From the NCBI GenBank assembly GCA_016927595.1, contig JAFGMI010000018.1, forward strand, positions 62,001 to 126,000: a stretch of DNA of 64,000 nucleotides, read 5' to 3'. Position 1 is the first letter of the stretch. Every line of letters begins with the position of its first letter. Origin of the DNA: Melioribacteraceae bacterium. Its GTDB lineage: Bacteria > Bacteroidota > Ignavibacteria > Ignavibacteriales > Melioribacteraceae. The position numbers were made by a program, and so were the translations under genes. The notes beneath the pieces are model-generated. The model ran no database searches, was not told the DNA's origin, and was given only the letters and a program-made list of their open reading frames with translations. Shown piece by piece: positions 1 to 64,000 of this stretch.

Positions 1-514
1 TGTGAGGCAGATATGTTCCGAAATAAAATAACTGAAGTGAGCTTAAAAATGCGGGTATTACCCAGAAGAGCCATATGTTAATTTCATCAAACCATATTTT
101 CAGTAAATTGAAAACTACAGCCATTATTACAATCTGTAAAAATGTCGCGTACCGGTACATGAATGTTGCATACCATATAAAAAAGTTATTTGACCTGACC
201 GTAAAATCGGGATCTTTATCGGTTCCGGGAAACTTATGATGAAGAAAATGATTTTTAACGAGTCTCTTATACGACAATCCTGCATAAAGATATGATGCAG
301 TCTGACCTATTAATTTATTTATTCTGTAATTACTGCTTACTATCCTGTGCATCGCATCATGCCCTGTTATAAACAAGCCTGTATACAAATATGCCTGCAG
401 CAATATATGAAAATACAGCATAGGATTATCCGGACTTATAAAAGGATAATTGAGTGAATAAACCAGGTGCAGAAACCACAATGCGATAATAGTTAATGCT
501 ATTAAGATGCCCAT
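1..514 (-). CDS. crtW: beta-carotene ketolase CrtW-like, 3' end cut by window
   Basis: The gene starts with ATG at 514, three bases past the stop of cruF, and runs off the left edge after about 171 codons. The visible part is a membrane fatty-acid-desaturase-type di-iron enzyme. It has a first histidine box HDAMHR (T-G-H-D-A-M-H) and a second box NHFLHH followed by P-G-T-D-K-D-P-D-F, the pattern of bacterial CrtW ketolases. CrtW adds a 4-keto group to beta-ionone rings. As the last visible gene of a carotenoid operon with one lycopene cyclase, it would convert a monocyclic carotenoid into its 4-keto form. The third histidine box is not visible because of truncation. A CrtZ/CrtR-type hydroxylase is a less likely alternative. 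Confidence 0.85.
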   Translation of the reverse strand, partial: MGILIALTIIALWFLHLVYSLNYPFISPDNPMLYFHILLQAYLYTGLFITGHDAMHRIVSSNYRINKLIGQTASYLYAGLSYKRLVKNHFLHHKFPGTDKDPDFTVRSNNFFIWYATFMYRYATFLQIVIMAVVFNLLKIWFDEINIWLFWVIPAFLSSLQLFYFGTYLPH

Positions 515-515
515 A

Positions 516-1157
516 TTATAACGCTACATTTAATATTAAAAAAAACGCCGCCTGAACAATAAAATAGTGTTCAATTAAACTCGGTCTTATTTCGATTTTA
601 TTATAAACAAAGTATGCAGAAAATGCCAGGGCTATAAGAAACCATGCGAAATAATTTTTAAGAGGGATAGTATTGTTCTCCCATTGCCAGTAATCCAGTT
701 TAATTGCAACCGGTTCCATTATAAAGTCAAATAAAACTGCCAGCAATGCGGTGGTTAAAATTATTAATAATCCGTTGTTAAAATACCTTTTTGAAATTTT
801 AATTGAGCCTAAAATTACCAGCACCCAGTTCATCCCGATTATAACAGGCGTCTCAAATATCTTAGGTTTGAGAACCTCACCGTAATGGTATTCTCCAAAA
901 ATCAATCCTGTTTTAACACCGGCTATTTCGAGCAAAAGTGTAAATAAATAAGTTGCGATAATCCATTGAATCAGTTTTTTGTTTTTAGGTGCTATATTAA
1001 TTATAACCAGTCCGCCTGTTAACAGAAGAGTAAACGAGGTGAGCGAAAGCATAATTTCCCTGAAAGGCGCCAATATATGCCCGATTATTCCAACCGCGTA
1101 AATCACATAAAGTACCGCTGTGTAAAAATTTTCTTTTATATTTTTCTTCCCTTCCAT
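516..1157 (-). CDS. cruF: carotenoid 1',2'-hydratase, CruF family
   Basis: A polytopic membrane protein of 213 residues with about six or seven hydrophobic segments. It carries the CruF-family features E-I-A-G-V-K-T-G-L-I-F-G-E-Y-H-Y-G, P-V-I-I-G-M-N-W and D-F-I-M-E-P-V-A. CruF adds water across the 1',2' double bond of the acyclic psi end of gamma-carotene-type pigments, creating the tertiary hydroxyl that a glycosyltransferase can use. The reading frame overlaps the upstream glycosyltransferase by 22 bp, so the two are probably translationally coupled. Its position between a glycosyltransferase and crtW fits a pathway to a monocyclic carotenoid glycoside. Family assignment rests on motifs and context. 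Confidence 0.85.
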   Translation of the reverse strand: MEGKKNIKENFYTAVLYVIYAVGIIGHILAPFREIMLSLTSFTLLLTGGLVIINIAPKNKKLIQWIIATYLFTLLLEIAGVKTGLIFGEYHYGEVLKPKIFETPVIIGMNWVLVILGSIKISKRYFNNGLLIILTTALLAVLFDFIMEPVAIKLDYWQWENNTIPLKNYFAWFLIALAFSAYFVYNKIEIRPSLIEHYFIVQAAFFLILNVAL

Positions 1158-2236
1158 TTCAGATTCCTTCCGTAGAGAGAATTTATTCCGATGGAAAACA
1201 TTATCAACATCTGTAACAGATGAAGCACAGGATTGAGCAGTAAGTTCTGCCTGCTGATTAGAGATACGATTAACCGCTCTAATAATATCATTACAACGGG
1301 TATTATAAAAACAGGATTAAAAAACATCAGAACAAATGGTGCTGTAAAAAGAAACAGCAAAACAAGAATAATGATAAAGAATACACTTCCCGGTAAATTA
1401 GTTCCGTAATAAAAATTTTTTGAGAAACCGTTATAAGCATCATTAAAGCTGTTGTACATTCTGCATTTAATTTTATCACCGCCAAGTCCAGTCAATAATT
1501 TCCGCCCGCTTCTTTTCACTTCCCTGGCAATTTCCATATCCTCAACAACTTTTTTACTATACGCTTTGTGCGTACCGATATTAAAGTACGTTTCCCTGTC
1601 AATCAAAATAAACTGTCCATTAGCTGCGGATAATTTTTCGTCATCCGATGTATAGACTTTCTTCAACGGCAAGAAAGTTAGCAACAGCCAGTTCATTAAG
1701 GGAACAACCAGCCATTCGCCCGGACTATCGATTTCCTGCGTCGGGAATACAGAAAGCATCGAAGCATTTTTTTCCGTTTTAAGATCAAGCGAATACCTTA
1801 CTGCATCCGGGTGCAAAATGACATCTGCATCAATAAACAATAAGTAATCTCCTTTCGCTTCCCGTGCCAGCTGATAACATGCCCAGTTTTTGCCTATCCA
1901 GTCGTCCGGCAGTTTTTCACCATTAATTATTTTAAACCTTTTAATCTTGTCGGTGTACTTTTTCGCTATCTCATATGTTCTGTCTGTTGAATTATCGTTA
2001 AGTACAATAACTTCATAATTATTGTGAGTCTGCTTTGATACTGACTCAAGTATTCCGGCAATATTATTTTCTTCATTACGGGCGGGAATCAGGATGGAGA
2101 CTAAACCTGTTTCATGTGATTCCTTTTCTCTTCCAACAATACGAGGACCCGTGAAGTAATTGTAAAACACAATACTCAGAAATATGGCATGAGAAATTAA
2201 TAGTATTAAAAAAGCTATTGTTTCGGCGCCGGTCAT
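1136..2236 (-). CDS. carotenoid glycosyltransferase, family 2 (CruC/CrtQ-like)
   Basis: A 366-residue GT-A glycosyltransferase. An N-terminal membrane segment precedes the GT2 core: S-I-L-I-P-A-R-N-E-E-N-N-I at about residue 50, L-N-D-N-S-T-D-R-T, the metal-binding F-I-D-A-D-V, and V-V-E-D-M-E-I-A as the catalytic E-D region. Two or three transmembrane helices close the protein. Within the carotenoid operon it most likely glycosylates the 1'-hydroxyl made by CruF, as CruC does in green sulfur bacteria, or resembles the staphyloxanthin enzyme CrtQ. It starts at 2236 in an ATGA overlap with the stop of the acyltransferase. Sugar donor and exact acceptor cannot be read from sequence. Confidence 0.8.
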   Translation of the reverse strand: MTGAETIAFLILLISHAIFLSIVFYNYFTGPRIVGREKESHETGLVSILIPARNEENNIAGILESVSKQTHNNYEVIVLNDNSTDRTYEIAKKYTDKIKRFKIINGEKLPDDWIGKNWACYQLAREAKGDYLLFIDADVILHPDAVRYSLDLKTEKNASMLSVFPTQEIDSPGEWLVVPLMNWLLLTFLPLKKVYTSDDEKLSAANGQFILIDRETYFNIGTHKAYSKKVVEDMEIAREVKRSGRKLLTGLGGDKIKCRMYNSFNDAYNGFSKNFYYGTNLPGSVFFIIILVLLFLFTAPFVLMFFNPVFIIPVVMILLERLIVSLISRQNLLLNPVLHLLQMLIMFSIGINSLYGRNLKWKGRKI

Positions 2237-2889
2237 GTGAATAAGTCCGTAGTAAAATTTTGTTCGTTTGCGGCTGAACTCAACTGATCGAGATTATCAG
2301 TAAACGATTTTATAAACAGGGAGTAATCCCCCAATACTTCGGAGCTTTTCAGTTCTTTCCCGAATCTGCAGTAAACGGCAGGTTTTTTTTCGTCCTGATA
2401 TTGAATCTTAAAACCTGTCGGAAGAATAACGGCATCTTCTTTCAGATTCTTTAAGAAAATTTGCAATCCGTCTTTAACAGAAAGCGGGCGCTTTTCAAAC
2501 GGTTCAATTTCACCCTGAGGATATGTTACCACCATATTCCGGGAATCACCCAACAATTCTCTCGTATATCTGGCAGTTTGCACAATTGAAAGAGGGTTTC
2601 CGGGATCGATGGAGTAAGCCCCGAGTTTTTGAAAGAACCAGTATCTCCTGAGTGACGATTCAAGCATCATCAGATACAACTTTCTGTTTATAGTTTGTCT
2701 TAAAAGATAATCGATAAAGAATCCATCCCACCAGCTTATATGATTGGGAGTAATCAGCAAACCACTTCCCTCCGGGACCCTGGGAATTTCGTTAACGAGA
2801 TATAGATTAGAAAATGATTTTCTTAAAAGTCGGTTTATATACGGATTAAATAAAATTCTCGCCCATCTTTTATGTTCAGCTTTTATCAT
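2233..2889 (-). CDS. PlsC-like acyltransferase (CruD-like carotenoid glycoside acyltransferase)
   Basis: A 218-residue membrane-associated acyltransferase of the glycerol-3-phosphate/lysophosphatidate family. The catalytic HX4D box appears as N-H-I-S-W-W-D-G, and the later substrate-binding block as Y-P-Q-G-E-I. It lies between crtD and the glycosyltransferase with a 4-bp overlap to the latter. In green sulfur bacteria CruD of this family esterifies the carotenoid sugar with a fatty acid, and I infer the same role here. A housekeeping phospholipid role is possible but less likely given the tight operon. Confidence 0.75.
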   Translation of the reverse strand: MIKAEHKRWARILFNPYINRLLRKSFSNLYLVNEIPRVPEGSGLLITPNHISWWDGFFIDYLLRQTINRKLYLMMLESSLRRYWFFQKLGAYSIDPGNPLSIVQTARYTRELLGDSRNMVVTYPQGEIEPFEKRPLSVKDGLQIFLKNLKEDAVILPTGFKIQYQDEKKPAVYCRFGKELKSSEVLGDYSLFIKSFTDNLDQLSSAANEQNFTTDLFT

Positions 2890-2890
2890 A

Positions 2891-4378
2891 TCAATTCATC
2901 TCATATTTCTTTATCAGATCCGCTGTTATTTTACCCGATAAAAGCACGAGCGGGATCCCTCCGCCGGGATGAGCGCTTCCACCCGTAAAATACAAACCTT
3001 TGTATTTCCCCGAACGATTTCTTTGTCTTAAAAACGCCGCCAGCCTGGTATTCGATGAAATTCCATAAATACTGCCGCCTGTACTGCTTGTCTTTTTCTC
3101 AAGTATTTCCGGAGTCAATATATTTTCGGTAATTATATCTGCTTCAACATCTATACTCAATAAATTTTTTATTTTTCTTAAAATATGTTTTCTGGCTTTT
3201 TCAGTTTCGTAGTTCCAGTTCTGATTTATATTACGCGGAGCATTTATCATTACAAACCAGTTTTCACAATTCTCGGGTGCATCGCTGCCGTTAAATTTTG
3301 AAGAGATATATATGTAAACAGTCGGATCCTCCGGTATAATTTTAGCATCGAACAAATCTGAAAATTCTTTGCGGTAATCTTCGGAGAACAATATGTTGTG
3401 AATTTCCAGTCCGGGATAATTCCCTTTGATGCCCCAGTAAAAGACCAGGGCTGAAGTTGACATTTCCAGATCATCGTATTTTTTCGAAGCACGGGAATTA
3501 TTATCTTTCAATAAATTGTTGTATGTATTCTTAACATCGGAATTCGACACAACTATATCATACAGCTTCTCACTACCGTCTACACGAATTCCCGTTACCC
3601 GATTTCCATTTCTGATTATTCCGTTGACTTCGGAATTAAAATTAAACTCAACGCCCTTATTCTCCGCAACAGCAGTGAGTGCTTTTGGTATACTGTAAAT
3701 TCCACCGCTCGATACATAGCCGCCCATATTGTACTCGACGTGCTGTATTATGTTGAGAGTTGCCGGAGCTTTAAAAGGATTTGAACCGTTGTATGTAGCG
3801 TACCTGTCAAACAGCTGAATGGTTTTACCATCATTAAAGAACGATGAATTGGCACGGTGCATTGTGCGGTGAGTGTCCAGCTTTAATATATTGAGCAGAG
3901 TGTAAAATGCTTTGGCATTAAAGATGCTGCTGAACTCAGTGAAACTTTTAAATAAAAAAAGCTCCCCCGATAGATTATAAATTGTGCGGCAGTAATCCAG
4001 ATAGGCAACTACGGAGCCGGCACTGTCGGTCGTGTTTTTTTCAATTTCACTGGCAAATTTCTGAACATCTGAATAGGCATCTATTACCGAACCGTCCGGA
4101 TAAAAATACCTGCACAATTTATCAAGCTTCTTTAGCGTAATGAAGTTCTCGATCTTCTCACCGGCGAATTTAAAAAGCTCTTCAAGAACAAACGGCATAG
4201 TAACAAGTGAAGGACCTGTATCAAACCTGAATCCGCAGTCATATATTTCAGATGCTTTACCCCCCGGTTCCTGATTTTTTTCGTAAACACTTACTTTATA
4301 TCCCATAACCCGAAGACGTATGGCGGCTGCCAGTCCTCCCAGACCCGCGCCTATTACGGCAACTTTTTTTTCAGCCAT
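2891..4378 (-). CDS. crtD: carotenoid desaturase, CrtD-like
   Basis: A 495-residue FAD-dependent CrtI-family enzyme. The N-terminal dinucleotide-binding motif is V-I-G-A-G-L-G-G-L-A, followed by E-K-N-Q-E-P-G-G-K-A. The C-terminal family signature is Y-F-T-G-G-S-A-H-P-G-G-G-I-P. It is the second CrtI-type protein in the operon. The other copy sits beside crtB and is the probable phytoene desaturase, so this one is assigned to 3',4'-desaturation of the acyclic end (CrtD), which pairs naturally with CruF. CrtI paralogues are hard to separate by motif, so a carotene ketolase/oxygenase activity (CrtO-like) remains possible. It overlaps the start of the gene after crtYcd by 25 bp (4354-4378). Confidence 0.75.
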   Translation of the reverse strand: MAEKKVAVIGAGLGGLAAAIRLRVMGYKVSVYEKNQEPGGKASEIYDCGFRFDTGPSLVTMPFVLEELFKFAGEKIENFITLKKLDKLCRYFYPDGSVIDAYSDVQKFASEIEKNTTDSAGSVVAYLDYCRTIYNLSGELFLFKSFTEFSSIFNAKAFYTLLNILKLDTHRTMHRANSSFFNDGKTIQLFDRYATYNGSNPFKAPATLNIIQHVEYNMGGYVSSGGIYSIPKALTAVAENKGVEFNFNSEVNGIIRNGNRVTGIRVDGSEKLYDIVVSNSDVKNTYNNLLKDNNSRASKKYDDLEMSTSALVFYWGIKGNYPGLEIHNILFSEDYRKEFSDLFDAKIIPEDPTVYIYISSKFNGSDAPENCENWFVMINAPRNINQNWNYETEKARKHILRKIKNLLSIDVEADIITENILTPEILEKKTSSTGGSIYGISSNTRLAAFLRQRNRSGKYKGLYFTGGSAHPGGGIPLVLLSGKITADLIKKYEMN

Positions 4379-5046
4379 TTCCTTTCCGCTGTTTCAAAAA
4401 TTAATATATTAAAAGAAAGAAGTGAAAACGAGTAGAAAAAATCTTCGGCTGGGATTGTGAGAAGTCTTATTCCCCATATTGCATAGCTGCTGTACGATAT
4501 AATCGGAAGTGATGTTAGAATATAATTTACAAATGCAAAGGGAACATATGTAAAAATAATAAATAGCCAGAACCGACCGGAATTAAGGAGTTCAGGATTC
4601 AGGAATCCGGCTGAAAGAAAAAACATTCCGGTAAAGAGAAGAACTGTAAATGTGTATTCCTGATTCCAGAAGAAAAACGATGCTGCAATTAAAAAATATG
4701 CAGCCAGTGCAGTCAGGTTTCCGCCAAACTTTATATTCTTATCGGGTAAATAAAACCTGGCGGTTTCATAAAGGAAAATTATCGAATAGGGTATGGTTAT
4801 AAAAAAAAGTATTTCTTCAATCGGCAAAGTAAGAAGAGTAATACCTGTGATGTAATTATGATTAAAAGACCAGTCTCCTCTCGCAGCGGCGGCAATATCC
4901 CAGAAAATAAATACACTTCCCACTATGGAGATGGATATGATTACAGCAGGAATTTTTTTATAAAACTTAAGCTTCCTCTCAAATGAAAGAATGAGTGGAA
5001 TAATAATAACTGCAATATTTAAAAGCAGGTATTCACTCATCACCAT
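4354..5046 (-). CDS. crtYcd: lycopene cyclase, fused CrtYc-CrtYd type
   Basis: A 230-residue polytopic membrane protein with two homologous halves. Each half carries the cyclase motif PxE(E/D): P-I-E-E-I-L-F-F at residues 75-82 and P-A-E-D-F-F-Y-S-F at 199-207. In actinobacteria and myxobacteria the halves are usually separate CrtYc and CrtYd proteins of about 100 residues. Here they are one chain, as in some Bacteroidota and in archaeal or fungal fusions. It cyclises one or both ends of lycopene. With CruF and CrtD in the operon, one ring is expected. The start at 5046 overlaps the preceding gene by 14 bp; GTG at 5043 or ATG at 5040 would also serve. Confidence 0.88.
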   Translation of the reverse strand: MVMSEYLLLNIAVIIIPLILSFERKLKFYKKIPAVIISISIVGSVFIFWDIAAAARGDWSFNHNYITGITLLTLPIEEILFFITIPYSIIFLYETARFYLPDKNIKFGGNLTALAAYFLIAASFFFWNQEYTFTVLLFTGMFFLSAGFLNPELLNSGRFWLFIIFTYVPFAFVNYILTSLPIISYSSYAIWGIRLLTIPAEDFFYSFSLLSFNILIFETAERKWLKKKLP

Positions 5047-5608
5047 TTTTCGAGCCGAATATTCTGTAAAGTTTGTTTAACTCAGTTTCATTTAAGCTGC
5101 CTGACTGTAAAATAAACTCAGCCATTCCTTTTTGTAAGCCGAAATCCACAACAGAATAATTCTGATTAAGCAACAGTTGATATACTTTTTCCAGGTCGTT
5201 CTGTTCCTCTGATTCATATCCGAGTATGCCTGGCACAAAATATAGAATTGAATAACGCATAAATCTTATTTCGAGGTTTTCCGGTTCATTGGTTATTGCC
5301 TTTTCGAATATATCCATAGAATCGTTGAGATAAGTCATTTTCGTAAATGGCCAGAACGAATGTTTTGATTTTAGGGCTTCAATACCTGCATGATAAGCAA
5401 GAATTAATGCGGGATACCTGGAAATGTTTTCGCCGAAATTCTTTGTAATAATAGTTTTCAGTGAATCGATGTAATCTTCATTCTCAACGCCGCTGTAGTA
5501 AGTTACTCTAAGTTTTTCAATAATTCCCGGATCAATATTTTCCGCAGCAATTAAATTTGCAGAGTTCAGCATCACTATAAAAATAATATGTAGGATTAGC
5601 AGTTTCAT
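5033..5608 (-). CDS. secreted alpha-helical protein of unknown function in the carotenoid operon
   Basis: I do not recognise this 191-residue protein. It begins with a hydrophobic signal-like segment of about 22 residues ending near A-A-E-N. The rest is predicted helical with a spacing that suggests one or two TPR-like repeats (for example the stretch around A-I-T-N-E-P-E-N-L-E-I-R-F). It is wedged between crtB (3 bp upstream) and crtYcd (14-bp overlap), so it is cotranscribed and probably translationally coupled with them. This suggests a role in pigment assembly or export rather than chance proximity, but no catalytic motif is visible. Confidence 0.7.
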   Translation of the reverse strand: MKLLILHIIFIVMLNSANLIAAENIDPGIIEKLRVTYYSGVENEDYIDSLKTIITKNFGENISRYPALILAYHAGIEALKSKHSFWPFTKMTYLNDSMDIFEKAITNEPENLEIRFMRYSILYFVPGILGYESEEQNDLEKVYQLLLNQNYSVVDFGLQKGMAEFILQSGSLNETELNKLYRIFGSKNGDE

Positions 5609-5611
5609 AGT

Positions 5612-6451
5612 TTAAGTGAGTTTAAGTACTTTTACTTCCAGCAGACTTTTTACAAAGAGAAAAAACTTGTGCACATTAGAGATCCTAACCCTGTCTTTTT
5701 TCAGCTTTGAAACGCTGCATTTTCTGATCTTGGCAAATAATCTCTGATAGTAAAGGAAAGCAGAATAAACACCGAGTTTTACACCAATCGGAAGTTTCAT
5801 AATACCGGCAAGTGCTTCGTGGAATTCACGTTCAATTTCGTTTTCGAGCAGTTTCTTGTTATCATCATTTATTTCAATTTCCGCATTAAGATTGGGCAGA
5901 TAAATTCTTCCTCTCTCCTCCAGATCACTCTTAATGTCTCTTAAAAAATTCACCTTCTGGAAGGCTGAGCCCAGGAGCCTTGCGGCTTCTTTAAGCTGAT
6001 CGAATTTCGAGGGGTCTTCTTTTACAAAAACTTTAAGACACATAAGACCTACAACTTCAGCCGATCCATAAATGTAGTTATCGTATTTTTCTCTTTTGTA
6101 AGTTGAGTTGGAGAGATCCATTTCCATACTATCGAGGAAAGCTCCGATATATTCTCTGTTTATACCGTAATCTTTCACAACCTTCTGGAAAGAATGCAGC
6201 ACAGGATTGGTTGATATTCCATTGTCAATCGCATCATACGTATCTCTTCTGAACTTATCAAGCAAATCCTTTTTATCGAAGCCATGAAATGTATCTACAA
6301 TCTCATCGGCTATTCTTACAAAACCGTAAATGGCATATATGGGATCTCTGTATTCCGGTGTAAAGGCTTTTATACCGAAACTAAAGGAAGTACTGTAAGA
6401 CTGAGTAAGCTGCTTACTCATTTTGTATGATACACTGTCATATAGATTCAT
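5612..6451 (-). CDS. crtB: phytoene synthase
   Basis: A 279-residue member of the squalene/phytoene synthase family. The two aspartate-rich Mg-diphosphate motifs are D-E-I-V-D at residues 49-53 and D-I-K-S-D at 172-176. The latter is followed by L-E-E-R-G-R-I-Y-L-P, the phytoene-synthase signature. It joins two geranylgeranyl diphosphates to phytoene, the first committed carotenoid step. Its start overlaps the stop of crtI by 14 bp. Squalene or diapophytoene synthase is less likely because all neighbours are C40 carotenoid genes. Confidence 0.92.
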   Translation of the reverse strand: MNLYDSVSYKMSKQLTQSYSTSFSFGIKAFTPEYRDPIYAIYGFVRIADEIVDTFHGFDKKDLLDKFRRDTYDAIDNGISTNPVLHSFQKVVKDYGINREYIGAFLDSMEMDLSNSTYKREKYDNYIYGSAEVVGLMCLKVFVKEDPSKFDQLKEAARLLGSAFQKVNFLRDIKSDLEERGRIYLPNLNAEIEINDDNKKLLENEIEREFHEALAGIMKLPIGVKLGVYSAFLYYQRLFAKIRKCSVSKLKKDRVRISNVHKFFLFVKSLLEVKVLKLT

Positions 6452-7916
6452 GATCTTTTTCTATCCTCTCAGTTACAAGTTTTGAGCTTATTATTACCAT
6501 CGGCAGTCCTGTACCTGGAGTTGTAGATGCGCCGACGTAGTACAGATTGCTTAATTCTTCATCTTTATTGCTGGGTCTGAACGCCCCAACCTGATCAATA
6601 TCGTGAGCCAGTCCGAGTCCGGAACCTCTATAGAGGTTTAATGTCTCCGCCCAGTCAACCGGGGTTAATATTTTTTTAGTTAAAATATTTTCCGGAATGT
6701 TGAATCCAACACGTTCCGACAAGTCATTAATGATATTGTCAGCAAGTTCGTCTTTGTCAGACCAGTCATTTTTGTATCTTAAATCCGGTACCGGACAGAG
6801 AATAAATATGTTTTCACAGCCTTCCGGGGCGCTGGTTTTATCGGATTTCGACAATGAGTTAACATAATAATACGGTTTCTGAGGACTGATTGAAGACGTA
6901 AAAATTGTATCGGCATAGCCTTTAAAGTTACTGCCAAGGAAATAGTTATGATGCATCAGCTTATCAATTTTTCCCTTCACACCCAAATAAATTGTAAATG
7001 GTGCAAGCGTCCAGTGCATTTTATCAAGCTTCTTCTCAGAATAATTTTTTCGTCCCAGAATCTTTCCCCTGAATGAAGCTGCATCGGAGTTCGATACTAT
7101 AATATCAGCACTCCATTTATTACCATTCTGATCAACGAGTTCATTAATTTTACCGTTATAATTACCCAGTCCTACAATTTCAGTATTATAAATAATTTCC
7201 ACACCCATGCTGTTAAGAATTTTCAGAATTTCCTCAACCATTCTGTACATTCCGCCTTTAACACGCCAGTAACCGTTGTGCCTCATTTCGGTATAATTCA
7301 GAAGTGAGTATATAGCCGGCGTCTTAAACGGAGTTGCCCCCAGAAAAAACGCTACCAGGGAAAATATAATTTTTACCTCCTCCGACTTGAATGTTTTATC
7401 TACTTCACTCCACATCGTCCTGAACAGATAAGGCAGATGTTTGAGGGGGACTCGGCTGAGTTTGAGAATATATTCCAGCTTATTATTAAAATTAGATTTA
7501 ACAACCTTATCCTCGGTATCGTGAAAAAACTGCGCTGCACGCTTAAGATACACATCGGTTTTAGCTGCAAGGTCTGGTTCTATATCGCCAAACTCTTTCT
7601 CGAGTTTCTGAAGATCCTTGTAAATTAATCTCGGTTTTTCCTGTCCTTCAAAAAACACCTGATAGAGCGGATCGAGTTCTTCAAGCTCAACGGGATTTAA
7701 AATGCCGATGCTGTTAAAAAGCTCATCAAGTTCATAAGTCATGCTCATAAAAGACGGACCCATATCAAACCTGAAGCCATCCTGCTCGATAAGGTTTAAC
7801 CTGCCGCCAGCTCTCGAATGCTTTTCAAGAACGGTTACTTTATAACCTTTATGAGCAAGTCTTAATGCGGTACTTAAACCGCCTAGTCCCGACCCTATTA
7901 TTATTGCTGTTTTCAT
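6438..7916 (-). CDS. crtI: phytoene desaturase, first gene of the carotenoid operon
   Basis: A 492-residue FAD-dependent desaturase with the N-terminal motif I-I-G-S-G-L-G-G-L-S-T and the C-terminal signature Y-Y-V-G-A-S-T-T-P-G-T-G-L-P-M-V. It converts phytoene to lycopene. It leads the operon, directly upstream of crtB with a 14-bp overlap, the usual crtI-crtB pairing. A 385-bp (or, to the true FtsX stop, equally long) gene-free stretch lies upstream and should contain the operon promoter. No light- or B12-dependent operator could be recognised there. Confidence 0.88.
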   Translation of the reverse strand: MKTAIIIGSGLGGLSTALRLAHKGYKVTVLEKHSRAGGRLNLIEQDGFRFDMGPSFMSMTYELDELFNSIGILNPVELEELDPLYQVFFEGQEKPRLIYKDLQKLEKEFGDIEPDLAAKTDVYLKRAAQFFHDTEDKVVKSNFNNKLEYILKLSRVPLKHLPYLFRTMWSEVDKTFKSEEVKIIFSLVAFFLGATPFKTPAIYSLLNYTEMRHNGYWRVKGGMYRMVEEILKILNSMGVEIIYNTEIVGLGNYNGKINELVDQNGNKWSADIIVSNSDAASFRGKILGRKNYSEKKLDKMHWTLAPFTIYLGVKGKIDKLMHHNYFLGSNFKGYADTIFTSSISPQKPYYYVNSLSKSDKTSAPEGCENIFILCPVPDLRYKNDWSDKDELADNIINDLSERVGFNIPENILTKKILTPVDWAETLNLYRGSGLGLAHDIDQVGAFRPSNKDEELSNLYYVGASTTPGTGLPMVIISSKLVTERIEKDHESI

Positions 7917-8301
7917 ATTAGATGAGAACCTAAATAATTATTTAATAGTTCCATTTGGATATCAACGAAGAGTTCAAAAAAGGAATATTATTTATATTAA
8001 AGGTTATTGAACGGTTTTCACGATAGCGAAGAGATAACAAATGATAATTTATAAGAATTAAATCTATTTACAAGAATTAACTGAAAAAACTAAATTGTTA
8101 TTTGATTACATCAATTATTATTTAATTTCAAACAAAGATGCCGATGTCTTTGTTGGTCGCATTTTACTTAACAATTATAAATGTGATTGATTTATCAGGA
8201 AAGATTTCCCTGTTTGCAGCAAAGCCGATTACGGAAAATTTAGTATTAGCAGCCTAATACAATTAACACCAATACACCACGTTCCCACTGTAACCTGATT
8301 A
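7917..8301. other. gene-free leader of the carotenoid operon
   Basis: This 385-bp AT-rich stretch has no credible coding region on either strand. It lies upstream of crtI and downstream of the FtsX-like gene, both on the minus strand, so it must hold the carotenoid promoter and the FtsX terminator. A 9-base direct repeat, AAGAATTAA, occurs at 8053-8061 and 8072-8080, spaced 19 bases apart. This is compatible with two turns of a DNA-binding protein but is too AT-rich to assert. No strong terminator hairpin was found. Confidence 0.4.
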
Positions 8302-10719
8302 TTATTCCGTTCTTAACGATCTGGCAGGGTTCTGTGATGCAGCTTTAATTACCTGGGAGCTTACGGTCATTATTGCTACAATCAAAGAAATAAATCCCGA
8401 TGTGATAAAAATCCACCAGCCTAAATCTATTTTGTATGCAAAGCCTTCCAGCCAGCGACTCATTGCATAATATGCCATTGGCCATGCAATTATGTTAGCA
8501 ATTATAACCCATTTACTAAACTCTTTAACAAGTAAAAACAGAATCCCTCCTATACTTGCGCCCATAACCTTTCTGATTCCAATTTCCTTGGTTTTCTGCT
8601 CAGTAATAAATGCAGCCAGACCGAATAGACCGAGACAGGCTATAAGCACTGCAAGTATTGAAAATGCAGTAAACAATTCTCCGGTTTTACGTTCGGCTTC
8701 ATAAACTCTTGCGAATTCATCATCCATAAATGTGAATTCGAAGGCTTGATCAAACGCAAAATCCTTCCATGTTTTTTCAATACTATCCATGGTTGAACGT
8801 ATGTTCTGAGCTGAAATGCGTACAGCGGTCACCCTGCCGTTAAATCTGATAGGGAATATCGCCATGGGACGAATTTCTGAATGCAGTGATTCAAAGTTGA
8901 AATCTTTTACCACACCGATTATAGGCATAAACCGCGTTTCTTCGGGATTCCGTCCCCTGTCAATCAGCCGTTTACCGATCGGGTTTTCAAGTCCCAGAGC
9001 TTTAACTGCTTTTTCATTCAGAACAACACCTGCAGAATCTGAAGGAAACTCTTCCGAGAAAAACCTGCCCTCAGCCATTTCAAGCTGGTACGTGTCCGCC
9101 AGATCATAATCAGCAAACCACAGCCAGAAAAGATGGTTCTCATTACTACCCATCCCTTCAACCTGATAAACAGTATTTCCGAAACCTCCGCCTGGCACAG
9201 AGGAATGATTTGTTACACTCAAAATATTAGGATTATCGAGAAGGTTCTGTTTAAAAGCTTTAAGTCTGTCGGCTAGATCATCAGTTTTTTCAATGATAAC
9301 CAGTTGATCTTTGTTAAAGCCGAGTTTCCGATTCTGTATATAATCGAGCTGGTTATAAACAACAAATGTTCCGACAAATAGTACAACCGATATACCGAAC
9401 TGAAATACTACCAGTCCGCTCCTTAACCAGGATCTTTTGCCTTTCATACCCATATTGCCGCGAAGTACATTCACAGGCATAAACGAAGTTAGTACGAATG
9501 CCGGATAAAGACCTGCAAGCAGCCCCACTAAAGCCGCGAAAGCTACAATTGCCGGCAATGCGGTAAAATTATCAAAGAACGAAAGCTCCAGATTTTTGCC
9601 TGCTATATCGTTGAATGAAGGAAGGAGTAGTTTAATAAATACTATTGCAAGCACAACCGCTATAAGCGTAAGGATTACCGATTCAACCAAAAACTGAATG
9701 ATCAGTTTTGTTTTATCCGAACCGAGGGTTTTACGTATACCTACTTCCCTGGCTCTCGTGGTAGATCTTGCGGTGGAAAGATTCATGAAGTTAATTATTG
9801 CAATCAACAGTATTGCAAAAGCCACAAGTGAAAATATGTATACATACGAGGCATCACTGTTTGCTTCCACGTCGTATTCCAAATCAGAATAAAGATGTAT
9901 TGATGTAAGAGGTTGGATTTCAAACCTGTATGCAGCTCCCTGTTCTCTGAGCTTCTCAAATGATGTCCCGGTAAACTGTTCTATCTGAGGTGCGGCGTAT
10001 TTAATTACAAGGTTATCCAGCTTCTCTTTAAATTTTTCAAGAGATGTTCCTTGTTTAAGTACAGCGTAAGTGTAAAAATTGTTGCTTACCCAGAATTCGT
10101 TTCTGCTGTTGTCATAACGTGTAAGCGATTCAAGAAACTCTGGATGGAAGTGCGAATTCTCCGGAAAATCTTCTATAACAGCCGTAACAATAAAATCATT
10201 CCGGCGGTCGGAATTAATAACTTTCCCCAATGCCGGCTCATCACCAAAATATTTTTTTCTCATCGATTCGGTAAGAACAATTGCATCCGGTTTTGTTAAA
10301 GCGTTTTCCTTACTGCCCTCAAGAAACTTCACCGTAAATACATCAAAGAATGTCGAGTCTGCCCAGTACACTTTCTCTTCACTAAATGCCTTGTCTCCGT
10401 AACGGAACACGGGGAAACCGTAACTTCTGAATCTTGTAACTGCTTCAACTTCAGGAAATTCTCTCAACATGGTAAAAGCCAGAGGTGCCGGCGATACAGC
10501 CATCCTGAATTCGTTAGCTGCCAGCCTGCCTTCGGTGTGAACCCTGTAAATACGGTCAGCTTTTTCATGAAACCTGTCATAGCTGAGTTCATCCATTACA
10601 AACAGCAGGATTAATACGCACGAAGCAATACCAATAGCCAGACCCGTTATATTTATCAGTGAGAAATTTTTATATTTCAGAAGGTTACGAAATGCGATTT
10701 TAATGTAATTTTTGAGCAT
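8302..10719 (-). CDS. ABC transporter permease, MacB/FtsX type
   Basis: A protein of about 805 residues with the arrangement of bacterial MacB-like permeases found in multiples in Bacteroidota: N-terminal helix, large periplasmic domain, three helices, a second helix-plus-periplasmic-domain repeat, and a final three-helix FtsX domain with K-E-I-G-I-R-K-V-M-G-A-S. A matching V-G-I-R-K-T-L-G-S-D-K occurs in the first half. I start it at ATG 10719 because GAGGGAAG lies just upstream; a longer frame begins with TTG at 10743. No ATPase gene is beside it in the same direction, so its ATPase partner is elsewhere. Substrate unknown; such proteins export peptides or lipids or act as mechanotransmitters. 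Confidence 0.85.
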   Translation of the reverse strand: MLKNYIKIAFRNLLKYKNFSLINITGLAIGIASCVLILLFVMDELSYDRFHEKADRIYRVHTEGRLAANEFRMAVSPAPLAFTMLREFPEVEAVTRFRSYGFPVFRYGDKAFSEEKVYWADSTFFDVFTVKFLEGSKENALTKPDAIVLTESMRKKYFGDEPALGKVINSDRRNDFIVTAVIEDFPENSHFHPEFLESLTRYDNSRNEFWVSNNFYTYAVLKQGTSLEKFKEKLDNLVIKYAAPQIEQFTGTSFEKLREQGAAYRFEIQPLTSIHLYSDLEYDVEANSDASYVYIFSLVAFAILLIAIINFMNLSTARSTTRAREVGIRKTLGSDKTKLIIQFLVESVILTLIAVVLAIVFIKLLLPSFNDIAGKNLELSFFDNFTALPAIVAFAALVGLLAGLYPAFVLTSFMPVNVLRGNMGMKGKRSWLRSGLVVFQFGISVVLFVGTFVVYNQLDYIQNRKLGFNKDQLVIIEKTDDLADRLKAFKQNLLDNPNILSVTNHSSVPGGGFGNTVYQVEGMGSNENHLFWLWFADYDLADTYQLEMAEGRFFSEEFPSDSAGVVLNEKAVKALGLENPIGKRLIDRGRNPEETRFMPIIGVVKDFNFESLHSEIRPMAIFPIRFNGRVTAVRISAQNIRSTMDSIEKTWKDFAFDQAFEFTFMDDEFARVYEAERKTGELFTAFSILAVLIACLGLFGLAAFITEQKTKEIGIRKVMGASIGGILFLLVKEFSKWVIIANIIAWPMAYYAMSRWLEGFAYKIDLGWWIFITSGFISLIVAIMTVSSQVIKAASQNPARSLRTE

Positions 10720-10943
10720 TCTTCCCTCATTTTTTTTATTCAATAAGCCCCGTCACAGATAGAAATTAAGACGTTTTACTTTAAAATTAGTTGGCAGACA
10801 ATAAAGTTTTTAAGGATTGCGATGAATAATGGAATAATATTCCTCGAAGATTTGTTGTATTGTTGTAATAGATATTTTCAGAAAAATGATTACATTTTTT
10901 TCTCTTAGTCGTCTAAAGCCCAAACTAAAAAGGACAATTTTAA

Positions 10944-11864
10944 TTGAACGACAGAATAATTGAAGTACAGGGACTTACAAAACGATTCAAAGAATTAACA
11001 GCCGTTGATAACCTGGAGCTTAACGTATACCGCGGTGATGTATTCGGATTTTTAGGACCAAACGGAGCCGGGAAAAGCACAACAATAAGAATGCTGCTTT
11101 CGCTTATAAAACCATCCGGCGGTAATATCAGTATTTTCGGAATGCAGCTGCATAAACACCGTAATGAAATATTAAGAAGGATTGGTGCAATTGTCGAGAA
11201 ACCTGACTTTTATCTGTATCTGTCCGCTTATAAAAATCTTGAGATTCTCGGAAAAATAATCGGGACGGATGTATCAAACAAAAGGATTATGGAAATCCTT
11301 GAGATGGTGGGTTTGAGCAAAAGGTATAAAAGTAAAGTTAAAACATTCTCGCACGGTATGAAGCAGAGACTTGGTCTTGCTCAGGCACTGCTGCACGATC
11401 CCGAACTCATTATACTCGATGAACCGACGACCGGTCTTGATCCTCAGGGAATTAAGGAAATAAGAGATTTAATAATACATCTTAGTAAAGATCTGGGTAA
11501 AACAATTTTTCTCTCCTCGCACATACTTAAGGAAGTTGAAATTATAGCCTCCCGTATGATTATAATTAACAAAGGAAAGACAGTTGTTGAAGGCACAGTG
11601 TCCGAATTACTGGAGGCACAAAATCTGAAAGTAAATATCGAAGTCGATAATGCGGACAGTGCAAAACAGATTATGTTAAACACGAAATGGGAAAAATGTA
11701 TAAGCGCTTCAACCAATAATAATCTGGAAGTTGAAATAAACAAAGAAGAAATAGCTGAATTGAACAGGTATCTTGTAGAAAGAAACATTAATGTAAGCAG
11801 TATAATCCCGACAAGGTCGCTCGAAGACTATTTCCTGAAAATAACAGAGGAGAGCGAAAAATGA
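10944..11864 (+). CDS. ABC transporter ATP-binding protein, ABC-2 type
   Basis: A 306-residue ATPase. Walker A is G-P-N-G-A-G-K-S-T near residue 38, the signature is the variant S-H-G-M-K-Q-R, and Walker B is L-I-I-L-D-E-P-T-T-G-L-D. The C-terminal extension is typical of BcrA/CcmA-like exporters. It starts with TTG at 10944, preceded by AAAAGGACA. An ATGA overlap with the next gene ties it to its membrane partner. The two genes plus the LolA-like gene form a plus-strand operon divergent from the FtsX-like gene. Cargo cannot be inferred. Confidence 0.88.
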   Translation: MNDRIIEVQGLTKRFKELTAVDNLELNVYRGDVFGFLGPNGAGKSTTIRMLLSLIKPSGGNISIFGMQLHKHRNEILRRIGAIVEKPDFYLYLSAYKNLEILGKIIGTDVSNKRIMEILEMVGLSKRYKSKVKTFSHGMKQRLGLAQALLHDPELIILDEPTTGLDPQGIKEIRDLIIHLSKDLGKTIFLSSHILKEVEIIASRMIIINKGKTVVEGTVSELLEAQNLKVNIEVDNADSAKQIMLNTKWEKCISASTNNNLEVEINKEEIAELNRYLVERNINVSSIIPTRSLEDYFLKITEESEK

Positions 11865-12697
11865 TTACTATGGTTGGAATTGAAATGTCGAAGTTGTTCA
11901 GGAAATGGCGCACATATATTGGATTTATTGCAATAGGAGTTCTGGTCCCTATCGTTCAAATTGCTTTATATCTGACGGGCGACAGATATTTGAACTTCGC
12001 TACACAAAATATCAGACAGTCCTTTGAATTTGTCGGCGATTTAATGAACGGCTATCTGATCGCGTACTTCGTTTTGCAGGCACTTTACATTCATATTCCG
12101 TTCCTGATAGTTCTTGTCGGCGGCGACTTACTTGCGGGCGAAGCAACCGGCGGAACTTACAGAATGCTTCTTACAAGACCGGTATCGAGATTTAAGATTA
12201 TTACGTCAAAATTCATCGCGGGATTTATTTACACTAATCTGCTCCTGGCTTTTTTAATGCTGATCAGTTTGTTTGTTAGCGTGCTTCTGTTTGGAACCGG
12301 CGAGCTGATAGTTTTAAGAAGCAAAGTATTTATTTTTGCATCAGACGATGTGCTATGGCGGTTTTTCGCAGCTTACGGATTCGCCGTTTTGTCTCTGACC
12401 GTAGTACTCAGCATGTCGTATTTGTTTTCATCGCTTGTAGAAAATGCAATAGGTCCAATTGTGGCAAGTATGGCTGTTATAATTGTATTCTTTATACTTG
12501 CGGCTATTAATGTCGACATACTGATTTCGATAAGACCGTATCTCTTTGTAACTCACATGGCAAAATGGTCTTTCTTCTTTACAGACCCGGTTGAGTATAA
12601 CGAGGTCATAAATTCATCACTGGTGTTACTTGCTCACGTAATAGTATTATTTTTTATTACACTTTTTATTTTTAAGCGAAAGGATATTCTATCATAG
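11861..12697 (+). CDS. ABC-2 type transporter permease
   Basis: A 278-residue membrane protein with six predicted helices, the hallmark of ABC-2 permeases. After the first helix comes a long loop, then G-D-L-L-A-G-E-A-T-G-G-T-Y-R-M-L-L-T-R-P, the conserved coupling region of this family. It overlaps the ATPase gene by four bases, so the two subunits are made together. An 8-bp gap follows before the LolA-like gene, which has its own AGGGAA ribosome site. Confidence 0.88.
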   Translation: MITMVGIEMSKLFRKWRTYIGFIAIGVLVPIVQIALYLTGDRYLNFATQNIRQSFEFVGDLMNGYLIAYFVLQALYIHIPFLIVLVGGDLLAGEATGGTYRMLLTRPVSRFKIITSKFIAGFIYTNLLLAFLMLISLFVSVLLFGTGELIVLRSKVFIFASDDVLWRFFAAYGFAVLSLTVVLSMSYLFSSLVENAIGPIVASMAVIIVFFILAAINVDILISIRPYLFVTHMAKWSFFFTDPVEYNEVINSSLVLLAHVIVLFFITLFIFKRKDILS

Positions 12698-12705
12698 GGA
12701 ACGAA

Positions 12706-13407
12706 ATGAACAAAAAGCTAGTTTTATTGATCACATTATTTCTTGCTGTTGAAGCAGCGGGACAGAATAAGGATCCATACAAACTTCTCGACGGTGTCAA
12801 AAATAAATTCAATACGATCGAGGATTATATAGTGGATGCCAGTATAAAAGTCGATGTAAATTTTCTGCGCGTGCCCGAAGCTAAGGCTAAGATATACTTT
12901 AAGCAGCCCGACCATGTTAAAATGGAAAGCGAAGGTTTCGCAATGCTTCCCAGGCAGGGATTAAATTATTCGCCGGCTAAACTTTTAGAAAGCGATTTCT
13001 CCGCCATTTATGTTAAATCAGATACACTCGATAATCATATAACCGATATTGTGAAAGTTATTCCCAATAACGACAGCAGCGATGTAATTCTTTCAACTTT
13101 ATGGATTGACCATGAACTTGATATTGTCCGGAAAATAGAATCGACAACTAAAAAATCAGGCACTGTTGAAATACATCTGTATTACGATGATGAATTCAGT
13201 TTTGCGCTCCCTGTAAAAGTTAAATTTTCATTTAATGTAACAAATATGGAGTTGCCTGCCGCTATTACAGGCGACTTTGAGGGCGAGCAGAGAACGCAGA
13301 ACAAAAGTAAATCGCCTATGAGCGGAACAGTTACAGTAGATTATAGTAACTATCAGGTAAATAAAGGACTGGATGATTCAATATTTTTAAAAAACGAAAC
13401 CCGGTAA
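12706..13407 (+). CDS. periplasmic outer-membrane lipoprotein-sorting (LolA-like) protein
   Basis: A 233-residue exported protein with a cleavable signal of about 19 residues ending A-A-G-Q. The body resembles the LolA/LolB half-barrel fold, beginning with L-L-D-G-V-K-N-K-F-N-T-I-E-D-Y and beta-rich segments such as V-K-M-E-S-E-G-F. It is not a classical LolA in length or in its C terminus. It is last in the ABC-2 operon, suggesting that the exporter hands a hydrophobic cargo or lipoprotein to it. The stop codon lies inside an inverted repeat that probably ends transcription. Confidence 0.65.
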   Translation: MNKKLVLLITLFLAVEAAGQNKDPYKLLDGVKNKFNTIEDYIVDASIKVDVNFLRVPEAKAKIYFKQPDHVKMESEGFAMLPRQGLNYSPAKLLESDFSAIYVKSDTLDNHITDIVKVIPNNDSSDVILSTLWIDHELDIVRKIESTTKKSGTVEIHLYYDDEFSFALPVKVKFSFNVTNMELPAAITGDFEGEQRTQNKSKSPMSGTVTVDYSNYQVNKGLDDSIFLKNETR

Positions 13408-13422
13408 TGGTATTATTACCGG
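13401..13422. terminator. inverted repeat between convergent genes
   Basis: CCGGTAAT at 13401-13408 and ATTACCGG at 13415-13422 form an 8-bp stem with a six-base loop. It sits between the convergent LolA-like and repeat-protein genes and could serve both directions, although the T-tracts on either side are poor. Confidence 0.5.
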
Positions 13423-13428
13423 ATTCAT

Positions 13429-14643
13429 TTAAAAGTGTGCGTTAATAAACGGCAGGTATTTTGTAAATCCTTCATTATTCTCTGCTATGTTCAGAACTCC
13501 GATTTGAACTCCCTCGAGTTCTTCGGCAAAGTTAACAATTCCTATCGTCAAACCTGTCTGTCTTCCGTATATTTCATTGAAAACCGATATTCCCAGACCT
13601 TCCAGTGTTTCAGCCTCTATCCATCCGACAGCCGTATTTATTCCTGTCAAATAATCTGCTTCAATTTTATAACCTGCAATATTTATTCCGGTAATATTGT
13701 TTTCGCTCATTAACTTTCCCAGAGTTATACTTAAACCGTATATACCGTATTCTCTTGATACGATACCCAAGCCACCGATATTAATACCTGTTATTTCACT
13801 GCCGCTGACACTTGCTATACCTGCGATGTTAATTCCGTACATACTTCCTTCAGATACGTTGGCTAAACCGCTGATGTTTAATCCCAGCATATCGCCCTGT
13901 GTTACATTTGCTAATGAGGACAGGTTAATTCCCCATAGCCCGCCTTCTGAAACGTTAGCGAGTCCGCCACAGTTTATGCCAAGTATTTTGCTCTGTGATA
14001 CATTGGAAAATCCGCCTATATTTACCCCGCCAAGATTCCCTCTGGAAACAATTGCCAAACCGCCAATATTAATTCCGGTAATATCTTCTTCGGCGACAAC
14101 AGCCAGACCACCGAAATTAATCCCCGTTATCTGTCCGCCTGCAACTAATGCTAATCCACCCTGGTTTATACCAGACATATCACCTTCAGTAACAACGGCA
14201 AGACCGCCTAAATTATATCCCGCCGCATTATTCCTGGCAATTACCGCTCCCAATCCGAGATTGATTCCATTCAGGTTACCGCCTGCCGGAATTACTCCCA
14301 GAGAAAGCCCATTAATTGTTCCGCCTCCGAAACGTTTTCTTGGTTGCCAGAAGGTAAGATTAATGCCATTAACATTAATCGCTCCGCAGTCTCTTGCATT
14401 TACTCTTAAACCAGTTACCTCACGGGAGTTGCCGAAACTTATTCCAATATTATTAACCATCAAATCGAAGCTTTCATAATCACAAAGATCATCATCGTAA
14501 TCAGTAGTATCGTCAAAATCGGGCACGGTAATATTAATACCTTTCGGGAAAAGCCGCTTGGTTGTTTTTGTCGAGTCTTCCTGTGCAAGTAGAGAGATAC
14601 TGAATAAGCAAATCACAAAAAAAATAAAGAGAGATTTGTTCAT
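13429..14643 (-). CDS. secreted surface protein with nine exact 16-residue repeats
   Basis: A 404-residue protein with a signal peptide of about 20 residues ending L-L-A-Q. Residues 146-289 consist of nine consecutive 16-residue units of the form GGLAxVxxxxxxGINI, without any gap between units. Flanking sequence is a looser version of the same pattern, and the chain ends in F-I-N-A-H-F, suggesting outer-membrane insertion or attachment. Similar glycine-asparagine repeat surface proteins (LA_2272-like family, as I recall) occur in Leptospira and Bacteroidota. The regular period suggests a beta-solenoid. It is a single gene, convergent with the ABC-2 operon. Function unknown. Confidence 0.75.
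   Translation of the reverse strand: MNKSLFIFFVICLFSISLLAQEDSTKTTKRLFPKGINITVPDFDDTTDYDDDLCDYESFDLMVNNIGISFGNSREVTGLRVNARDCGAINVNGINLTFWQPRKRFGGGTINGLSLGVIPAGGNLNGINLGLGAVIARNNAAGYNLGGLAVVTEGDMSGINQGGLALVAGGQITGINFGGLAVVAEEDITGINIGGLAIVSRGNLGGVNIGGFSNVSQSKILGINCGGLANVSEGGLWGINLSSLANVTQGDMLGLNISGLANVSEGSMYGINIAGIASVSGSEITGINIGGLGIVSREYGIYGLSITLGKLMSENNITGINIAGYKIEADYLTGINTAVGWIEAETLEGLGISVFNEIYGRQTGLTIGIVNFAEELEGVQIGVLNIAENNEGFTKYLPFINAHF
13777..14208 (-). repeat. nine tandem 48-bp coding repeats
   Basis: This stretch encodes nine head-to-tail 16-residue units of the surface protein. The DNA copies have diverged at many positions while glycine, leucine/isoleucine and asparagine positions are kept, so the array is old and under protein-level selection rather than a recent slippage product. 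Confidence 0.8.
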
Positions 14644-14755
14644 CGATTCTCCGAATTTTTAGTATTAGACTGTTTTAATCTATGAATAGTTACATTTCAT
14701 GTCGATTTTTTTACGCGGAAAGAAATTTATGGTGTTCGGAAAAGAGTGAAATGTT

Positions 14756-15145
14756 TTACTTATCCGGCTCTTCCTGGGTTATTCTGAGATTAGTCTGGTT
14801 AATTACTGTTCCGAGAACGCCGAGGTCAAATTCTCTGAAAAGGAAGAGGTCGACAGTTTTTAGTGCCATCTGACTCCAGTATTTTCTGTTGCTCTCCGAA
14901 GTAAGCACTATCGATTTTAGATTTGGATTGTTTTGTTTAAGCTTTTTTAAGAGTCCAATTTCTTTAACGGGATCTCCGTTAATATCGAATATAAAAATAT
15001 CGAATATTTCGCGGCTCAGTTTATTGTCGAACGCAATTTGTTTGAACTTATTCGCAATATGAACGTAATCAATCCGAGGTTTGTAGGTAGAAAGGAAATT
15101 CTGCCAGTCTACATGGTTTTCTTTTATGAGGATGTTCATATTCAC
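14756..15145 (-). CDS. degenerate response-regulator receiver-like protein
   Basis: A 129-residue soluble protein. Its middle reads like a CheY-type receiver: F-D-I-F-I-F-D-I-N-G-D with an aspartate at the phosphoacceptor-like position, then L-L-K-K-L-K-Q-N-N-P-N-L-K-S-I-V-L-T-S with the beta-4 threonine/serine, and a final L-F-L-F-R-E-F where the usual conserved lysine is missing. It has no output domain. I infer a pseudo-receiver or partner-binding protein. It is a lone gene between the repeat protein and a divergently placed glycosyltransferase. Confidence 0.5.
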   Translation of the reverse strand: MNMNILIKENHVDWQNFLSTYKPRIDYVHIANKFKQIAFDNKLSREIFDIFIFDINGDPVKEIGLLKKLKQNNPNLKSIVLTSESNRKYWSQMALKTVDLFLFREFDLGVLGTVINQTNLRITQEEPDK

Positions 15146-15351
15146 AGTTATTCTTAAATGTTTTCAGATTATTATCGTAAAACAATAGTATTTTTTCAGT
15201 CAGCAAATTTGATTGTGGAAAATTAAACACTCATACTACTATTAATTATGACTATAATCACAAAACCAATTGATAACTACGAGCATACTAAAAAGTAAAG
15301 ATTTGAATTAAAAACAAGTATAATTTAAATTGTGATCCACGATAACAAAAA

Positions 15352-16872
15352 ATGTTGGTCCTGTTGCACGATACAACCGTTTTCAGCCATATAATCAATG
15401 ATGAGAGTGTAATTAAAATTTTACTTCTTATTGCATTCATTAAATTACTTTTTATTGCAGCAATCCCGATAACTCCGCAGGAAGCATATTACTGGTACTA
15501 TTCGACACATCCCGATCTGTCTTATTTCGACCACCCGCCTCTGACTGCTTACTCAATACTGATAGGAACCAATATATTCGGAGATAATTCGCTCGGAGTA
15601 AAGTTTATGGCTGTAATATGGTGGCTTTTAACAAATATTCTTCTATTTAAAACTATTAAGAAACACCTTGAATATTACAACATCCCGCAGGAAACAGGCA
15701 GCATTCCTGCTATAGGATTAATCCTGTATAATATAACAGTATTCGGAAATCTTTATTCGATAACCATGGTACCCGATACTCCTCTGATTTTTTTCTGGTT
15801 ACTAACTTTTTACAGCGTGCAGGAAGCTGTCAGAAATAACAGGAAATTTTGGTGGCTTGTGGCAGGAATAGCGCTGGGTTTTGCTTTACTGAGTAAGTAT
15901 TCAGCAATAATTATAACCGGATCGGTATTATTGTTTTTAGTTTTCGATAAAGAATCAAGGAAGCATTTATTATCTCCCTATCCTTATCTGGCGTTGTTGT
16001 TAGCCTTACTGATATTTTCACCTGTAATCATCTGGAATCATTTAAACGACTGGGCATCGTTCAGATTTCAATTTACCGAGCGGGCACAGAAAGCAAAACC
16101 GCTTCAGGTCAAATATTTTCTTCAACTGGTTATCAGTCAGTTTTTTTTACTTACGCCATTAGTATTGACTCTACTTATTACCACAACAGCTTCCTGGATA
16201 AAGAACTTCAGATCCGAGAAAAGCCATAATCTTGTTTTCTACATATCCCTGCCTGTAATAATTATTTTTACGGCGGTTAGTTTCAAAAGCCTCGTTAAAA
16301 TGAATTGGCTTCTGCCTGGATATGTTGTTTTGATAATTGCTGTGTCGGCAATGAAATATTATTTATTTCTGAGGAAAAGCAGGATATTCAAAGCAGGAAT
16401 TGTTATCTCCATAATTATTGTTGCATTGGGTTATTTAATTATGATAGTGCCGAACGTACCTTTAGGCGAAGGTAATACATGGAGCGGCTGGCGAAGCGCT
16501 GCGCTGAGTGTGGGCAAATATCAGGAGGAGTTTGGTGGAAAAGATAGTTGTTTTATTTTCGGAAATTCTTACAAGAGCGCTTCTTTATTAAAGTTTTACT
16601 TAAATAATAGCCAGGATACTTACGCAGAAAATATAATCGGCAATCGGGCTCTGCAATTCGACTATTGGGGCAGTACTGATAGTCTCGTCGGCAAGAATGC
16701 AATATACGTTTTTGACGACAGGAAGGAATACAAAAATAATCTTGATGAAGTTAAAAGGTTTTTCGTTTCGATCGAAAAGATTGATGAAATCGAAATAAAA
16801 TTCTTAGATAAAATCAGAACCAGAAAAATAACAATATACAAGTGCAGTGATTACCTTGGAAAACCTATTTAA
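15352..16872 (+). CDS. GT39/ArnT-like dolichyl-phosphate-mannose-type glycosyltransferase
   Basis: A 506-residue polytopic membrane enzyme with about twelve helices. The first periplasmic loop has the PMT-family motif P-Q-E-A-Y-Y-W-Y-Y-S then S-Y-F-D-H-P-P, containing the catalytic acidic residue and D-H-P-P. Such enzymes transfer a sugar or aminosugar from a polyprenyl-phosphate carrier to lipid A, glycans or proteins. The next gene encodes a GtrA protein, thought to flip polyprenyl-phosphate sugars, and overlaps it by 26 bp. Together they form a small outer-envelope glycosylation unit. Acceptor unknown. Confidence 0.85.
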   Translation: MLVLLHDTTVFSHIINDESVIKILLLIAFIKLLFIAAIPITPQEAYYWYYSTHPDLSYFDHPPLTAYSILIGTNIFGDNSLGVKFMAVIWWLLTNILLFKTIKKHLEYYNIPQETGSIPAIGLILYNITVFGNLYSITMVPDTPLIFFWLLTFYSVQEAVRNNRKFWWLVAGIALGFALLSKYSAIIITGSVLLFLVFDKESRKHLLSPYPYLALLLALLIFSPVIIWNHLNDWASFRFQFTERAQKAKPLQVKYFLQLVISQFFLLTPLVLTLLITTTASWIKNFRSEKSHNLVFYISLPVIIIFTAVSFKSLVKMNWLLPGYVVLIIAVSAMKYYLFLRKSRIFKAGIVISIIIVALGYLIMIVPNVPLGEGNTWSGWRSAALSVGKYQEEFGGKDSCFIFGNSYKSASLLKFYLNNSQDTYAENIIGNRALQFDYWGSTDSLVGKNAIYVFDDRKEYKNNLDEVKRFFVSIEKIDEIEIKFLDKIRTRKITIYKCSDYLGKPI

Positions 16873-17275
16873 AAAAGAACATATAATAAGGTTCATTAAG
16901 TTTGGTGTTGTCGGAATAACGGGAATTGGTGTAAACTCACTGGTTTTGTGGTTATTTCATGAAGTGCTGAATGTCCCATTAGCTCTCGCTTCAGTACTAG
17001 CAGTATCGGTAGCAATGTATAACAATTTCACGTTTAACGATTTGTGGACGTGGAAATCCAACAAATCCAGACGCAAGCACAATTATTTTCAACGATTATT
17101 GCGTTATGTGGTTTCAGCTTCGTTAGGTGCGGGAATAAATTACATAATTCTGATTCTTCTTGCTGAGTTTACAGGAATGCACTATTTAATTGCAAATTTA
17201 ATAGGTATTGCTGCCGGAACAGCATCTAACTTTTTGCTCGGTGAATACTGGGTGTTTAAGTCCGGTGATACCTGA
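16847..17275 (+). CDS. GtrA-family membrane protein
   Basis: A 142-residue protein with four transmembrane helices and the GtrA features F-I-K-F-G-V-V-G-I-T-G, F-T-F-N-D-L-W-T-W and a C-terminal F-L-L-G-E-Y-W-V-F. The family is believed to move undecaprenyl-phosphate-linked sugars across the inner membrane. I take GTG 16847 as start, inside the end of the upstream gene; TTG at 16856 is an alternative. It is coupled to the GT39 gene, whose donor lipid it probably supplies. Confidence 0.85.
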   Translation: MITLENLFKKEHIIRFIKFGVVGITGIGVNSLVLWLFHEVLNVPLALASVLAVSVAMYNNFTFNDLWTWKSNKSRRKHNYFQRLLRYVVSASLGAGINYIILILLAEFTGMHYLIANLIGIAAGTASNFLLGEYWVFKSGDT

Positions 17276-17295
17276 TCAAGAACACGTAAAATCAA

Positions 17296-18012
17296 TTACG
17301 CCGCAAGTTTCTGCATCAATTTCCTTTTCGCTACCGGCAATACAGTTTCCGTGAAGGGAAACTCAATTTCAGATTCGAATTTATACAATGCCGGATTCGG
17401 CAGATCCGGGTACCTGTTTATAAGCATTAGTTTTAATTCATCAAGTGAAAGCCGCCCTACATTTTCGGAGATACGGCTTTCAATTAAATTTGATTTTAAT
17501 GTTCTTAAATGCTCATCATCAGCTGATATCAGGTACATTTCATACCGGAACACCTCAACACAATTATTGTCGCTGTTATCAATAACAAAATATCCTTCGT
17601 TCTTATACAACGGGATAATGCCTACTTCTTTTAGATGTATGTTTTCATCAACAAAATCAAAAATCGCTTTGCCTTCGTCGAGTATTTCCTTCAGTTTCGG
17701 CAAAGCCCATTCGATAAATTCAAATACCCTGTTTGAGTCTTTGTCGTCAAGTTTTTCAGACTCATAGATCAGTTCCTTCTTTTTCAGATCTATTCCTTTT
17801 ATCATTCTGCGGGCAAAGTTATCAATTTCTGACTTTTGTTTTTTCAACTGATTTACGTTTTTAAATACCTGAACCAATTCGCCGAAAGAAGGATACAATT
17901 TGTTTCTATGAAGCAGATCGGAGTAATACTGTATTGCAGCAAGCAATTTATACTGACTCAGCTCAATATCCTGAGCAGCTCCAATAAAGGTGTCGAAAGA
18001 AAGTTTTATCAT
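17296..18012 (-). CDS. conserved hypothetical soluble protein
   Basis: I do not recognise this 238-residue protein. It has no signal peptide or membrane segment. The N-terminal half (about residues 1-110) is helical and lysine/glutamate rich with possible coiled coil around L-K-K-Q-K-S-E-I-D. The C-terminal half is mixed alpha/beta. It is a single minus-strand gene, convergent with gtrA. Codon use and base composition match the neighbours. Confidence 0.65.
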   Translation of the reverse strand: MIKLSFDTFIGAAQDIELSQYKLLAAIQYYSDLLHRNKLYPSFGELVQVFKNVNQLKKQKSEIDNFARRMIKGIDLKKKELIYESEKLDDKDSNRVFEFIEWALPKLKEILDEGKAIFDFVDENIHLKEVGIIPLYKNEGYFVIDNSDNNCVEVFRYEMYLISADDEHLRTLKSNLIESRISENVGRLSLDELKLMLINRYPDLPNPALYKFESEIEFPFTETVLPVAKRKLMQKLAA

Positions 18013-18258
18013 TGTAATATCTCCTGCTTATACAATAATAATTATTTGGGTAACATCTTATCATATCCAAATATTAACTGTCAGACCAGAATCATCGCTA
18101 AAATCGTTTTCTCTAGATTATATATCGATCAAATGATGAAAAAGTTTAGCGGTTTATAAGAGTGTTTATCTTCTTATGTATGAACTGACTAAAAGAAAAA
18201 TAAAAGTTCAAAGCGGTTTTTTAAATAATCCGGAGATAAATTTACTAAGAGGAAATAC

Positions 18259-18284
18259 AGAGGGAAGCAATTTAGCTCCCCTCA
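18259..18284 (-). terminator. probable terminator of the M28 peptidase gene
   Basis: On the minus strand GAGGGGAGC and GCTTCCCTC form a nine-pair stem (one G-T) around a short loop just after the peptidase stop codon. It is followed by TGTATTT rather than a strong T-tract. Confidence 0.5.
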
Positions 18285-18289
18285 TTATT

Positions 18290-20083
18290 TTACAATTCAA
18301 CTATCAAAATAACTTTTTTGTCCCCGCGCATCACGTCCACACTTATTCTCTGCCCTTCTTTAAATTCCGACAACCTGTTCATATAATCATAAATATCGTT
18401 TACATCTTTACCATCCATCGCAACAATAATGTCCCCTTTCTGCATACCGGCATTATAAGCAGGTCTGCCTTCCATCACTGCGTCGGCTCTTACCCCTTTA
18501 ACATCGCTGGAAGCTACATCGGGCATTATACCTAAAGTTACTTTGAATCTTCTGGAGGTGGTCGGCATTTCCTTGGGACCGGCTTCCTGATAAACCAACG
18601 CTTCCGAAAGATTCGCGATATCGACAATCATATTGTAAACCAAGTCTGCAACGAGTTTTTCACCTTCATAATTAATTAGTCCGGCATCATCGCGCGGCGT
18701 ATGATAATCCTCGTGCACACCCGTAAAGAGGAACGCAACGGGTATATCTTTTGCATAAAATGAGGCATGGTCCGATGGTCCATAGCCTTCACTATTGAAT
18801 TTGACATTTAAGCCGGAAACAGCGGTATGTTTTTTAAGCATGTCTTCAAGTCCTATAGCAGTGCCCGATCCACCCACGGTGAGATTTCTGGTATCCGGAT
18901 CAAGTCTTCCCACCATATCAAGATTGAACATAAACTTAATCCTACTCAAATCAACAAGCGGATTTTCAACAAAATACTTCGATCCTATAAGCCCCATTTC
19001 CTCAGCAGTAAAAGCAACAAATATTATGCTTCGTTTTAAATTGTTTTTATCAGCCGCAAGTTTTTCGAATATCTCAATAATTGCTGAGGTTCCGGAAGCG
19101 TTATCATCCGCACCGTTATGAACTGCAACAGTGTCGGGCGTTCGCGAACCTGATCCGGGTCCTCCTAATCCGAGGTGATCAAAGTGTGCCCCGATTACTA
19201 TATATTCATCTTTGAGAAGCGGATCACTGCCTTCGATAAGAGCGGTTACATTGTATGTTTGTTCTGTTATTTTTTCGATATCCACCTTGCCCGATATTTC
19301 CATGTCAACCTGGAAACTAGCAGGTGCAAGATTCTCACTCAGATTTTTTTCCAGGTCTTCAACAGTTATTCCTGCAGGCATTAGCAGTTTATTAATTACA
19401 TCTCTCTTTACGTGAATAGCGGGTAATCCTGCCGATGATTCACGTCTCGAGAAAGTGAGTTCCATTAATTTGTCGGATTGATCAAAAGAAACACCTGAGA
19501 CAAGGATCACGCCTGCTGCTTTGTTGTCACGTGCAGTCAGTATTTTTTTTCTCAGTGATGAGTAATCAGCATAAGGATCACTATGCCCATCTCCTGCAGG
19601 TGAGCCTCTTAAAATAATTACCCATTTACCTTCGGTTTCAACATCAGAATAATCGTCCCATTTAAGTGAATCCCGATCGATTTGAAATCCATAGCCTGCG
19701 AAGACAAACGGGGCAGTTACTGACCCGTTTTCCGAGATACTGATCGGTGTGTAGTCCTCGTTCAGTATTCCTTCAAACTCATTGAATGAGAATCCATTAT
19801 TATCCCCGAATTTAAGATCTGCAACAATGTCGAGGTTTTGAAAATAATTATTGCCGAGTGGAACAGCATTTACTTTTTTAAGTTGCTGCATTATGTATCC
19901 GGCTGCTTTCTCCAATCCTTTGGTTCCCGGTTTTCTCCCTTCAAGTTCGTCGGAAGCGAGATATTCTATGTGCGACTTCAATTCATCAACTGTTATCTCC
20001 GGGGAATCAACTTCCTGTGGTAAAGTTTTAACCGAAATGAATAATATCATAATCGAAATAAAAATTGTATTTACTTTTTTCAT
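18290..20083 (-). CDS. secreted M28 metallopeptidase with PA and PDZ domains
   Basis: A 597-residue exported zinc aminopeptidase. Signal peptide to about residue 22; a protease-associated insert near residues 110-270; the M28 catalytic core with G-A-H-F-D-H-L-G, H-N-G-A-D-D-N-A-S-G, the glutamate pair in T-A-E-E-M-G-L-I-G-S, and a later E-D-Y-H-T-P; and a C-terminal PDZ domain (about 500-597) with A-G-M-Q-K-G-D-I-I-V-A-M-D-G-K. These residues provide the two-zinc centre. It probably trims peptides in the periplasm or on the outer surface, with the PDZ domain choosing substrates or partners. It is monocistronic. Confidence 0.9.
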   Translation of the reverse strand: MKKVNTIFISIMILFISVKTLPQEVDSPEITVDELKSHIEYLASDELEGRKPGTKGLEKAAGYIMQQLKKVNAVPLGNNYFQNLDIVADLKFGDNNGFSFNEFEGILNEDYTPISISENGSVTAPFVFAGYGFQIDRDSLKWDDYSDVETEGKWVIILRGSPAGDGHSDPYADYSSLRKKILTARDNKAAGVILVSGVSFDQSDKLMELTFSRRESSAGLPAIHVKRDVINKLLMPAGITVEDLEKNLSENLAPASFQVDMEISGKVDIEKITEQTYNVTALIEGSDPLLKDEYIVIGAHFDHLGLGGPGSGSRTPDTVAVHNGADDNASGTSAIIEIFEKLAADKNNLKRSIIFVAFTAEEMGLIGSKYFVENPLVDLSRIKFMFNLDMVGRLDPDTRNLTVGGSGTAIGLEDMLKKHTAVSGLNVKFNSEGYGPSDHASFYAKDIPVAFLFTGVHEDYHTPRDDAGLINYEGEKLVADLVYNMIVDIANLSEALVYQEAGPKEMPTTSRRFKVTLGIMPDVASSDVKGVRADAVMEGRPAYNAGMQKGDIIVAMDGKDVNDIYDYMNRLSEFKEGQRISVDVMRGDKKVILIVEL

Positions 20084-20131
20084 TTTTGCCTCATAGCTTA
20101 ATCGGGAAATCTTTTAAAATTTTTCCTAACA

Positions 20132-20680
20132 TTATAAAATAAGAAGATAAACAACCGGAATTATTATACCTGCTGCTGTTAGCCAGGCACCTCTGCCGGT
20201 TATACCCTTTTTACCTTTAAGAACAAACAAACCTGTAAATGCTATTGCAATTAATGCCAGGCTGTATGCATCAGAAAAGTATGTCCACCAGATAATTGGA
20301 TTATAGTGAAGAAAATTCACCTCGAAAAATACTGGTCTTCTTCTAACATCCTCCAGCACACCTGATTTGGAAATCGTATTAATAGTCAAAGTGCCATTGT
20401 TCATGAATACTTTCAGCGTTGTGCTGTCGGGATAATAATGGCTTTTATATTCATACCCATTCATAAAACCGGCTAATATATTTAAAACACTTTCTTTGTC
20501 CAGAGAGTTTAATTCAGTTTTTGTTTCAAGTGATATTTCACTAGTAGTAATGACATAACTTGGGTTCCAATCCTTAATATGATTCAGCGCAATACCTGAA
20601 AGCGCATAAATGAATGTCATGCCGAAAAAGAAATAGCCGAAATCGCGGTGAATAATATTATTGATTTTTCTCCAATTCAT
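20132..20680 (-). CDS. PepSY-associated transmembrane protein
   Basis: A 182-residue protein. An N-terminal helix with the family pattern R-K-I-N-N-I-I-H-R-D-F-G-Y-F-F-F-G is followed by Y-A-L-S-G-I-A-L-N-H, a periplasmic PepSY-like domain, and two C-terminal helices. Proteins of this type sit beside iron-reductase, haem and siderophore genes. Here it lies on the same strand downstream of an feo operon and a small lipoprotein. Its role in iron handling is inference from that context. Confidence 0.7.
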   Translation of the reverse strand: MNWRKINNIIHRDFGYFFFGMTFIYALSGIALNHIKDWNPSYVITTSEISLETKTELNSLDKESVLNILAGFMNGYEYKSHYYPDSTTLKVFMNNGTLTINTISKSGVLEDVRRRPVFFEVNFLHYNPIIWWTYFSDAYSLALIAIAFTGLFVLKGKKGITGRGAWLTAAGIIIPVVYLLIL

Positions 20681-20771
20681 AAAAGCTCCGGATATGCAAT
20701 AATAATTTTAGAAAAAACCCGTTGGAATGTATCAGAACAGGATCTGCAATTAAATTTACACATCGTAAAGT

Positions 20772-21311
20772 TTATCCTTGCTTCATTTCTTTATAATCCG
20801 AGCATTCAATAGAATAAAAAGAGATTTGCTCTTTGCCGCTTTTCTTTAATTCCATGCGAAGGTTGGTTATCTGTTCCATGCTTTCAGCATGGTCTTCGCC
20901 TGCCTCGCCAGACTCCTCTTGTTTTTCAATATCATCTTTAAGTTCATTTTCCCAGTTATTTAAATAATCTTCTGTAACCCTCTGTACTCGCACATACCCC
21001 TCAACCTGTACCAAACTTCCCTCAAGAGCCTTATCGAATTTTATCACATTCTTGCCTGCTTCGACTTTAATTCTGAATTCAGAGTCCGGACCAACTATAT
21101 GCATTCTTTTCCCGCCATGTTTGCATGTGTGCACACATGTGCCTTCAATTTTTATATATTTATCTACATATGCTTCCGGATTGGTTTTAAAGTCATCTGG
21201 TGTAATATTAATCACTTCAATTTGTGCTTCATTTTCAACTTCGGATTTAGGAGTGTCGCTTTGGCAGCCGTAAATAAAGCTTAAGATTAATAATATTATA
21301 ACGAATCTCAT
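20772..21311 (-). CDS. lipoprotein with an OB-fold-like domain and paired cysteines
   Basis: A 179-residue lipoprotein; the lipobox is F-I-Y-G-C with Cys16 the expected lipidation site. The central part resembles the small beta-barrel (OB-like) periplasmic domain: Y-I-K-I-E-G-T-C-V-H-T-C-K-H-G-G-K-R, with a CxxxC-H-G-G element that could bind metal or haem or be redox active, then L-V-Q-V-E-G-Y-V-R-V. The C-terminal part is charged and helical. It is placed between feoB and the PepSY gene, so a link with iron or another metal is plausible but unproven. Confidence 0.65.
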   Translation of the reverse strand: MRFVIILLILSFIYGCQSDTPKSEVENEAQIEVINITPDDFKTNPEAYVDKYIKIEGTCVHTCKHGGKRMHIVGPDSEFRIKVEAGKNVIKFDKALEGSLVQVEGYVRVQRVTEDYLNNWENELKDDIEKQEESGEAGEDHAESMEQITNLRMELKKSGKEQISFYSIECSDYKEMKQG

Positions 21312-21406
21312 TTTATTCTCTCCCTATTTTAAAATTTATTATCAGTAAAATAGCAAAACAGAGAAATTCATCCAATCAACAGCGCCAGTCTTTTTATATG
21401 GATAAA

Positions 21407-23437
21407 TTATGCAATACCGATAACTCTCAACAGATTGACCGTAACAAATGAGAGAGAATAAGCGAGTATTGAAAATAAAATTAATTGCACGGCAGGTATA
21501 CGCCAGCTACCCGTTTCCTGTTTGGAAACTGCAACTGTAGAGAGGCACTGAAGTGCAAAAACAAAGAATATAATCAGTCCGATTACAGACGAAGTAGTAA
21601 ATACGTTCCTGTCAGTATTTTCTATTTTAGCATTTCGCATTGCACTGATAAGCGATTCCTGCATAGCATCGTCATCTCCGGCTGTAACTTTAAAAATTAA
21701 TGCCAGCGAACTCACAAATACTTCTCTTGCTGCAAATGCTGATATAAGGGACACTCCGACTCTCCAGTCCAGTCCTATAGGTTCCATAACAGGCTGAAGA
21801 ATTTTACCAAGCTCAGAAGCATAAGAAGTGGCAACGCGTTCTGCCGATTTTATTTCCTGAATTTGCTGTACAGTAAGACCATCCTCATCAATCCGGGGAT
21901 CTGTATTAGGAAAATAGGTAAGGAACCACAATACAACAGAGAAAGTGAGAATAACCGGACCCGCTTTACTTATATAAGAATACGAACTTTGCAAAGTACT
22001 TTTAATTATTATTTTAATCTTGGGTACTTTGTATGTGGGCAGTTCAAGAATAAAAGAAGAACTATCCATCACGCCGACAAACTGATTGCTGAATTTGCTG
22101 ATTATTCCTGCTACGGCAGAAGAACTTAAAATACTGAACATGTAAATAGAAGCAAGAATCAGACCGCCAATCCATGCATTGCCTGCAGGTATCAAAAATG
22201 CAATAAGCAGAGCGAACACCGGTAACCGGGCGCTGCAGCTCATAAGCGGTAAAATAAAAATAGTAAGGAGTCTTTCCCTTCGGTTAGGAATTGTCCGTGC
22301 AGCCATTATTGCGGGAATAGCGCATGCAAATCCGCTGAGCATTGGTACAAAAGATTTTCCGTTCAATCCAATTTTGGAAAGCGGTTTATCAACCAACATG
22401 GCGCCTCTCGCCAAATATCCAACATCCTCAAGAAAACCAAGCAACAGAAACAAAATAATTATTTGCGGTAAAAAAACAAGAACCGACCCTACACCGTTAA
22501 TTATTCCATCAGAAATCAGATCGCCCAGCCAGCTATGCTGAAAAATTCCCGTGGAAATTATTGCCAGTTCCGAGAATATTTCATCTATTAAATCCATTAG
22601 TGGCAATGCCAGCCAGAAGATCGATGTAAACAAAACTGCCATGGTTATAAAAAATATTAACAGACCCCATTGCGGGTGAAGGATTATCCTGTCAATACGT
22701 AACGTTAATTTGTCGATGGTCCTTGTCTCACTACCGGAAGAACCGATATTCAAAATATTCAGTGCCTCGTTTGCAGTTCTGACATTTCTATTCACTTCGC
22801 TTAATTTCAATAGTACCCGTTCTTCAATATTTCCGATCTCCCGGTAGATAGATATCAATTCATCCGTGTCGCCGGAACCATTATTTCTTTTATAGTCGTT
22901 ATTTGCGCTGGCGGTATCAAGCTTATCTTTTAATTTGTTACGTAATATATCCAGCCCCTTGCCCGTTCTGCCGTCAATTTTACAAACAGTACAACCAAGT
23001 TCAAGCTCAAGCGAGTGAGTATCTATTGTATAACCGTTTCTTTCAAGAATGTCATTCATAGTAATTGCGGCAATAACATCAAAGCCTGCAATTGTAAGTT
23101 GTCTGACCAAAAATAAATGGCGGGAGAGCTGGTTTGCGTCAATTGTAACAACAAGCAAATCGGGCTTTCCAAACATCGGGTGGGCGTACAGAGCATCTAT
23201 TGCAACCTGTTCGTCAGGTGAATCGGGTATTAAACTGATGATACCAGGCGAATCCAGTAAATTAATCAGTTCACCATGCACATTAACTTCGGAGGAACTG
23301 AAAAAAACTGTTGAGCCTGGATAATTAACGGTTTTAAGGTTTTTACCGCTAAGATGGTTAAAAAGCGAGGTTTTCCCCGAATTTGGGGGTCCTACCAGGC
23401 TAATCAGTGGCGCTTTTTCAATTATATTTTTGTTCAT
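21407..23437 (-). CDS. feoB: ferrous iron transport protein FeoB (second copy)
   Basis: A 676-residue iron(II) transporter. N-terminal GTPase: G1 G-P-P-N-S-G-K-T-S, G3 D-S-P-G, G4-like M-N-D. A helical spacer is followed by the paired gate domains with conserved cysteines, including F-A-C-A-I-P-A and P-L-M-S-C-S-A-R-L-P-V. It overlaps feoA by four bases. G1 has Pro in place of the usual Asn of G-N-P-N, and the chain is about 40 residues shorter than the other FeoB, so the two have diverged. It might prefer another condition or even another divalent metal. Confidence 0.92.
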   Translation of the reverse strand: MNKNIIEKAPLISLVGPPNSGKTSLFNHLSGKNLKTVNYPGSTVFFSSSEVNVHGELINLLDSPGIISLIPDSPDEQVAIDALYAHPMFGKPDLLVVTIDANQLSRHLFLVRQLTIAGFDVIAAITMNDILERNGYTIDTHSLELELGCTVCKIDGRTGKGLDILRNKLKDKLDTASANNDYKRNNGSGDTDELISIYREIGNIEERVLLKLSEVNRNVRTANEALNILNIGSSGSETRTIDKLTLRIDRIILHPQWGLLIFFITMAVLFTSIFWLALPLMDLIDEIFSELAIISTGIFQHSWLGDLISDGIINGVGSVLVFLPQIIILFLLLGFLEDVGYLARGAMLVDKPLSKIGLNGKSFVPMLSGFACAIPAIMAARTIPNRRERLLTIFILPLMSCSARLPVFALLIAFLIPAGNAWIGGLILASIYMFSILSSSAVAGIISKFSNQFVGVMDSSSFILELPTYKVPKIKIIIKSTLQSSYSYISKAGPVILTFSVVLWFLTYFPNTDPRIDEDGLTVQQIQEIKSAERVATSYASELGKILQPVMEPIGLDWRVGVSLISAFAAREVFVSSLALIFKVTAGDDDAMQESLISAMRNAKIENTDRNVFTTSSVIGLIIFFVFALQCLSTVAVSKQETGSWRIPAVQLILFSILAYSLSFVTVNLLRVIGIA

Positions 23438-23655
23438 TCTACCAGTATCGATTTTGCTTCGCTCCTGCGGATTGCAATAGTAGTACCTCTGATTATAAAA
23501 GCCAACGGATCACTGAATAAAGTCTGATGAGCCAGAATAATTACCTGACCCGGTGTAAATCCATACTCAATAATTCTTCGGGCTGATGGGTGAAGTTGAT
23601 CGATACTATGAATTATCCCTCTTTCACCAAATCTTAAATCTGCTGCAGTTTTCAA
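23434..23655 (-). CDS. feoA: FeoA, single domain
   Basis: A 73-residue SH3-like protein with F-G-E-R-G-I-I-H-S-I near the start, E-Y-G-F-T-P-G-Q-V-I-I-L and D-P-L-A-F-I-I-R-G-T-T-I-A-I-R-R-S-E-A, the FeoA signature. It starts with TTG at 23655; no ATG is available in frame. It assists FeoB, probably by binding its G domain. The ATGA overlap with feoB shows the pair is one unit. Confidence 0.88.
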   Translation of the reverse strand: MKTAADLRFGERGIIHSIDQLHPSARRIIEYGFTPGQVIILAHQTLFSDPLAFIIRGTTIAIRRSEAKSILVE

Positions 23656-23679
23656 TTAAAGCGCTAATATTATTTTATA

Positions 23680-23704
23680 CTTATTTAGACTTTATAAAAA
23701 TAAG
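23680..23704 (-). promoter_or_regulatory. imperfect dyad upstream of the second feo operon
   Basis: CTTATTT at 23680-23686 and AAATAAG at 23698-23704 form an inverted repeat 25 bp upstream of the feoA start. It is loosely similar to the exact repeats ahead of the other feo operon and the barrel gene, sharing TTATTT arms and a central CTA/TAGAC element, so it may be a weaker site for the same regulator. Confidence 0.35.
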
Positions 23705-23856
23705 ATGCGGGGTGTGATTTGTCAAGAGTAATTACTATCCTTTATATTAGATTTTTTCAGGAGGGCAAAAAGTTTTTACAAATTAATGTCATTTCTGTTT
23801 TTTTTCCAAATATGTCAAATGGATTTAACTTCATTAAAAGCAGAGGTTTTAAATGT

Positions 23857-26004
23857 TTACATCAGTAAAAATAAAGATATTCTGTAAACAATGAATGACA
23901 TCAGCCAGGCAACGGCGACTGTATAAAAGATATAAAAAAATGTCCACTTCCATTTACCTGCTTCACGATGAAATACAATGCTTGCCGCAAAGCATGGGAT
24001 ATAGAGTAATACGAATACCATAAATGATAGCGCAACCGCCTGATTATAATCCGGATTTGCAAGCAATCTTTCCCGGAGTGCTGCAGAATTTTCATCAATA
24101 TCCCCAAGTGAGTAAATAGTACCCATGGTAGATACTACAATTTCTTTTGCGGCAATACCGGTTACAAGCGATATTCCAAGTCTCCAATCCAATCCCAGCG
24201 GCGACACAAGCGGTTCGATTAAATGACCCAGTCTGCCTACTATTGAATATTCTATCTGCTCCGCCAGTTCCTTAACCCTTAGTTTTTCTTTTAACTCATT
24301 GCGTTTGTTGTTGTCATATTCCGAGTTCAATTCGAGCATGAGCCTCTGATCTTCATAATATTTCTCTATATCAACACTCCTGGGAAAATTACTTGCAAAC
24401 CAAATAAGCACTGCTGCAAATAATATAATAGTTCCCGCCTTACGCAGGTAAATTGCCGCCTTGTGCCACATCTGAAAAAGCAAAGTTTTTACAGACGGCA
24501 TTCTATACGGAGGCAGTTCCATTACAAAGGGTTCGGATTCACCTTTAAAAAAGGTAGACTTCAGCAGTTTGGCTGATATGAGCGCAATAATAACTCCGAA
24601 GAGATATATTCCGAAAAGTACGTTTCCCGCCATGGATTGTTCGAAAAAGGTACCTGCGATAAGAACATAAACCGGGAATTTTGCACCGCAGCTCATGAAT
24701 GGAATTATCAGCAAGGTTGTAATTCTGTCGCTTTCATTCTTTAATGTCCTTGTAGCCATGAAAGCGGGCACCGAACAACCGAACCCAGTTATCATAGGAA
24801 TAAACGATTTTCCGTGAAGCCCGAATTTATGCATAACTTTATCAATTACGAATGCTGCACGCGCCATGTAGCCGGTTCCTTCGAGGAATGCCAAGGCTAA
24901 AAACAGTATCATTATGTTAGGTAAAAAGACAACTACGCCCCCGACTCCGGCAATAATACCATCAACAATTATAGATTTTGTCATACCGTCGGGAAGGACA
25001 GAGGACATATAAATACTTAGATGATTGAATGCACTCTCGATCCAGAGCATTGGAGCTTCGCCCAGTGAAAATGTAAGCTGAAAAATAAGCCACATAAATA
25101 GAGCGAATATTGGAAGTCCCGTTATCCTGTTGATTAGTATGCTGTCGATTAGATCGGTTGTTGATTTCTTCCGATTATTGGAGCGACGCACGGTTTCTTT
25201 TATTGCGCCCCTGATAAATGCGTGACGTTCTTCTTTAAGCATTAATTCTGTGTCAGTATTGAACTCGTTTCCCGTTTTATATACAGCCTCCGAAAGTACT
25301 TTGTTTACATTTGTCCATACTGATCTGTCTCTTACAAGATCATAAACGGCTTTATCATTCACTAATAATTTTATTGCAAGCCAGCGGGGAAGATATTTTG
25401 CTGATAATTCCTTATCGGTAAGAAAAATTTCAACCATTTTTTCAATATAATATTCAAGGTGCGCTGAAAAGTTAAGTTTATTTCTTTTTACATCTATTGC
25501 TCCTGTATATAGATCGACTATGTGGTCAAGTACCGACTGTATGCCTGAATTCTTTGTCGTGGAAGTCGGTATCATATGCGCCCCGAACAGTCTTTCCAGC
25601 TGGTTATGATCAATAATAATTTTCTGATCTTCAACCTCATCGTACATGTTTAAGGCAACAATAAGATTAGCCTGAATATCTATTAACTGAGTCGTAAGAT
25701 AGAGGTTCCTTTCCAGGTTTGTTGCATCAATAACGTTAACAACAACATCCGGCTTTTCATCAACCAGAAAGTTTCTGGCCACAACTTCTTCGGGTGAGTA
25801 TGTAGTAAGACTATACGTCCCAGGCAGGTCAATTACTTTTATTTTAAATCCCTTGTGTGATGTCGCGCCTTCATATTTTTCAACTGTAACCCCGGACCAG
25901 TTACCGACTTTCTGATTGGCACCAACCAATTTGTTGAACAGTGATGTTTTTCCGCTGTTTGGATTTCCCGCCAGTGCGACGAGAATTTCACGATCCTTAT
26001 TCAT
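23857..26004 (-). CDS. feoB: ferrous iron transport protein FeoB (first copy)
   Basis: A 715-residue iron(II) transporter of canonical form. The G domain shows G-N-P-N-S-G-K-T (residues 13-20), D-L-P-G-T-Y-S-L, N-M-Y-D-E, and V-I-D-A-T-N-L-E-R-N-L-Y-L. The membrane part holds two gate regions with F-G-C-S-V-P-A-F and F-M-S-C-G-A-K-F-P-V-Y, and the C-terminal helix ends the chain. A 16-bp gap separates it from the tandem FeoA gene upstream. This pair is preceded by the strong 23-bp operator-like repeat and is probably the main iron-regulated Feo system. Confidence 0.94.
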   Translation of the reverse strand: MNKDREILVALAGNPNSGKTSLFNKLVGANQKVGNWSGVTVEKYEGATSHKGFKIKVIDLPGTYSLTTYSPEEVVARNFLVDEKPDVVVNVIDATNLERNLYLTTQLIDIQANLIVALNMYDEVEDQKIIIDHNQLERLFGAHMIPTSTTKNSGIQSVLDHIVDLYTGAIDVKRNKLNFSAHLEYYIEKMVEIFLTDKELSAKYLPRWLAIKLLVNDKAVYDLVRDRSVWTNVNKVLSEAVYKTGNEFNTDTELMLKEERHAFIRGAIKETVRRSNNRKKSTTDLIDSILINRITGLPIFALFMWLIFQLTFSLGEAPMLWIESAFNHLSIYMSSVLPDGMTKSIIVDGIIAGVGGVVVFLPNIMILFLALAFLEGTGYMARAAFVIDKVMHKFGLHGKSFIPMITGFGCSVPAFMATRTLKNESDRITTLLIIPFMSCGAKFPVYVLIAGTFFEQSMAGNVLFGIYLFGVIIALISAKLLKSTFFKGESEPFVMELPPYRMPSVKTLLFQMWHKAAIYLRKAGTIILFAAVLIWFASNFPRSVDIEKYYEDQRLMLELNSEYDNNKRNELKEKLRVKELAEQIEYSIVGRLGHLIEPLVSPLGLDWRLGISLVTGIAAKEIVVSTMGTIYSLGDIDENSAALRERLLANPDYNQAVALSFMVFVLLYIPCFAASIVFHREAGKWKWTFFYIFYTVAVAWLMSFIVYRISLFLLM

Positions 26005-26020
26005 ATAGTTTTCCGTAGTA

Positions 26021-26536
26021 CTATCCTTTCGTCCACCAGCGTTTTTTTGATCTATATCCGTTTAATCCGAATTCTAGAATTTTTACTTCGATGCTTCTGG
26101 CTTCCTCCAGTCTCAATGATAACATGAATTCATTTATTTTGACCTCAATAGGATCGCCAAGCGGTGCAAATCTTATCACCTTTAACTTTACCCCTCTAAC
26201 AAGTCCCATATCGAGCAGCCTGTAGCGAATATCACCTGCGGAGTTCATTTTTGTAACTTCAACAATATCCCCTACTTTTACCTGATCAAGGGTTACTATA
26301 ACCGGTGATTCGGTTTCGATGAGTATCTTGCCGGCAAGCTCGCGTCCAATCCGGATTTCTCTGCTGTTGAACTCAACACTTAATGGTCCCTCCTGTCTTG
26401 AATTCTCTAACAATTTAATGGTATCACCGATATTTAATCCTAAATTGTTCAGATTTTGAAGCGCACCAATTCCCGCATTCAGGTCTTTTATTACAACCGA
26501 AAAACCTTCTTCGCAATATGTTAGTCTGGATATCAT
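26021..26536 (-). CDS. feoA: FeoA with two tandem FeoA domains
   Basis: A 171-residue protein made of two FeoA/SH3-like modules. Module 1 (about 1-78) has L-N-A-G-I-G-A-L and G-L-N-I-G-D-T-I-K-L. Module 2 (about 79-155) has V-K-V-G-D-I-V-E-V, L-L-D-M-G-L-V-R-G-V-K-L-K-V and the ending G-D-P-I-E-V-K-I-N-E-F-M-L-S-L-R. A basic tail follows. Single FeoA is normally about 75 residues, so this is a duplication-fusion. It would bind the adjacent FeoB G domain, perhaps bridging two copies. The ATG at 26536 has no recognisable ribosome site. Confidence 0.88.
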   Translation of the reverse strand: MISRLTYCEEGFSVVIKDLNAGIGALQNLNNLGLNIGDTIKLLENSRQEGPLSVEFNSREIRIGRELAGKILIETESPVIVTLDQVKVGDIVEVTKMNSAGDIRYRLLDMGLVRGVKLKVIRFAPLGDPIEVKINEFMLSLRLEEARSIEVKILEFGLNGYRSKKRWWTKG

Positions 26537-26560
26537 TTGGACATTATTATCGAATTTTTT

Positions 26561-26583
26561 TTATTTAAATCTAGTCTTAATAA
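26561..26583 (-). promoter_or_regulatory. 23-bp palindromic operator candidate, copy 1 (feoAB)
   Basis: Located 25 bp upstream of feoA. The core is TTAAGACTAGATTTAA, which fits the dyad TTAAnnCTAGnnTTAA. All 23 bases recur exactly at 27644-27666 ahead of another gene in the same orientation. Placement at the expected promoter and the iron-uptake target suggest a Fur- or DtxR-family site. Confidence 0.65.
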
Positions 26584-26616
26584 TAAGTTTATACAAGTGG
26601 TAAAATTAATTGGTGC

Positions 26617-27588
26617 CTAAAAAGTAATGACAAGTTGGGCTGTCAGATTGTCGCAGCAATTTTTTCCATTTTTATACTGCCGAAGATATTCAATCTTAAC
26701 TTCAATATTGTGCTTGAAGAAATATCCTGCGCAACCAGTTATTCGATAGAGATTATCCGATACTTCAATGCTTGTGTCATTTATTTTTGCGTAACCGTAT
26801 CGAAAACTAATAAATACAGGAACGTCATCCAGAGTTTTTCTGATTTGCAAATAGTATCCATAAATATCTTCTCCGGATAGCTGAAGGATTAGGCTCTCGG
26901 ATAAATTATTTGTTACGATGAATTCATCTCTGAGATCAATTAAATTACTATTCCATTCTATATCTGCTCCATACATCTTAGTATTAACGCTATTTTTTTT
27001 ATCCATCCCCATTAAGGCAGATGCTCCAAATTCCAACTCATCTGAATAATTCAGACCTGTTCTTGCACCTAAAACTATGGAACCCGAAAAATCCAATACG
27101 CCGAATAAATCCGTGCTAATAAAACCATTGGAATAATTGATTTTTGATCCGAGACCTGTCTGGTTATTTACTGTTTGTTCAACAATTAACGGTAGTGTAA
27201 CGAATTTCCTGTCCGGTGATGCAACGTAGCGGTAATCTATACCGAACGGTATATCGAATAATCCGGCGGAAACAGAAGTCGTTTCGTTAGCGTAATAATT
27301 TTCAAATAAATAGTCATCCAAATTAAAATTTATTTCAGCACCACCTAATTCGAACTTATTCTTTTCATTATTATATGCGGCAGATGCATCGATGAGAATG
27401 AGACGAGATAAGGCAGCCGAAATCTGAAGTTCGAGTTGTCCGATTTTCATTGTATTGTTTTTCTTATCGCTGAAATCGTGCAGATTTTGAATCTCAAGAA
27501 ATCCGCCCGCTTCAATCTGCGAATAAAGAGTTGAATATTCGATCAGAAAAAGGCTTAAAATAAAGATTGTATATACTACTCTATTCAT
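26617..27588 (-). CDS. outer-membrane beta-barrel (porin-like) protein
   Basis: An exported protein of about 323 residues. I use ATG 27588 because it gives a compact signal peptide (M-N-R-V-V-Y-T-I-F to S-T-L-Y-S-Q); a frame extending to 27636 exists but would put non-signal residues in front. The body is made of alternating beta segments and ends Q-L-V-I-T-F, the aromatic terminus of outer-membrane barrels. No ligand motif is visible. It lies directly upstream of the feo operon and shares its 23-bp operator candidate, so it may admit iron or other metal complexes when iron is scarce. Confidence 0.7.
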   Translation of the reverse strand: MNRVVYTIFILSLFLIEYSTLYSQIEAGGFLEIQNLHDFSDKKNNTMKIGQLELQISAALSRLILIDASAAYNNEKNKFELGGAEINFNLDDYLFENYYANETTSVSAGLFDIPFGIDYRYVASPDRKFVTLPLIVEQTVNNQTGLGSKINYSNGFISTDLFGVLDFSGSIVLGARTGLNYSDELEFGASALMGMDKKNSVNTKMYGADIEWNSNLIDLRDEFIVTNNLSESLILQLSGEDIYGYYLQIRKTLDDVPVFISFRYGYAKINDTSIEVSDNLYRITGCAGYFFKHNIEVKIEYLRQYKNGKNCCDNLTAQLVITF

Positions 27589-27643
27589 TCTTTCATCAGG
27601 CGTTAATTGAAACTCAATTTCATTCATTCTTGTCATAATTTCG

Positions 27644-27666
27644 TTATTTAAATCTAGTCTTAATAA
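27644..27666 (-). promoter_or_regulatory. 23-bp palindromic operator candidate, copy 2 (barrel gene)
   Basis: An exact copy of the 23 bases found upstream of feoA, here 56 bp upstream of the chosen start of the barrel gene. The flanks of the two copies differ, so the identity is confined to the element itself, as expected for a protein-binding site rather than a large duplication. Confidence 0.65.
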
Positions 27667-28066
27667 GAATTATTGTCAATATAAAAACATCTTAAAATCT
27701 TTTTATATTAAAAAGAATTGTATGAAAACCTTTTTTGTTGTTCCCGGGAACGTATTCTGAATCGGAAGTCAGCCGATATGCAGGATTTTTTTTGACTTTA
27801 TTGAATCCACCGAATTACCTGCAAACATAAGAAGTAGTTCAGCTTTACCGGAGGACTGAATTGCGAGATAATGTTTTTAATGAATATTTCATCAATTCTT
27901 ATAGCTGATAATCAATCAAAGCAATAGAATATTTATCTGTAACTTCATATTGTTATCGATGTTAATGGTTGACATGACTTACTACTTCAGTATTACAATA
28001 CCAACTCGACAAAACAAGCGGACGAGTAAAATGAAATATATTATTACTGAATTGTTTTCACACTTA
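27667..28066. other. gene-free region between barrel gene and K+ channel
   Basis: About 400 bp with no convincing gene on either strand; short frames exist, but none has a start, ribosome site and length that support translation. A TTGACA followed 16 bases later by TATTAC occurs near 27971 on the plus strand but has no plus-strand gene after it. Confidence 0.4.
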
Positions 28067-28864
28067 TTATAACCGTGTCCCGCAGTATTTACAATAAACC
28101 GCATTCAGATCGTGCCTTTCTTTCGAACAATTAGGACATACCTGGGTTGAAACCTGCTTGCTTCTAACGTTTACATACTCTGCAGTTACAATACCGGTCG
28201 GCACTGCTATTATTCCATAACCCATAATCATAATAACGGATGCAAGCAATTGACCCAAGGGTGTCTGAGGGGTAATATCTCCGAATCCGACAGTTGTAAG
28301 AGTAACTATAGCCCAATATATACTTTTAGGAATACTCGTAAAACCCGATTCCTCACCTTCAATCATATAGATAAGAGAGCCCATAATAACTACCAGGATA
28401 AGAACAGTATAAAGGAAGACGACGATCTTAGTTCTGCTTGCCATAAGTGCTTCTTTTAGTAATCTGGCTGCACTCATATACTGAACAATCTTCAGAACCC
28501 GGAACACTCTCAAGACCCTCAGCACTCTTATTACAAGCAGAAACTGAGTACCCGGCAAAAGCAGGCTCAGGTATGTCGGGAATACGGCAAGTAAATCCAC
28601 AAGTCCATAGAAACTAGCGGCGTATTTCAGGGGTTTGCCTACGCAAAATAATCTTAGCGAGTATTCAATCGAAAACAGAATTGTGAAGAACCATTCAATA
28701 ACATAAAGTTCTTGTCCATACTGCATCCGGATTGATTTAATACTGTCGAGCATTACAGCGATAACACTCATTATTATACTGATGATGAGTATAATATCGA
28801 AAGCTTTACCGGCGGGAGTATCGGCTTCAAAAATTATTTCGTGAAGTCTGGATCGTATTCTCAT
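28067..28864 (-). CDS. voltage-gated K+ channel with C-terminal zinc ribbon
   Basis: A 265-residue six-helix channel. S4 near residues 110-127 holds regularly spaced arginines (L-V-I-R-V-L-R-V-L-R-V-F-R-V-L-K), the pore helix is followed by the selectivity filter T-T-V-G-F-G-D (190-196), and S6 follows. The cytoplasmic end carries C-P-N-C and C-K-Y-C-G (about residues 243-262), a zinc-ribbon module not usual in KvAP/KvLm-like channels, perhaps for regulation or assembly. It is a single gene with gene-free DNA on both sides. Confidence 0.9.
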   Translation of the reverse strand: MRIRSRLHEIIFEADTPAGKAFDIILIISIIMSVIAVMLDSIKSIRMQYGQELYVIEWFFTILFSIEYSLRLFCVGKPLKYAASFYGLVDLLAVFPTYLSLLLPGTQFLLVIRVLRVLRVFRVLKIVQYMSAARLLKEALMASRTKIVVFLYTVLILVVIMGSLIYMIEGEESGFTSIPKSIYWAIVTLTTVGFGDITPQTPLGQLLASVIMIMGYGIIAVPTGIVTAEYVNVRSKQVSTQVCPNCSKERHDLNAVYCKYCGTRL

Positions 28865-29219
28865 TTGTATTGCTCGTACATATAAAATTTAAGTATTGAT
28901 TCAGAAATACCCTGATGAAATTGGCAAGATTGAATTACCATCATGCCATAAAACAAAAAATGAATGCCGTATTTGTTTATTTATAATAAAAGAGCCCGCT
29001 CTCTGCAGCAGCTCATCATTCTTATTCCTGACGGTTCCAATTTCCTGAGAAATGCATTAAACAAAAATTACTTAATTAAGAGACACCAACTGTATTAAAA
29101 TGCCTGTGTAATATAATGTGACCCTAATTGTTAACCGTTGAAACAAGCTTACTGCTTGGATCATCTTTTTGTATCTGTGAACTAAACAATATTTTATTTC
29201 TGGCTTTTTACTATTTGTA
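28865..29219. other. gene-free region between K+ channel and TPR protein
   Basis: A 355-bp AT-rich stretch without a credible gene. It must contain the K+ channel promoter. CAAGC and GCTTG at 29143-29157 form a small hairpin that on the minus strand is followed by TTTC and could end the TPR transcript. Nothing else was seen. Confidence 0.4.
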
Positions 29220-30665
29220 TCACATTTTAATTTTATTTCTAACCAGCGCATAATCAAAACTGTTTTGATTCCAGTATTTTATTCTGTCAAGGTAAGCTCC
29301 GGCATTTTCTTCGTAACCGAGTGCGTCGAATGCCATTGCCATATAGTACCATGTGTGAGGGTTTTCTGTATCCGCTTCATTGAATTTAGTAATTGCAATT
29401 TCAGGCTGGTTATTTTCAAGATAATATATTCCCGTAACGAGATTAATTCTTTTCCTTTCAGAAAGTATCAGCCTGTCTTTAACAACAGCGTCACAATTAC
29501 TCAATTGCTCTTTTGCTTCCTTAAGTTTCCCGCTTTTAACGAGCCAGAAACAATTATTGATTTCGGATTCAACCATGTATGCCTGTTCAGAGGAACTCGA
29601 CATTCTCATTATCTTTATCATTTCATCAGCTTTATTATAGTATTTTTCAGCCCTTTCAAACTGATTATTCTCCGTGAGCAGCAGACCGATCAGATTGTAT
29701 GTATCAATTATATCCGGTGTAAGACTAGCATTTTCAGCGAATGTTGCACGCAGAACAAGCGTATTTACGGCTTCGTCGATATTATTCTCATGGATATATG
29801 AAACTGCTATCCAGAGAAGAGCATCGAGCTTTTCATTAATTCTTGTTGCTTTTTCATGTTGACGATGATAGTAATCGCGGGCTTTTTCATATTCACCGAG
29901 AAAAATATAATTATTCCCTATCCCTGCCAGTGCCTGGGTAAAAAGGACATCCTTCTGATAAGCGGTCTGGTACTGATGAATAGACTCTTCATACTGTCCC
30001 TGTTTCATAAGCAATTCTGCGTATGAATCATATGGATTAGGATTATCGGGCATCAAAGTTATATACTTTTTGAAAGCCTCCTCAGCGGCTTCAAGAAAAC
30101 CGAGATCAATAAAATCATAACCAATTTTATTATAAGCAGCGGCGTACTCATAGTCGATTTGAACAGCTTTAAGATAATGCATTAAGGCTGTCGGTATATC
30201 GACTATATAATCATAATGGATTCCCGCATAATAATGTATCCTTTTATCTTTGGGATATAGGTCGAGCAGTTTTCTTATATGATCTTTCTGAGCCAGATGG
30301 TCGCTTTCCTCAAGTGCTTTATGAAACATGATAAAATGTTTTTCGCCTTCAGTAACCAAGTCGATAAGTGCTTCTGCTTTAGAAAGATTTTCCCTTACAA
30401 CATTATATCCTCCTCCGCAGCGTGCTCTGTAAAGGTACGCCATAGCAAATCCGGGATCTGTAAGAATAGCTTCATCAAATAAGGCGGCGGCAGTGGCATA
30501 TTGAATATTTTCGAACCTGTATCTTCCCTCCATGAAGTAGCTAAGAGCTTCTTCAGATTGAGCTGTAATGGGCATATCGCTTTGCTGCGCTGAAAACTGA
30601 AAAGTTAATAGCAGATAAACGAGGGTAGTTGTTGCAAATCTAAAATATCGCATTTTATCCTCCAT
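29220..30665 (-). CDS. exported TPR-repeat protein
   Basis: A 481-residue protein with an N-terminal signal (about 1-27, ending F-S-A-Q-Q) and at least eight helical pairs of TPR type. Clear units include A-A-A-L-F-D-E-A-I-L-T-D-P, A-A-E-E-A-F-K-K-Y-I-T-L-M-P-D-N-P and A-G-I-G-N-N-Y-I-F-L-G-E-Y-E-K-A. TPR arrays mediate protein contacts; no catalytic domain is present. The ATG at 30665 could be replaced by one a few codons inside. Likely a periplasmic scaffold; partner unknown. Confidence 0.8.
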   Translation of the reverse strand: MEDKMRYFRFATTTLVYLLLTFQFSAQQSDMPITAQSEEALSYFMEGRYRFENIQYATAAALFDEAILTDPGFAMAYLYRARCGGGYNVVRENLSKAEALIDLVTEGEKHFIMFHKALEESDHLAQKDHIRKLLDLYPKDKRIHYYAGIHYDYIVDIPTALMHYLKAVQIDYEYAAAYNKIGYDFIDLGFLEAAEEAFKKYITLMPDNPNPYDSYAELLMKQGQYEESIHQYQTAYQKDVLFTQALAGIGNNYIFLGEYEKARDYYHRQHEKATRINEKLDALLWIAVSYIHENNIDEAVNTLVLRATFAENASLTPDIIDTYNLIGLLLTENNQFERAEKYYNKADEMIKIMRMSSSSEQAYMVESEINNCFWLVKSGKLKEAKEQLSNCDAVVKDRLILSERKRINLVTGIYYLENNQPEIAITKFNEADTENPHTWYYMAMAFDALGYEENAGAYLDRIKYWNQNSFDYALVRNKIKM

Positions 30666-30788
30666 ACTCGTCTTGTTCGCCTTTTAATTATTGACGGAAA
30701 GTCCGGGTAAATGTTCCCATGAATCATAATTTAATCAATCTGCTCCATTATATGTTTTACAGAATAAAAGAACTGATAAAAACGTATT

Positions 30789-31751
30789 CTAAAGTTTAGA
30801 ATCCCCCCTATTTGATCTTACTTTTCTCGAAAAAAGAGATAGATCAGGATCAAAAAGAAATCGAAGCCATAACAACACCCATGATTTATGATAATGAAGA
30901 TTGTTATAAAATTCCGGAGCTGTCGATTTTACCTTCCGTAAATTATTCCAGGGTATGGAAGGAAAATCGTGATGTTCGTTGTGATATCCAACGTTTAGTG
31001 CAAGAACATTAAGGGGACCGTAATAACTGTATGTTTCCTGCGGAGGATATGTGAGAAAATGTTCCTGGATCCAACGTGCACCAAGAGGATGAAATCCGAT
31101 CGAAAACGCGAATGAAAACACGAAGTAAAGGAAGGAAGTCCATCCGAGAAAATATATCACTATAAAATCGAAACCGAATACAAGCAGCCAGTTCAGTACC
31201 GTCCAGCCGTTCATGAACTTAATTTCCTTCAAACGCGGTGGTCTCAAAGCCTGAAATATCGGGAAGAGAAATTCCCAAATCGCTTTGCCGATAGCCGAGC
31301 TGCCAATTAATCGTGCTTCCCATCTGCTTGCAAGATCTGCATCGAGTTCATAAACTCCCTGAAACGAATGATGTTTTAAATGATATGATCTGAATGACAC
31401 TGCACTTGGTACAACATTCGGCAGATCGGCTATTATGCCTGAAATATAATTCAGGGATCTTTGTTTAAATATCAGATTATGAGCCGCTTCGTGAATAAGT
31501 ACAAACAGAGTATGATTGGCAAAGGCTCCGATAAGCCATGCGACAATAATTGCAGTCCACCATGGGAGATCAGTAATAAGCGCGGCAATAATAATCTGAA
31601 AGGTAACAATTGACAGAAGAATCAGAAAACTGTAAGGATTTCTACCGATTAAATTCCTGATTTCAGGATGAGATTTAAGAATTTTCTTAGTTCTCGACTT
31701 GTGCGGTTCCGGTTCATCCGAATAAGTAAAATCTCTTGTTTTGGAAGTCAT
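30789..31751 (-). CDS. DES1-like sphingolipid delta-4 (dihydroceramide) desaturase
   Basis: A 320-residue membrane di-iron desaturase. I start it at ATG 31751 because GGAGG lies five bases before it; an upstream ATG at 31763 lies in front of that site. The N terminus (D-E-P-E-P-H-K-S-R-T then S-H-P-E-I-R-N-L) matches the lipid-desaturase domain of eukaryotic DEGS/DES1. Histidine boxes are H-E-A-A-H (87-91), H-L-K-H-H (124-128) and H-N-E-H-H-D-F-P-S-I-P (257 on). Length equals the eukaryotic enzymes. It would introduce a double bond in sphingoid or related acyl lipids. A plain fatty-acid desaturase is the alternative. Confidence 0.82.
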   Translation of the reverse strand: MTSKTRDFTYSDEPEPHKSRTKKILKSHPEIRNLIGRNPYSFLILLSIVTFQIIIAALITDLPWWTAIIVAWLIGAFANHTLFVLIHEAAHNLIFKQRSLNYISGIIADLPNVVPSAVSFRSYHLKHHSFQGVYELDADLASRWEARLIGSSAIGKAIWEFLFPIFQALRPPRLKEIKFMNGWTVLNWLLVFGFDFIVIYFLGWTSFLYFVFSFAFSIGFHPLGARWIQEHFLTYPPQETYSYYGPLNVLALNVGYHNEHHDFPSIPWNNLRKVKSTAPEFYNNLHYHKSWVLLWLRFLFDPDLSLFSRKVRSNRGDSKL

Positions 31752-31888
31752 TTGATCCTCCATCGATGCAATAAGGAAAGAATGTTATAACGGTTTTAAA
31801 ATAGCAATTTAAGAGTCTTCTATCAATTTTAATATTGTAGAAAACCCGAGAAAAGCCAGGAAGTTTTTCTTAATGCTTGGCATTAAAA

Positions 31889-31915
31889 AACCCGGTTTCA
31901 AAAAGCAACCGGGTT
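31889..31915 (-). terminator. rho-independent terminator of the peroxiredoxin gene
   Basis: On the minus strand AACCCGGTT and AACCGGGTT form a nine-pair stem with a nine-base loop, followed by TTTTTTAATG. It lies 17 bp after the peroxiredoxin stop codon. Confidence 0.85.
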
Positions 31916-31931
31916 ACATTCAGCGGCAAAT

Positions 31932-32576
31932 TTAATTTAAGTCTTTTTTACTGAAATACCAGTCAGTATACTCATAGCCTTCGCCTTCTCTTTTGGCTGC
32001 TGCTTCCTGAGTCAACGGTGGCGGAACAATTACCTTTTCACCCGGGCGCCAGTTTTCGGGAGTAGCTACGCCATTCTTATCGGAAGTCTGAAGCGCCTCA
32101 ACTATTCTGTAAATTTCATCAATACTTCTGCCGTTAGTAAGCGGATAATATACCATTGCTCTGAGAATACCTTTATCGTCTATTATAAAAACCGCTCGTA
32201 CGGCTGATGTATCGGAAGCATCGGGGTGTATCATACCGTAGAGTTTTGCGACACCCATATCTAAATCGGCTATAACCGGAAAAGGAATTTCAACATCAAA
32301 CTTTTCCTTAATATTTCTTACCCATGCCAGATGAGAATATACACTGTCTATACTTAATCCGATAACCTTTGTATTAAGCTTTTCGAAGTCAGAATTTTTT
32401 TTAGCGAATGCCATAAATTCGGTTGTACATACCGGCGTAAAATCTGCAGGATGCGAAAATAGCACTACCCACTTACCCTTATAATCAGAGAGCTTTATAT
32501 CACCATGTGTTGTTTTTGCTTTAAACTCCGGAGCCGGTGCATTAATTCTCGGAAGTGTTATTTTATTTTCTTCCAT
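31932..32576 (-). CDS. peroxiredoxin, 1-Cys (Prx6/AhpC-like) type
   Basis: A 214-residue peroxidase starting at ATG 32576, which follows GGAGGAAAG; the open frame extends 50 codons further upstream without a ribosome site. The catalytic loop is H-P-A-D-F-T-P-V-C-T-T-E, with the peroxidatic cysteine and conserved Pro, Thr. The Prx6-type C-terminal arm contains R-P-G-E-K-V-I-V-P-P-P. It reduces hydrogen peroxide and organic hydroperoxides in the cytoplasm. It is divergent from the DEAD-box helicase gene and has its own terminator. Confidence 0.92.
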   Translation of the reverse strand: MEENKITLPRINAPAPEFKAKTTHGDIKLSDYKGKWVVLFSHPADFTPVCTTEFMAFAKKNSDFEKLNTKVIGLSIDSVYSHLAWVRNIKEKFDVEIPFPVIADLDMGVAKLYGMIHPDASDTSAVRAVFIIDDKGILRAMVYYPLTNGRSIDEIYRIVEALQTSDKNGVATPENWRPGEKVIVPPPLTQEAAAKREGEGYEYTDWYFSKKDLN

Positions 32577-32935
32577 CTTTCCTCCATTTATATTTAATTG
32601 AATTATAAACCATTGGTAAGATGATTTTATGATTAAAAAGATGCAGAATTTACTATCACTGACTTGCATAATCAAAATTATGTTTTCATGATTATTCAGT
32701 TTTAATATTGAACAGCCGGTATTCAAGGTCTCTAAATAATTTTGATTAAAAGTTTGTTTTTATTTCGTATTTTTGATGCAGGTTATTTCAAATGGTACGG
32801 TAACATCAGAATTTATTCCGATAGTACACCTCGAAAATTGATGAACTCACTTTTCATGGATCTTCCGCTGAAGAAAATTTACCTTCATTTAAATATCTGA
32901 TAAATTATTAATAAAAAAATATAAACTGGAAAAAT

Positions 32936-34687
32936 ATGAACTCATTTGATGTTCTCAATCTTGACGAGGAACTGCTTAAAGCAGTTAAAGATTTGGGATT
33001 TGAAAATCCGACTCCCGTTCAGGAGAAGGTGATACCCTCAATGCTTGAAAGTAACAAGCGCGATATAATTGCACTGGCACAAACAGGTACAGGCAAGACC
33101 GCAGCCTTCGGACTGCCGATAATTCAGAATGTTGATGCTTCAAGCAAGTTTACTCAATGCTTAATACTTGCCCCGACAAGAGAGCTGTGTCTGCAAATAG
33201 CCGACGATCTTACGAGTTTCGCCAAATATAAAAGTAATATCACTATCGCCGCTGTTTTCGGCGGAGCCAGCATCGAAAAACAAATATCGATGATTAAAAA
33301 GGGAGCACAGATAATATCAGCTACTCCGGGCAGACTCCTCGATCTGATGAACAGGAATATTATTAAACTGAATAAGATTAATACAGTTGTTCTTGATGAA
33401 GCTGATGAAATGCTGAATATGGGATTCCGTGAAGACCTTGAGGAAATATTAAGCACTACTCCCTCTGCAAGAAATACTCTTTTATTCTCTGCCACAATGC
33501 CGAGAGAGGTAAGAGCAATTGCAAATAATTACATGAAAAATCCAATAGAGATTACGATAGGCAAAAAGAATACAGGCGCTCTTACGGTAAGCCATGAATG
33601 CTATATGGTTCAGGCTAAGGACCGATATCTTGCACTGAAGCGTATAGTGGATTTTTATCCGGACATTTACGGAATTGTATTTTGCCGCACACGCAAGGAA
33701 ACCCAGGATGTTGCTGATTTGTTAATGCGGGACGGCTATAACGCCGATGCAATACATGGAGATCTTTCACAAGCCCAGCGCGACACTGTAATGGGCAAAT
33801 TCAGAATAAAGCATATTAAACTGCTTGTTGCTACCGATGTTGCTGCCAGAGGTCTGGATGTAGAGAATCTTACTCATATAATAAATTATAACCTGCCGGA
33901 TGAGTTGGAAGTATACACACACAGAAGCGGCAGAACCGGACGCGCCGGTAAAATCGGGACTTCAATCGTAATAGCTAACCTTAAGGAAAAAAGTAAAATT
34001 CAACAGATTGAAAGAATGATAGATAAAAAATTTGACTTTAAACCTATCCCTTCGGGTAAAGATATTTGCAGCCAGCAGGTGCTGCATGTTGTTGACCGTG
34101 TTGAAAAAGTTGAAGTTGATTATTCACAGATTGAACCATTTCTACCGGTTATTTTCAAAAAACTGGAGTGGCTTGACCGCGAAGAATTAATAAGAAAATT
34201 TGTCTCGGTTGAATTCAACCGCTTTCTCGATTATTACAGAAATGCCCCCGACTTAAATGTTCCCGTATCATCAAAAAGCAAGCGGAGAACAAAAGACGCC
34301 ATCACACAGCAGAATATGTTCACAAGATTTTTTATAAATCTCGGCATAAAAGATAGTCTTAAGCCTGTTCAACTGATTGGTATGATAAACGATTTTACCA
34401 ACATAAGGGACATTGAAATAGGTGCTATCGATATAATGAAGAACTTTTCTTTTTTCGAAGCGGATGCAGCATACAGCGATTTAATTATAGAGGGATTTAA
34501 GAACAAGAAACTGAATGAAAGAGAAATTAATGTTGAAGTCGCTGAAAAAAAGAAATATGGCGGTGATTCAGGTGCCGGTAAATTTTCAAGGGAACATGGA
34601 AGCCGGAAAGGACGTTCATTTAAAAAAGCAAGATCGTTGAAATCTCTTAATGAAAATAATACGCGCAGGAAAAAGAAAAGAAGATAA
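32936..34687 (+). CDS. deaD: DEAD-box RNA helicase (DeaD/CsdA-like)
   Basis: A 583-residue ATP-dependent RNA helicase. In order: Q motif G-F-E-N-P-T-P-V-Q, Walker A A-Q-T-G-T-G-K-T, P-T-R-E-L, D-E-A-D, S-A-T, then the second RecA lobe with V-A-T-D-V-A-A-R-G-L-D and H-R-S-G-R-T-G-R-A-G. A DbpA/CsdA-like RNA-binding domain and a lysine/arginine-rich tail close the protein. It remodels structured RNA in ribosome assembly or cold adaptation. The 209-bp upstream gap may hold a regulated leader, but no specific element was identified. Confidence 0.92.
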   Translation: MNSFDVLNLDEELLKAVKDLGFENPTPVQEKVIPSMLESNKRDIIALAQTGTGKTAAFGLPIIQNVDASSKFTQCLILAPTRELCLQIADDLTSFAKYKSNITIAAVFGGASIEKQISMIKKGAQIISATPGRLLDLMNRNIIKLNKINTVVLDEADEMLNMGFREDLEEILSTTPSARNTLLFSATMPREVRAIANNYMKNPIEITIGKKNTGALTVSHECYMVQAKDRYLALKRIVDFYPDIYGIVFCRTRKETQDVADLLMRDGYNADAIHGDLSQAQRDTVMGKFRIKHIKLLVATDVAARGLDVENLTHIINYNLPDELEVYTHRSGRTGRAGKIGTSIVIANLKEKSKIQQIERMIDKKFDFKPIPSGKDICSQQVLHVVDRVEKVEVDYSQIEPFLPVIFKKLEWLDREELIRKFVSVEFNRFLDYYRNAPDLNVPVSSKSKRRTKDAITQQNMFTRFFINLGIKDSLKPVQLIGMINDFTNIRDIEIGAIDIMKNFSFFEADAAYSDLIIEGFKNKKLNEREINVEVAEKKKYGGDSGAGKFSREHGSRKGRSFKKARSLKSLNENNTRRKKKRR

Positions 34688-34720
34688 AATGTTCATGATT
34701 TTTAATTCCAGAACGTTTAA

Positions 34721-36028
34721 TCAATCCATTTGAATACCACCTGTTAACCGAAGGATTTCGAGTTGCGTTATGGCAGCATTGTACTTTGCAGTAACCAACG
34801 CATTGAGCGCCCTGGAGTAATTAAGCTGAGCATCTCTGAACTCGAGAGAAGTGGTTGTGCCGGTCTGATATCGTTCATTCTGTAAATTAAGATTCTGTTC
34901 TGCAGCTTTAACATTTTCTTCTTCGAGTTTTATAAAATCAAGCTGCGTTTTATAGGTATCGTATTTTTCCTTAATGCTGCCAAGCAGTTCTGTTTCGACT
35001 TTCTGAAGCGTAATTTTCTGTAAATCGTCCTGAATCTGTGCCGATTGTATTTCAATGCTGTTTTTAAAGCCGTTAAAGATATTAAATGAAATGGAAAGTC
35101 CGATACTGCCATCGGTGCTTTTCGTAGTTACATCTCCGGAGAATCTGGGACTGTCGGATGCAACGGTTCTGTCACTATAACCATAAACACCGTTGAGTAT
35201 AAGACGCGGGTAATAGTTTGATTGACTTATGCTCAAATTATTAGCAGCTATAATTTTATTCTGCTGAGCAATTAATAAATCACTGCTGTTGTTGAGAGCC
35301 GCTGCTTTGAGATCATTAAATTCATACTCCAGTCCTGCAACAGTAATTTCTTTAGCTACCTCAATAGAATCTTCAGGCGAACGCCCAAGTGAAATATTAA
35401 GATTTTTCTTTGCAATAATTACCTGAAGTTTTCTTTGCAGCAGTTCAGATTTATCTGAGTTATACGAAACCTGTGCGTTTAAAAGATCGGTCGACGACGC
35501 ACCGCCGAGTTCGTTTCTGATTCCTGCTTTATCCAGCCGGTCTTTTGATATTTGAAGAGTAGTAAGCGTGATATCGTAAAGCTTCTCCTGCAAAACAAGA
35601 TTATAATATGACTGCGCAATGCCGATAACTGAACTTTCAATAATACTCTTTGCCTGAAACTCTCCAAGTTTAGCCAGTTCCTTATAACGCACATTATCGA
35701 CAAACATTTTAAAGCCATCGAACAGCGTCCAATTTAAAGCAACCTGCCCGCCCCAGGAATTTGTTGTTGAATTTCCGAAGCTGAAAGGTGAATTTGTTTC
35801 CTGTTCCGATTTGCTGATTGACGTGTTGCCGGAAATATCTATATTAGGAAGGAATCCGGAAGTCCCCAGTTTAGCGGTGTTCAAGGATATTTCAGCACTC
35901 TTTCTTGCTATCTGAATATCAAAATTATTTTTAAGTCCTACTCGTATTGCATCCTGAACAGTTAAAAATGTTTGTGCATTTACAATAAATGGAATGAGTA
36001 TCATTAAATAAATTTTATACTTCATCAA
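34721..36028 (-). CDS. TolC-family outer-membrane efflux protein
   Basis: A 435-residue TolC/OprM-like protein with signal peptide (to about residue 18, V-N-A-Q-T). The two internal repeats of long helices plus beta strands are visible, with Q-V-A-L-N-W-T-L-F-D-G-F and L-S-I-S-F-N-I-F-N-G-F marking the strand segments of each half. It forms the outer-membrane channel of the RND pump whose inner-membrane and adaptor genes precede it on the same strand (29-bp gap). It is convergent with deaD. Confidence 0.9.
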   Translation of the reverse strand: MMKYKIYLMILIPFIVNAQTFLTVQDAIRVGLKNNFDIQIARKSAEISLNTAKLGTSGFLPNIDISGNTSISKSEQETNSPFSFGNSTTNSWGGQVALNWTLFDGFKMFVDNVRYKELAKLGEFQAKSIIESSVIGIAQSYYNLVLQEKLYDITLTTLQISKDRLDKAGIRNELGGASSTDLLNAQVSYNSDKSELLQRKLQVIIAKKNLNISLGRSPEDSIEVAKEITVAGLEYEFNDLKAAALNNSSDLLIAQQNKIIAANNLSISQSNYYPRLILNGVYGYSDRTVASDSPRFSGDVTTKSTDGSIGLSISFNIFNGFKNSIEIQSAQIQDDLQKITLQKVETELLGSIKEKYDTYKTQLDFIKLEEENVKAAEQNLNLQNERYQTGTTTSLEFRDAQLNYSRALNALVTAKYNAAITQLEILRLTGGIQMD

Positions 36029-36057
36029 ACTCTCATATTTATTCTAAAATCAATAAA

Positions 36058-39000
36058 CTATAAATATTTCTGATCCATTAAATGGGGTTCAACAGATTCA
36101 TAATTTGCTTCAATCTTTTTAAGTTTAACCGCGTATATATATCGGAGTTTATTAAGCACGAGAAAACCTGAAGGCAATACAAAAAGAATAACAAATGTAC
36201 CAAACACAAGTCCGTAGGCAACAGAAACTGCCATTGGAATGAGAAACTGTGCCTGCCTGCTTGTTTCAGCAATAAGCGGAGCAAGTCCGACCGCCGTAGT
36301 TATAGTCGTTAAAAGTATAGGACGCAGCCTCGCTATGCCTGCATTATAAACCGAATCGTGTACATTCATTCCGGACTTTAAATTTCTATTAATCTGATCA
36401 ACCAGCACAATGCTGTCGTTTATCACAATTCCTGCCAGCGCAATTATTCCATAAACGGAAAGAGTGTTGAGCTGCAAGCCCTGTATACCATGCCCCCAGA
36501 TCGAACCGAGTATTGCAAGAGGGATCAAAGAAAATATTAACCCGGCTTGTGCGTACGACCTGAAGACCAGCACAACAAGAATAAACATGGCTATCAGTGC
36601 TACCGGAAATGCCGCCTGCATTGAGCGAACAACTTTTTCCTGACTTCTGGACTGACCTTCAAACGAAGCCAGAACCCCCTGTACCTGCGATAATACCCGC
36701 GGCAAAACTTCATCATTAATTTCTTTTATAATTGGAGGCACATCCAGGTTCTGATCAGCCAGATCAGCTTCAACACGCACTTCTCGTCTGTTATTAAGCC
36801 GGCTTATATTAATAATTCCTCTATCGATATCATAATTTGCCAGTTCTGAGAAAGGATATTCCGCACCATTTACAGTTTTGATTCGCATCTGGTCAAGCAG
36901 TCCGAGTTCCGAACGATCTTCATTTTTGTAACGTACCCATACTTTAATTTCATCCCGACCCCTTTGAATTCCCTGCACCTCCTCGCCGAAGAAACCCTGC
37001 CTAACCTGTCTGGCAACATCGCGTAAAGTAAGTCCCAGAGAGTATGCTTTAGGTTTCAGCTCGATGTTCAACTCCCTGCTACCTTCTTCACTTGAAATGG
37101 TAACATCCTTAAGAGTAGTAAAATTGCTCAGCTCTTCATACAGCAGTTTTTTTGCCTGTTCAAGCTGGGGAAGATTGTTGCCAAGTAAGCTAACCGAAAT
37201 AGGTTTGCCGAAAAATCCTTGTCTTCCGAAAGAAACATTCTGCACTTCGGGCAGTGGTCCCACTTTGTCCCTTATTAAATTAGCGATCAGAAAGCTTTCC
37301 ATATTTCTTTTTTCACCGGAGAGCAATTCAAGTGTAAGTCTGCCGGTATGACTTCCCGATTCTCCGAAATCGTTGGATCCGATATCGCGCTTAATGCCGG
37401 TTACAACATCAAGACCGTCTTCTCTCTGCTCCTTTAATTCTTCATTGACCTGCCAGGATATCTTTTCGATCTTTGCAAGAAGCGAATCGGTTGTTATTTC
37501 CTGCGTGCCGGAAACAAGCGAAACGTTAACCGGAAGCGTGTCGCCGTCGATAAACGGGAAAAATGTTACTCCAATAATGCCGCCTTTTAACAGACCGAAC
37601 GTAACCATTACAAACGATATAGGAACAACAAGAGTAATCCACATATGTTTCATGGAGAATCTAAGAGCAGGCGCATAGTAATTAAGAGTAAATAAATTAA
37701 TAATGTTTTCTATTTTTTTTCTTACCGGCGAATCCTGTTTATGAGGATGCAGACCTTTCGAGTGAGCAAGGTGTCCCGGAAGAATAAGAAAAGCTTCGGC
37801 AAGAGAAAAAAGAAGTGTAGCAATCACAACAAGCGCCATATGCCAGATAAACTTTCCCAGGAAACCGTCGAGGAAGAAAAACGGTATAAATGCAATAACG
37901 GTCGTAAATATGGATGTAAAAACAGGGCCCAGCATTTCCTTTGCACCGTTTATTGCAGCTTTCAGCGGCGGCTCACCGTTTTCATAATGTGCATATATGT
38001 TTTCACCGACAACAATAGCATCGTCAACAAGTATGCCTACCACTATTATCATACCGAATAGCGAAATAACATTAATAGTTATACCGGCGAGCGATGCCAC
38101 AATAAACATACCTGCAAAAGAAAATGGTATTCCAAGCGCCACCCAGAATGAGAGTCTGAGGTTCAGAAAAAATCCGAGAGTAATTATAACCAGAACAAGT
38201 CCCATTAACCCGTTGCTGACCAGAAGATCAATTCTTTCGGACAAAGATATGGTGGTGTCGTTAATTACAATAGCTTTTATATTATCGTGGGATCTGTTAA
38301 AGTCTTCCACATACTTTTTCACAGTTTCTGCTACCTGAAGTATATCTTCCTCAAGTGTTTTATCTATGTTCAGAACAGCAGCCGTTCTGCTGTTGAAGTA
38401 AGATTTATCCGGTACATCCTCCCACTGTTCTCTGATTTCAGCTACATCCGAAAGATAAATATTAGTACCGTCAATATTCCCTCTTACGACTATATCGGAG
38501 AGTTCTTCCGAATAATAATTTCTTCCGTATGCACGTATCAGAATTTCTTCATCCGGAGTTTCGAATTTTCCTCCGGATATATTAATATTTGCAGAAGCGA
38601 CTGCACGCGAAATCTCGTCAAAGGTCAATTTATATCTTCTTAAATCCGCTTCGGAAACTTCAATTGAAAATTCCAGATTCGGTATACCCTCAATATTGAT
38701 TTGTGATATATATTCCGTAGCAAGCAGATTATCACGAAACTCCTCGGCAATATACTTGAGGTTGTATAAATCTGTTTCACCATAAAGAACTACTGACATT
38801 GCACGGCTTCTGAATTTCTGTTCAAATATTACAGGTTTTTCCATGTCCTGCGGAAATGAATTTATTCTGTCGACAGCATTTTTCACATCGTTCAGCACCT
38901 TATCTAGATCAGCATCTTTTACTTTTTCCACGGTAACCGTGCCAAAGTTTTCACGGGACGATGAAGTAACCCTTTCAACTCCTTCAAGACCATCAATAGC

Positions 39001-39210
39001 TTCTTCAATTCTAAGTATTACTCCCTCTTCAACTTCTTCGGGAGATGCGCCGGGATATACAACCTGAACTATGACGTTATCGGGTTCCACCTCGGGGAAG
39101 AACGAGTATTTCATTTGGACAAAAAACAAAAATCCAAAACCGAACACAGAAAACAATAGTACATTGTTCCACACTCTGAATTTTATAAAGAATGAAATAA
39201 GTTTCTCCAT
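36058..39210 (-). CDS. RND efflux transporter, inner-membrane pump
   Basis: A proton-driven pump of about 1050 residues in the AcrB/HAE family, with twelve helices and two large periplasmic loops. Family signatures include V-D-D-A-I-V-V-G-E-N-I in helix 4 (paired aspartates for proton relay) and the twin region in the second half, I-N-D-S-I-V-L-V-D-Q-I-N, where the second half carries N-D. I start it at ATG 39210, five bases after GGAG; a GTG at 39216 is in frame. It accepts drugs, detergents or metabolites and passes them to the TolC-like channel. Substrate unknown. Confidence 0.92.
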   Translation of the reverse strand: MEKLISFFIKFRVWNNVLLFSVFGFGFLFFVQMKYSFFPEVEPDNVIVQVVYPGASPEEVEEGVILRIEEAIDGLEGVERVTSSSRENFGTVTVEKVKDADLDKVLNDVKNAVDRINSFPQDMEKPVIFEQKFRSRAMSVVLYGETDLYNLKYIAEEFRDNLLATEYISQINIEGIPNLEFSIEVSEADLRRYKLTFDEISRAVASANINISGGKFETPDEEILIRAYGRNYYSEELSDIVVRGNIDGTNIYLSDVAEIREQWEDVPDKSYFNSRTAAVLNIDKTLEEDILQVAETVKKYVEDFNRSHDNIKAIVINDTTISLSERIDLLVSNGLMGLVLVIITLGFFLNLRLSFWVALGIPFSFAGMFIVASLAGITINVISLFGMIIVVGILVDDAIVVGENIYAHYENGEPPLKAAINGAKEMLGPVFTSIFTTVIAFIPFFFLDGFLGKFIWHMALVVIATLLFSLAEAFLILPGHLAHSKGLHPHKQDSPVRKKIENIINLFTLNYYAPALRFSMKHMWITLVVPISFVMVTFGLLKGGIIGVTFFPFIDGDTLPVNVSLVSGTQEITTDSLLAKIEKISWQVNEELKEQREDGLDVVTGIKRDIGSNDFGESGSHTGRLTLELLSGEKRNMESFLIANLIRDKVGPLPEVQNVSFGRQGFFGKPISVSLLGNNLPQLEQAKKLLYEELSNFTTLKDVTISSEEGSRELNIELKPKAYSLGLTLRDVARQVRQGFFGEEVQGIQRGRDEIKVWVRYKNEDRSELGLLDQMRIKTVNGAEYPFSELANYDIDRGIINISRLNNRREVRVEADLADQNLDVPPIIKEINDEVLPRVLSQVQGVLASFEGQSRSQEKVVRSMQAAFPVALIAMFILVVLVFRSYAQAGLIFSLIPLAILGSIWGHGIQGLQLNTLSVYGIIALAGIVINDSIVLVDQINRNLKSGMNVHDSVYNAGIARLRPILLTTITTAVGLAPLIAETSRQAQFLIPMAVSVAYGLVFGTFVILFVLPSGFLVLNKLRYIYAVKLKKIEANYESVEPHLMDQKYL

Positions 39211-39212
39211 TA

Positions 39213-40361
39213 TCACTCCACAATTTCGGAATCTACTAAAATTGCTTCCGCCGGCATGCCGGGAGCAATTCCCTGGAGAACTTCCACTACCAGTGTATCT
39301 CCCGGTTCAAGTCCGCCGTTTACAATAACATGATTGTTTTCGACACGTGCTATATTCACTTTTCTGGCGGTCAATTTACCGTTGTCAACCAAATAAACAT
39401 CGGTTTCATTATATACCGCCTTTCTGGGAATCGTTAACGCGTCCGGAATTATTTTGCCTGGTATTGCCACTTTAAGAAATATGCCATTGTACAGTTCATC
39501 ATTTACAGAACGATTAATTCTGATGAACGCCTGAAGTGTTTGGGTTTGCGTGTTTATGGTTTTACCAATACGGGAAATTTTGCCTTTCCAGGTACGATCG
39601 ATTTCGTTGGATGTAATCATAATTTCCTGCGACTCGTCAATCCAGTCCACATCCTTTACAGGTATTGGTACTTCAAGTTCCATGTCGTCAAGATTAATGA
39701 TTTCGCCGAGCCTCGATCCGCTTCGTGCTATGGCGCCTTCCCTCAGTTCGGCTGATATAACCGATCCGTTAAACGGAGCGTAGAAATAATGCTTCTCAAG
39801 ACGTATCTCAAGACTCTTAACATTAAAGAATAATTTGTAAACATTAAATCTCGACAGAAATAGTTTTATCTTTTGATTAGCAGGTTCAGGTAATTGTTGA
39901 AGAGGTTTATCAAAGCCGCAATTGTCAAAGTAGGACTGCCATTTTTGATATTCTTCGGGAAAATCTATTTTTATTTCAGGAAGCACTGTAGCTAGCGCAG
40001 TTAAAAAATCGCTCTTGGCACTGCTTATATCAAGTTTTATCTGACGATCATCAATTTTTACAATCAGATCGTTTCTCTTAAAAGATTGCCCGGGCTGAAA
40101 AAAAATGTCCCCTCTCTCAATTACTCCCGTTACCTCGCTTGTCATTACAATAGGCTGTGATGATGCAAGTCTGCCATAAGCTGTAACCTCAGACTTAATA
40201 TCCGACAGTTCCACAATAACAGATTCCGCTAATCTAACCTTAAGTTCAGGTTTTCTTTTCTCCGGTTCCTCAGCGAAGCTGAATAAAATACGCATTGCAA
40301 CGAAACCGGCAGCCAGTATTACTATTGGAATTATATAACTTTTATGAAATTTGAACTTCAT
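39213..40361 (-). CDS. RND efflux adaptor (membrane fusion protein)
   Basis: A periplasmic adaptor of about 382 residues, starting at ATG 40361 (M-K-F-K-F-H-K) ahead of an N-terminal membrane anchor; the open frame extends to 40424 but adds non-anchor residues. The HlyD/AcrA-like pattern shows paired lipoyl segments (S-G-R-L-A-S-S-Q and F-Y-A-P-F-N-G-S-V), a short helical region, and the C-terminal beta domains. It bridges the RND pump and the TolC-like channel; its stop overlaps the in-frame GTG ahead of the pump gene. Confidence 0.88.
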   Translation of the reverse strand: MKFKFHKSYIIPIVILAAGFVAMRILFSFAEEPEKRKPELKVRLAESVIVELSDIKSEVTAYGRLASSQPIVMTSEVTGVIERGDIFFQPGQSFKRNDLIVKIDDRQIKLDISSAKSDFLTALATVLPEIKIDFPEEYQKWQSYFDNCGFDKPLQQLPEPANQKIKLFLSRFNVYKLFFNVKSLEIRLEKHYFYAPFNGSVISAELREGAIARSGSRLGEIINLDDMELEVPIPVKDVDWIDESQEIMITSNEIDRTWKGKISRIGKTINTQTQTLQAFIRINRSVNDELYNGIFLKVAIPGKIIPDALTIPRKAVYNETDVYLVDNGKLTARKVNIARVENNHVIVNGGLEPGDTLVVEVLQGIAPGMPAEAILVDSEIVE

Positions 40362-40570
40362 TTTTTGCTCATCAGTATTTTTTAAATAATTAAATTGGAT
40401 GATCTGATCATCGATCGGATTCAAGTTATACGAAATGCAGATTTAGTTACCATGGAAATAATAACTTATTCAGGCGGCTGAATCCAATTAACCTAAAACG
40501 TAATTTCAACCGTAAAAGTTGCACATTCAGACAAAAAGTAGATTGGTTTACAATTGATTTGTGAATATTT

Positions 40571-40599
40571 TTGACATTAAATAAATACTTTTGTATTAA
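40571..40599 (+). promoter_or_regulatory. sigma-70-type promoter of the mscS gene
   Basis: TTGACA at 40571-40576, a 17-base spacer, and TATTAA at 40594-40599. The downstream start at 40652 leaves a leader of about 45 bases. Confidence 0.6.
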
Positions 40600-40651
40600 T
40601 TTTGGCGATTTACCAAGCTAAATTCAAAACCAAACACAACGGTATTAAAAT

Positions 40652-41674
40652 ATGAATGAAATATTGAGTTATGAATTTTTAGGTAATTCTATACAGACAT
40701 ATGCTGTCGGACTCGGTATAATTATACTCTCATTTCTTGTGACTCCGATAATTAAAGCTGTAATAAAAAAGTTTGCACAGGATAGAGAAGTGCTTCAGGA
40801 GTGGACAAATAAATTTATAAGCCCCCTGGTTTATCTGATAACTCTGTACGTTGTACTGAATACATTTGAAATGAGTGATGATGTATACCGGGTCATAAAT
40901 GTAATGTATATAGTACTTACCACCTGGTACATAACAAGAATAGTGGTTTTTGTCTTCTCTGCCATAATCAGAAAATATCTGGAAAAGACCAGGACCGAAG
41001 AGGATAGGAACAGAATAAAACCTTTGTTCTCATTTTTGAATCTGCTGATATGGTTATTAGGCTTTCTATTCATGCTTAATTATCTTGGCTTCGAAGTAAC
41101 GACAGCGCTTGCCGGTTTGGGAATCGGCGGTATTGCAGTAGCGCTGGCAGCACAAGCATTACTCGGAGATCTATTCAGCTATTTCGTAATTTATTTTGAT
41201 AAACCTTTTGAAATCGGTGACTTTTTGGTATTTGACGATAAAAAAGGCGTAGTAGAAAAAATTGGGATTAAATCCACAAAAATAAGAGCCTTAAGCGGAG
41301 AAATACTTGTTGTCTCAAACTCTAATCTTACAAATTCCCGGCTGCATAATTATAAAAAAATGGAAAGAAGAAGGGTTGCATTCATATTCGGAGTCACATA
41401 TCAGACAAATTCCGGACAATTAAAGGTTATACCTGCGGTTGTAAAAGAAATTATAGAAAGCATCGAGTTAACTACATTTGACCGGACACACTTTAAAGGA
41501 TTCGGTAATTTCAGTCTGGATTTCGAATGTGTTTATTTCGTGAAAAGTAACGATTATAATGTTTATATGGATATTCAGGAAAAAATTAATCTTAGAATAT
41601 ATGAGGAGTTTGAAAAACGTGGTATTGAGTTTGCTTACCCGACTCAGACACTATACATCAACAAGGAAAACTAA
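40652..41674 (+). CDS. mscS: small-conductance mechanosensitive channel MscS family
   Basis: A 340-residue channel with four or so N-terminal helices and the pore-lining TM3 segment T-A-L-A-G-L-G-I-G-G-I-A-V-A-L-A-A-Q-A, followed by the beta domain beginning F-D-K-P-F-E-I-G-D-F. It opens on hypo-osmotic shock to release solutes. It lies 200 bp upstream of the sucrose-synthesis genes on the same strand, which suggests a shared role in osmotic adaptation. Confidence 0.92.
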   Translation: MNEILSYEFLGNSIQTYAVGLGIIILSFLVTPIIKAVIKKFAQDREVLQEWTNKFISPLVYLITLYVVLNTFEMSDDVYRVINVMYIVLTTWYITRIVVFVFSAIIRKYLEKTRTEEDRNRIKPLFSFLNLLIWLLGFLFMLNYLGFEVTTALAGLGIGGIAVALAAQALLGDLFSYFVIYFDKPFEIGDFLVFDDKKGVVEKIGIKSTKIRALSGEILVVSNSNLTNSRLHNYKKMERRRVAFIFGVTYQTNSGQLKVIPAVVKEIIESIELTTFDRTHFKGFGNFSLDFECVYFVKSNDYNVYMDIQEKINLRIYEEFEKRGIEFAYPTQTLYINKEN

Positions 41675-41876
41675 TATCCAAATTGAAATTTATATTCGGA
41701 TCAAAGCACAGAAAGTTACAAATCATTCTCATTATTACATTCTGGAAAATATCTTTTTAATATTTCTCAGCATATTTTCAGTCTTATCCTGATCGGACTT
41801 TCAGTTTTAAAAATCATTTTTGCATTTAAACAATAAATTTAATAAAATAAAAAAATTTAGGACATTCAGGATAAAG

Positions 41877-42785
41877 ATGACGAAAGAAAAAAGTATTTGT
41901 GCTTACGGTGAAATATTATTGGATGATTACGGCGAATACAGTACTATCGGCGGCGCTCCTTTCAATTTCATATATCATATCAATAAATTATACTGCGAGG
42001 GACACCTGATAACCAGGGTGGGAAATGATGAGGAAGGCAAAGGCATTTTAAAACTACTTAAAAGAAGATCAATACCCGTTGAATTAGTACAGATTGACAA
42101 TATTAAACCGACCGGTATTGTAAAGGTTAATCTGAATAACGAAAAAGTACCGGGGTTCGAAATTCTGCGCGACCGGGCTTATGATTACATTGAATACAGG
42201 AAAGATGCTGATGATTTTATAGAAAACAGTACGGCGCTGCTTTATTACGGCACGCTTTCACAAAGATCTGAAGTTTCCAGAAACACATTGAATTTTCTGC
42301 GTAGTAAAAATGTAAAATGTTTTTATGATGTTAACCTTCGCCAGAATTTCTACACAAAGGAGATAATAGAAAATTCGCTTGCTGGTGCCGACGTTGTAAA
42401 AATGAATATAGATGAATTGAAATTGCTGAATGCGCTTTTGTATAATAGTAATTCGATAAACTTAAGAGAAACTGCCGACAGATTGATATCGCAGTACAAC
42501 TTCGACATTTTATGTATAACAATGGGCAAAGACGGATCAATTATATTTTTCAACGGCAGCGAAGCAACTTATAAACTGGAAATTGAGAACGTAGTGAATA
42601 CCGTAGGTGCGGGTGATGGTTATTCAGCAATTGTGGCAATCGGATATCTAAATAACTGGAGTACGGGAAATATTATTAAAGTTGCAAACGATTTTGCAGG
42701 CGATATTTGCACAATTGATGGCGCTGTTCCTGAAGATGATAATTTTTATGATAAATATACCGGGATAATTCAAAATGAAAAATGA
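41877..42785 (+). CDS. PfkB-family sugar kinase, probable fructokinase
   Basis: A 302-residue ribokinase-fold kinase. ATG 41877 follows CAGGATAAAG; an upstream TTG at 41820 is in frame but not supported. The substrate motif G-G-A-P-F-N-F is near residue 23, and the anion-hole/catalytic motif N-T-V-G-A-G-D-G-Y-S-A with its aspartate near residue 250. It overlaps the sucrose-phosphate synthase gene by 11 bp. The fructose released by sucrose synthase or metabolised with it would be phosphorylated here to fructose-6-phosphate. Confidence 0.85.
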   Translation: MTKEKSICAYGEILLDDYGEYSTIGGAPFNFIYHINKLYCEGHLITRVGNDEEGKGILKLLKRRSIPVELVQIDNIKPTGIVKVNLNNEKVPGFEILRDRAYDYIEYRKDADDFIENSTALLYYGTLSQRSEVSRNTLNFLRSKNVKCFYDVNLRQNFYTKEIIENSLAGADVVKMNIDELKLLNALLYNSNSINLRETADRLISQYNFDILCITMGKDGSIIFFNGSEATYKLEIENVVNTVGAGDGYSAIVAIGYLNNWSTGNIIKVANDFAGDICTIDGAVPEDDNFYDKYTGIIQNEK

Positions 42786-44943
42786 AAAAGGGTTATACAT
42801 ACAGCTTTACAATATTCACGGTTTAATACGAGGTGAAAACCTGGAACTAGGCAGGGATTCGGATACAGGCGGACAAACAAAGTACGTTCTGGAATTGGCA
42901 AAAAACCTTTCTGAAAGAAACGAAATTCGCAAAGTTGAGATTATGACCAGATTGATCGATGATAAGGATTTATCAGAATCATATTCCGTCAAGTACGAAA
43001 AGATAAACGAGAAACTATTTATCACCAGAATTCAGTGCGGAGGTAAAAAATATATCAGAAAAGAATTGCTTTGGGATCACCTCGAAGAATACGCCGATAA
43101 AACGATCAAATACATTAAATCTACCGGTGAGATCCCTGATTTAATACATAGCCATTATGCAGATGCGGGCTATGTCTGCACACAACTCACACGCTTTCTC
43201 GGAATACCTCTTATTCATACCGGACACTCCCTTGGAAGATTAAAAAGACAAAACCTGCTCGGCAGCGGATTAACAGAAGATGAAATAGATAAAAGATATA
43301 AAATCAGCCGGCGCATTGAAGCAGAAGAATCGGTTATGTTTTTCAGCGACAGAATTATAACAAGCACCAACCAGGAAATTGAGTCTCAGTACGGAATGTA
43401 TCAAAACATGATAGAGGAAAAATTCAGAGTGATTCCGCCAGGTATAGAACTGGATAAATTTTTCCCTTACAATCAACAGAGGGAGTGGGACGATCATCAT
43501 CAGGTTATCAGATACAAAATACGCGATGAACTTCTAAATTTTTTCAACAACATTCATAAACCGCTTATACTTTCACTGTGCAGACCCGAGAAAAGGAAAA
43601 ACATATCAGGATTGATTGAAGCATTCGGCAGAAGCGAGGAGCTTCAACAGAAAGCTAATCTGGCAATTTACGCCGGCATCCGCAAAGATATACAGGAAAT
43701 GCCCGAATTAGAAAGAGAAGTCCTTACAGAAATGCTCCTGCTAATGGATAAATATAATTTATATGGCAAAATGGCAATTCCCAAGAAGCATGACTTCGAG
43801 CATGAAGTCCCTGAACTTTACAGAACCGCAGCTGAAACAGGCGGAGTATTCGTGAATTCCGCTTTTGCCGAAAATTTCGGGCTGACTTTGATAGAGTCTG
43901 CTTCCAGCGGGCTTCCGATAGTTTCTACTGATGACGGTGGTCCGCGTGATATAATCAATAATTTACAGAATGGGATTCTTGTTGACGTTAAAAACCCCGA
44001 AAATATTGCCGATGCAGTAAATAAAATTCTGGATAATAAAAGAACATGGAAAGAATTTTCGGAGAATGGAATTCACAGGGTCGGTAAATTTTATTCCTGG
44101 AAAGCACACGTTGATAATTACCTGGAAACGATAAACGAATTACTGGAGGAAACTACCATCAAACCTAAAACATTTATCGATACCGGCAAGCAGTTGTTCG
44201 GATTTCAAAAACTTATAATGCTTGATATCGACGATACAATAACCGGTGATACTGATGCTTTAACTGAACTAAAAGAAATAATTCTTACTATGGACGAAAG
44301 GATTGGATTCGGTGTTGCAACCGGAAGACACATTGAATCGGCGTGTGATATTCTGCAGCAGAATAATTTTGCAAAGCCTCATATAATTGTATCTTCTGTC
44401 GGCTCGGAAATTTACTACAGAAACAGGAATGACTATGATTATTCAACAAGCTGGGAAGCACACATAAAGAATTCGTGGAAACCGGAGCGTATAATGGAAC
44501 TGCTTGACGATTTTGAATTTCTGGAATTGCAGACTCCCGAAAACCAGCGCAAGTTCAAAGTATCTTATAACCTGCATACCGATGAAAAAGATCTGCAGAG
44601 GGCCAGGGATATACTGATCAAAAATAAAATTAAAACCAACCTGATTGTAAGTCACGGCGCCTATGTGGATTTTTTGCCGTTCAGAGCCAGTAAAGGAAGA
44701 GCAATCCGATATTTAAGTTACCGCTGGAACATTCCGCATAAAAATATTTTAGTTGGCGGCGATTCGGGTAATGATGAGGATATGCTCACAGGAGAACTTC
44801 TCGGTGTTGTTGTTGCCAACCATACGGAAGATCTCGAAAAATTAAGAGGCAGACGTAGAATATATTTTTCAGAACAAAGTCATGCAAATGGAGTGACCGA
44901 CGGAATTAAATACTACAACTTTTTAAGAGGTGATTTACAATGA
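42775..44943 (+). CDS. sucrose-phosphate synthase with C-terminal sucrose-phosphatase domain
   Basis: A 722-residue bifunctional protein. The N-terminal GT4 part (about 1-455) has G-R-D-S-D-T-G-G-Q-T-K-Y-V and the later UDP-sugar region N-S-A-F-A-E-N-F-G-L-T-L-I-E-S-A. The C-terminal HAD part (about 475-722) begins L-D-I-D-D-T-I-T-G-D (nucleophile motif) and ends with G-G-D-S-G-N-D-E-D-M-L. Together they make sucrose-6-phosphate from UDP-glucose and fructose-6-phosphate and then dephosphorylate it. Such fusion occurs in cyanobacteria and plants. The gene overlaps both neighbours. Confidence 0.92.
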   Translation: MKNEKGLYIQLYNIHGLIRGENLELGRDSDTGGQTKYVLELAKNLSERNEIRKVEIMTRLIDDKDLSESYSVKYEKINEKLFITRIQCGGKKYIRKELLWDHLEEYADKTIKYIKSTGEIPDLIHSHYADAGYVCTQLTRFLGIPLIHTGHSLGRLKRQNLLGSGLTEDEIDKRYKISRRIEAEESVMFFSDRIITSTNQEIESQYGMYQNMIEEKFRVIPPGIELDKFFPYNQQREWDDHHQVIRYKIRDELLNFFNNIHKPLILSLCRPEKRKNISGLIEAFGRSEELQQKANLAIYAGIRKDIQEMPELEREVLTEMLLLMDKYNLYGKMAIPKKHDFEHEVPELYRTAAETGGVFVNSAFAENFGLTLIESASSGLPIVSTDDGGPRDIINNLQNGILVDVKNPENIADAVNKILDNKRTWKEFSENGIHRVGKFYSWKAHVDNYLETINELLEETTIKPKTFIDTGKQLFGFQKLIMLDIDDTITGDTDALTELKEIILTMDERIGFGVATGRHIESACDILQQNNFAKPHIIVSSVGSEIYYRNRNDYDYSTSWEAHIKNSWKPERIMELLDDFEFLELQTPENQRKFKVSYNLHTDEKDLQRARDILIKNKIKTNLIVSHGAYVDFLPFRASKGRAIRYLSYRWNIPHKNILVGGDSGNDEDMLTGELLGVVVANHTEDLEKLRGRRRIYFSEQSHANGVTDGIKYYNFLRGDLQ

Positions 44944-47339
44944 TTCAGAACAGCTTCATAGATCGAACACAAAATATTGGAAATGATTTTTTCAGTTTTT
45001 TGCAAAGTCTTTTGAACAGAGAAAAAAAGTTTTTAATACTTGGTGATTTAAGTGAAGCATTTCATGAGTTTAAAAAAAATAATCAAATTGAGAATCCGGA
45101 ACTCGACGACATTATACGGCATTTACAGGAATGTTTTGTGCTTGATAATTCCATACATCTTGATGTTAGGGTTAAGATCGGTTACAGTGAATTCTACTGC
45201 GTAAATATGGAGGAACAATTAATAGAACCAATTTCTATCAAGCAATATCTGATACGAAAAGAAAAATTCATCAATCCGAATTTTTCGAACAATATTTTAA
45301 CCATTGATTTCAAGCCGTTTTATGATAAAAATCCTTCGGTAAGAGATATAAAGAATATTGGTGCAGGGGTTGAATACCTCAACAAATTTTTATCGAGTGA
45401 AATGTTTACAAACCTTGATAAGTGGAGAGATCTGCTCATGAATTTTTTGAAGCTCCACAAACACAATAATCAGCAGTTAATCTTAAACGACAGAATTAAT
45501 AATGCGGAGCATCTTAACGAGAACATAAAAAAGGCAAATAGAATTCTTTCGGAACTTAATAGCAGTGAACCATACAAAAATATAAAACACCAAATGCAGA
45601 ATCTCGGTTTCGAAATAGGGCTTGGTAAAGATGCCGGGAACATTCTGGAAAACCTTGATTTACTTGACACTTTATTAAACTCACCCGATAACTCTTCACT
45701 AAAAGATTTCATTTCAAGAATACCTATGATTTTTAACATCGCGGTTGTCAGTGTACATGGCTACTTCGCTCAGGAGAATATACTCGGCAGACCGGATACA
45801 GGAGGACAAGTTGTTTACATACTTGACCAGGTTAAGGCGTTGGAGAAAGAACTGATTAACACCTTGAAACAGTCCGGGTTGAATGTACTGCCGAAGATCG
45901 TAATTCTTACAAGACTAATACCTAACGCTGGCGATACAAATTGTAACGTTAGACTTGAAAAGGTAACCAATACAAAAAACACCTGGATTCTGCGCGTACC
46001 TTTTAGAAACCATAACCCTAAAGTAACCGATAATTGGATTTCCAGATTTGAAATATGGCCTTATCTCGAAGAGTTTGCAGAGGATTCTTATACTGCTCTG
46101 AAAGCCGAATTCAACGGTCGCCCCGATTTAGTAATCGGGAATTATTCTGACGGGAACCTGGTTTCTTATCTGATTTCAAAGAAATTTGGTGTAACACAAT
46201 GCTGCATAGCACATGCACTTGAAAAAAGTAAATACTTATTCAGCGATTTGTACTGGAATGATCTTGAGGATCAATACAACTTTTCGATACAGTTTACTGC
46301 AGATTTAATTGCAATGAATTCATCCAATTTTCAGATAACTTCGACGTATCAGGAAATAGCCGGTACTGAATTTACGGTCGGGCAATATGAAACACACAAA
46401 CACTTCACGCTGCCCGGTCTTTATCGTGTGGAGAACGGTATCAATCTGTATGATACCAAATTCAATGTTATCTCGCCCGGTGTGAACGAAAGAATTTATT
46501 TCCCGTTCACTAAAAAATCTAATCGAATAAAAAGTCTTCAGGAAACACTGAACGGCTTGCTGTTCGGGAACACTGAAGACAGTGATATATTCGGCACATT
46601 GGAAAATTCCGAAAGGATTCCATTGTTTTCAATGGCACGCCTGGATGTGAATAAAAACCTTGCTTCACTCGCAAGATGGTTTGGTGAAAGCAAAGAACTC
46701 CAGGAAATATCGAATCTAATTCTGATCGCCGGAAGAATTAATACAAACGACTCTTCGGATAAAGAAGAGATAGAACAGATAAATCTTATGCATCACTACA
46801 TTGAGAAATACAATCTGCAGAACAAGATCAGGTGGATAGGCAAATTATTCCGAAAAGATGAAGCCGGTGAAGTTTACAGAGTAATTGCTGATCACAAAGG
46901 ATTTTTTGTTCAACCAGGTTTATTCGAAGGATTCGGGTTAACTGTTCTTGAATCCATGAATTCCGGGTTACCGGTAATTGCTACAAAATACGGTGGTCCG
47001 CTGGAGATAATACAAAACGGCGTCAATGGATATCACATTGATCCGGTAAACGACGATGAAAGCATAAGAGTATTAACAGAAATAGTAAGCCGGTCAAAAA
47101 ACAATCCAGTTGTTTGGGAAAAATTATCTGAAGCTTCAATAAAACGTGTTCAGGAAAAATACAACTGGCGGCTTTATTCAAAAAAGTTATTATCGCAATC
47201 GAAGATTTACGGTTTCTGGAAGTATTCAACTGATCTGGAAAACACCGGAAAGGATGCTTACCTTGATCTTATATATCACCTCCTGTACAGACCACGTGCA
47301 CAGCGGCTTTTTTTAAAACACAACAGTACTGAGTCTTAA
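44940..47339 (+). CDS. susA: sucrose synthase
   Basis: A 799-residue GT4 enzyme of plant/cyanobacterial sucrose-synthase length. An N-terminal regulatory region of about 260 residues precedes S-V-H-G-Y-F-A-Q then L-G-R-P-D-T-G-G-Q-V-V-Y-I-L-D-Q, the family hallmark. The C-terminal nucleotide-sugar domain has F-V-Q-P-G-L-F-E-G-F-G-L-T-V-L-E. It reversibly converts sucrose and UDP to UDP-glucose and fructose. ATGA overlap with the preceding gene. With the kinase and synthase it makes a closed sucrose-cycling unit. Confidence 0.93.
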   Translation: MIQNSFIDRTQNIGNDFFSFLQSLLNREKKFLILGDLSEAFHEFKKNNQIENPELDDIIRHLQECFVLDNSIHLDVRVKIGYSEFYCVNMEEQLIEPISIKQYLIRKEKFINPNFSNNILTIDFKPFYDKNPSVRDIKNIGAGVEYLNKFLSSEMFTNLDKWRDLLMNFLKLHKHNNQQLILNDRINNAEHLNENIKKANRILSELNSSEPYKNIKHQMQNLGFEIGLGKDAGNILENLDLLDTLLNSPDNSSLKDFISRIPMIFNIAVVSVHGYFAQENILGRPDTGGQVVYILDQVKALEKELINTLKQSGLNVLPKIVILTRLIPNAGDTNCNVRLEKVTNTKNTWILRVPFRNHNPKVTDNWISRFEIWPYLEEFAEDSYTALKAEFNGRPDLVIGNYSDGNLVSYLISKKFGVTQCCIAHALEKSKYLFSDLYWNDLEDQYNFSIQFTADLIAMNSSNFQITSTYQEIAGTEFTVGQYETHKHFTLPGLYRVENGINLYDTKFNVISPGVNERIYFPFTKKSNRIKSLQETLNGLLFGNTEDSDIFGTLENSERIPLFSMARLDVNKNLASLARWFGESKELQEISNLILIAGRINTNDSSDKEEIEQINLMHHYIEKYNLQNKIRWIGKLFRKDEAGEVYRVIADHKGFFVQPGLFEGFGLTVLESMNSGLPVIATKYGGPLEIIQNGVNGYHIDPVNDDESIRVLTEIVSRSKNNPVVWEKLSEASIKRVQEKYNWRLYSKKLLSQSKIYGFWKYSTDLENTGKDAYLDLIYHLLYRPRAQRLFLKHNSTES

Positions 47340-47438
47340 CTATTAAACAGAATTAAATACAGTTAATAACTATATTTTTGAACTCAAGCGCCCGGTTGAA
47401 TTAATTGCTTAAATTACTGACAATAATTTTCTAAAATT

Positions 47439-48305
47439 ATGAAGTCACATTTTTTAGCTGCCATAATTATAACTTTATTTTTATCTTCTTCATGCAAAGA
47501 AAATTCAAACGACAGCAAACCTGATAAGTACGACAACAATTTCCGGGAAAGAAATTATTTGGTTTTCATTCCTTCGGGATACGATACAATTTCCTCATGT
47601 CCGTTGTTATTTGTGTTTCACGGCGCAAACGGAAACGCTAGCGATATACAGAGCGGTACAAATATTGATAAATACGCCGATCAATTCGGAATAATAGTAT
47701 GTTATCCGGATGCTGTGGAAGGTCGCTGGAATGATGGATGTAAATGCGACGAAACCTACGAAATGGGAATAGATGATCTTGGCTTCGTGGAATTTTTAAT
47801 CGATACGCTTATTGATGGCTACCGGATCGATGACAAAAAAATTTTTGCGTGCGGCTATTCCAACGGCGGACATTTTACACAGAATATCGGATGTAATTTA
47901 TCGCATCGGTTTGCTGCCATCGCAACAGTTTCTGCAACAATGCCGCAGCGCCTGTATGCCGAGTGCTACCCCGAAAATTCTATATCAGTCCTGATGATAA
48001 ACGGAACTTACGATGATACTGTTCCCTGGTCTGGTTTGAACGCTGGAGTTGCTTCACTTGTATCGGCTGAGAACGCTATTCGAATGTGGGCACGATATAA
48101 CGGCTGCGCAACTATACCTGCCGAATCGTATTGGCAAAACTATACCGGTAAATATGCCGGTATATTACAGCAGGATTATTCGAACTGCAGCGATTCGTGC
48201 CAGGTAATATTACTAGGAGTTGAGGGAGGAGGACATTTCTGGTTTTCCGAGCCATCTTTTAGTGCATCAAAGGTTATTATCGAGTTTTTTATAAAAAGTA
48301 AATAA
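47439..48305 (+). CDS. secreted polyhydroxybutyrate-depolymerase/feruloyl-esterase-like lipoprotein
   Basis: A 288-residue lipoprotein; the signal ends F-L-S-S-S-C with a plausible lipobox cysteine. The alpha/beta-hydrolase core of the LpqC/esterase-D family follows: oxyanion loop L-F-V-F-H-G-A-N-G-N, nucleophile motif C-G-Y-S-N-G-G-H, D in N-G-T-Y-D-D-T-V-P-W, and H in G-G-G-H-F-W-F. It cleaves esters outside the inner membrane. Substrate could be a plant-polymer ester or PHB oligomer. It follows the sucrose genes by 99 bp but is probably independent. Confidence 0.85.
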   Translation: MKSHFLAAIIITLFLSSSCKENSNDSKPDKYDNNFRERNYLVFIPSGYDTISSCPLLFVFHGANGNASDIQSGTNIDKYADQFGIIVCYPDAVEGRWNDGCKCDETYEMGIDDLGFVEFLIDTLIDGYRIDDKKIFACGYSNGGHFTQNIGCNLSHRFAAIATVSATMPQRLYAECYPENSISVLMINGTYDDTVPWSGLNAGVASLVSAENAIRMWARYNGCATIPAESYWQNYTGKYAGILQQDYSNCSDSCQVILLGVEGGGHFWFSEPSFSASKVIIEFFIKSK

Positions 48306-48395
48306 CTGCATGACCGGCAAAATTAAATTATTGACGTTTGGTACCGGAGATAAAAGGACGGGAATACTTTTGTCAGATTATAATTACAATTATCG

Positions 48396-48431
48396 AAAGC
48401 CACACCGTCCATAGAAAAACGGTGCGGCTTT
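48396..48431. terminator. strong bidirectional terminator
   Basis: AAAGCCACACCGT (48396-48408) pairs with ACGGTGCGGCTTT (48419-48431) with one A-C mismatch. It separates the convergent esterase and TonB-receptor genes and can stop both transcripts. Confidence 0.8.
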
Positions 48432-48469
48432 AAGGAGCACTTATCGGGAATTAAGTATGAATTTTATAC

Positions 48470-50401
48470 CTAAATATTTAAGTTAATCCCGAAATACAAT
48501 TCCCGTCCGGGTTGCGGAAAACCATATTCGGTTTCATAATATATATCGGTAATGTTATTTACCCTAAAATAAAGGTTGTAGTGTTCGAAGAACAAATGGG
48601 ATAATTTCAGATTTAATAGAAAATAATTATCCATTTTAACAAATTCTCTTGAATCAGCATCAACACCGTACTTATTCCCAAAATAATATACCTCAGCACG
48701 AAGTTCTGTGCCAAAACCGAACTGATAATTCGGGACAAAAGTTAAAACGTGCTCGGGGCGGTATTCAAGTATTTCGCTTGCCGCATCATCAGAAACATTT
48801 TTTGCTGAAAGATATGTATAAGCTAAATTCATATTAAACTTATCAGCATTAAATTGTAAACCTAATTCAGCCCCCCTCATTTCTGCTTTACCTATGTTCT
48901 GATACTGCCTTAAACCGTCTTTTAAAAATACAAGATTGATTAATTCATCAATCGAACTGTAGAATATATTTCCATTTAAAAATATTCTGCCGCTTAACTT
49001 ATAATCAAATCCAAGTTCACTGTTTATACTTTGCTCAACGTTTAAATCGGGATTCGCAATGTCTCTTCCCGCTGTTTCACTGTAAAACTCTTTTAACGTG
49101 GGGAAGCGATTTTTCCTGGAAGCGTTAACATGCAGCAATACTTTATCATTGAGTTTATAATTTAATCCTACAAACCCATTAACTGAAGAACTCGGATTTC
49201 TCAAGTCATTTCCATCTGAATAAACCGGAGTAAGCAAATCGTAGCCAACTGCAGCAACAGCCGATAAATTCCCGCTGATGCTGATGTCCTGTTCAATTCC
49301 CGCACTTAAAAGTGAAGCTTCATATTTTGAAAAGCCTTCGTTGAAATTACCTTCTTCTTTATGTACATCTTTTTTCCAGGAGAATGATATTCTGGTCAGC
49401 CCGGTATTCAGTGCGTCAATATCATTCAGTATATTTATTCCGAACGAATGATCATCGTAAGTTGAATGAAAAGCGTATTTCATATTCTGTGTCGTGAAGG
49501 TATTATCGTCATACGAATCGAGAACGTTTTTATATGTATCGTAGAAAACATTTCCTCTGAAACGAAATGAAGAACCAACACCTGAACTGAACATCAGATT
49601 GTTTGTTGTTTTTTTCCATTCGCTATAACGCCAGTAACGCGGACGCGTAGTGTAAACATCAGTCGGGACACCTTTTTCGTTATCTGCTATCATTAAAGAG
49701 TATGCGAGGTTGACATTATAAAAATTATTCACCCCGACTTTCAGCATTCCCCCGATATTTTCATAATCGCTGTTATTTCTTTTGCCGCCATCTTCATTCA
49801 GAAAGCTGCTTTTAGTTTCCGGGATATCGAACCCGTCAGATTTAGAATAACCTGCGCTGAGTGCGTAATATAATTCACCGAATCCGCCGCTCAAATCAAC
49901 CGATGTTGAATTAGCAGCGCCTGATTCTATTTTTAACGCAAGGGTTTTATCCATCCGACTTTTCGTAATAAAGTTAATAGTACCACCCATAGAGTTCGAA
50001 CCGTAGGCAATCGAAGGCATTCCTTTCGATACGGTAATCTTTTCGATTGAACTTTTGGGTAAGTTACTTAAATCAACCAAGCCGGAATAAGGTTCATAAA
50101 TCGGGACACCGTCTACGAATACTGTAACTTGTCTTTGATCGTATCCGCGCATATAAATTTTAGATTCGTTCTTCGATGTGGTAGTGATATACAGTCCCGG
50201 TAAATATTTGAGTGGATCGGTTACGTTATATCCGTCGGTTTGATTTATTTCATCCATATTAATGTCATCCACAGACGATGAATTAACCAAACTGCTTTTA
50301 TCTGATGTGACAACTACTTCTCCCAGGTTATAAATCCGTTGTGCGTCATCCTGTGCATTAATTATTGTTGCAAAAAATAACAGCAAAATCAGTTTTTTCA
50401 T
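48470..50401 (-). CDS. TonB-dependent outer-membrane receptor under the Moco-like leader
   Basis: A receptor of about 643 residues. I start it at ATG 50401, preceded by GAGGAATAAA; the frame extends to 50434 inside the upstream gene. Signal peptide to about residue 17 (N-A-Q-D), TonB box region near R-I-Y-N-L-G-E-V-V-V, plug domain with Y-M-R-G-Y-D-Q-R-Q-V-T-V-F-V-D-G-V and A-Y-G-S-N-S-M-G-G-T-I-N-F, then the 22-strand barrel ending G-I-N-L-N-I. No carboxypeptidase-like N-terminal domain is present. It imports a scarce compound using TonB energy. It is the last of three genes after the leader RNA, so I infer a molybdate/tungstate chelate or pterin cofactor precursor. Cobalamin or iron chelate are alternatives. 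Confidence 0.88.
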   Translation of the reverse strand: MKKLILLLFFATIINAQDDAQRIYNLGEVVVTSDKSSLVNSSSVDDINMDEINQTDGYNVTDPLKYLPGLYITTTSKNESKIYMRGYDQRQVTVFVDGVPIYEPYSGLVDLSNLPKSSIEKITVSKGMPSIAYGSNSMGGTINFITKSRMDKTLALKIESGAANSTSVDLSGGFGELYYALSAGYSKSDGFDIPETKSSFLNEDGGKRNNSDYENIGGMLKVGVNNFYNVNLAYSLMIADNEKGVPTDVYTTRPRYWRYSEWKKTTNNLMFSSGVGSSFRFRGNVFYDTYKNVLDSYDDNTFTTQNMKYAFHSTYDDHSFGINILNDIDALNTGLTRISFSWKKDVHKEEGNFNEGFSKYEASLLSAGIEQDISISGNLSAVAAVGYDLLTPVYSDGNDLRNPSSSVNGFVGLNYKLNDKVLLHVNASRKNRFPTLKEFYSETAGRDIANPDLNVEQSINSELGFDYKLSGRIFLNGNIFYSSIDELINLVFLKDGLRQYQNIGKAEMRGAELGLQFNADKFNMNLAYTYLSAKNVSDDAASEILEYRPEHVLTFVPNYQFGFGTELRAEVYYFGNKYGVDADSREFVKMDNYFLLNLKLSHLFFEHYNLYFRVNNITDIYYETEYGFPQPGRELYFGINLNI

Positions 50402-50402
50402 T

Positions 50403-50951
50403 TTATTCCTCATTAATTGTGTTGTTAGGAGCAAGTTTTTCCGATTTATGTAAGAGTGGATAGATCATTTTAGCCAGGAGTTCGGATGGGTTTCTCAGCA
50501 CCGACTTAATTGAATTATTTTCTTTTCGAACTTTATTAAATCCCGATTTTATATCAGGCAGAATCTCTTCAGCTTTTTGCAGTACGTTATCGAACTCTTC
50601 TAATCCTCTCTGTTTCCAAAAGGCTTTTACATGTTCTCTGCTCGTACTTCGATTTATCAAAGTGATTGAACTTATAATTACAACCGCTCTGCAGAACATG
50701 GCGATCCCGTTTACGAATGCATCGGCAGAATAATCCAATCCCAGAAATTTATTTACAGGTTCACCGATTATCATCGGCTGAAGTATTACAACTATCGTAA
50801 AAAGAAAATAAATCGATTTTCTTTTGAATAATCCCAACAAACTTATATCAATCTGCGAATAGACAATCATAGCAATTATCGAAACCGCAATTACCAGTTC
50901 AGCCGGAAGAATTATTACCGATAATACAACCAGTCCTATCAGGTATTTCAT
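50403..50951 (-). CDS. EcfT-like transmembrane component of an ECF-type transporter
   Basis: A 182-residue protein with about four helices, then a cytoplasmic helical tail. The segment F-C-R-A-V-V-I-I-S-S-I-T-L-I followed by S-T-S-R-E-H-V-K-A-F and E-E-I-L-P-D-I matches the coupling region of EcfT/CbiQ proteins. It is shorter than typical EcfT (about 260 residues). It overlaps the S-like gene by four bases and ends two bases before the start of the receptor gene. No EcfA ATPase is in the window, so if this is an ECF module it must use shared ATPases. Assignment is tentative. Confidence 0.55.
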   Translation of the reverse strand: MKYLIGLVVLSVIILPAELVIAVSIIAMIVYSQIDISLLGLFKRKSIYFLFTIVVILQPMIIGEPVNKFLGLDYSADAFVNGIAMFCRAVVIISSITLINRSTSREHVKAFWKQRGLEEFDNVLQKAEEILPDIKSGFNKVRKENNSIKSVLRNPSELLAKMIYPLLHKSEKLAPNNTINEE

Positions 50952-51556
50952 TTTGCATTCTCCATTAAATTCTGAATTTGCCTCCCCACCGATAACCCTA
51001 ATGATGCCGACAGTGCTCCGGTTATTAGGTGAATAAACGGAACTGAAAGCAGAATTATTATTACTATGTTTTCATCTAGTCCTATTTTGTTTGTAAAACT
51101 CAGAACAAGTTCATAGTATATTTTATAGATATCCATTCCCAGAAATACGGCTTGCATTATAAGACCGTGAAGCAATGTATAAACCATAATTGCAGCGCCG
51201 GTTATTACGCAGGTAATTCTGTTATAACCGAATTTGTTCAATACTATTTCAGCTATCAGCGATTCAAGTAATATTGCAATGAATGGAGTAATATTAAAAC
51301 CGACACCGAGAAAAAGGCGGAAAGTTGCCGTAACAATTCCAAGCAGTATTAAGGACCCCTTGTAATTTATAACTGATCTTGCGCAAACCAGTATCATAAT
51401 AGCGGCAAGAGACATAATAGCGCCGCGGAAAGGTATTTTTGATGCATGCAGAAATGTTCCTATCGATATTTCTGCTAGTCCCCAAACTGCAGCGAATACT
51501 GCGGTGTTAACTAAATTGCTTTCGGATAGTTTTTCTATTTTCAATATTTTAGTCAC
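50948..51556 (-). CDS. ECF S-component-like membrane protein, first gene after the leader RNA
   Basis: A 202-residue protein with six predicted helices, the size of ECF substrate-binding S components. It begins with V-F-A-A-V-W-G-L-A-E-I-S-I-G-T-F-L and carries I-P-F-R-G-A-I-M-S; the same pattern W-G-(I/L)-A-E-I-x-x-G...(P-x-R-G) recurs in a second protein at 60887-61459. This pairing shows a small family. It is the first gene after the terminator/antiterminator leader, followed by the T-like gene and the TonB receptor, so it probably binds what the receptor imports. Ligand is unknown. Confidence 0.6.
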   Translation of the reverse strand: MTKILKIEKLSESNLVNTAVFAAVWGLAEISIGTFLHASKIPFRGAIMSLAAIMILVCARSVINYKGSLILLGIVTATFRLFLGVGFNITPFIAILLESLIAEIVLNKFGYNRITCVITGAAIMVYTLLHGLIMQAVFLGMDIYKIYYELVLSFTNKIGLDENIVIIILLSVPFIHLITGALSASLGLSVGRQIQNLMENAK

Positions 51557-51632
51557 TTTTTAGCTTCCTAACTCAATCCTTTTTTGTTCCCTCTTCAGCT
51601 GTCAGGACTAGTAGAATGTATAAGAAGTTTAA

Positions 51633-51664
51633 AACAAAAAACCTCATCCGGAGATGAGGTTTTA
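51633..51664 (-). terminator. intrinsic terminator of the Moco-like leader
   Basis: On the minus strand AAAACCTCATC and GATGAGGTTTT form an eleven-pair stem with loop TCCG, followed by TTGTTTT. It lies 77 bases before the first gene and inside its leader, so it acts as an attenuator. Its 5' arm can instead pair with the 3' strand of the aptamer's closing stem. Confidence 0.88.
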
Positions 51665-51704
51665 CAAATTACCAAGACAACAGTCTTTATAATTACTTCC
51701 TCTT

Positions 51705-51819
51705 TCTCCTTTCCAATTCGTCCCTGTTTTATCGGGATTCGGGAGGTGCGATGATTTCTCATCAAACCCTTTCGGCTTGCAATCGTAGGAACTTTTCCCT
51801 TAGATTTTCAGCTCGGAGA
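51705..51819 (-). promoter_or_regulatory. candidate molybdenum-cofactor (Moco) riboswitch aptamer
   Basis: A 115-base structured RNA on the minus strand. TCTCC (51815-51819) and GGAGA (51705-51709) close it. Inside are GGAA/TTCC, a GCC-GAAA-GG element, the perfect hairpin GATGA-GAAA-TCATC, then CACCTCCCG, a TCCC/GGGA hairpin, and TTGGAAAGG. The order GCC...GGG, GAAA hairpin, CTCCCG, TGGAAAGG matches the E. coli moaA Moco leader as I remember it. It lies between tatA of the nap operon and the ECF-S-like gene. GGAGA-AA-GAGG at its 3' end can pair with CCTC-A-TCTCC of the terminator, giving an OFF switch when ligand is bound. An extra TCCC/GGGA hairpin is unlike the E. coli RNA. Class is probable, not proven. 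Confidence 0.72.
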
Positions 51820-51848
51820 TAAATTTTATTTTATTTTTATGTTTGTTA

Positions 51849-51875
51849 AAAATACTCCTTTTTACATCTTGTCAA
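51849..51875 (-). promoter_or_regulatory. possible promoter of the leader RNA
   Basis: TTGACA (51870-51875) is followed, after 15 bases, by TATTTT (51849-51854), about 30 bases before the aptamer. The spacer is short, so read-through from the nap operon is an alternative. Confidence 0.3.
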
Positions 51876-51885
51876 ATAAATCGCT

Positions 51886-51917
51886 CCTCCACCGACGCAG
51901 ACTAGTACGCCGGAGTA
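51886..51917 (-). terminator. hairpin after tatA
   Basis: On the minus strand CTCCGGCG and CGTCGGTGGAG pair (one G-T, one bulge) just after the tatA stop. There is no T-tract, so it may be an mRNA-stabilising or processing hairpin rather than a full terminator. Confidence 0.45.
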
Positions 51918-51928
51918 GAGATATATAT

Positions 51929-52108
51929 TTAACTCTTCAGTTCTTTTTCGACGTCGATTTCATCGCGCACTTCTTTCATCGATGATTTCAATTCTCTTAT
52001 GCCTTTACCGATTCCTTTTGCCAATTCGGGCAGCTTTTTACCCCCAAATAGAACCAGCAATACTAACACAATAATCAGTATTTCCGTTGCACCAAGTGAA
52101 CCAAACAT
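51929..52108 (-). CDS. tatA: TatA twin-arginine translocase subunit
   Basis: A 59-residue protein. Short periplasmic start M-F-G-S-L-G-A-T-E, one helix [11 protein letters not shown], the hinge F-G-G-K-K-L-P-E-L, an amphipathic helix G-I-G-K-G-I-R-E-L, and an acidic tail ending E-K-E-L-K-S. It forms the Tat pore element. It is last in the nap operon, 16 bp after napH, and serves the export of NapA, which carries a twin-arginine signal. Too short for many gene callers. Confidence 0.93.
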
Positions 52109-52124
52109 ATTATAACCTCAATTA

Positions 52125-52973
52125 CTATTTATTTTTACTTGCAACAAAAGCGAAGGATAATGCCCTGTTGCCGGTCTGTTCGCATACCTTTATACATCTG
52201 CCGCAATTAAAACAGTATGGGTAGAGCATCGCTTCTTTGGGAGTTAGATTTAACGGACAATTACTTGCGCATGGTTCTGCATAAGCAGCACAATCGCAAA
52301 CGCTCTCGTCGTAGCTTATTTTCAATGTGTATTTTGTTCTGAATAAAGCCAGTGTGGCGCCAACGGGACATATATATTTACACCAGTATCTTTTACCGAT
52401 AACAACTTCCGATAAGAAAATCGCACCAAATAATAAAGTATCTATTCCAATTCCAAATCCCACAACTATTGCAAATATTTCTGACGAAATAATTCCTGGC
52501 ATAGATATCCATGTGAATACAGGCAATCCTATTAAAAACGTGAACACAATTATAGCTGCAAATACTATCCAGTAAATAAGTGTACGAGGATTTTTATTTT
52601 TACTTTTTTTCCTTTTGAATATTTTTCTCTGAAATCTCTTAATTGTTCTCAGTTCAAGCAACTCGAGCAGTGTATTGTAAGGGCACATCCAGCTGCAGAA
52701 TACTCTCCCGAAAACAAGTGCCAGCAATACAGGTATGATTGCGGCAAACAATAAGGGTATATAAAACTCCTTTGAAAGTACAATTGTCTGAATAACCATC
52801 GACGGATCAACAATATCCAGATCCCAGAAACTTATCGAGTACAAGGTCCCGACGATGTACCTTATATCGACCAGAATCAACACCGGTACCATTATCAGAA
52901 AGAGTAATGAGAACAACTGTATTCCCTTTCTGTATTTATTCAGATTTCTATAAAATTTTACTTGGCTAAACAT
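52125..52973 (-). CDS. napH: NapH-like quinol dehydrogenase membrane subunit
   Basis: A 282-residue protein with four helices. Two C-x3-C-P motifs (C-S-W-M-C-P and C-K-Y-I-C-P) follow helices two and four, and two ferredoxin-type [4Fe-4S] sites occupy the C terminus (C-A-S-N-C-P and C-F-N-C-G-R-C-I-K-V-C). NapH takes electrons from menaquinol and passes them through NapG to the nitrate reductase. It overlaps the napG gene by 8 bp. Confidence 0.9.
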   Translation of the reverse strand: MFSQVKFYRNLNKYRKGIQLFSLLFLIMVPVLILVDIRYIVGTLYSISFWDLDIVDPSMVIQTIVLSKEFYIPLLFAAIIPVLLALVFGRVFCSWMCPYNTLLELLELRTIKRFQRKIFKRKKSKNKNPRTLIYWIVFAAIIVFTFLIGLPVFTWISMPGIISSEIFAIVVGFGIGIDTLLFGAIFLSEVVIGKRYWCKYICPVGATLALFRTKYTLKISYDESVCDCAAYAEPCASNCPLNLTPKEAMLYPYCFNCGRCIKVCEQTGNRALSFAFVASKNK

Positions 52974-53481
52974 TATGATTGCTCTTTACAATAATTGCAG
53001 AACCTTCTACGGGACAGACTTTTTCGCATATCCCGCAGCCTACGCAATGCTCATCAACTACTTTGGGGTACATTTCATCTTCAAGAATAATTGCTTTTCT
53101 GAATATGGGACAATTTTCAAAACAGGCCCGGCAGATAATTCCACTGAATGGCAGACATGTCTCTTCATTAATTTCAGCAACACCCATTCTTACTTTTTCT
53201 TTTTCAACAAGGTCATTGTCTAGAGCTCCGGTTGGACAAACTGGAGGACAAAGCATACATAAATAACATGGCACATCGCGGGCAATAATTATAGGTGTGC
53301 CGTAGCTTGTGCCGTATTCTAAACCGGCTGGAACGATGCAGTCGTAGGGACATATTTGCAAACATTTATTACACTGAATGCATTTATCCAGGAATTCTTT
53401 TTCGGGAACAGCACCAGGTGGTCTCAGTACGGCTTCATCGGATACGGCATTTTCTATAAAATTCAGAAGAAACTTCAACAT
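52966..53481 (-). CDS. napG: NapG-like ferredoxin lacking a Tat signal
   Basis: A 171-residue protein with four [4Fe-4S] sites: C-I-Q-C-N-K-C-L-Q-I-C-P, C-Y-L-C-M-L-C-P-P-V-C-P, the interrupted C-L-P...C-R-A-C-F-E-N-C-P, and C-V-G-C-G-I-C-E-K-V-C-P. R-P-P-G-A before the first site and A-R-D-V-P-C are NapG features. Unlike classical NapG there is no twin-arginine or other signal; upstream DNA has no in-frame extension. So this copy should stay in the cytoplasm or be carried by a partner. It shares an overlap with napH. Confidence 0.85.
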   Translation of the reverse strand: MLKFLLNFIENAVSDEAVLRPPGAVPEKEFLDKCIQCNKCLQICPYDCIVPAGLEYGTSYGTPIIIARDVPCYLCMLCPPVCPTGALDNDLVEKEKVRMGVAEINEETCLPFSGIICRACFENCPIFRKAIILEDEMYPKVVDEHCVGCGICEKVCPVEGSAIIVKSNHNV

Positions 53482-53498
53482 AGCAATAACGTAAGCTT

Positions 53499-53762
53499 TT
53501 AATTAGAGGATTTTATTACATCTTCCATCTCTTCATCAGAAGCAACGAAAGTGGGATATGTTCCTAAAATTCCTTCAAATTCCGAATTTATATATCTGGA
53601 TAAATCTTTCAGCTGATCTTCAGAATCGGCTTCAATAAGTAAAATTATATTTTCTTCTTTATGCACTCCGTAAGTTGTTACATTGGGAATATTATTTAAT
53701 TTAAGAACAACTTCATCAATGTTCTCCGGAAGCGCTTTTACAATCATACTTGCAATAATCAT
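53499..53762 (-). CDS. napD: NapD chaperone
   Basis: An 87-residue protein starting M-I-I-A-S-M-I-V-K-A-L-P at ATG 53762 behind GGAGAATTGTA. An open frame reaches 53840 within napA but has no ribosome site. NapD binds the Tat signal of NapA and keeps it from export until the molybdenum cofactor is in place. It follows napA by 56 bp and precedes napG by 17. Confidence 0.9.
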   Translation of the reverse strand: MIIASMIVKALPENIDEVVLKLNNIPNVTTYGVHKEENIILLIEADSEDQLKDLSRYINSEFEGILGTYPTFVASDEEMEDVIKSSN

Positions 53763-53818
53763 TACAATTCTCCTTTCAATAAAGGGGGCTGAACAAACAG
53801 CCCCCGCCAAAGGGTTAA

Positions 53819-56110
53819 CTATGCTTTCTCGACTCGGCATGCTGCTACTTTATATTCAGGCTCTTTCGAACCGGGGTCGACAGCATCTATGGTTAAGATG
53901 TTCGTTAAGCTTTCAGGCCAATGCCATGGGACAAAGATTGTTCCCTTTCTCGGTCTGTCAACTACTTTTGCTTCAACAATCAAAGAACCGCGTTTTGTTA
54001 CCATACGGACTTTATCTCTTGTCTTAACACCCCATTCTTTAGCATCTTCGGGATTGATTTCGACATAAGGATTAGGCGCCGCACGAACAAGTTCGGGAAC
54101 CTGTCCGGTCATGGTCATTGTATGCCATTGCTCCATAATTCTTCCCGTAGTTAATGCAATTGGATATTCAGCCGATGTAGGTTCTTCGGGACCTTTATCC
54201 GGACGAGCAAATATTGTTGCTCTTCCGTCAGGTTTGGTATAGAAGTACATTCTTTTTCCGGCAGCTTTATCCTTCGGGAAATACGGATCGCCGTCAGTAA
54301 ACCTGTGCGTTGTACCGGGGTGGTCTTCCGAAGGAACTGGCCACCTTAACCCGCGCACTTTTTTCAATCGGGCAAAAGTAGCACCGGTTAAATCCATATC
54401 TTTTCCTTTTGTACTTTTAATGTACTCGGTCCATACTGCTTCAACCGAGGTAAAGTGTTCAAAGTTATTTCCGTAACCCATACGTTTTGCAATATCAGCC
54501 AGAATGAATCCGTCCCACCTTGCTTCACCAGAAGGTTTTAGTGCCTGAGCCATGTGCTGGGAGCGTCTTTCCGTACAACCGTAAACGCCTTCCTTTTCAC
54601 CCCAGAATGCTGCGGGCAAAACTACGTCGGCAACCTGGGAGGTTTCTGTTGGATGAAATGATTCGGCTACTACCATAAAAGCATCACTCATTCCTTTCAA
54701 GTACTTATTCAGGTTTGGAATCGACTGAGCGGGATTTGTACACAGAATATATATTCCTTTGATTTCTCCTTTACCCAATGCATCAAACATTGCAACTGTG
54801 TGCTTACCTGGTTTGGGTTGTATTTTCTCTGCCGGAACATTCCATAGCTCGGCAATTTCTTTTCTGTGTTGCTCATTAGCAACAACTCTATGCCCGGGAA
54901 GCAAATGGCACAATCCGCCGCCTTCACGAACACCGCCGCAGGCATTAGGCTGTCCGGTTAATGAAAACGAATCACAACCGTCTTTACCGAGTTTTCCTGT
55001 TAACAGATGGAGATTATGAATCAGATTATTCAAAAATACTCCTGCAACTCTTTGGTTTACACCCATACACCACATTGTCATAACTCTTGGGGTTTCGCCG
55101 AAAAGTTTTGCAGCTTTTACTATATCATCAGCATTTACACCACATTGTTTCGCTGCATACTCAGGAGTGTATTTCTCTAAGAACTTCTTGTAATCTTCAT
55201 AGGTAATCGGATTCTTACCGTCACTGAAGTTTACACTATCTTTAATAAACTGTTCGTCAGTATAACCGTTGTCAATGATTAGTTTTGCTATAGCGTGTAT
55301 TATAGCCAGGTCGTAACCCGGAATTACCTGGAGATGCAAATCGGCAATTTTGTTTGTAGGAGTTTTTCTCGGATCGACGATAACAATTTTTACATTTGGA
55401 TTTTGTCTTTTTCTTCTTGCAATTCTATCGTACAGAACAGGATGAGCTTCAGCAGTATTACTGCCTACAATAAAAAACAAATCACATTTTTCAATATCAT
55501 CATAAGTACCGATTGGTTCATCCGCACCGAATGTGGTCGTATAACCACCTACGGCACTCGCCATACACAAACGTGGATTTCCTTCAACATTGTTTGTACC
55601 GATATGACCTTTAAATAATTTGTTTGCAACATACGTTTCCTCGGTTTCTGCCTGACCGGAACCATAAAATGCCAATGCGTCCGGACCGTATTTGTCGCGG
55701 ATTTCAGAAAACTTCGAAGCAACTAAGTCTAAAGCTTCTTCCCAGGTTGCCCTTGTTAATTTTCCGTTCTTTCTAATCATCGGATAAAGCAGACGGTTTT
55801 TCGCCGTAATCATTTGATGAAGATAGAAAGCTTTCACACAAAGCAAACCGCTGTTAACCGTATTTTCTTTATCACCTCGTATTCCAACGGGCTTTCCATC
55901 TTTAACCCCCAGCATAACTCCGCAGCCAACCCCGCAGAAACGACAGACCGACTTATGCCACTGAACACCCTTGCTGTCCTGCATAAAATCGGCTTCGTCA
56001 ATTTTGGCTTTAGCAAAAGCTTCATTACCAAAAATTGATCCGATACCGAGTGTTGTAGCGGCGGCAGATAATGCGGAGGCGCGTAAAAAATCTCTTCTAC
56101 TTAAACTCAT
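53819..56110 (-). CDS. napA: periplasmic nitrate reductase catalytic subunit
   Basis: A 763-residue molybdenum bis-MGD enzyme. Twin-arginine signal S-R-R-D-F-L-R-A-S at residues 4-12. [4Fe-4S] ligands Cys56, 59, 63 and 91. The molybdenum ligand is Cys182 in L-C-M-A-S-A-V-G-G-Y. The C-terminal MGD-binding domain includes L-T-T-G-R-I-M-E-Q-W-H-T. It reduces nitrate to nitrite in the periplasm. Length and the napM neighbour match the Desulfovibrio-type NapA (about 755 residues) rather than the enteric one. It starts after GGAGGAAT. An assimilatory NasA is excluded by the Tat signal and the NapDGH genes. Confidence 0.94.
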   Translation of the reverse strand: MSLSRRDFLRASALSAAATTLGIGSIFGNEAFAKAKIDEADFMQDSKGVQWHKSVCRFCGVGCGVMLGVKDGKPVGIRGDKENTVNSGLLCVKAFYLHQMITAKNRLLYPMIRKNGKLTRATWEEALDLVASKFSEIRDKYGPDALAFYGSGQAETEETYVANKLFKGHIGTNNVEGNPRLCMASAVGGYTTTFGADEPIGTYDDIEKCDLFFIVGSNTAEAHPVLYDRIARRKRQNPNVKIVIVDPRKTPTNKIADLHLQVIPGYDLAIIHAIAKLIIDNGYTDEQFIKDSVNFSDGKNPITYEDYKKFLEKYTPEYAAKQCGVNADDIVKAAKLFGETPRVMTMWCMGVNQRVAGVFLNNLIHNLHLLTGKLGKDGCDSFSLTGQPNACGGVREGGGLCHLLPGHRVVANEQHRKEIAELWNVPAEKIQPKPGKHTVAMFDALGKGEIKGIYILCTNPAQSIPNLNKYLKGMSDAFMVVAESFHPTETSQVADVVLPAAFWGEKEGVYGCTERRSQHMAQALKPSGEARWDGFILADIAKRMGYGNNFEHFTSVEAVWTEYIKSTKGKDMDLTGATFARLKKVRGLRWPVPSEDHPGTTHRFTDGDPYFPKDKAAGKRMYFYTKPDGRATIFARPDKGPEEPTSAEYPIALTTGRIMEQWHTMTMTGQVPELVRAAPNPYVEINPEDAKEWGVKTRDKVRMVTKRGSLIVEAKVVDRPRKGTIFVPWHWPESLTNILTIDAVDPGSKEPEYKVAACRVEKA

Positions 56111-56129
56111 TGATTATTCCTCCAAAAAC

Positions 56130-56495
56130 TTATTCGTTGTGAAATTTTAGAGTATGACCGTTGTGGCAGTCATAACAACTATTGAATTTTGTTTTTTCGA
56201 ATTCTACCAGTTGCGCTGCGTGGCAGCCGCCGCATCTTTCATCGGTGCCTTTGGGGTAGAATACTTCTTGTCCGTCGCCATGACAAATGTAACATCCAAA
56301 ATCGACATCGCCGTGTTTACTAAGTTCCCAATCCTTATAAACTTCGGGTGTCATTTCCGAATGACATTCCTGGCAGCTTAGCGTCCAATCAACATCGGGA
56401 TGCTTGTCTCCTTGGGATTGCTGTGCTCCGATAAAGCCATATGACACTACTACGGCAGCAATAATTATTAGGAGTGCTAAATAAAATTTCTTCAT
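56130..56495 (-). CDS. napM: tetraheme cytochrome c, NapM-like
   Basis: A 121-residue exported protein with an N-terminal signal/anchor helix and four CxxCH haem sites: C-Q-E-C-H (41-45), C-Y-I-C-H (68-72), C-G-G-C-H (88-92), C-Y-D-C-H (107-111). In Desulfovibrio desulfuricans NapM of this kind sits before napA and carries electrons to it. There is no NapB or NapC in the window, so NapM is the likely electron donor. It lies 19 bp upstream of napA. Confidence 0.85.
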   Translation of the reverse strand: MKKFYLALLIIIAAVVVSYGFIGAQQSQGDKHPDVDWTLSCQECHSEMTPEVYKDWELSKHGDVDFGCYICHGDGQEVFYPKGTDERCGGCHAAQLVEFEKTKFNSCYDCHNGHTLKFHNE

Positions 56496-56513
56496 TATAC
56501 TATCCTTCTTTTA

Positions 56514-57998
56514 TTAGAATGCAAATGTAATTGTTGTTTTTAGTTCATATGCAGGATCGTCGGTTTTGTCGTTTCCGTTTATCAGGTATTGAGCTCCTGT
56601 TCCCGGAATAAAGTAACCGCCCATAAATGAAAGAGTTAGTTTGTCGTAAATTTTATAATTGGTCTTGAAATCGATTTCCATTCCTATGTCATCAGCGCTT
56701 TTTGACAAATCAGGTCCGGCTGCTGTCCATGCATAAATGGGCTGTGTAGCTGTCAGGTAAGTAAACGATGTAAAGAAATTCCATTCTGGTGTGATCTTGA
56801 ATAATGCATTTGCCTGAAGGGCAGTTGTGTTTTCAAGTTCTCTGTAGGCGCGAACATTAGGAGCACCTAAACCTTGTGGAGTAATGCCTTCTTCGTCGGG
56901 CATTATCGAATCTTCCCAGACTTCCGAAAGATAGAAAAAGCCGGAAGTTCTGAGTTTGTTTACGTTACCTTCGCCGCTAGTTGGATCGTCATCACCGGAA
57001 CCCATACCGGCAACAAGTCCGACTGTTACAGCATCCGAAACGGTATAATTCAATTTTGCATAGATGTTATAACCGCTGAGATCACCGTTGTTTATATCAT
57101 ATTTTAATGCGTCTACACCGCTGCCGTTTGAAGTGTTCAAGAATCCCTTATGTGTTTTATTATCGATCTCATCTTTACCCATTAAGTAGTTGGCTTCGTA
57201 GGTAAGTGTGAGTTTATCAAATTTAGAGGTACCTGCAACACCTAAAATACTGAGCGACGTAACCTGCGGTGTAAATCTGGGTCTGTTGTAACACAATCCG
57301 TCAATATTAAATGCGGTTGAATCGTTAAATCCTGCATCGCTGTAATATATACCGTAAAGTTCGAGATTAGTTGTACTGAATTTGGTCTTGAACGATGCAA
57401 GTAATAAGTTAGCATCCAGCGGGTCGTTGTTTCCATAGGGAAGTGCGTTACCGGCATCGTAATCGGATAAGCCGGGTAATCCTTCAGAAATTTTTATCCA
57501 TCCTAATTTTAAATTATCTTCGCTTATTTTTACATCTGCTGAAATACCGTCCCAGTTGTTATCGAGAACAAGTTTATTACCAACAGACCAATTAAAGCGA
57601 CCGACTGTAAAAGCAGTATTGATCGGTTTAAAATTGAACCACAAATAAGCGTGGTCTACGTGCAGAAAATAGTTGTTATCTTTGTTATCGAAAAGACCCG
57701 ATGCTCCTTTGTAACTCGGCGGAACATTATCGACACCCCACCAGCCCTGTCCGAGGTCCATTCTGGTAACAGCTTTAACATCTGCACCGTAGTTAACAGC
57801 AAGATTTAAACGCAGCATCTGAACGATGTAATGATCTTCGTAGGGCACAGCGCCTAATCGAAAATCATTCTGATACTGACCCCAGGCTGTGTAAACGCCG
57901 TTCAATTTAAAGCCTACTTTCTTTTCATTTTCTTGTGCAACAAGACTAACCGTAACCATAAGGATTAATGTAAAAATTAATGTAATTACTCTTTTCAT
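56514..57998 (-). CDS. outer-membrane porin-like protein heading the nap operon
   Basis: A 494-residue beta-barrel protein. Signal peptide ending S-L-V-A-Q-E, strands alternating through the body, final T-T-I-T-F-A-F with aromatic terminus. No known ligand motif. It is the first gene after the sigma-54-type promoter and shares the transcript of napM, so it probably admits nitrate/nitrite anions or stabilises the envelope under nitrate respiration. The start follows AAAAGGAGC. Confidence 0.75.
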   Translation of the reverse strand: MKRVITLIFTLILMVTVSLVAQENEKKVGFKLNGVYTAWGQYQNDFRLGAVPYEDHYIVQMLRLNLAVNYGADVKAVTRMDLGQGWWGVDNVPPSYKGASGLFDNKDNNYFLHVDHAYLWFNFKPINTAFTVGRFNWSVGNKLVLDNNWDGISADVKISEDNLKLGWIKISEGLPGLSDYDAGNALPYGNNDPLDANLLLASFKTKFSTTNLELYGIYYSDAGFNDSTAFNIDGLCYNRPRFTPQVTSLSILGVAGTSKFDKLTLTYEANYLMGKDEIDNKTHKGFLNTSNGSGVDALKYDINNGDLSGYNIYAKLNYTVSDAVTVGLVAGMGSGDDDPTSGEGNVNKLRTSGFFYLSEVWEDSIMPDEEGITPQGLGAPNVRAYRELENTTALQANALFKITPEWNFFTSFTYLTATQPIYAWTAAGPDLSKSADDIGMEIDFKTNYKIYDKLTLSFMGGYFIPGTGAQYLINGNDKTDDPAYELKTTITFAF

Positions 57999-58042
57999 CT
58001 AATTGCTCCTTTTTTGTGAAATGGTATTAAGAGAAATAAAAG

Positions 58043-58058
58043 GTCAACTTTAGTGCCA
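58043..58058 (-). promoter_or_regulatory. sigma-54 (-24/-12) promoter of the nap operon
   Basis: TGGCACTAAAGTTGAC on the minus strand fits the -24 TGGCAC and -12 TTG spacing exactly (GG and G ten bases apart), with A in place of the usual C at -12. The start codon is 45 bases downstream. The NtrC-type activator is the very next gene upstream on the same strand. Confidence 0.75.
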
Positions 58059-58169
58059 TTTAATTATTTCATTTATTGTTGTTTTAACGAGCATTTTATA
58101 ATGATTTTACGATGCTTTTAGCTTATTTAAAGGACGAATTTGCGTCAGCAGACAAAGAACCGTCAGGCG

Positions 58170-59522
58170 CTAAATAATCCCGAATTTTTTCATTTTATCG
58201 CGGAGTGTCGTTCGTTTAAGTGATAGAATTTGAGAGGCTTTAGTTTGATTATTTTTCGCCTTTTCCAACGCCCAGTGTATGGCTTCTTTTTCTATATCGT
58301 CAATTATTTTTTCCAGTTCAACTTTTTCGTTTGAGTTGAATGAAAACCGTTGTTTTTGTTTTTCGCCGCAAATTAAATCACGCGGTATCATCTCTTTCGA
58401 TATTTCATTTTCTTTTGTAAAGGCAGCTATTCTGTAAACTGCATTTTCCAATTGACGAACATTGCCCGGCCAATCATAGCAAGCAAGAACATCAAGAGCT
58501 TCGTTTGTAAATTTTTGCTTTTCTCTTCCGCTCTTTTTTAAAAAATGCGATACAAGAAAAGGTATGTCTTCCTTTCTTTCGCGCAACGACGGAATCTTTA
58601 ACGGTATAACCCGCAGCCTGTAATAAAGATCTTCCCTGAAACCCCCATCCTTCACTTTTTCCCACAGATCGACTTTGGTTGCACAGATAACACGAACGTT
58701 TACTTTAATTGGTTTGGTTCCGCCGACCCGCTCAAATTCTCTTTCCTGCAAAACACGCAAAAGCTTTACCTGCGATGACATCGGAATATCATCAACATCA
58801 TCTAAGAAAAGTGAACCGCCGTCCGCTATTTCGAATCTTCCTTTCTTTTCTTTATAAGCTCCGGTGAACGAACCTTTTTCGTGACCGAACAGCTCGCTTT
58901 CAAGCAGTGATTCATTTAGCGCTGCGCAGCTAAGTTTTATAAACTGCCTGTCTTTACGGGGACTGTTATAATGAATTGCATTCGCAACCACTTCTTTGCC
59001 GGTACCGCTTTCTCCTTCAATTAAGACCGACATTTCATTGTCGCTCACCAATTCAATCTGTTCGAATAATTCCTGCATTACTTTCGACTTACCGATAAGA
59101 TTGTGAAATGAATATCTTTCTTCCAATTTTCTTTTGAGTGAAAGGTTTTCATCAAGCAGGTTTTTCAACTGCTCGTATCGTTTAACAATCAGTAGAAGCT
59201 CCTCCGAGGAAAAGGGCTTTGTAATATAATCGAATGCACCTTTTTTCATTGCTTCAACTGCAGATTCTATTGTGCCGAAAGCAGTTATCATTATAACCGC
59301 AGTATTGCCCTTCAACTCTTTAACCTTTTCAAGCACTTCAAATCCATCCATTTCGGGCATTCTTATATCGGTAACCACCATATCGACTTGATTTTCTTCA
59401 ATAAATTTTAGCGCAAGAATTGAAGATGCAAAAGATTCGACATTGTAGCCTTTGTTGCGAAGCGCATCTGTCATTGTAATTCGCTTCGTCTTTTCATCAT
59501 CAATTACCACTAAGTTCATCAT
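58170..59522 (-). CDS. NtrC-family sigma-54 response regulator
   Basis: A 450-residue regulator. Receiver with phosphoacceptor Asp52 in V-V-T-D-I-R-M-P-E-M-D-G and K102. The AAA+ domain has Walker A G-E-S-G-T-G-K-E (170-177) and the sigma-54 contact loop G-S-F-T-G-A (217-222, a Ser variant of GAFTGA). Walker B is L-F-L-D-D-V-D-D rather than the common D-E. A Fis-type helix-turn-helix ends the chain (K-R-T-T-L-R-D-K-M). It pairs with the kinase 5 bp upstream and probably drives the nap promoter directly below. Confidence 0.92.
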   Translation of the reverse strand: MMNLVVIDDEKTKRITMTDALRNKGYNVESFASSILALKFIEENQVDMVVTDIRMPEMDGFEVLEKVKELKGNTAVIMITAFGTIESAVEAMKKGAFDYITKPFSSEELLLIVKRYEQLKNLLDENLSLKRKLEERYSFHNLIGKSKVMQELFEQIELVSDNEMSVLIEGESGTGKEVVANAIHYNSPRKDRQFIKLSCAALNESLLESELFGHEKGSFTGAYKEKKGRFEIADGGSLFLDDVDDIPMSSQVKLLRVLQEREFERVGGTKPIKVNVRVICATKVDLWEKVKDGGFREDLYYRLRVIPLKIPSLRERKEDIPFLVSHFLKKSGREKQKFTNEALDVLACYDWPGNVRQLENAVYRIAAFTKENEISKEMIPRDLICGEKQKQRFSFNSNEKVELEKIIDDIEKEAIHWALEKAKNNQTKASQILSLKRTTLRDKMKKFGII

Positions 59523-59527
59523 GTAAA

Positions 59528-60718
59528 CTAACCTGCGACAAGTTCTTCGTTACTGATAACTTTTTCTTCAATAAAGACCGGAAGCGAAATTGTAAACTTT
59601 GTTCCCTCGTTTAATTTACTTTCGGCCGAAATTTCACCGCCGTGGTCTTTTATTACATTGTAACTCAGGTACAAACCAAGACCCGTTCCGTTATCTTTTT
59701 GTTTCGTAGTAAAGAAAGGATCGAATATTTTATTAAGATTCTCCTCCGAAATTCCTTCACCGTTATCATTAAAAATAATTTCGATTGTATTACCTTGTTG
59801 ACGTGTAGAAATAAATAATTTCCCGTCCTCCCTAACAGCATCATATGAATTCATTATCAAGTTTACAAAAACCTGACCGAGATAATGGGGCTCGCCGTAA
59901 ACATAAACCGGTTCTGTATTAAGTTTAAGCTGCAGATCTATTTTCTTTTTCTTGAGTCTGAATTTTGTAAGTTCAAGCGAGTTGTATATCAATTCGTTGG
60001 CGTCAACTCTTACTTTTTCTTTTGAATGAGGACGTGCATAATCGAGCAGACGTTTTACTATAATTTCTATTTTGAAAAGCCCCTCCGATGCAAGCGGCAA
60101 ATAATCCTGCATAAGTTTTTCATTTCCTGAATTACTCATAACCGCACGAATACAGTTTTGAATACCGTCCAATGGATTATTGATCTCGTGAGCGACACCC
60201 GAAACAAACTGACCTATCGCGGCCATTTTTTCAGACTGCATTAACTGATCATTGGCAATTTTCAGTTTTTCATAGGCTTCGGTTATTTCTTTAGTTCTTT
60301 CTTTAACTTTTTGCTCCAGTACTTCGTTTGCTCTCTTTAGTTCCTTTTCCAATCTTATTTTTTCAGTTACATCCTGACTTACGAGAACCACTCCTTTAAA
60401 TTCATCGTTGCTGTTTTTTACTACATTGTATGAATTGTCGAAGTATTTTCCTTTCGATCTTATCATTTTATGTCTGGATGCATAATCTCCCTTCTGGAAA
60501 GATTTCATATCGTCAATAACCTTACTCTTAACACCGGGCGAATGACACTCCAATACCGATTTTCCTATTCTGTCGGAGGCTTTAATAAATCGAATTTCTT
60601 CCCCGGCTTTATTCACAAAGGCAAATCTGTTTTCTCTATCTACATATATAATACCGATGTTGAGGCTGTCCAGGATTTCGATCAGATCTTCTTTTTTTAA
60701 CAATTCAGAATCGGGCAT
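59528..60718 (-). CDS. soluble PAS-domain histidine kinase
   Basis: A 396-residue kinase without membrane segments. PAS domain (about 8-120), coiled coil (120-165), phosphoacceptor His177 in V-A-H-E-I-N-N-P-L, then N-box N-S-Y-D-A-V, G1 D-N-G-E-G-I, and G-T-G-L-G-L-Y-L-S. It senses a cytoplasmic signal, perhaps redox or nitrate/nitrite, and phosphorylates the NtrC-type partner. No cysteine- or haem-binding motif was recognised in the PAS domain. Confidence 0.92.
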   Translation of the reverse strand: MPDSELLKKEDLIEILDSLNIGIIYVDRENRFAFVNKAGEEIRFIKASDRIGKSVLECHSPGVKSKVIDDMKSFQKGDYASRHKMIRSKGKYFDNSYNVVKNSNDEFKGVVLVSQDVTEKIRLEKELKRANEVLEQKVKERTKEITEAYEKLKIANDQLMQSEKMAAIGQFVSGVAHEINNPLDGIQNCIRAVMSNSGNEKLMQDYLPLASEGLFKIEIIVKRLLDYARPHSKEKVRVDANELIYNSLELTKFRLKKKKIDLQLKLNTEPVYVYGEPHYLGQVFVNLIMNSYDAVREDGKLFISTRQQGNTIEIIFNDNGEGISEENLNKIFDPFFTTKQKDNGTGLGLYLSYNVIKDHGGEISAESKLNEGTKFTISLPVFIEEKVISNEELVAG

Positions 60719-60852
60719 TTAGTCTCCTTTTTTGTGCGTCCAGGTCTTGATATTCATTATAATAATTAAGCAAAATTAATACCATAAAATTATTTTAAAA
60801 ATATGATAAAATAATCGGAAAAATCACTCTGTTTTCCAGATTTTTCAAAAAC

Positions 60853-60897
60853 GGTTAAAAACTTAACCAATATTGAGAAAAACCTGTTAAAAAACAG
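60853..60897 (-). terminator. two small hairpins after the ECF-S-like paralogue
   Basis: On the minus strand CTGTT/AACAG is followed by GTTTTTC, and then GGTTAA/TTAACC. They lie at the stop codon of the upstream gene and probably separate it from the kinase transcript. Confidence 0.4.
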
Positions 60898-61459
60898 TTA
60901 AGGCAAATTTTTCAATTTTTTCCGACCATCTGTAGACAAGAATTCCGGCAATTGCTCCAAAAAGCAGATTTATAAGAAAGAAAAGAATTAAAATTAGTTC
61001 AACAGAAATATCTATTCCCCACGAACCATAAACTAAGTTTTCGTAGACTGTAAGAATATTTCTGCCATAATAATAACTATGCATTATTATACAATGAAAA
61101 TATGTATACAGCATTAATAACATGCCTGTTATCAGAGTTGCATTTTTGAAATCTTTAAATATTAGTAAGGACAATTCGGCTAAGATTACTAAAAGAACAA
61201 CAGCCAGCAATGCCGAATGGAAAATATTCTGGTAATACACTGCTTTCAGAATCACGGCAATAAATCCTAATAATAAAACAGATCCTGAAAACTTTGCAAG
61301 CCTCTTAGCTGTTATGATAAAGAATATTGAAACAAAAGTTAAAATTATTCCCCTTATCGGAAGAGCAAGCGTTTGGATTAAATCTCCTACAATAATTTCC
61401 GCAATACCCCAAAGAATTCCCAAAGAAAAGACCGATATGATTTTCTGATTTCTGTTCAT
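60887..61459 (-). CDS. paralogue of the ECF-S-like membrane protein
   Basis: A protein of about 190 residues with six helices, starting at ATG 61459 behind AAAGGTGAG (a GTG at 61468 is in frame). It shares L-G-I-L-W-G-I-A-E-I-I-V-G and L-P-I-R-G-I-I-L-T with the S-like protein at 50948-51556, and has the same spacing of later helices. It lies between the octaheme cytochrome and the kinase. Its own ligand is unknown; a role in supply of a cofactor for the respiratory enzymes is inference. Confidence 0.6.
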   Translation of the reverse strand: MNRNQKIISVFSLGILWGIAEIIVGDLIQTLALPIRGIILTFVSIFFIITAKRLAKFSGSVLLLGFIAVILKAVYYQNIFHSALLAVVLLVILAELSLLIFKDFKNATLITGMLLMLYTYFHCIIMHSYYYGRNILTVYENLVYGSWGIDISVELILILFFLINLLFGAIAGILVYRWSEKIEKFALTVF

Positions 61460-61474
61460 TTTTCTCACCTTTAA

Positions 61475-61505
61475 TTAAAGGCTCCCCGGTACTTTGAGGA
61501 GCCTT
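61475..61505. terminator. terminator after the octaheme cytochrome gene
   Basis: AAAGGCTCC and GGAGCCTTT form a nine-pair stem. On the plus strand it is followed by TCTCTTT; in the minus direction the T-tract is shorter (TTTAATT). It lies 13 bases before the ribosome site of the next minus-strand gene. Confidence 0.7.
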
Positions 61506-61535
61506 TTCTCTTTACTAGATAGGAGATTTATGAGA

Positions 61536-63152
61536 TCAATATTCCCAAAATCTTTTCCCCTGCAATTTAAGTTTAACTGCCTCTTCTGTGAACGCTTCGG
61601 TATCTTTAGCATTACGTTCTTTATAAATATTATAAAGACTATCGTTCGCTTCCGTATATTTTGTCCCCAGATAATGTTCCCTGTTTTCGTATCTATCGAG
61701 CCATAACTGCCATTGATGGTCGGTAAGCACACCGTTCTTATATGCTTGTTCAACATTTACATAAACCCGCTCCCAATAATCGGGGTAATTATTATATACG
61801 AAAGGAGTTGTGTTAACATGTGAGCTGATGCCCCAGGCATTGCCGGGAATATCATAAAGTGCAAACGGAATAAATTTCCCGGGGTGATTTGAGTTAACCC
61901 ATTTTTTAGCTTCGGCGTCGCCATGTTCAGCCGCCCATGTAATCATTTCAGCCATATTGTGCTGCAGTTCCCAGATACCATGCCATTGAGTATAGTCAGC
62001 GCCCATCATCTCCGCACCATGTCTGAACCTTCTTCCTTCATGATGCCAGGAGTGGTACATCTCAACTTCCGGGTTTTCATCCCAGCCGTTTAATACCGGA
62101 TCGGAATAGAACTTCCCGTCAAGTTCAAGCCTGTCAATTATTCCTGCGGTGGTTAATTTTTTAGTCCAGTAAACAAATTCGCGTCTCATTTCATTGTATT
62201 GCAAGTTCACCAGGTCTGCTGTTAAGAAATATACATCCACGAAATCAGGTGAATGGCAGCTTTTACAAACGGACTCCATTCTGCCGCGTTTCATTTTCCA
62301 ATCGCCCAGTTTTTCCTCAAACCATACTGTTCTGAAACTCCAGGGAGCCTGTGATTCCCAGGCTAGACGTGCGCTGACATTATGAGTCGTTGGCTGTTTA
62401 CCATCAGAATCCATATGACATGTTGTACAAACCGGTACATCGATCGGTATTTGGTCTTCGTCATCTGCGTTAAATGCTAAATCCATATTCTTTTCTGTTG
62501 CTCTGAAAATGTTACCGTGCTTTGATTCCAGATAAATTTCTATATGAGGATGATCGGGACCTACATGACACTCCCCACAGGTTTCGGGTTGACGTGCAAC
62601 TGCTTTACTGAATGTATGTTTCGCGTGACAAGCATCGCACTCACCCACGCTGCCGTCGGGCCAGGTAACGCCGATATTATGACATTGTTCGCAACCGTTT
62701 CTTGTAGCTATAGGAAATTCAAAGACTGCTCTGTCGCCGTTTGACAAAAGCCAGAACTGATGAGCATGTTTACTCTCGGCAAACTCAGCTACTTCCTGCT
62801 CGTGACATTCCGCGCAGTCTTTGGGTGTTGGATGCTTTGCAACACGTATATCGCTTTCAGGGCAGAAGAAAGCATCGAAGTCATTTTCTTCAGCGGAGTG
62901 GCAATCGATACAGGAGATGTTCTGCTCTGCATGCATACTCTGCTTCCAATGATCAATTGCTTTTACAGCAACACCTTTGCTTGTATGACAATCGACGCAT
63001 CTTTCATTAAGTCCACTCACTTCAATAATCGGCTGGGGCTCTACCGAATGCTTCATTTCTACTCCCGCGATGATAATTAATATCACCACAAGCAGAATGC
63101 TGAATATCCCCACTAACATTTTTTGCGTTTTTAAAGAATCGTGTTCAGCCAT
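61536..63152 (-). CDS. octaheme cytochrome c, hydroxylamine oxidoreductase (HAO) family
   Basis: A 538-residue protein with an N-terminal helix (about 12-30) and eight CxxCH sites: residues 52, 81, 113, 154, 172, 192, 242 and 296. All end in CH; there is no CxxCK, so it is not NrfA or an octaheme tetrathionate/nitrite reductase of the Otr/Onr type. The C-terminal half has H-H-E-G-R-R-F-R-H-G-A-E-M-M-G and Y-T-Q-W-H-G, an HAO-family signature. HAO-like enzymes in anaerobes may reduce nitrite to hydroxylamine or ammonia. Whether the catalytic cross-linked tyrosine is present cannot be settled by eye. It is 32 bp after the cytochrome b gene. Confidence 0.82.
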   Translation of the reverse strand: MAEHDSLKTQKMLVGIFSILLVVILIIIAGVEMKHSVEPQPIIEVSGLNERCVDCHTSKGVAVKAIDHWKQSMHAEQNISCIDCHSAEENDFDAFFCPESDIRVAKHPTPKDCAECHEQEVAEFAESKHAHQFWLLSNGDRAVFEFPIATRNGCEQCHNIGVTWPDGSVGECDACHAKHTFSKAVARQPETCGECHVGPDHPHIEIYLESKHGNIFRATEKNMDLAFNADDEDQIPIDVPVCTTCHMDSDGKQPTTHNVSARLAWESQAPWSFRTVWFEEKLGDWKMKRGRMESVCKSCHSPDFVDVYFLTADLVNLQYNEMRREFVYWTKKLTTAGIIDRLELDGKFYSDPVLNGWDENPEVEMYHSWHHEGRRFRHGAEMMGADYTQWHGIWELQHNMAEMITWAAEHGDAEAKKWVNSNHPGKFIPFALYDIPGNAWGISSHVNTTPFVYNNYPDYWERVYVNVEQAYKNGVLTDHQWQLWLDRYENREHYLGTKYTEANDSLYNIYKERNAKDTEAFTEEAVKLKLQGKRFWEY

Positions 63153-63184
63153 ATAAAAGCTCCGTAATTACTTTTTTTTTATAA

Positions 63185-64000
63185 TTAAACAAACATTTCA
63201 TACACAGTGAAAAACAGAAATAAAACTGCACATATGCTTCCGAAGAAGTAATGCGTTTTTACTGAAGGATATTTTACTCTGACGTACTCGTCGATGAACG
63301 GCCAGAATGTACCTACTATTATAAATACTATTATGAGGTAAATACCCAGTTTAAGAGGCAATAAATTCAATAGTGCATAAATACCGTAAAAATACCATTC
63401 CGGTTTAATGTGGTTCGGAGTTACGTGGGGGTCTGCCGGTTCTCCCAATCCGGGAGGAAGAATAATCGTTAATGCACTCAGTACGGTTAATAGAAATAAT
63501 CCAATTAACAAAGTATGATAAAAATGCTCCGGGTAAAACGGATACGATTTTTCCTCATGCTCATATCCTTCAAGCTTGGCAACTCCATGAAGCCGCACAA
63601 AAATCAGATGGACTATTAATAAAATGAATAGTATTGCCGGCATAAAAATTACGTGCAAATTAAAGAAGCGGGTTAATGTATTAGCAGTAACTTCGGAACC
63701 GCCTCTAATCGCTTCCAGTACTGCTGATCCGATTAACGGTATTTCTTTAATCATATTTGTACCAACTGTTGCCGCCCAATATGATAATTGATTGTAAACT
63801 AATGAATAACCGGTAAAGCAAAGTGTTAGGGTAGACAGGAAAATTAATACTCCCAAGACCCAGTTTATCTCACGCGGTTTACGATACGCTCTTGTAAAGA
63901 ACACCCTCACCATGTGAAGAAAGATTGCTATAACCATAAGGTTAGATCCCCACCGGTGAACTCCGCGAATGTAAAAGCCCATTTTAACTTCTTCTGTTAC
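63185..64000 (-). CDS. quinol-oxidising cytochrome b, 5' end cut by window
   Basis: The frame enters from the right edge (V-T-E-E-V-K before the first methionine) and continues 271 codons. The visible part has G-V-H-R-W-G and L-H-M (haem histidines), T-G-Y-S-L-V-Y-N-Q, and the C-terminal P-E-W-Y-F-Y-G motif, so b and subunit-IV parts are one chain. It should oxidise quinol by a Q-cycle and pass electrons to the octaheme cytochrome. The Rieske gene is expected beyond the window. Confidence 0.85.
   Translation of the reverse strand, partial: VTEEVKMGFYIRGVHRWGSNLMVIAIFLHMVRVFFTRAYRKPREINWVLGVLIFLSTLTLCFTGYSLVYNQLSYWAATVGTNMIKEIPLIGSAVLEAIRGGSEVTANTLTRFFNLHVIFMPAILFILLIVHLIFVRLHGVAKLEGYEHEEKSYPFYPEHFYHTLLIGLFLLTVLSALTIILPPGLGEPADPHVTPNHIKPEWYFYGIYALLNLLPLKLGIYLIIVFIIVGTFWPFIDEYVRVKYPSVKTHYFFGSICAVLFLFFTVYEMFV

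Follow-up and report, generated by a model that had tools for sequence, protein, structure and literature searches.

Why does a riboswitch of the Moco class precede genes for a TonB-dependent receptor and two small membrane proteins, and what would these genes bring into the cell? The question is raised by a locus in the genome of a Melioribacteraceae bacterium (G000; 3.85 Mb, completeness 99.8%). The DNA studied, here called the window, is a stretch of 64,000 nt from assembly GCA_016927595.1 (contig JAFGMI010000018.1, positions 62,001-126,000, forward strand), and the class surveyed around it comprises 391 genomes of Ignavibacteria/Kapabacteria. The features concerned are, in window coordinates:

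51690-51830, minus strand: Moco riboswitch aptamer (RF01055), lacking P3 (58.8 bits; compensatory changes)
51638-51663, minus strand: intrinsic terminator hairpin with U-run, putative expression platform of an OFF switch (folding; sister leaders)
50948-51556, minus strand: S-like membrane protein for substrate binding, 202 aa, starting with GTG, predicted ECF S-component fold (predicted structure, linkage)
50403-50951, minus strand: T-like membrane protein, 182 aa, predicted EcfT-like fold, C-terminally short (TIGR02454, Foldseek)
48470-50434, minus strand: BtuB-like TonB-dependent receptor, 654 aa, probably starting at an ATG near 50401 (PF00593, PF07715)
53819-56110, minus strand: periplasmic nitrate reductase of the NapA type, which is a bis-MGD molybdoenzyme (profile matches)
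51929-52108, minus strand: TatA-like protein encoded last in the nap operon, immediately 5' of the riboswitch (sequence, translation)
60887-61468, minus strand: second paralogue of the S family, 193 aa, standing alone some 9 kb upstream (same synteny in G106 and G207)

The RNA lies between nap-tatA and the S, T and TonB genes, as the earlier note on this DNA had described it; the product of 51929-52108 we take to be TatA-like from known TatA features, not from a profile. The S paralogue adjoins a multihaem cytochrome gene and has no T or NTPase gene beside it. Elsewhere in the window, at 41820-47339 (plus strand), fructokinase-like, sucrose-phosphate synthase/phosphatase-like and sucrose synthase-like genes stand in tandem, as named from their translations.

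The leader RNA

The earlier note had proposed a Moco riboswitch from motif elements ordered as in the E. coli moaA leader, and this identification is borne out. Scanning of the whole window with cmscan gave a match to RF01055 at 51830-51690 (minus strand) covering the full model (1-135) with 58.8 bits against a gathering threshold of 36 (E = 1.6e-11), the only Rfam match in the window above gathering. The aptamer elements are in place: CUCCGAGC, CUAAGG, a GAAA-capped P4, CCUCCCG and GGAAAGGAG. The stretch 51557-51928, under which the note had entered it, is the entire intergenic leader and the aptamer proper lies inside it. The leader folds with a z-score of -4.9 relative to 200 dinucleotide shuffles, and 3' of the aptamer an 11-bp terminator hairpin with a U-run is found (51663-51638); most sister leaders likewise have a U-run hairpin soon 3' of the aptamer. 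In 13 leaders that belong to operons of this type, two-sided compensatory change was seen in 15 of 23 predicted pairs. The outcomes that the earlier note had named as refuting its proposal were thus not obtained. Behind RF01055 in the class stand mostly moaA operons or the S/T/TonB operon, a Moco-related position. Judged from sequence and covariation, the RNA before the S/T/TonB genes is a genuine Moco-class riboswitch (RF01055), present once in the G000 genome. It has in common with the RNAs of the founding paper (Regulski et al. 2008, PMC2408646) the sequence, the structure, the transcription-terminator platform and Moco-related genes downstream, but differs from them in what follows it, an uptake operon of TonB/ECF type; searching the words of that paper for TonB, Bacteroid- and Chlorobi- gave no occurrence. 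At another locus (L071, contig C93 of G166) a tandem of RF01055 matches was found, both on one strand with a spacing of about 240 bases; the second is weak (29.2 bits).

The optional P3 stem is absent from the window RNA. Since P3-lacking Moco RNAs correlate with the use of Tuco (PMC2408646), the substrate might be a tungsten form of the cofactor sensed by such an RNA. This reading is very improbable: P3 status tracks the lineage and not the operon type, moaA operons too are found behind P3-lacking RNAs, and the neighbouring NapA is normally a molybdenum enzyme. P3 was also considered as a separator of transporter leaders from moaA leaders and was rejected, as it does not distinguish them.

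The S, T and TonB proteins

The stop of the S gene and the start of the T gene overlap. By profile the S protein has only weak Pfam matches, to ECF-type families, and the T protein matches TIGR02454 (ECF_T_CbiQ) weakly (E = 6.4e-5). Profile A1 found no match among PDB chains by sequence, and structure prediction was therefore used. The AlphaFold model of S (pLDDT 88.5) has the ECF S-component 5edl as its best PDB match in Foldseek (probability 1.00, TM 0.60), followed by TmRibU, and for the T model (pLDDT 74.7) the top five PDB matches are all EcfT chains (best probability 1.00, TM about 0.48); with E-values of 0.03-0.04 these matches are modest, but the best of them are ECF proteins. S and T are accordingly modelled as ECF-type folds. 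With ECF group II transporters (YkoE, RibU, folate, pantothenate) they share the S-component fold (5edl, TmRibU), the EcfT fold (7nnu, 5d3m, 4rfs) and the encoding of S and T together. Unlike those systems the window operon is without an ABC ATPase, and its T protein is short. In EcfT proteins xRx arginine motifs make the coupling to the ABC ATPases; none is conserved in alignment A4. We know of no Moco-type substrate of an ECF transporter.

The TonB-dependent receptor has both barrel and plug domains (PF00593 and PF07715). BtuB proteins are its best sequence relatives and its closest relatives in the PDB, but it falls far below the BtuB equivalog cut-offs, with 155.8 bits against 599.7 (TIGR01779) and 132.8 bits against 836 (NF007926). 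In contrast to BtuB it stands under a Moco and not a cobalamin riboswitch, and BtuCDF is not alongside.

A THEP1-like NTPase as possible counterpart of the ABC ATPase

No EcfA ABC ATPase was found in the window operon. Four candidate ABC ATPases scored far under the ECF ATPase cut-offs (best 148.8 against 330 bits), the others being judged by the signature motif alone. One adjacent ATPase pair, on contig C52, was considered as EcfA and rejected, as by context it belongs to an Opp-type oligopeptide system. In the place of the ABC ATPase of ECF group II, S/T/TonB operons mostly have a fused or adjacent THEP1-like NTPase (PF03266, which is not an ABC ATPase family; 40.7-83.6 bits, gathering 23.9), often with MobA. 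In several families S, T and the P-loop NTPase form a single protein of 570-580 aa, and in other genomes the NTPase gene follows the receptor gene and is sometimes itself followed by mobA. The G000 copy of the NTPase (PF03266, 31.9 bits) is on another contig, where it overlaps a MobA-like gene.

Distribution of the operon

RF01055 occurs in 65 of the 391 genomes. The earlier note had proposed surveying genomes for the same RNA before S/T/TonB genes, and 25 of the 68 riboswitch loci in the class, belonging to many families, were found to read into S, T and/or the TonB receptor; the remaining loci mostly read into moaA operons. Ignavibacteria, Ignavibacteriales and Ca. Kapabacteria MAGs were found to have the operon in an independent profile scan of named genomes, and at 8 of the 9 loci checked the riboswitch immediately precedes it. 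Paralogous S-T-NTPase modules adjoin molybdoenzyme genes, and the whole S family of the class therefore seems tied to molybdenum enzymes. At L186 (3965-11969), L189 and L190 an S-T-like fusion, a THEP1-like NTPase and a CMD protein adjoin a molybdoenzyme operon that includes a MerR-type gene; no Moco riboswitch match was found at this paralogous system. Outside the class, an Opitutus (Verrucomicrobiota) MAG has a module in which an NTPase-S fusion is encoded together with a 149-aa protein and a TonB receptor (L180, 6392-10473), at which the riboswitch was not found.

Operon carriers and the Moco pathway

In the G000 genome MoaA, MoaC, MoaE and ModA (TIGR01256) were not found, and the statement that the window holds no molybdate ABC transporter thus extends, for ModA, to the entire genome. 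G000 keeps NapA beside the riboswitch, further molybdopterin-enzyme matches, and MoeA and MobA in a CMD-MoeA-MobA operon. In the closed genome G106 neither MoaA, MoaC, MoaE nor MoeA was found. MoaA is absent from 18 of the 25 genomes with riboswitch and transporter, including the closed or nearly closed G106, G221 and G194, and present in all of 6 control genomes with riboswitch and moaA operon. In G058, of the same genus as G000, the riboswitch precedes a CMD-ChrA-moaA-moaC-MOSC-moeA-mobA operon (MOSC being named from sequence, not profile), and the same exchange of operons behind the riboswitch within a genus was seen in three genera (G000/G058, G307/G069 and G154/G121). Since 7 of the 25 operon genomes also have MoaA, the operon is not purely a replacement for biosynthesis.

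The relation was quantified by scoring all 391 genomes for the S profile, MoaA and the molybdopterin-dinucleotide-binding domain, a clear molybdoenzyme being taken at E <1e-12. The MoaA cut-off was 1e-9 in all statistics; G039, G222, G292 and G321 have, together with MoaC and MoeA, a divergent MoaA that is missed at 1e-15. Among molybdoenzyme genomes MoaA was found in 75/82 without S and in 21/59 with S (MoaA+/MoaA- 21/38 with S, 75/7 without; Fisher p = 1.3e-12), and 7 had neither. The exclusion held when collapsed to genera (p = 7e-9), and shuffling of S within families gave a mean of 33.7 genomes with both S and MoaA against the 21 observed, with 0 of 20,000 shuffles as low. Molybdoenzymes were found in 38/87 of the MoaA-negative genomes with S and in 7/150 of those without. 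In S-positive, MoaA-negative genomes (n = 46) MoaC was found in 1, MoeA in 4 and MoaE in none. The gene most often retained with the transporter is mobA.

MoaE was tried as a marker of biosynthesis and rejected, being absent from most MoaA-positive relatives too (found in 5 of 21). G058, G358, G199, G125, G161, G176 and others have MoaA and MoaC without MoaE, their MPT synthase thus being unrecognised. The Moco-riboswitch moaA loci, as at L082 of G058 (4485-9150), often start with a 105-aa CMD/AhpD-like protein; in those operons ChrA-like or TauE transporters follow, or MOT1 is present, as candidate oxyanion importers under Moco control.

The substrate

As a Moco-sensing RNA precedes an importer, and molybdoenzymes are kept without the genes making their cofactor, the operon probably imports the cofactor or a late precursor. 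The earlier note had proposed an unreported uptake route for a metal, a metal chelate or a Moco precursor. This is supported in part, by an S/T/TonB uptake operon with computed ECF-type folds and by the linkage conserved behind the riboswitch; moaA and moaC are absent here and from most operon genomes. The metal or chelate option is disfavoured: the operon and moaA exclude each other, moaC and in most cases moeA are lost, mobA and molybdoenzymes co-occur with the operon, and these observations narrow the choice to the cofactor or one of its late precursors as the more probable substrate. Import of molybdate, tungstate or a metal chelate, with the pterin made by an unrecognised route, we consider unlikely. 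It would agree with the occurrence of Moco RNAs before molybdate transporter genes (PMC2408646), with the lack of ModA and retention of MoeA in G000, and with the uptake of metal chelates by TonB receptors, but the operon excludes moaA and not metal transport, and a metal importer would not compensate for the loss of MoaA and MoaC. Moreover most operon carriers lack MoeA, the metal-insertion enzyme, and the moaA operons behind the same RNA bear candidate oxyanion transporters of their own (ChrA, MOT1 and TauE families).

Import of cPMP or metal-free molybdopterin, with synthesis finished in the cell, is a possible alternative, above all in G000 where MoeA is kept (as in G207, G154 and G015), and for the operon in general we hold it to be quite improbable. 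With MoaE missing from most MoaA-positive relatives a non-orthologous MPT synthase may exist in the class, by which such import could be used, and cPMP, a smaller molecule than Moco, is also the more stable of the two. Against it, MoeA is absent from 42 of the 46 S-positive, MoaA-negative genomes and MoaE from all, and MobA, the product kept most often, acts on Mo-MPT.

We therefore consider it likely that the S/T/TonB genes are the uptake part of a Moco salvage route in which preformed Moco or molybdopterin replaces biosynthesis. In the mechanism that we infer, with its substrate, inward direction of transport, role of the NTPase and OFF logic, Moco or molybdopterin, either free or in a carrier form, would pass the outer membrane through the TonB receptor; it would then be bound by the S protein, and S, T and the THEP1-like NTPase would deliver it to the cytoplasm. 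MobA would convert it to the dinucleotide form for NapA, the likely consumer here, and for other molybdoenzymes. Cofactor sufficient within the cell would bind the leader RNA, whereupon the terminator would form and import be shut off. Against this reading, free Moco is unstable, and the natural source would therefore need to be protein-bound or stabilised. Four points are absent from the earlier note: that a THEP1-like NTPase goes with the operon, that genes of Moco biosynthesis are missing, that operons are swapped within a genus, and that P3 is lacking.

Precedent and meaning

In the literature that could be searched, subscription papers being mostly outside reach, no joint report of a Moco riboswitch and TonB was found, and no precedent for molybdopterin with ECF transporters or for molybdopterin import. 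Each of the parts is a variant of something known; the function proposed for them would, as far as found in that literature, be new in any bacterium. The stronger proposal, on which we are evenly divided, is that the operon encodes the first dedicated transporter of preformed Moco in any organism, a TonB receptor and S-T pair energised by a THEP1-like NTPase and not by ABC ATPases, regulated by the cofactor and serving auxotrophs that live on the cofactor of their neighbours. To our knowledge Moco is regarded as so unstable that it cannot be traded, and almost every user is assumed to synthesise its own. The closest parallel is the uptake of preformed dietary Moco by C. elegans (PMC9793310), where exogenous preformed Moco is likewise used, in place of de novo synthesis or alongside it, but in an animal, and with an unknown transporter. 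An exchange of molybdopterin cofactor has also been proposed in anammox aggregates (2024 review, PMC11224092).

If the proposal is true, Moco would be a shared public good like vitamin B12, and hidden Moco auxotrophs would be predictable from genome data. With this operon the cofactor exchange proposed for anammox aggregates (PMC11224092) would have a genetic basis, and the question raised by nematodes (PMC9793310) a first candidate Moco transporter; the operon may also reveal an ECF-like transport driven by a non-ABC NTPase.
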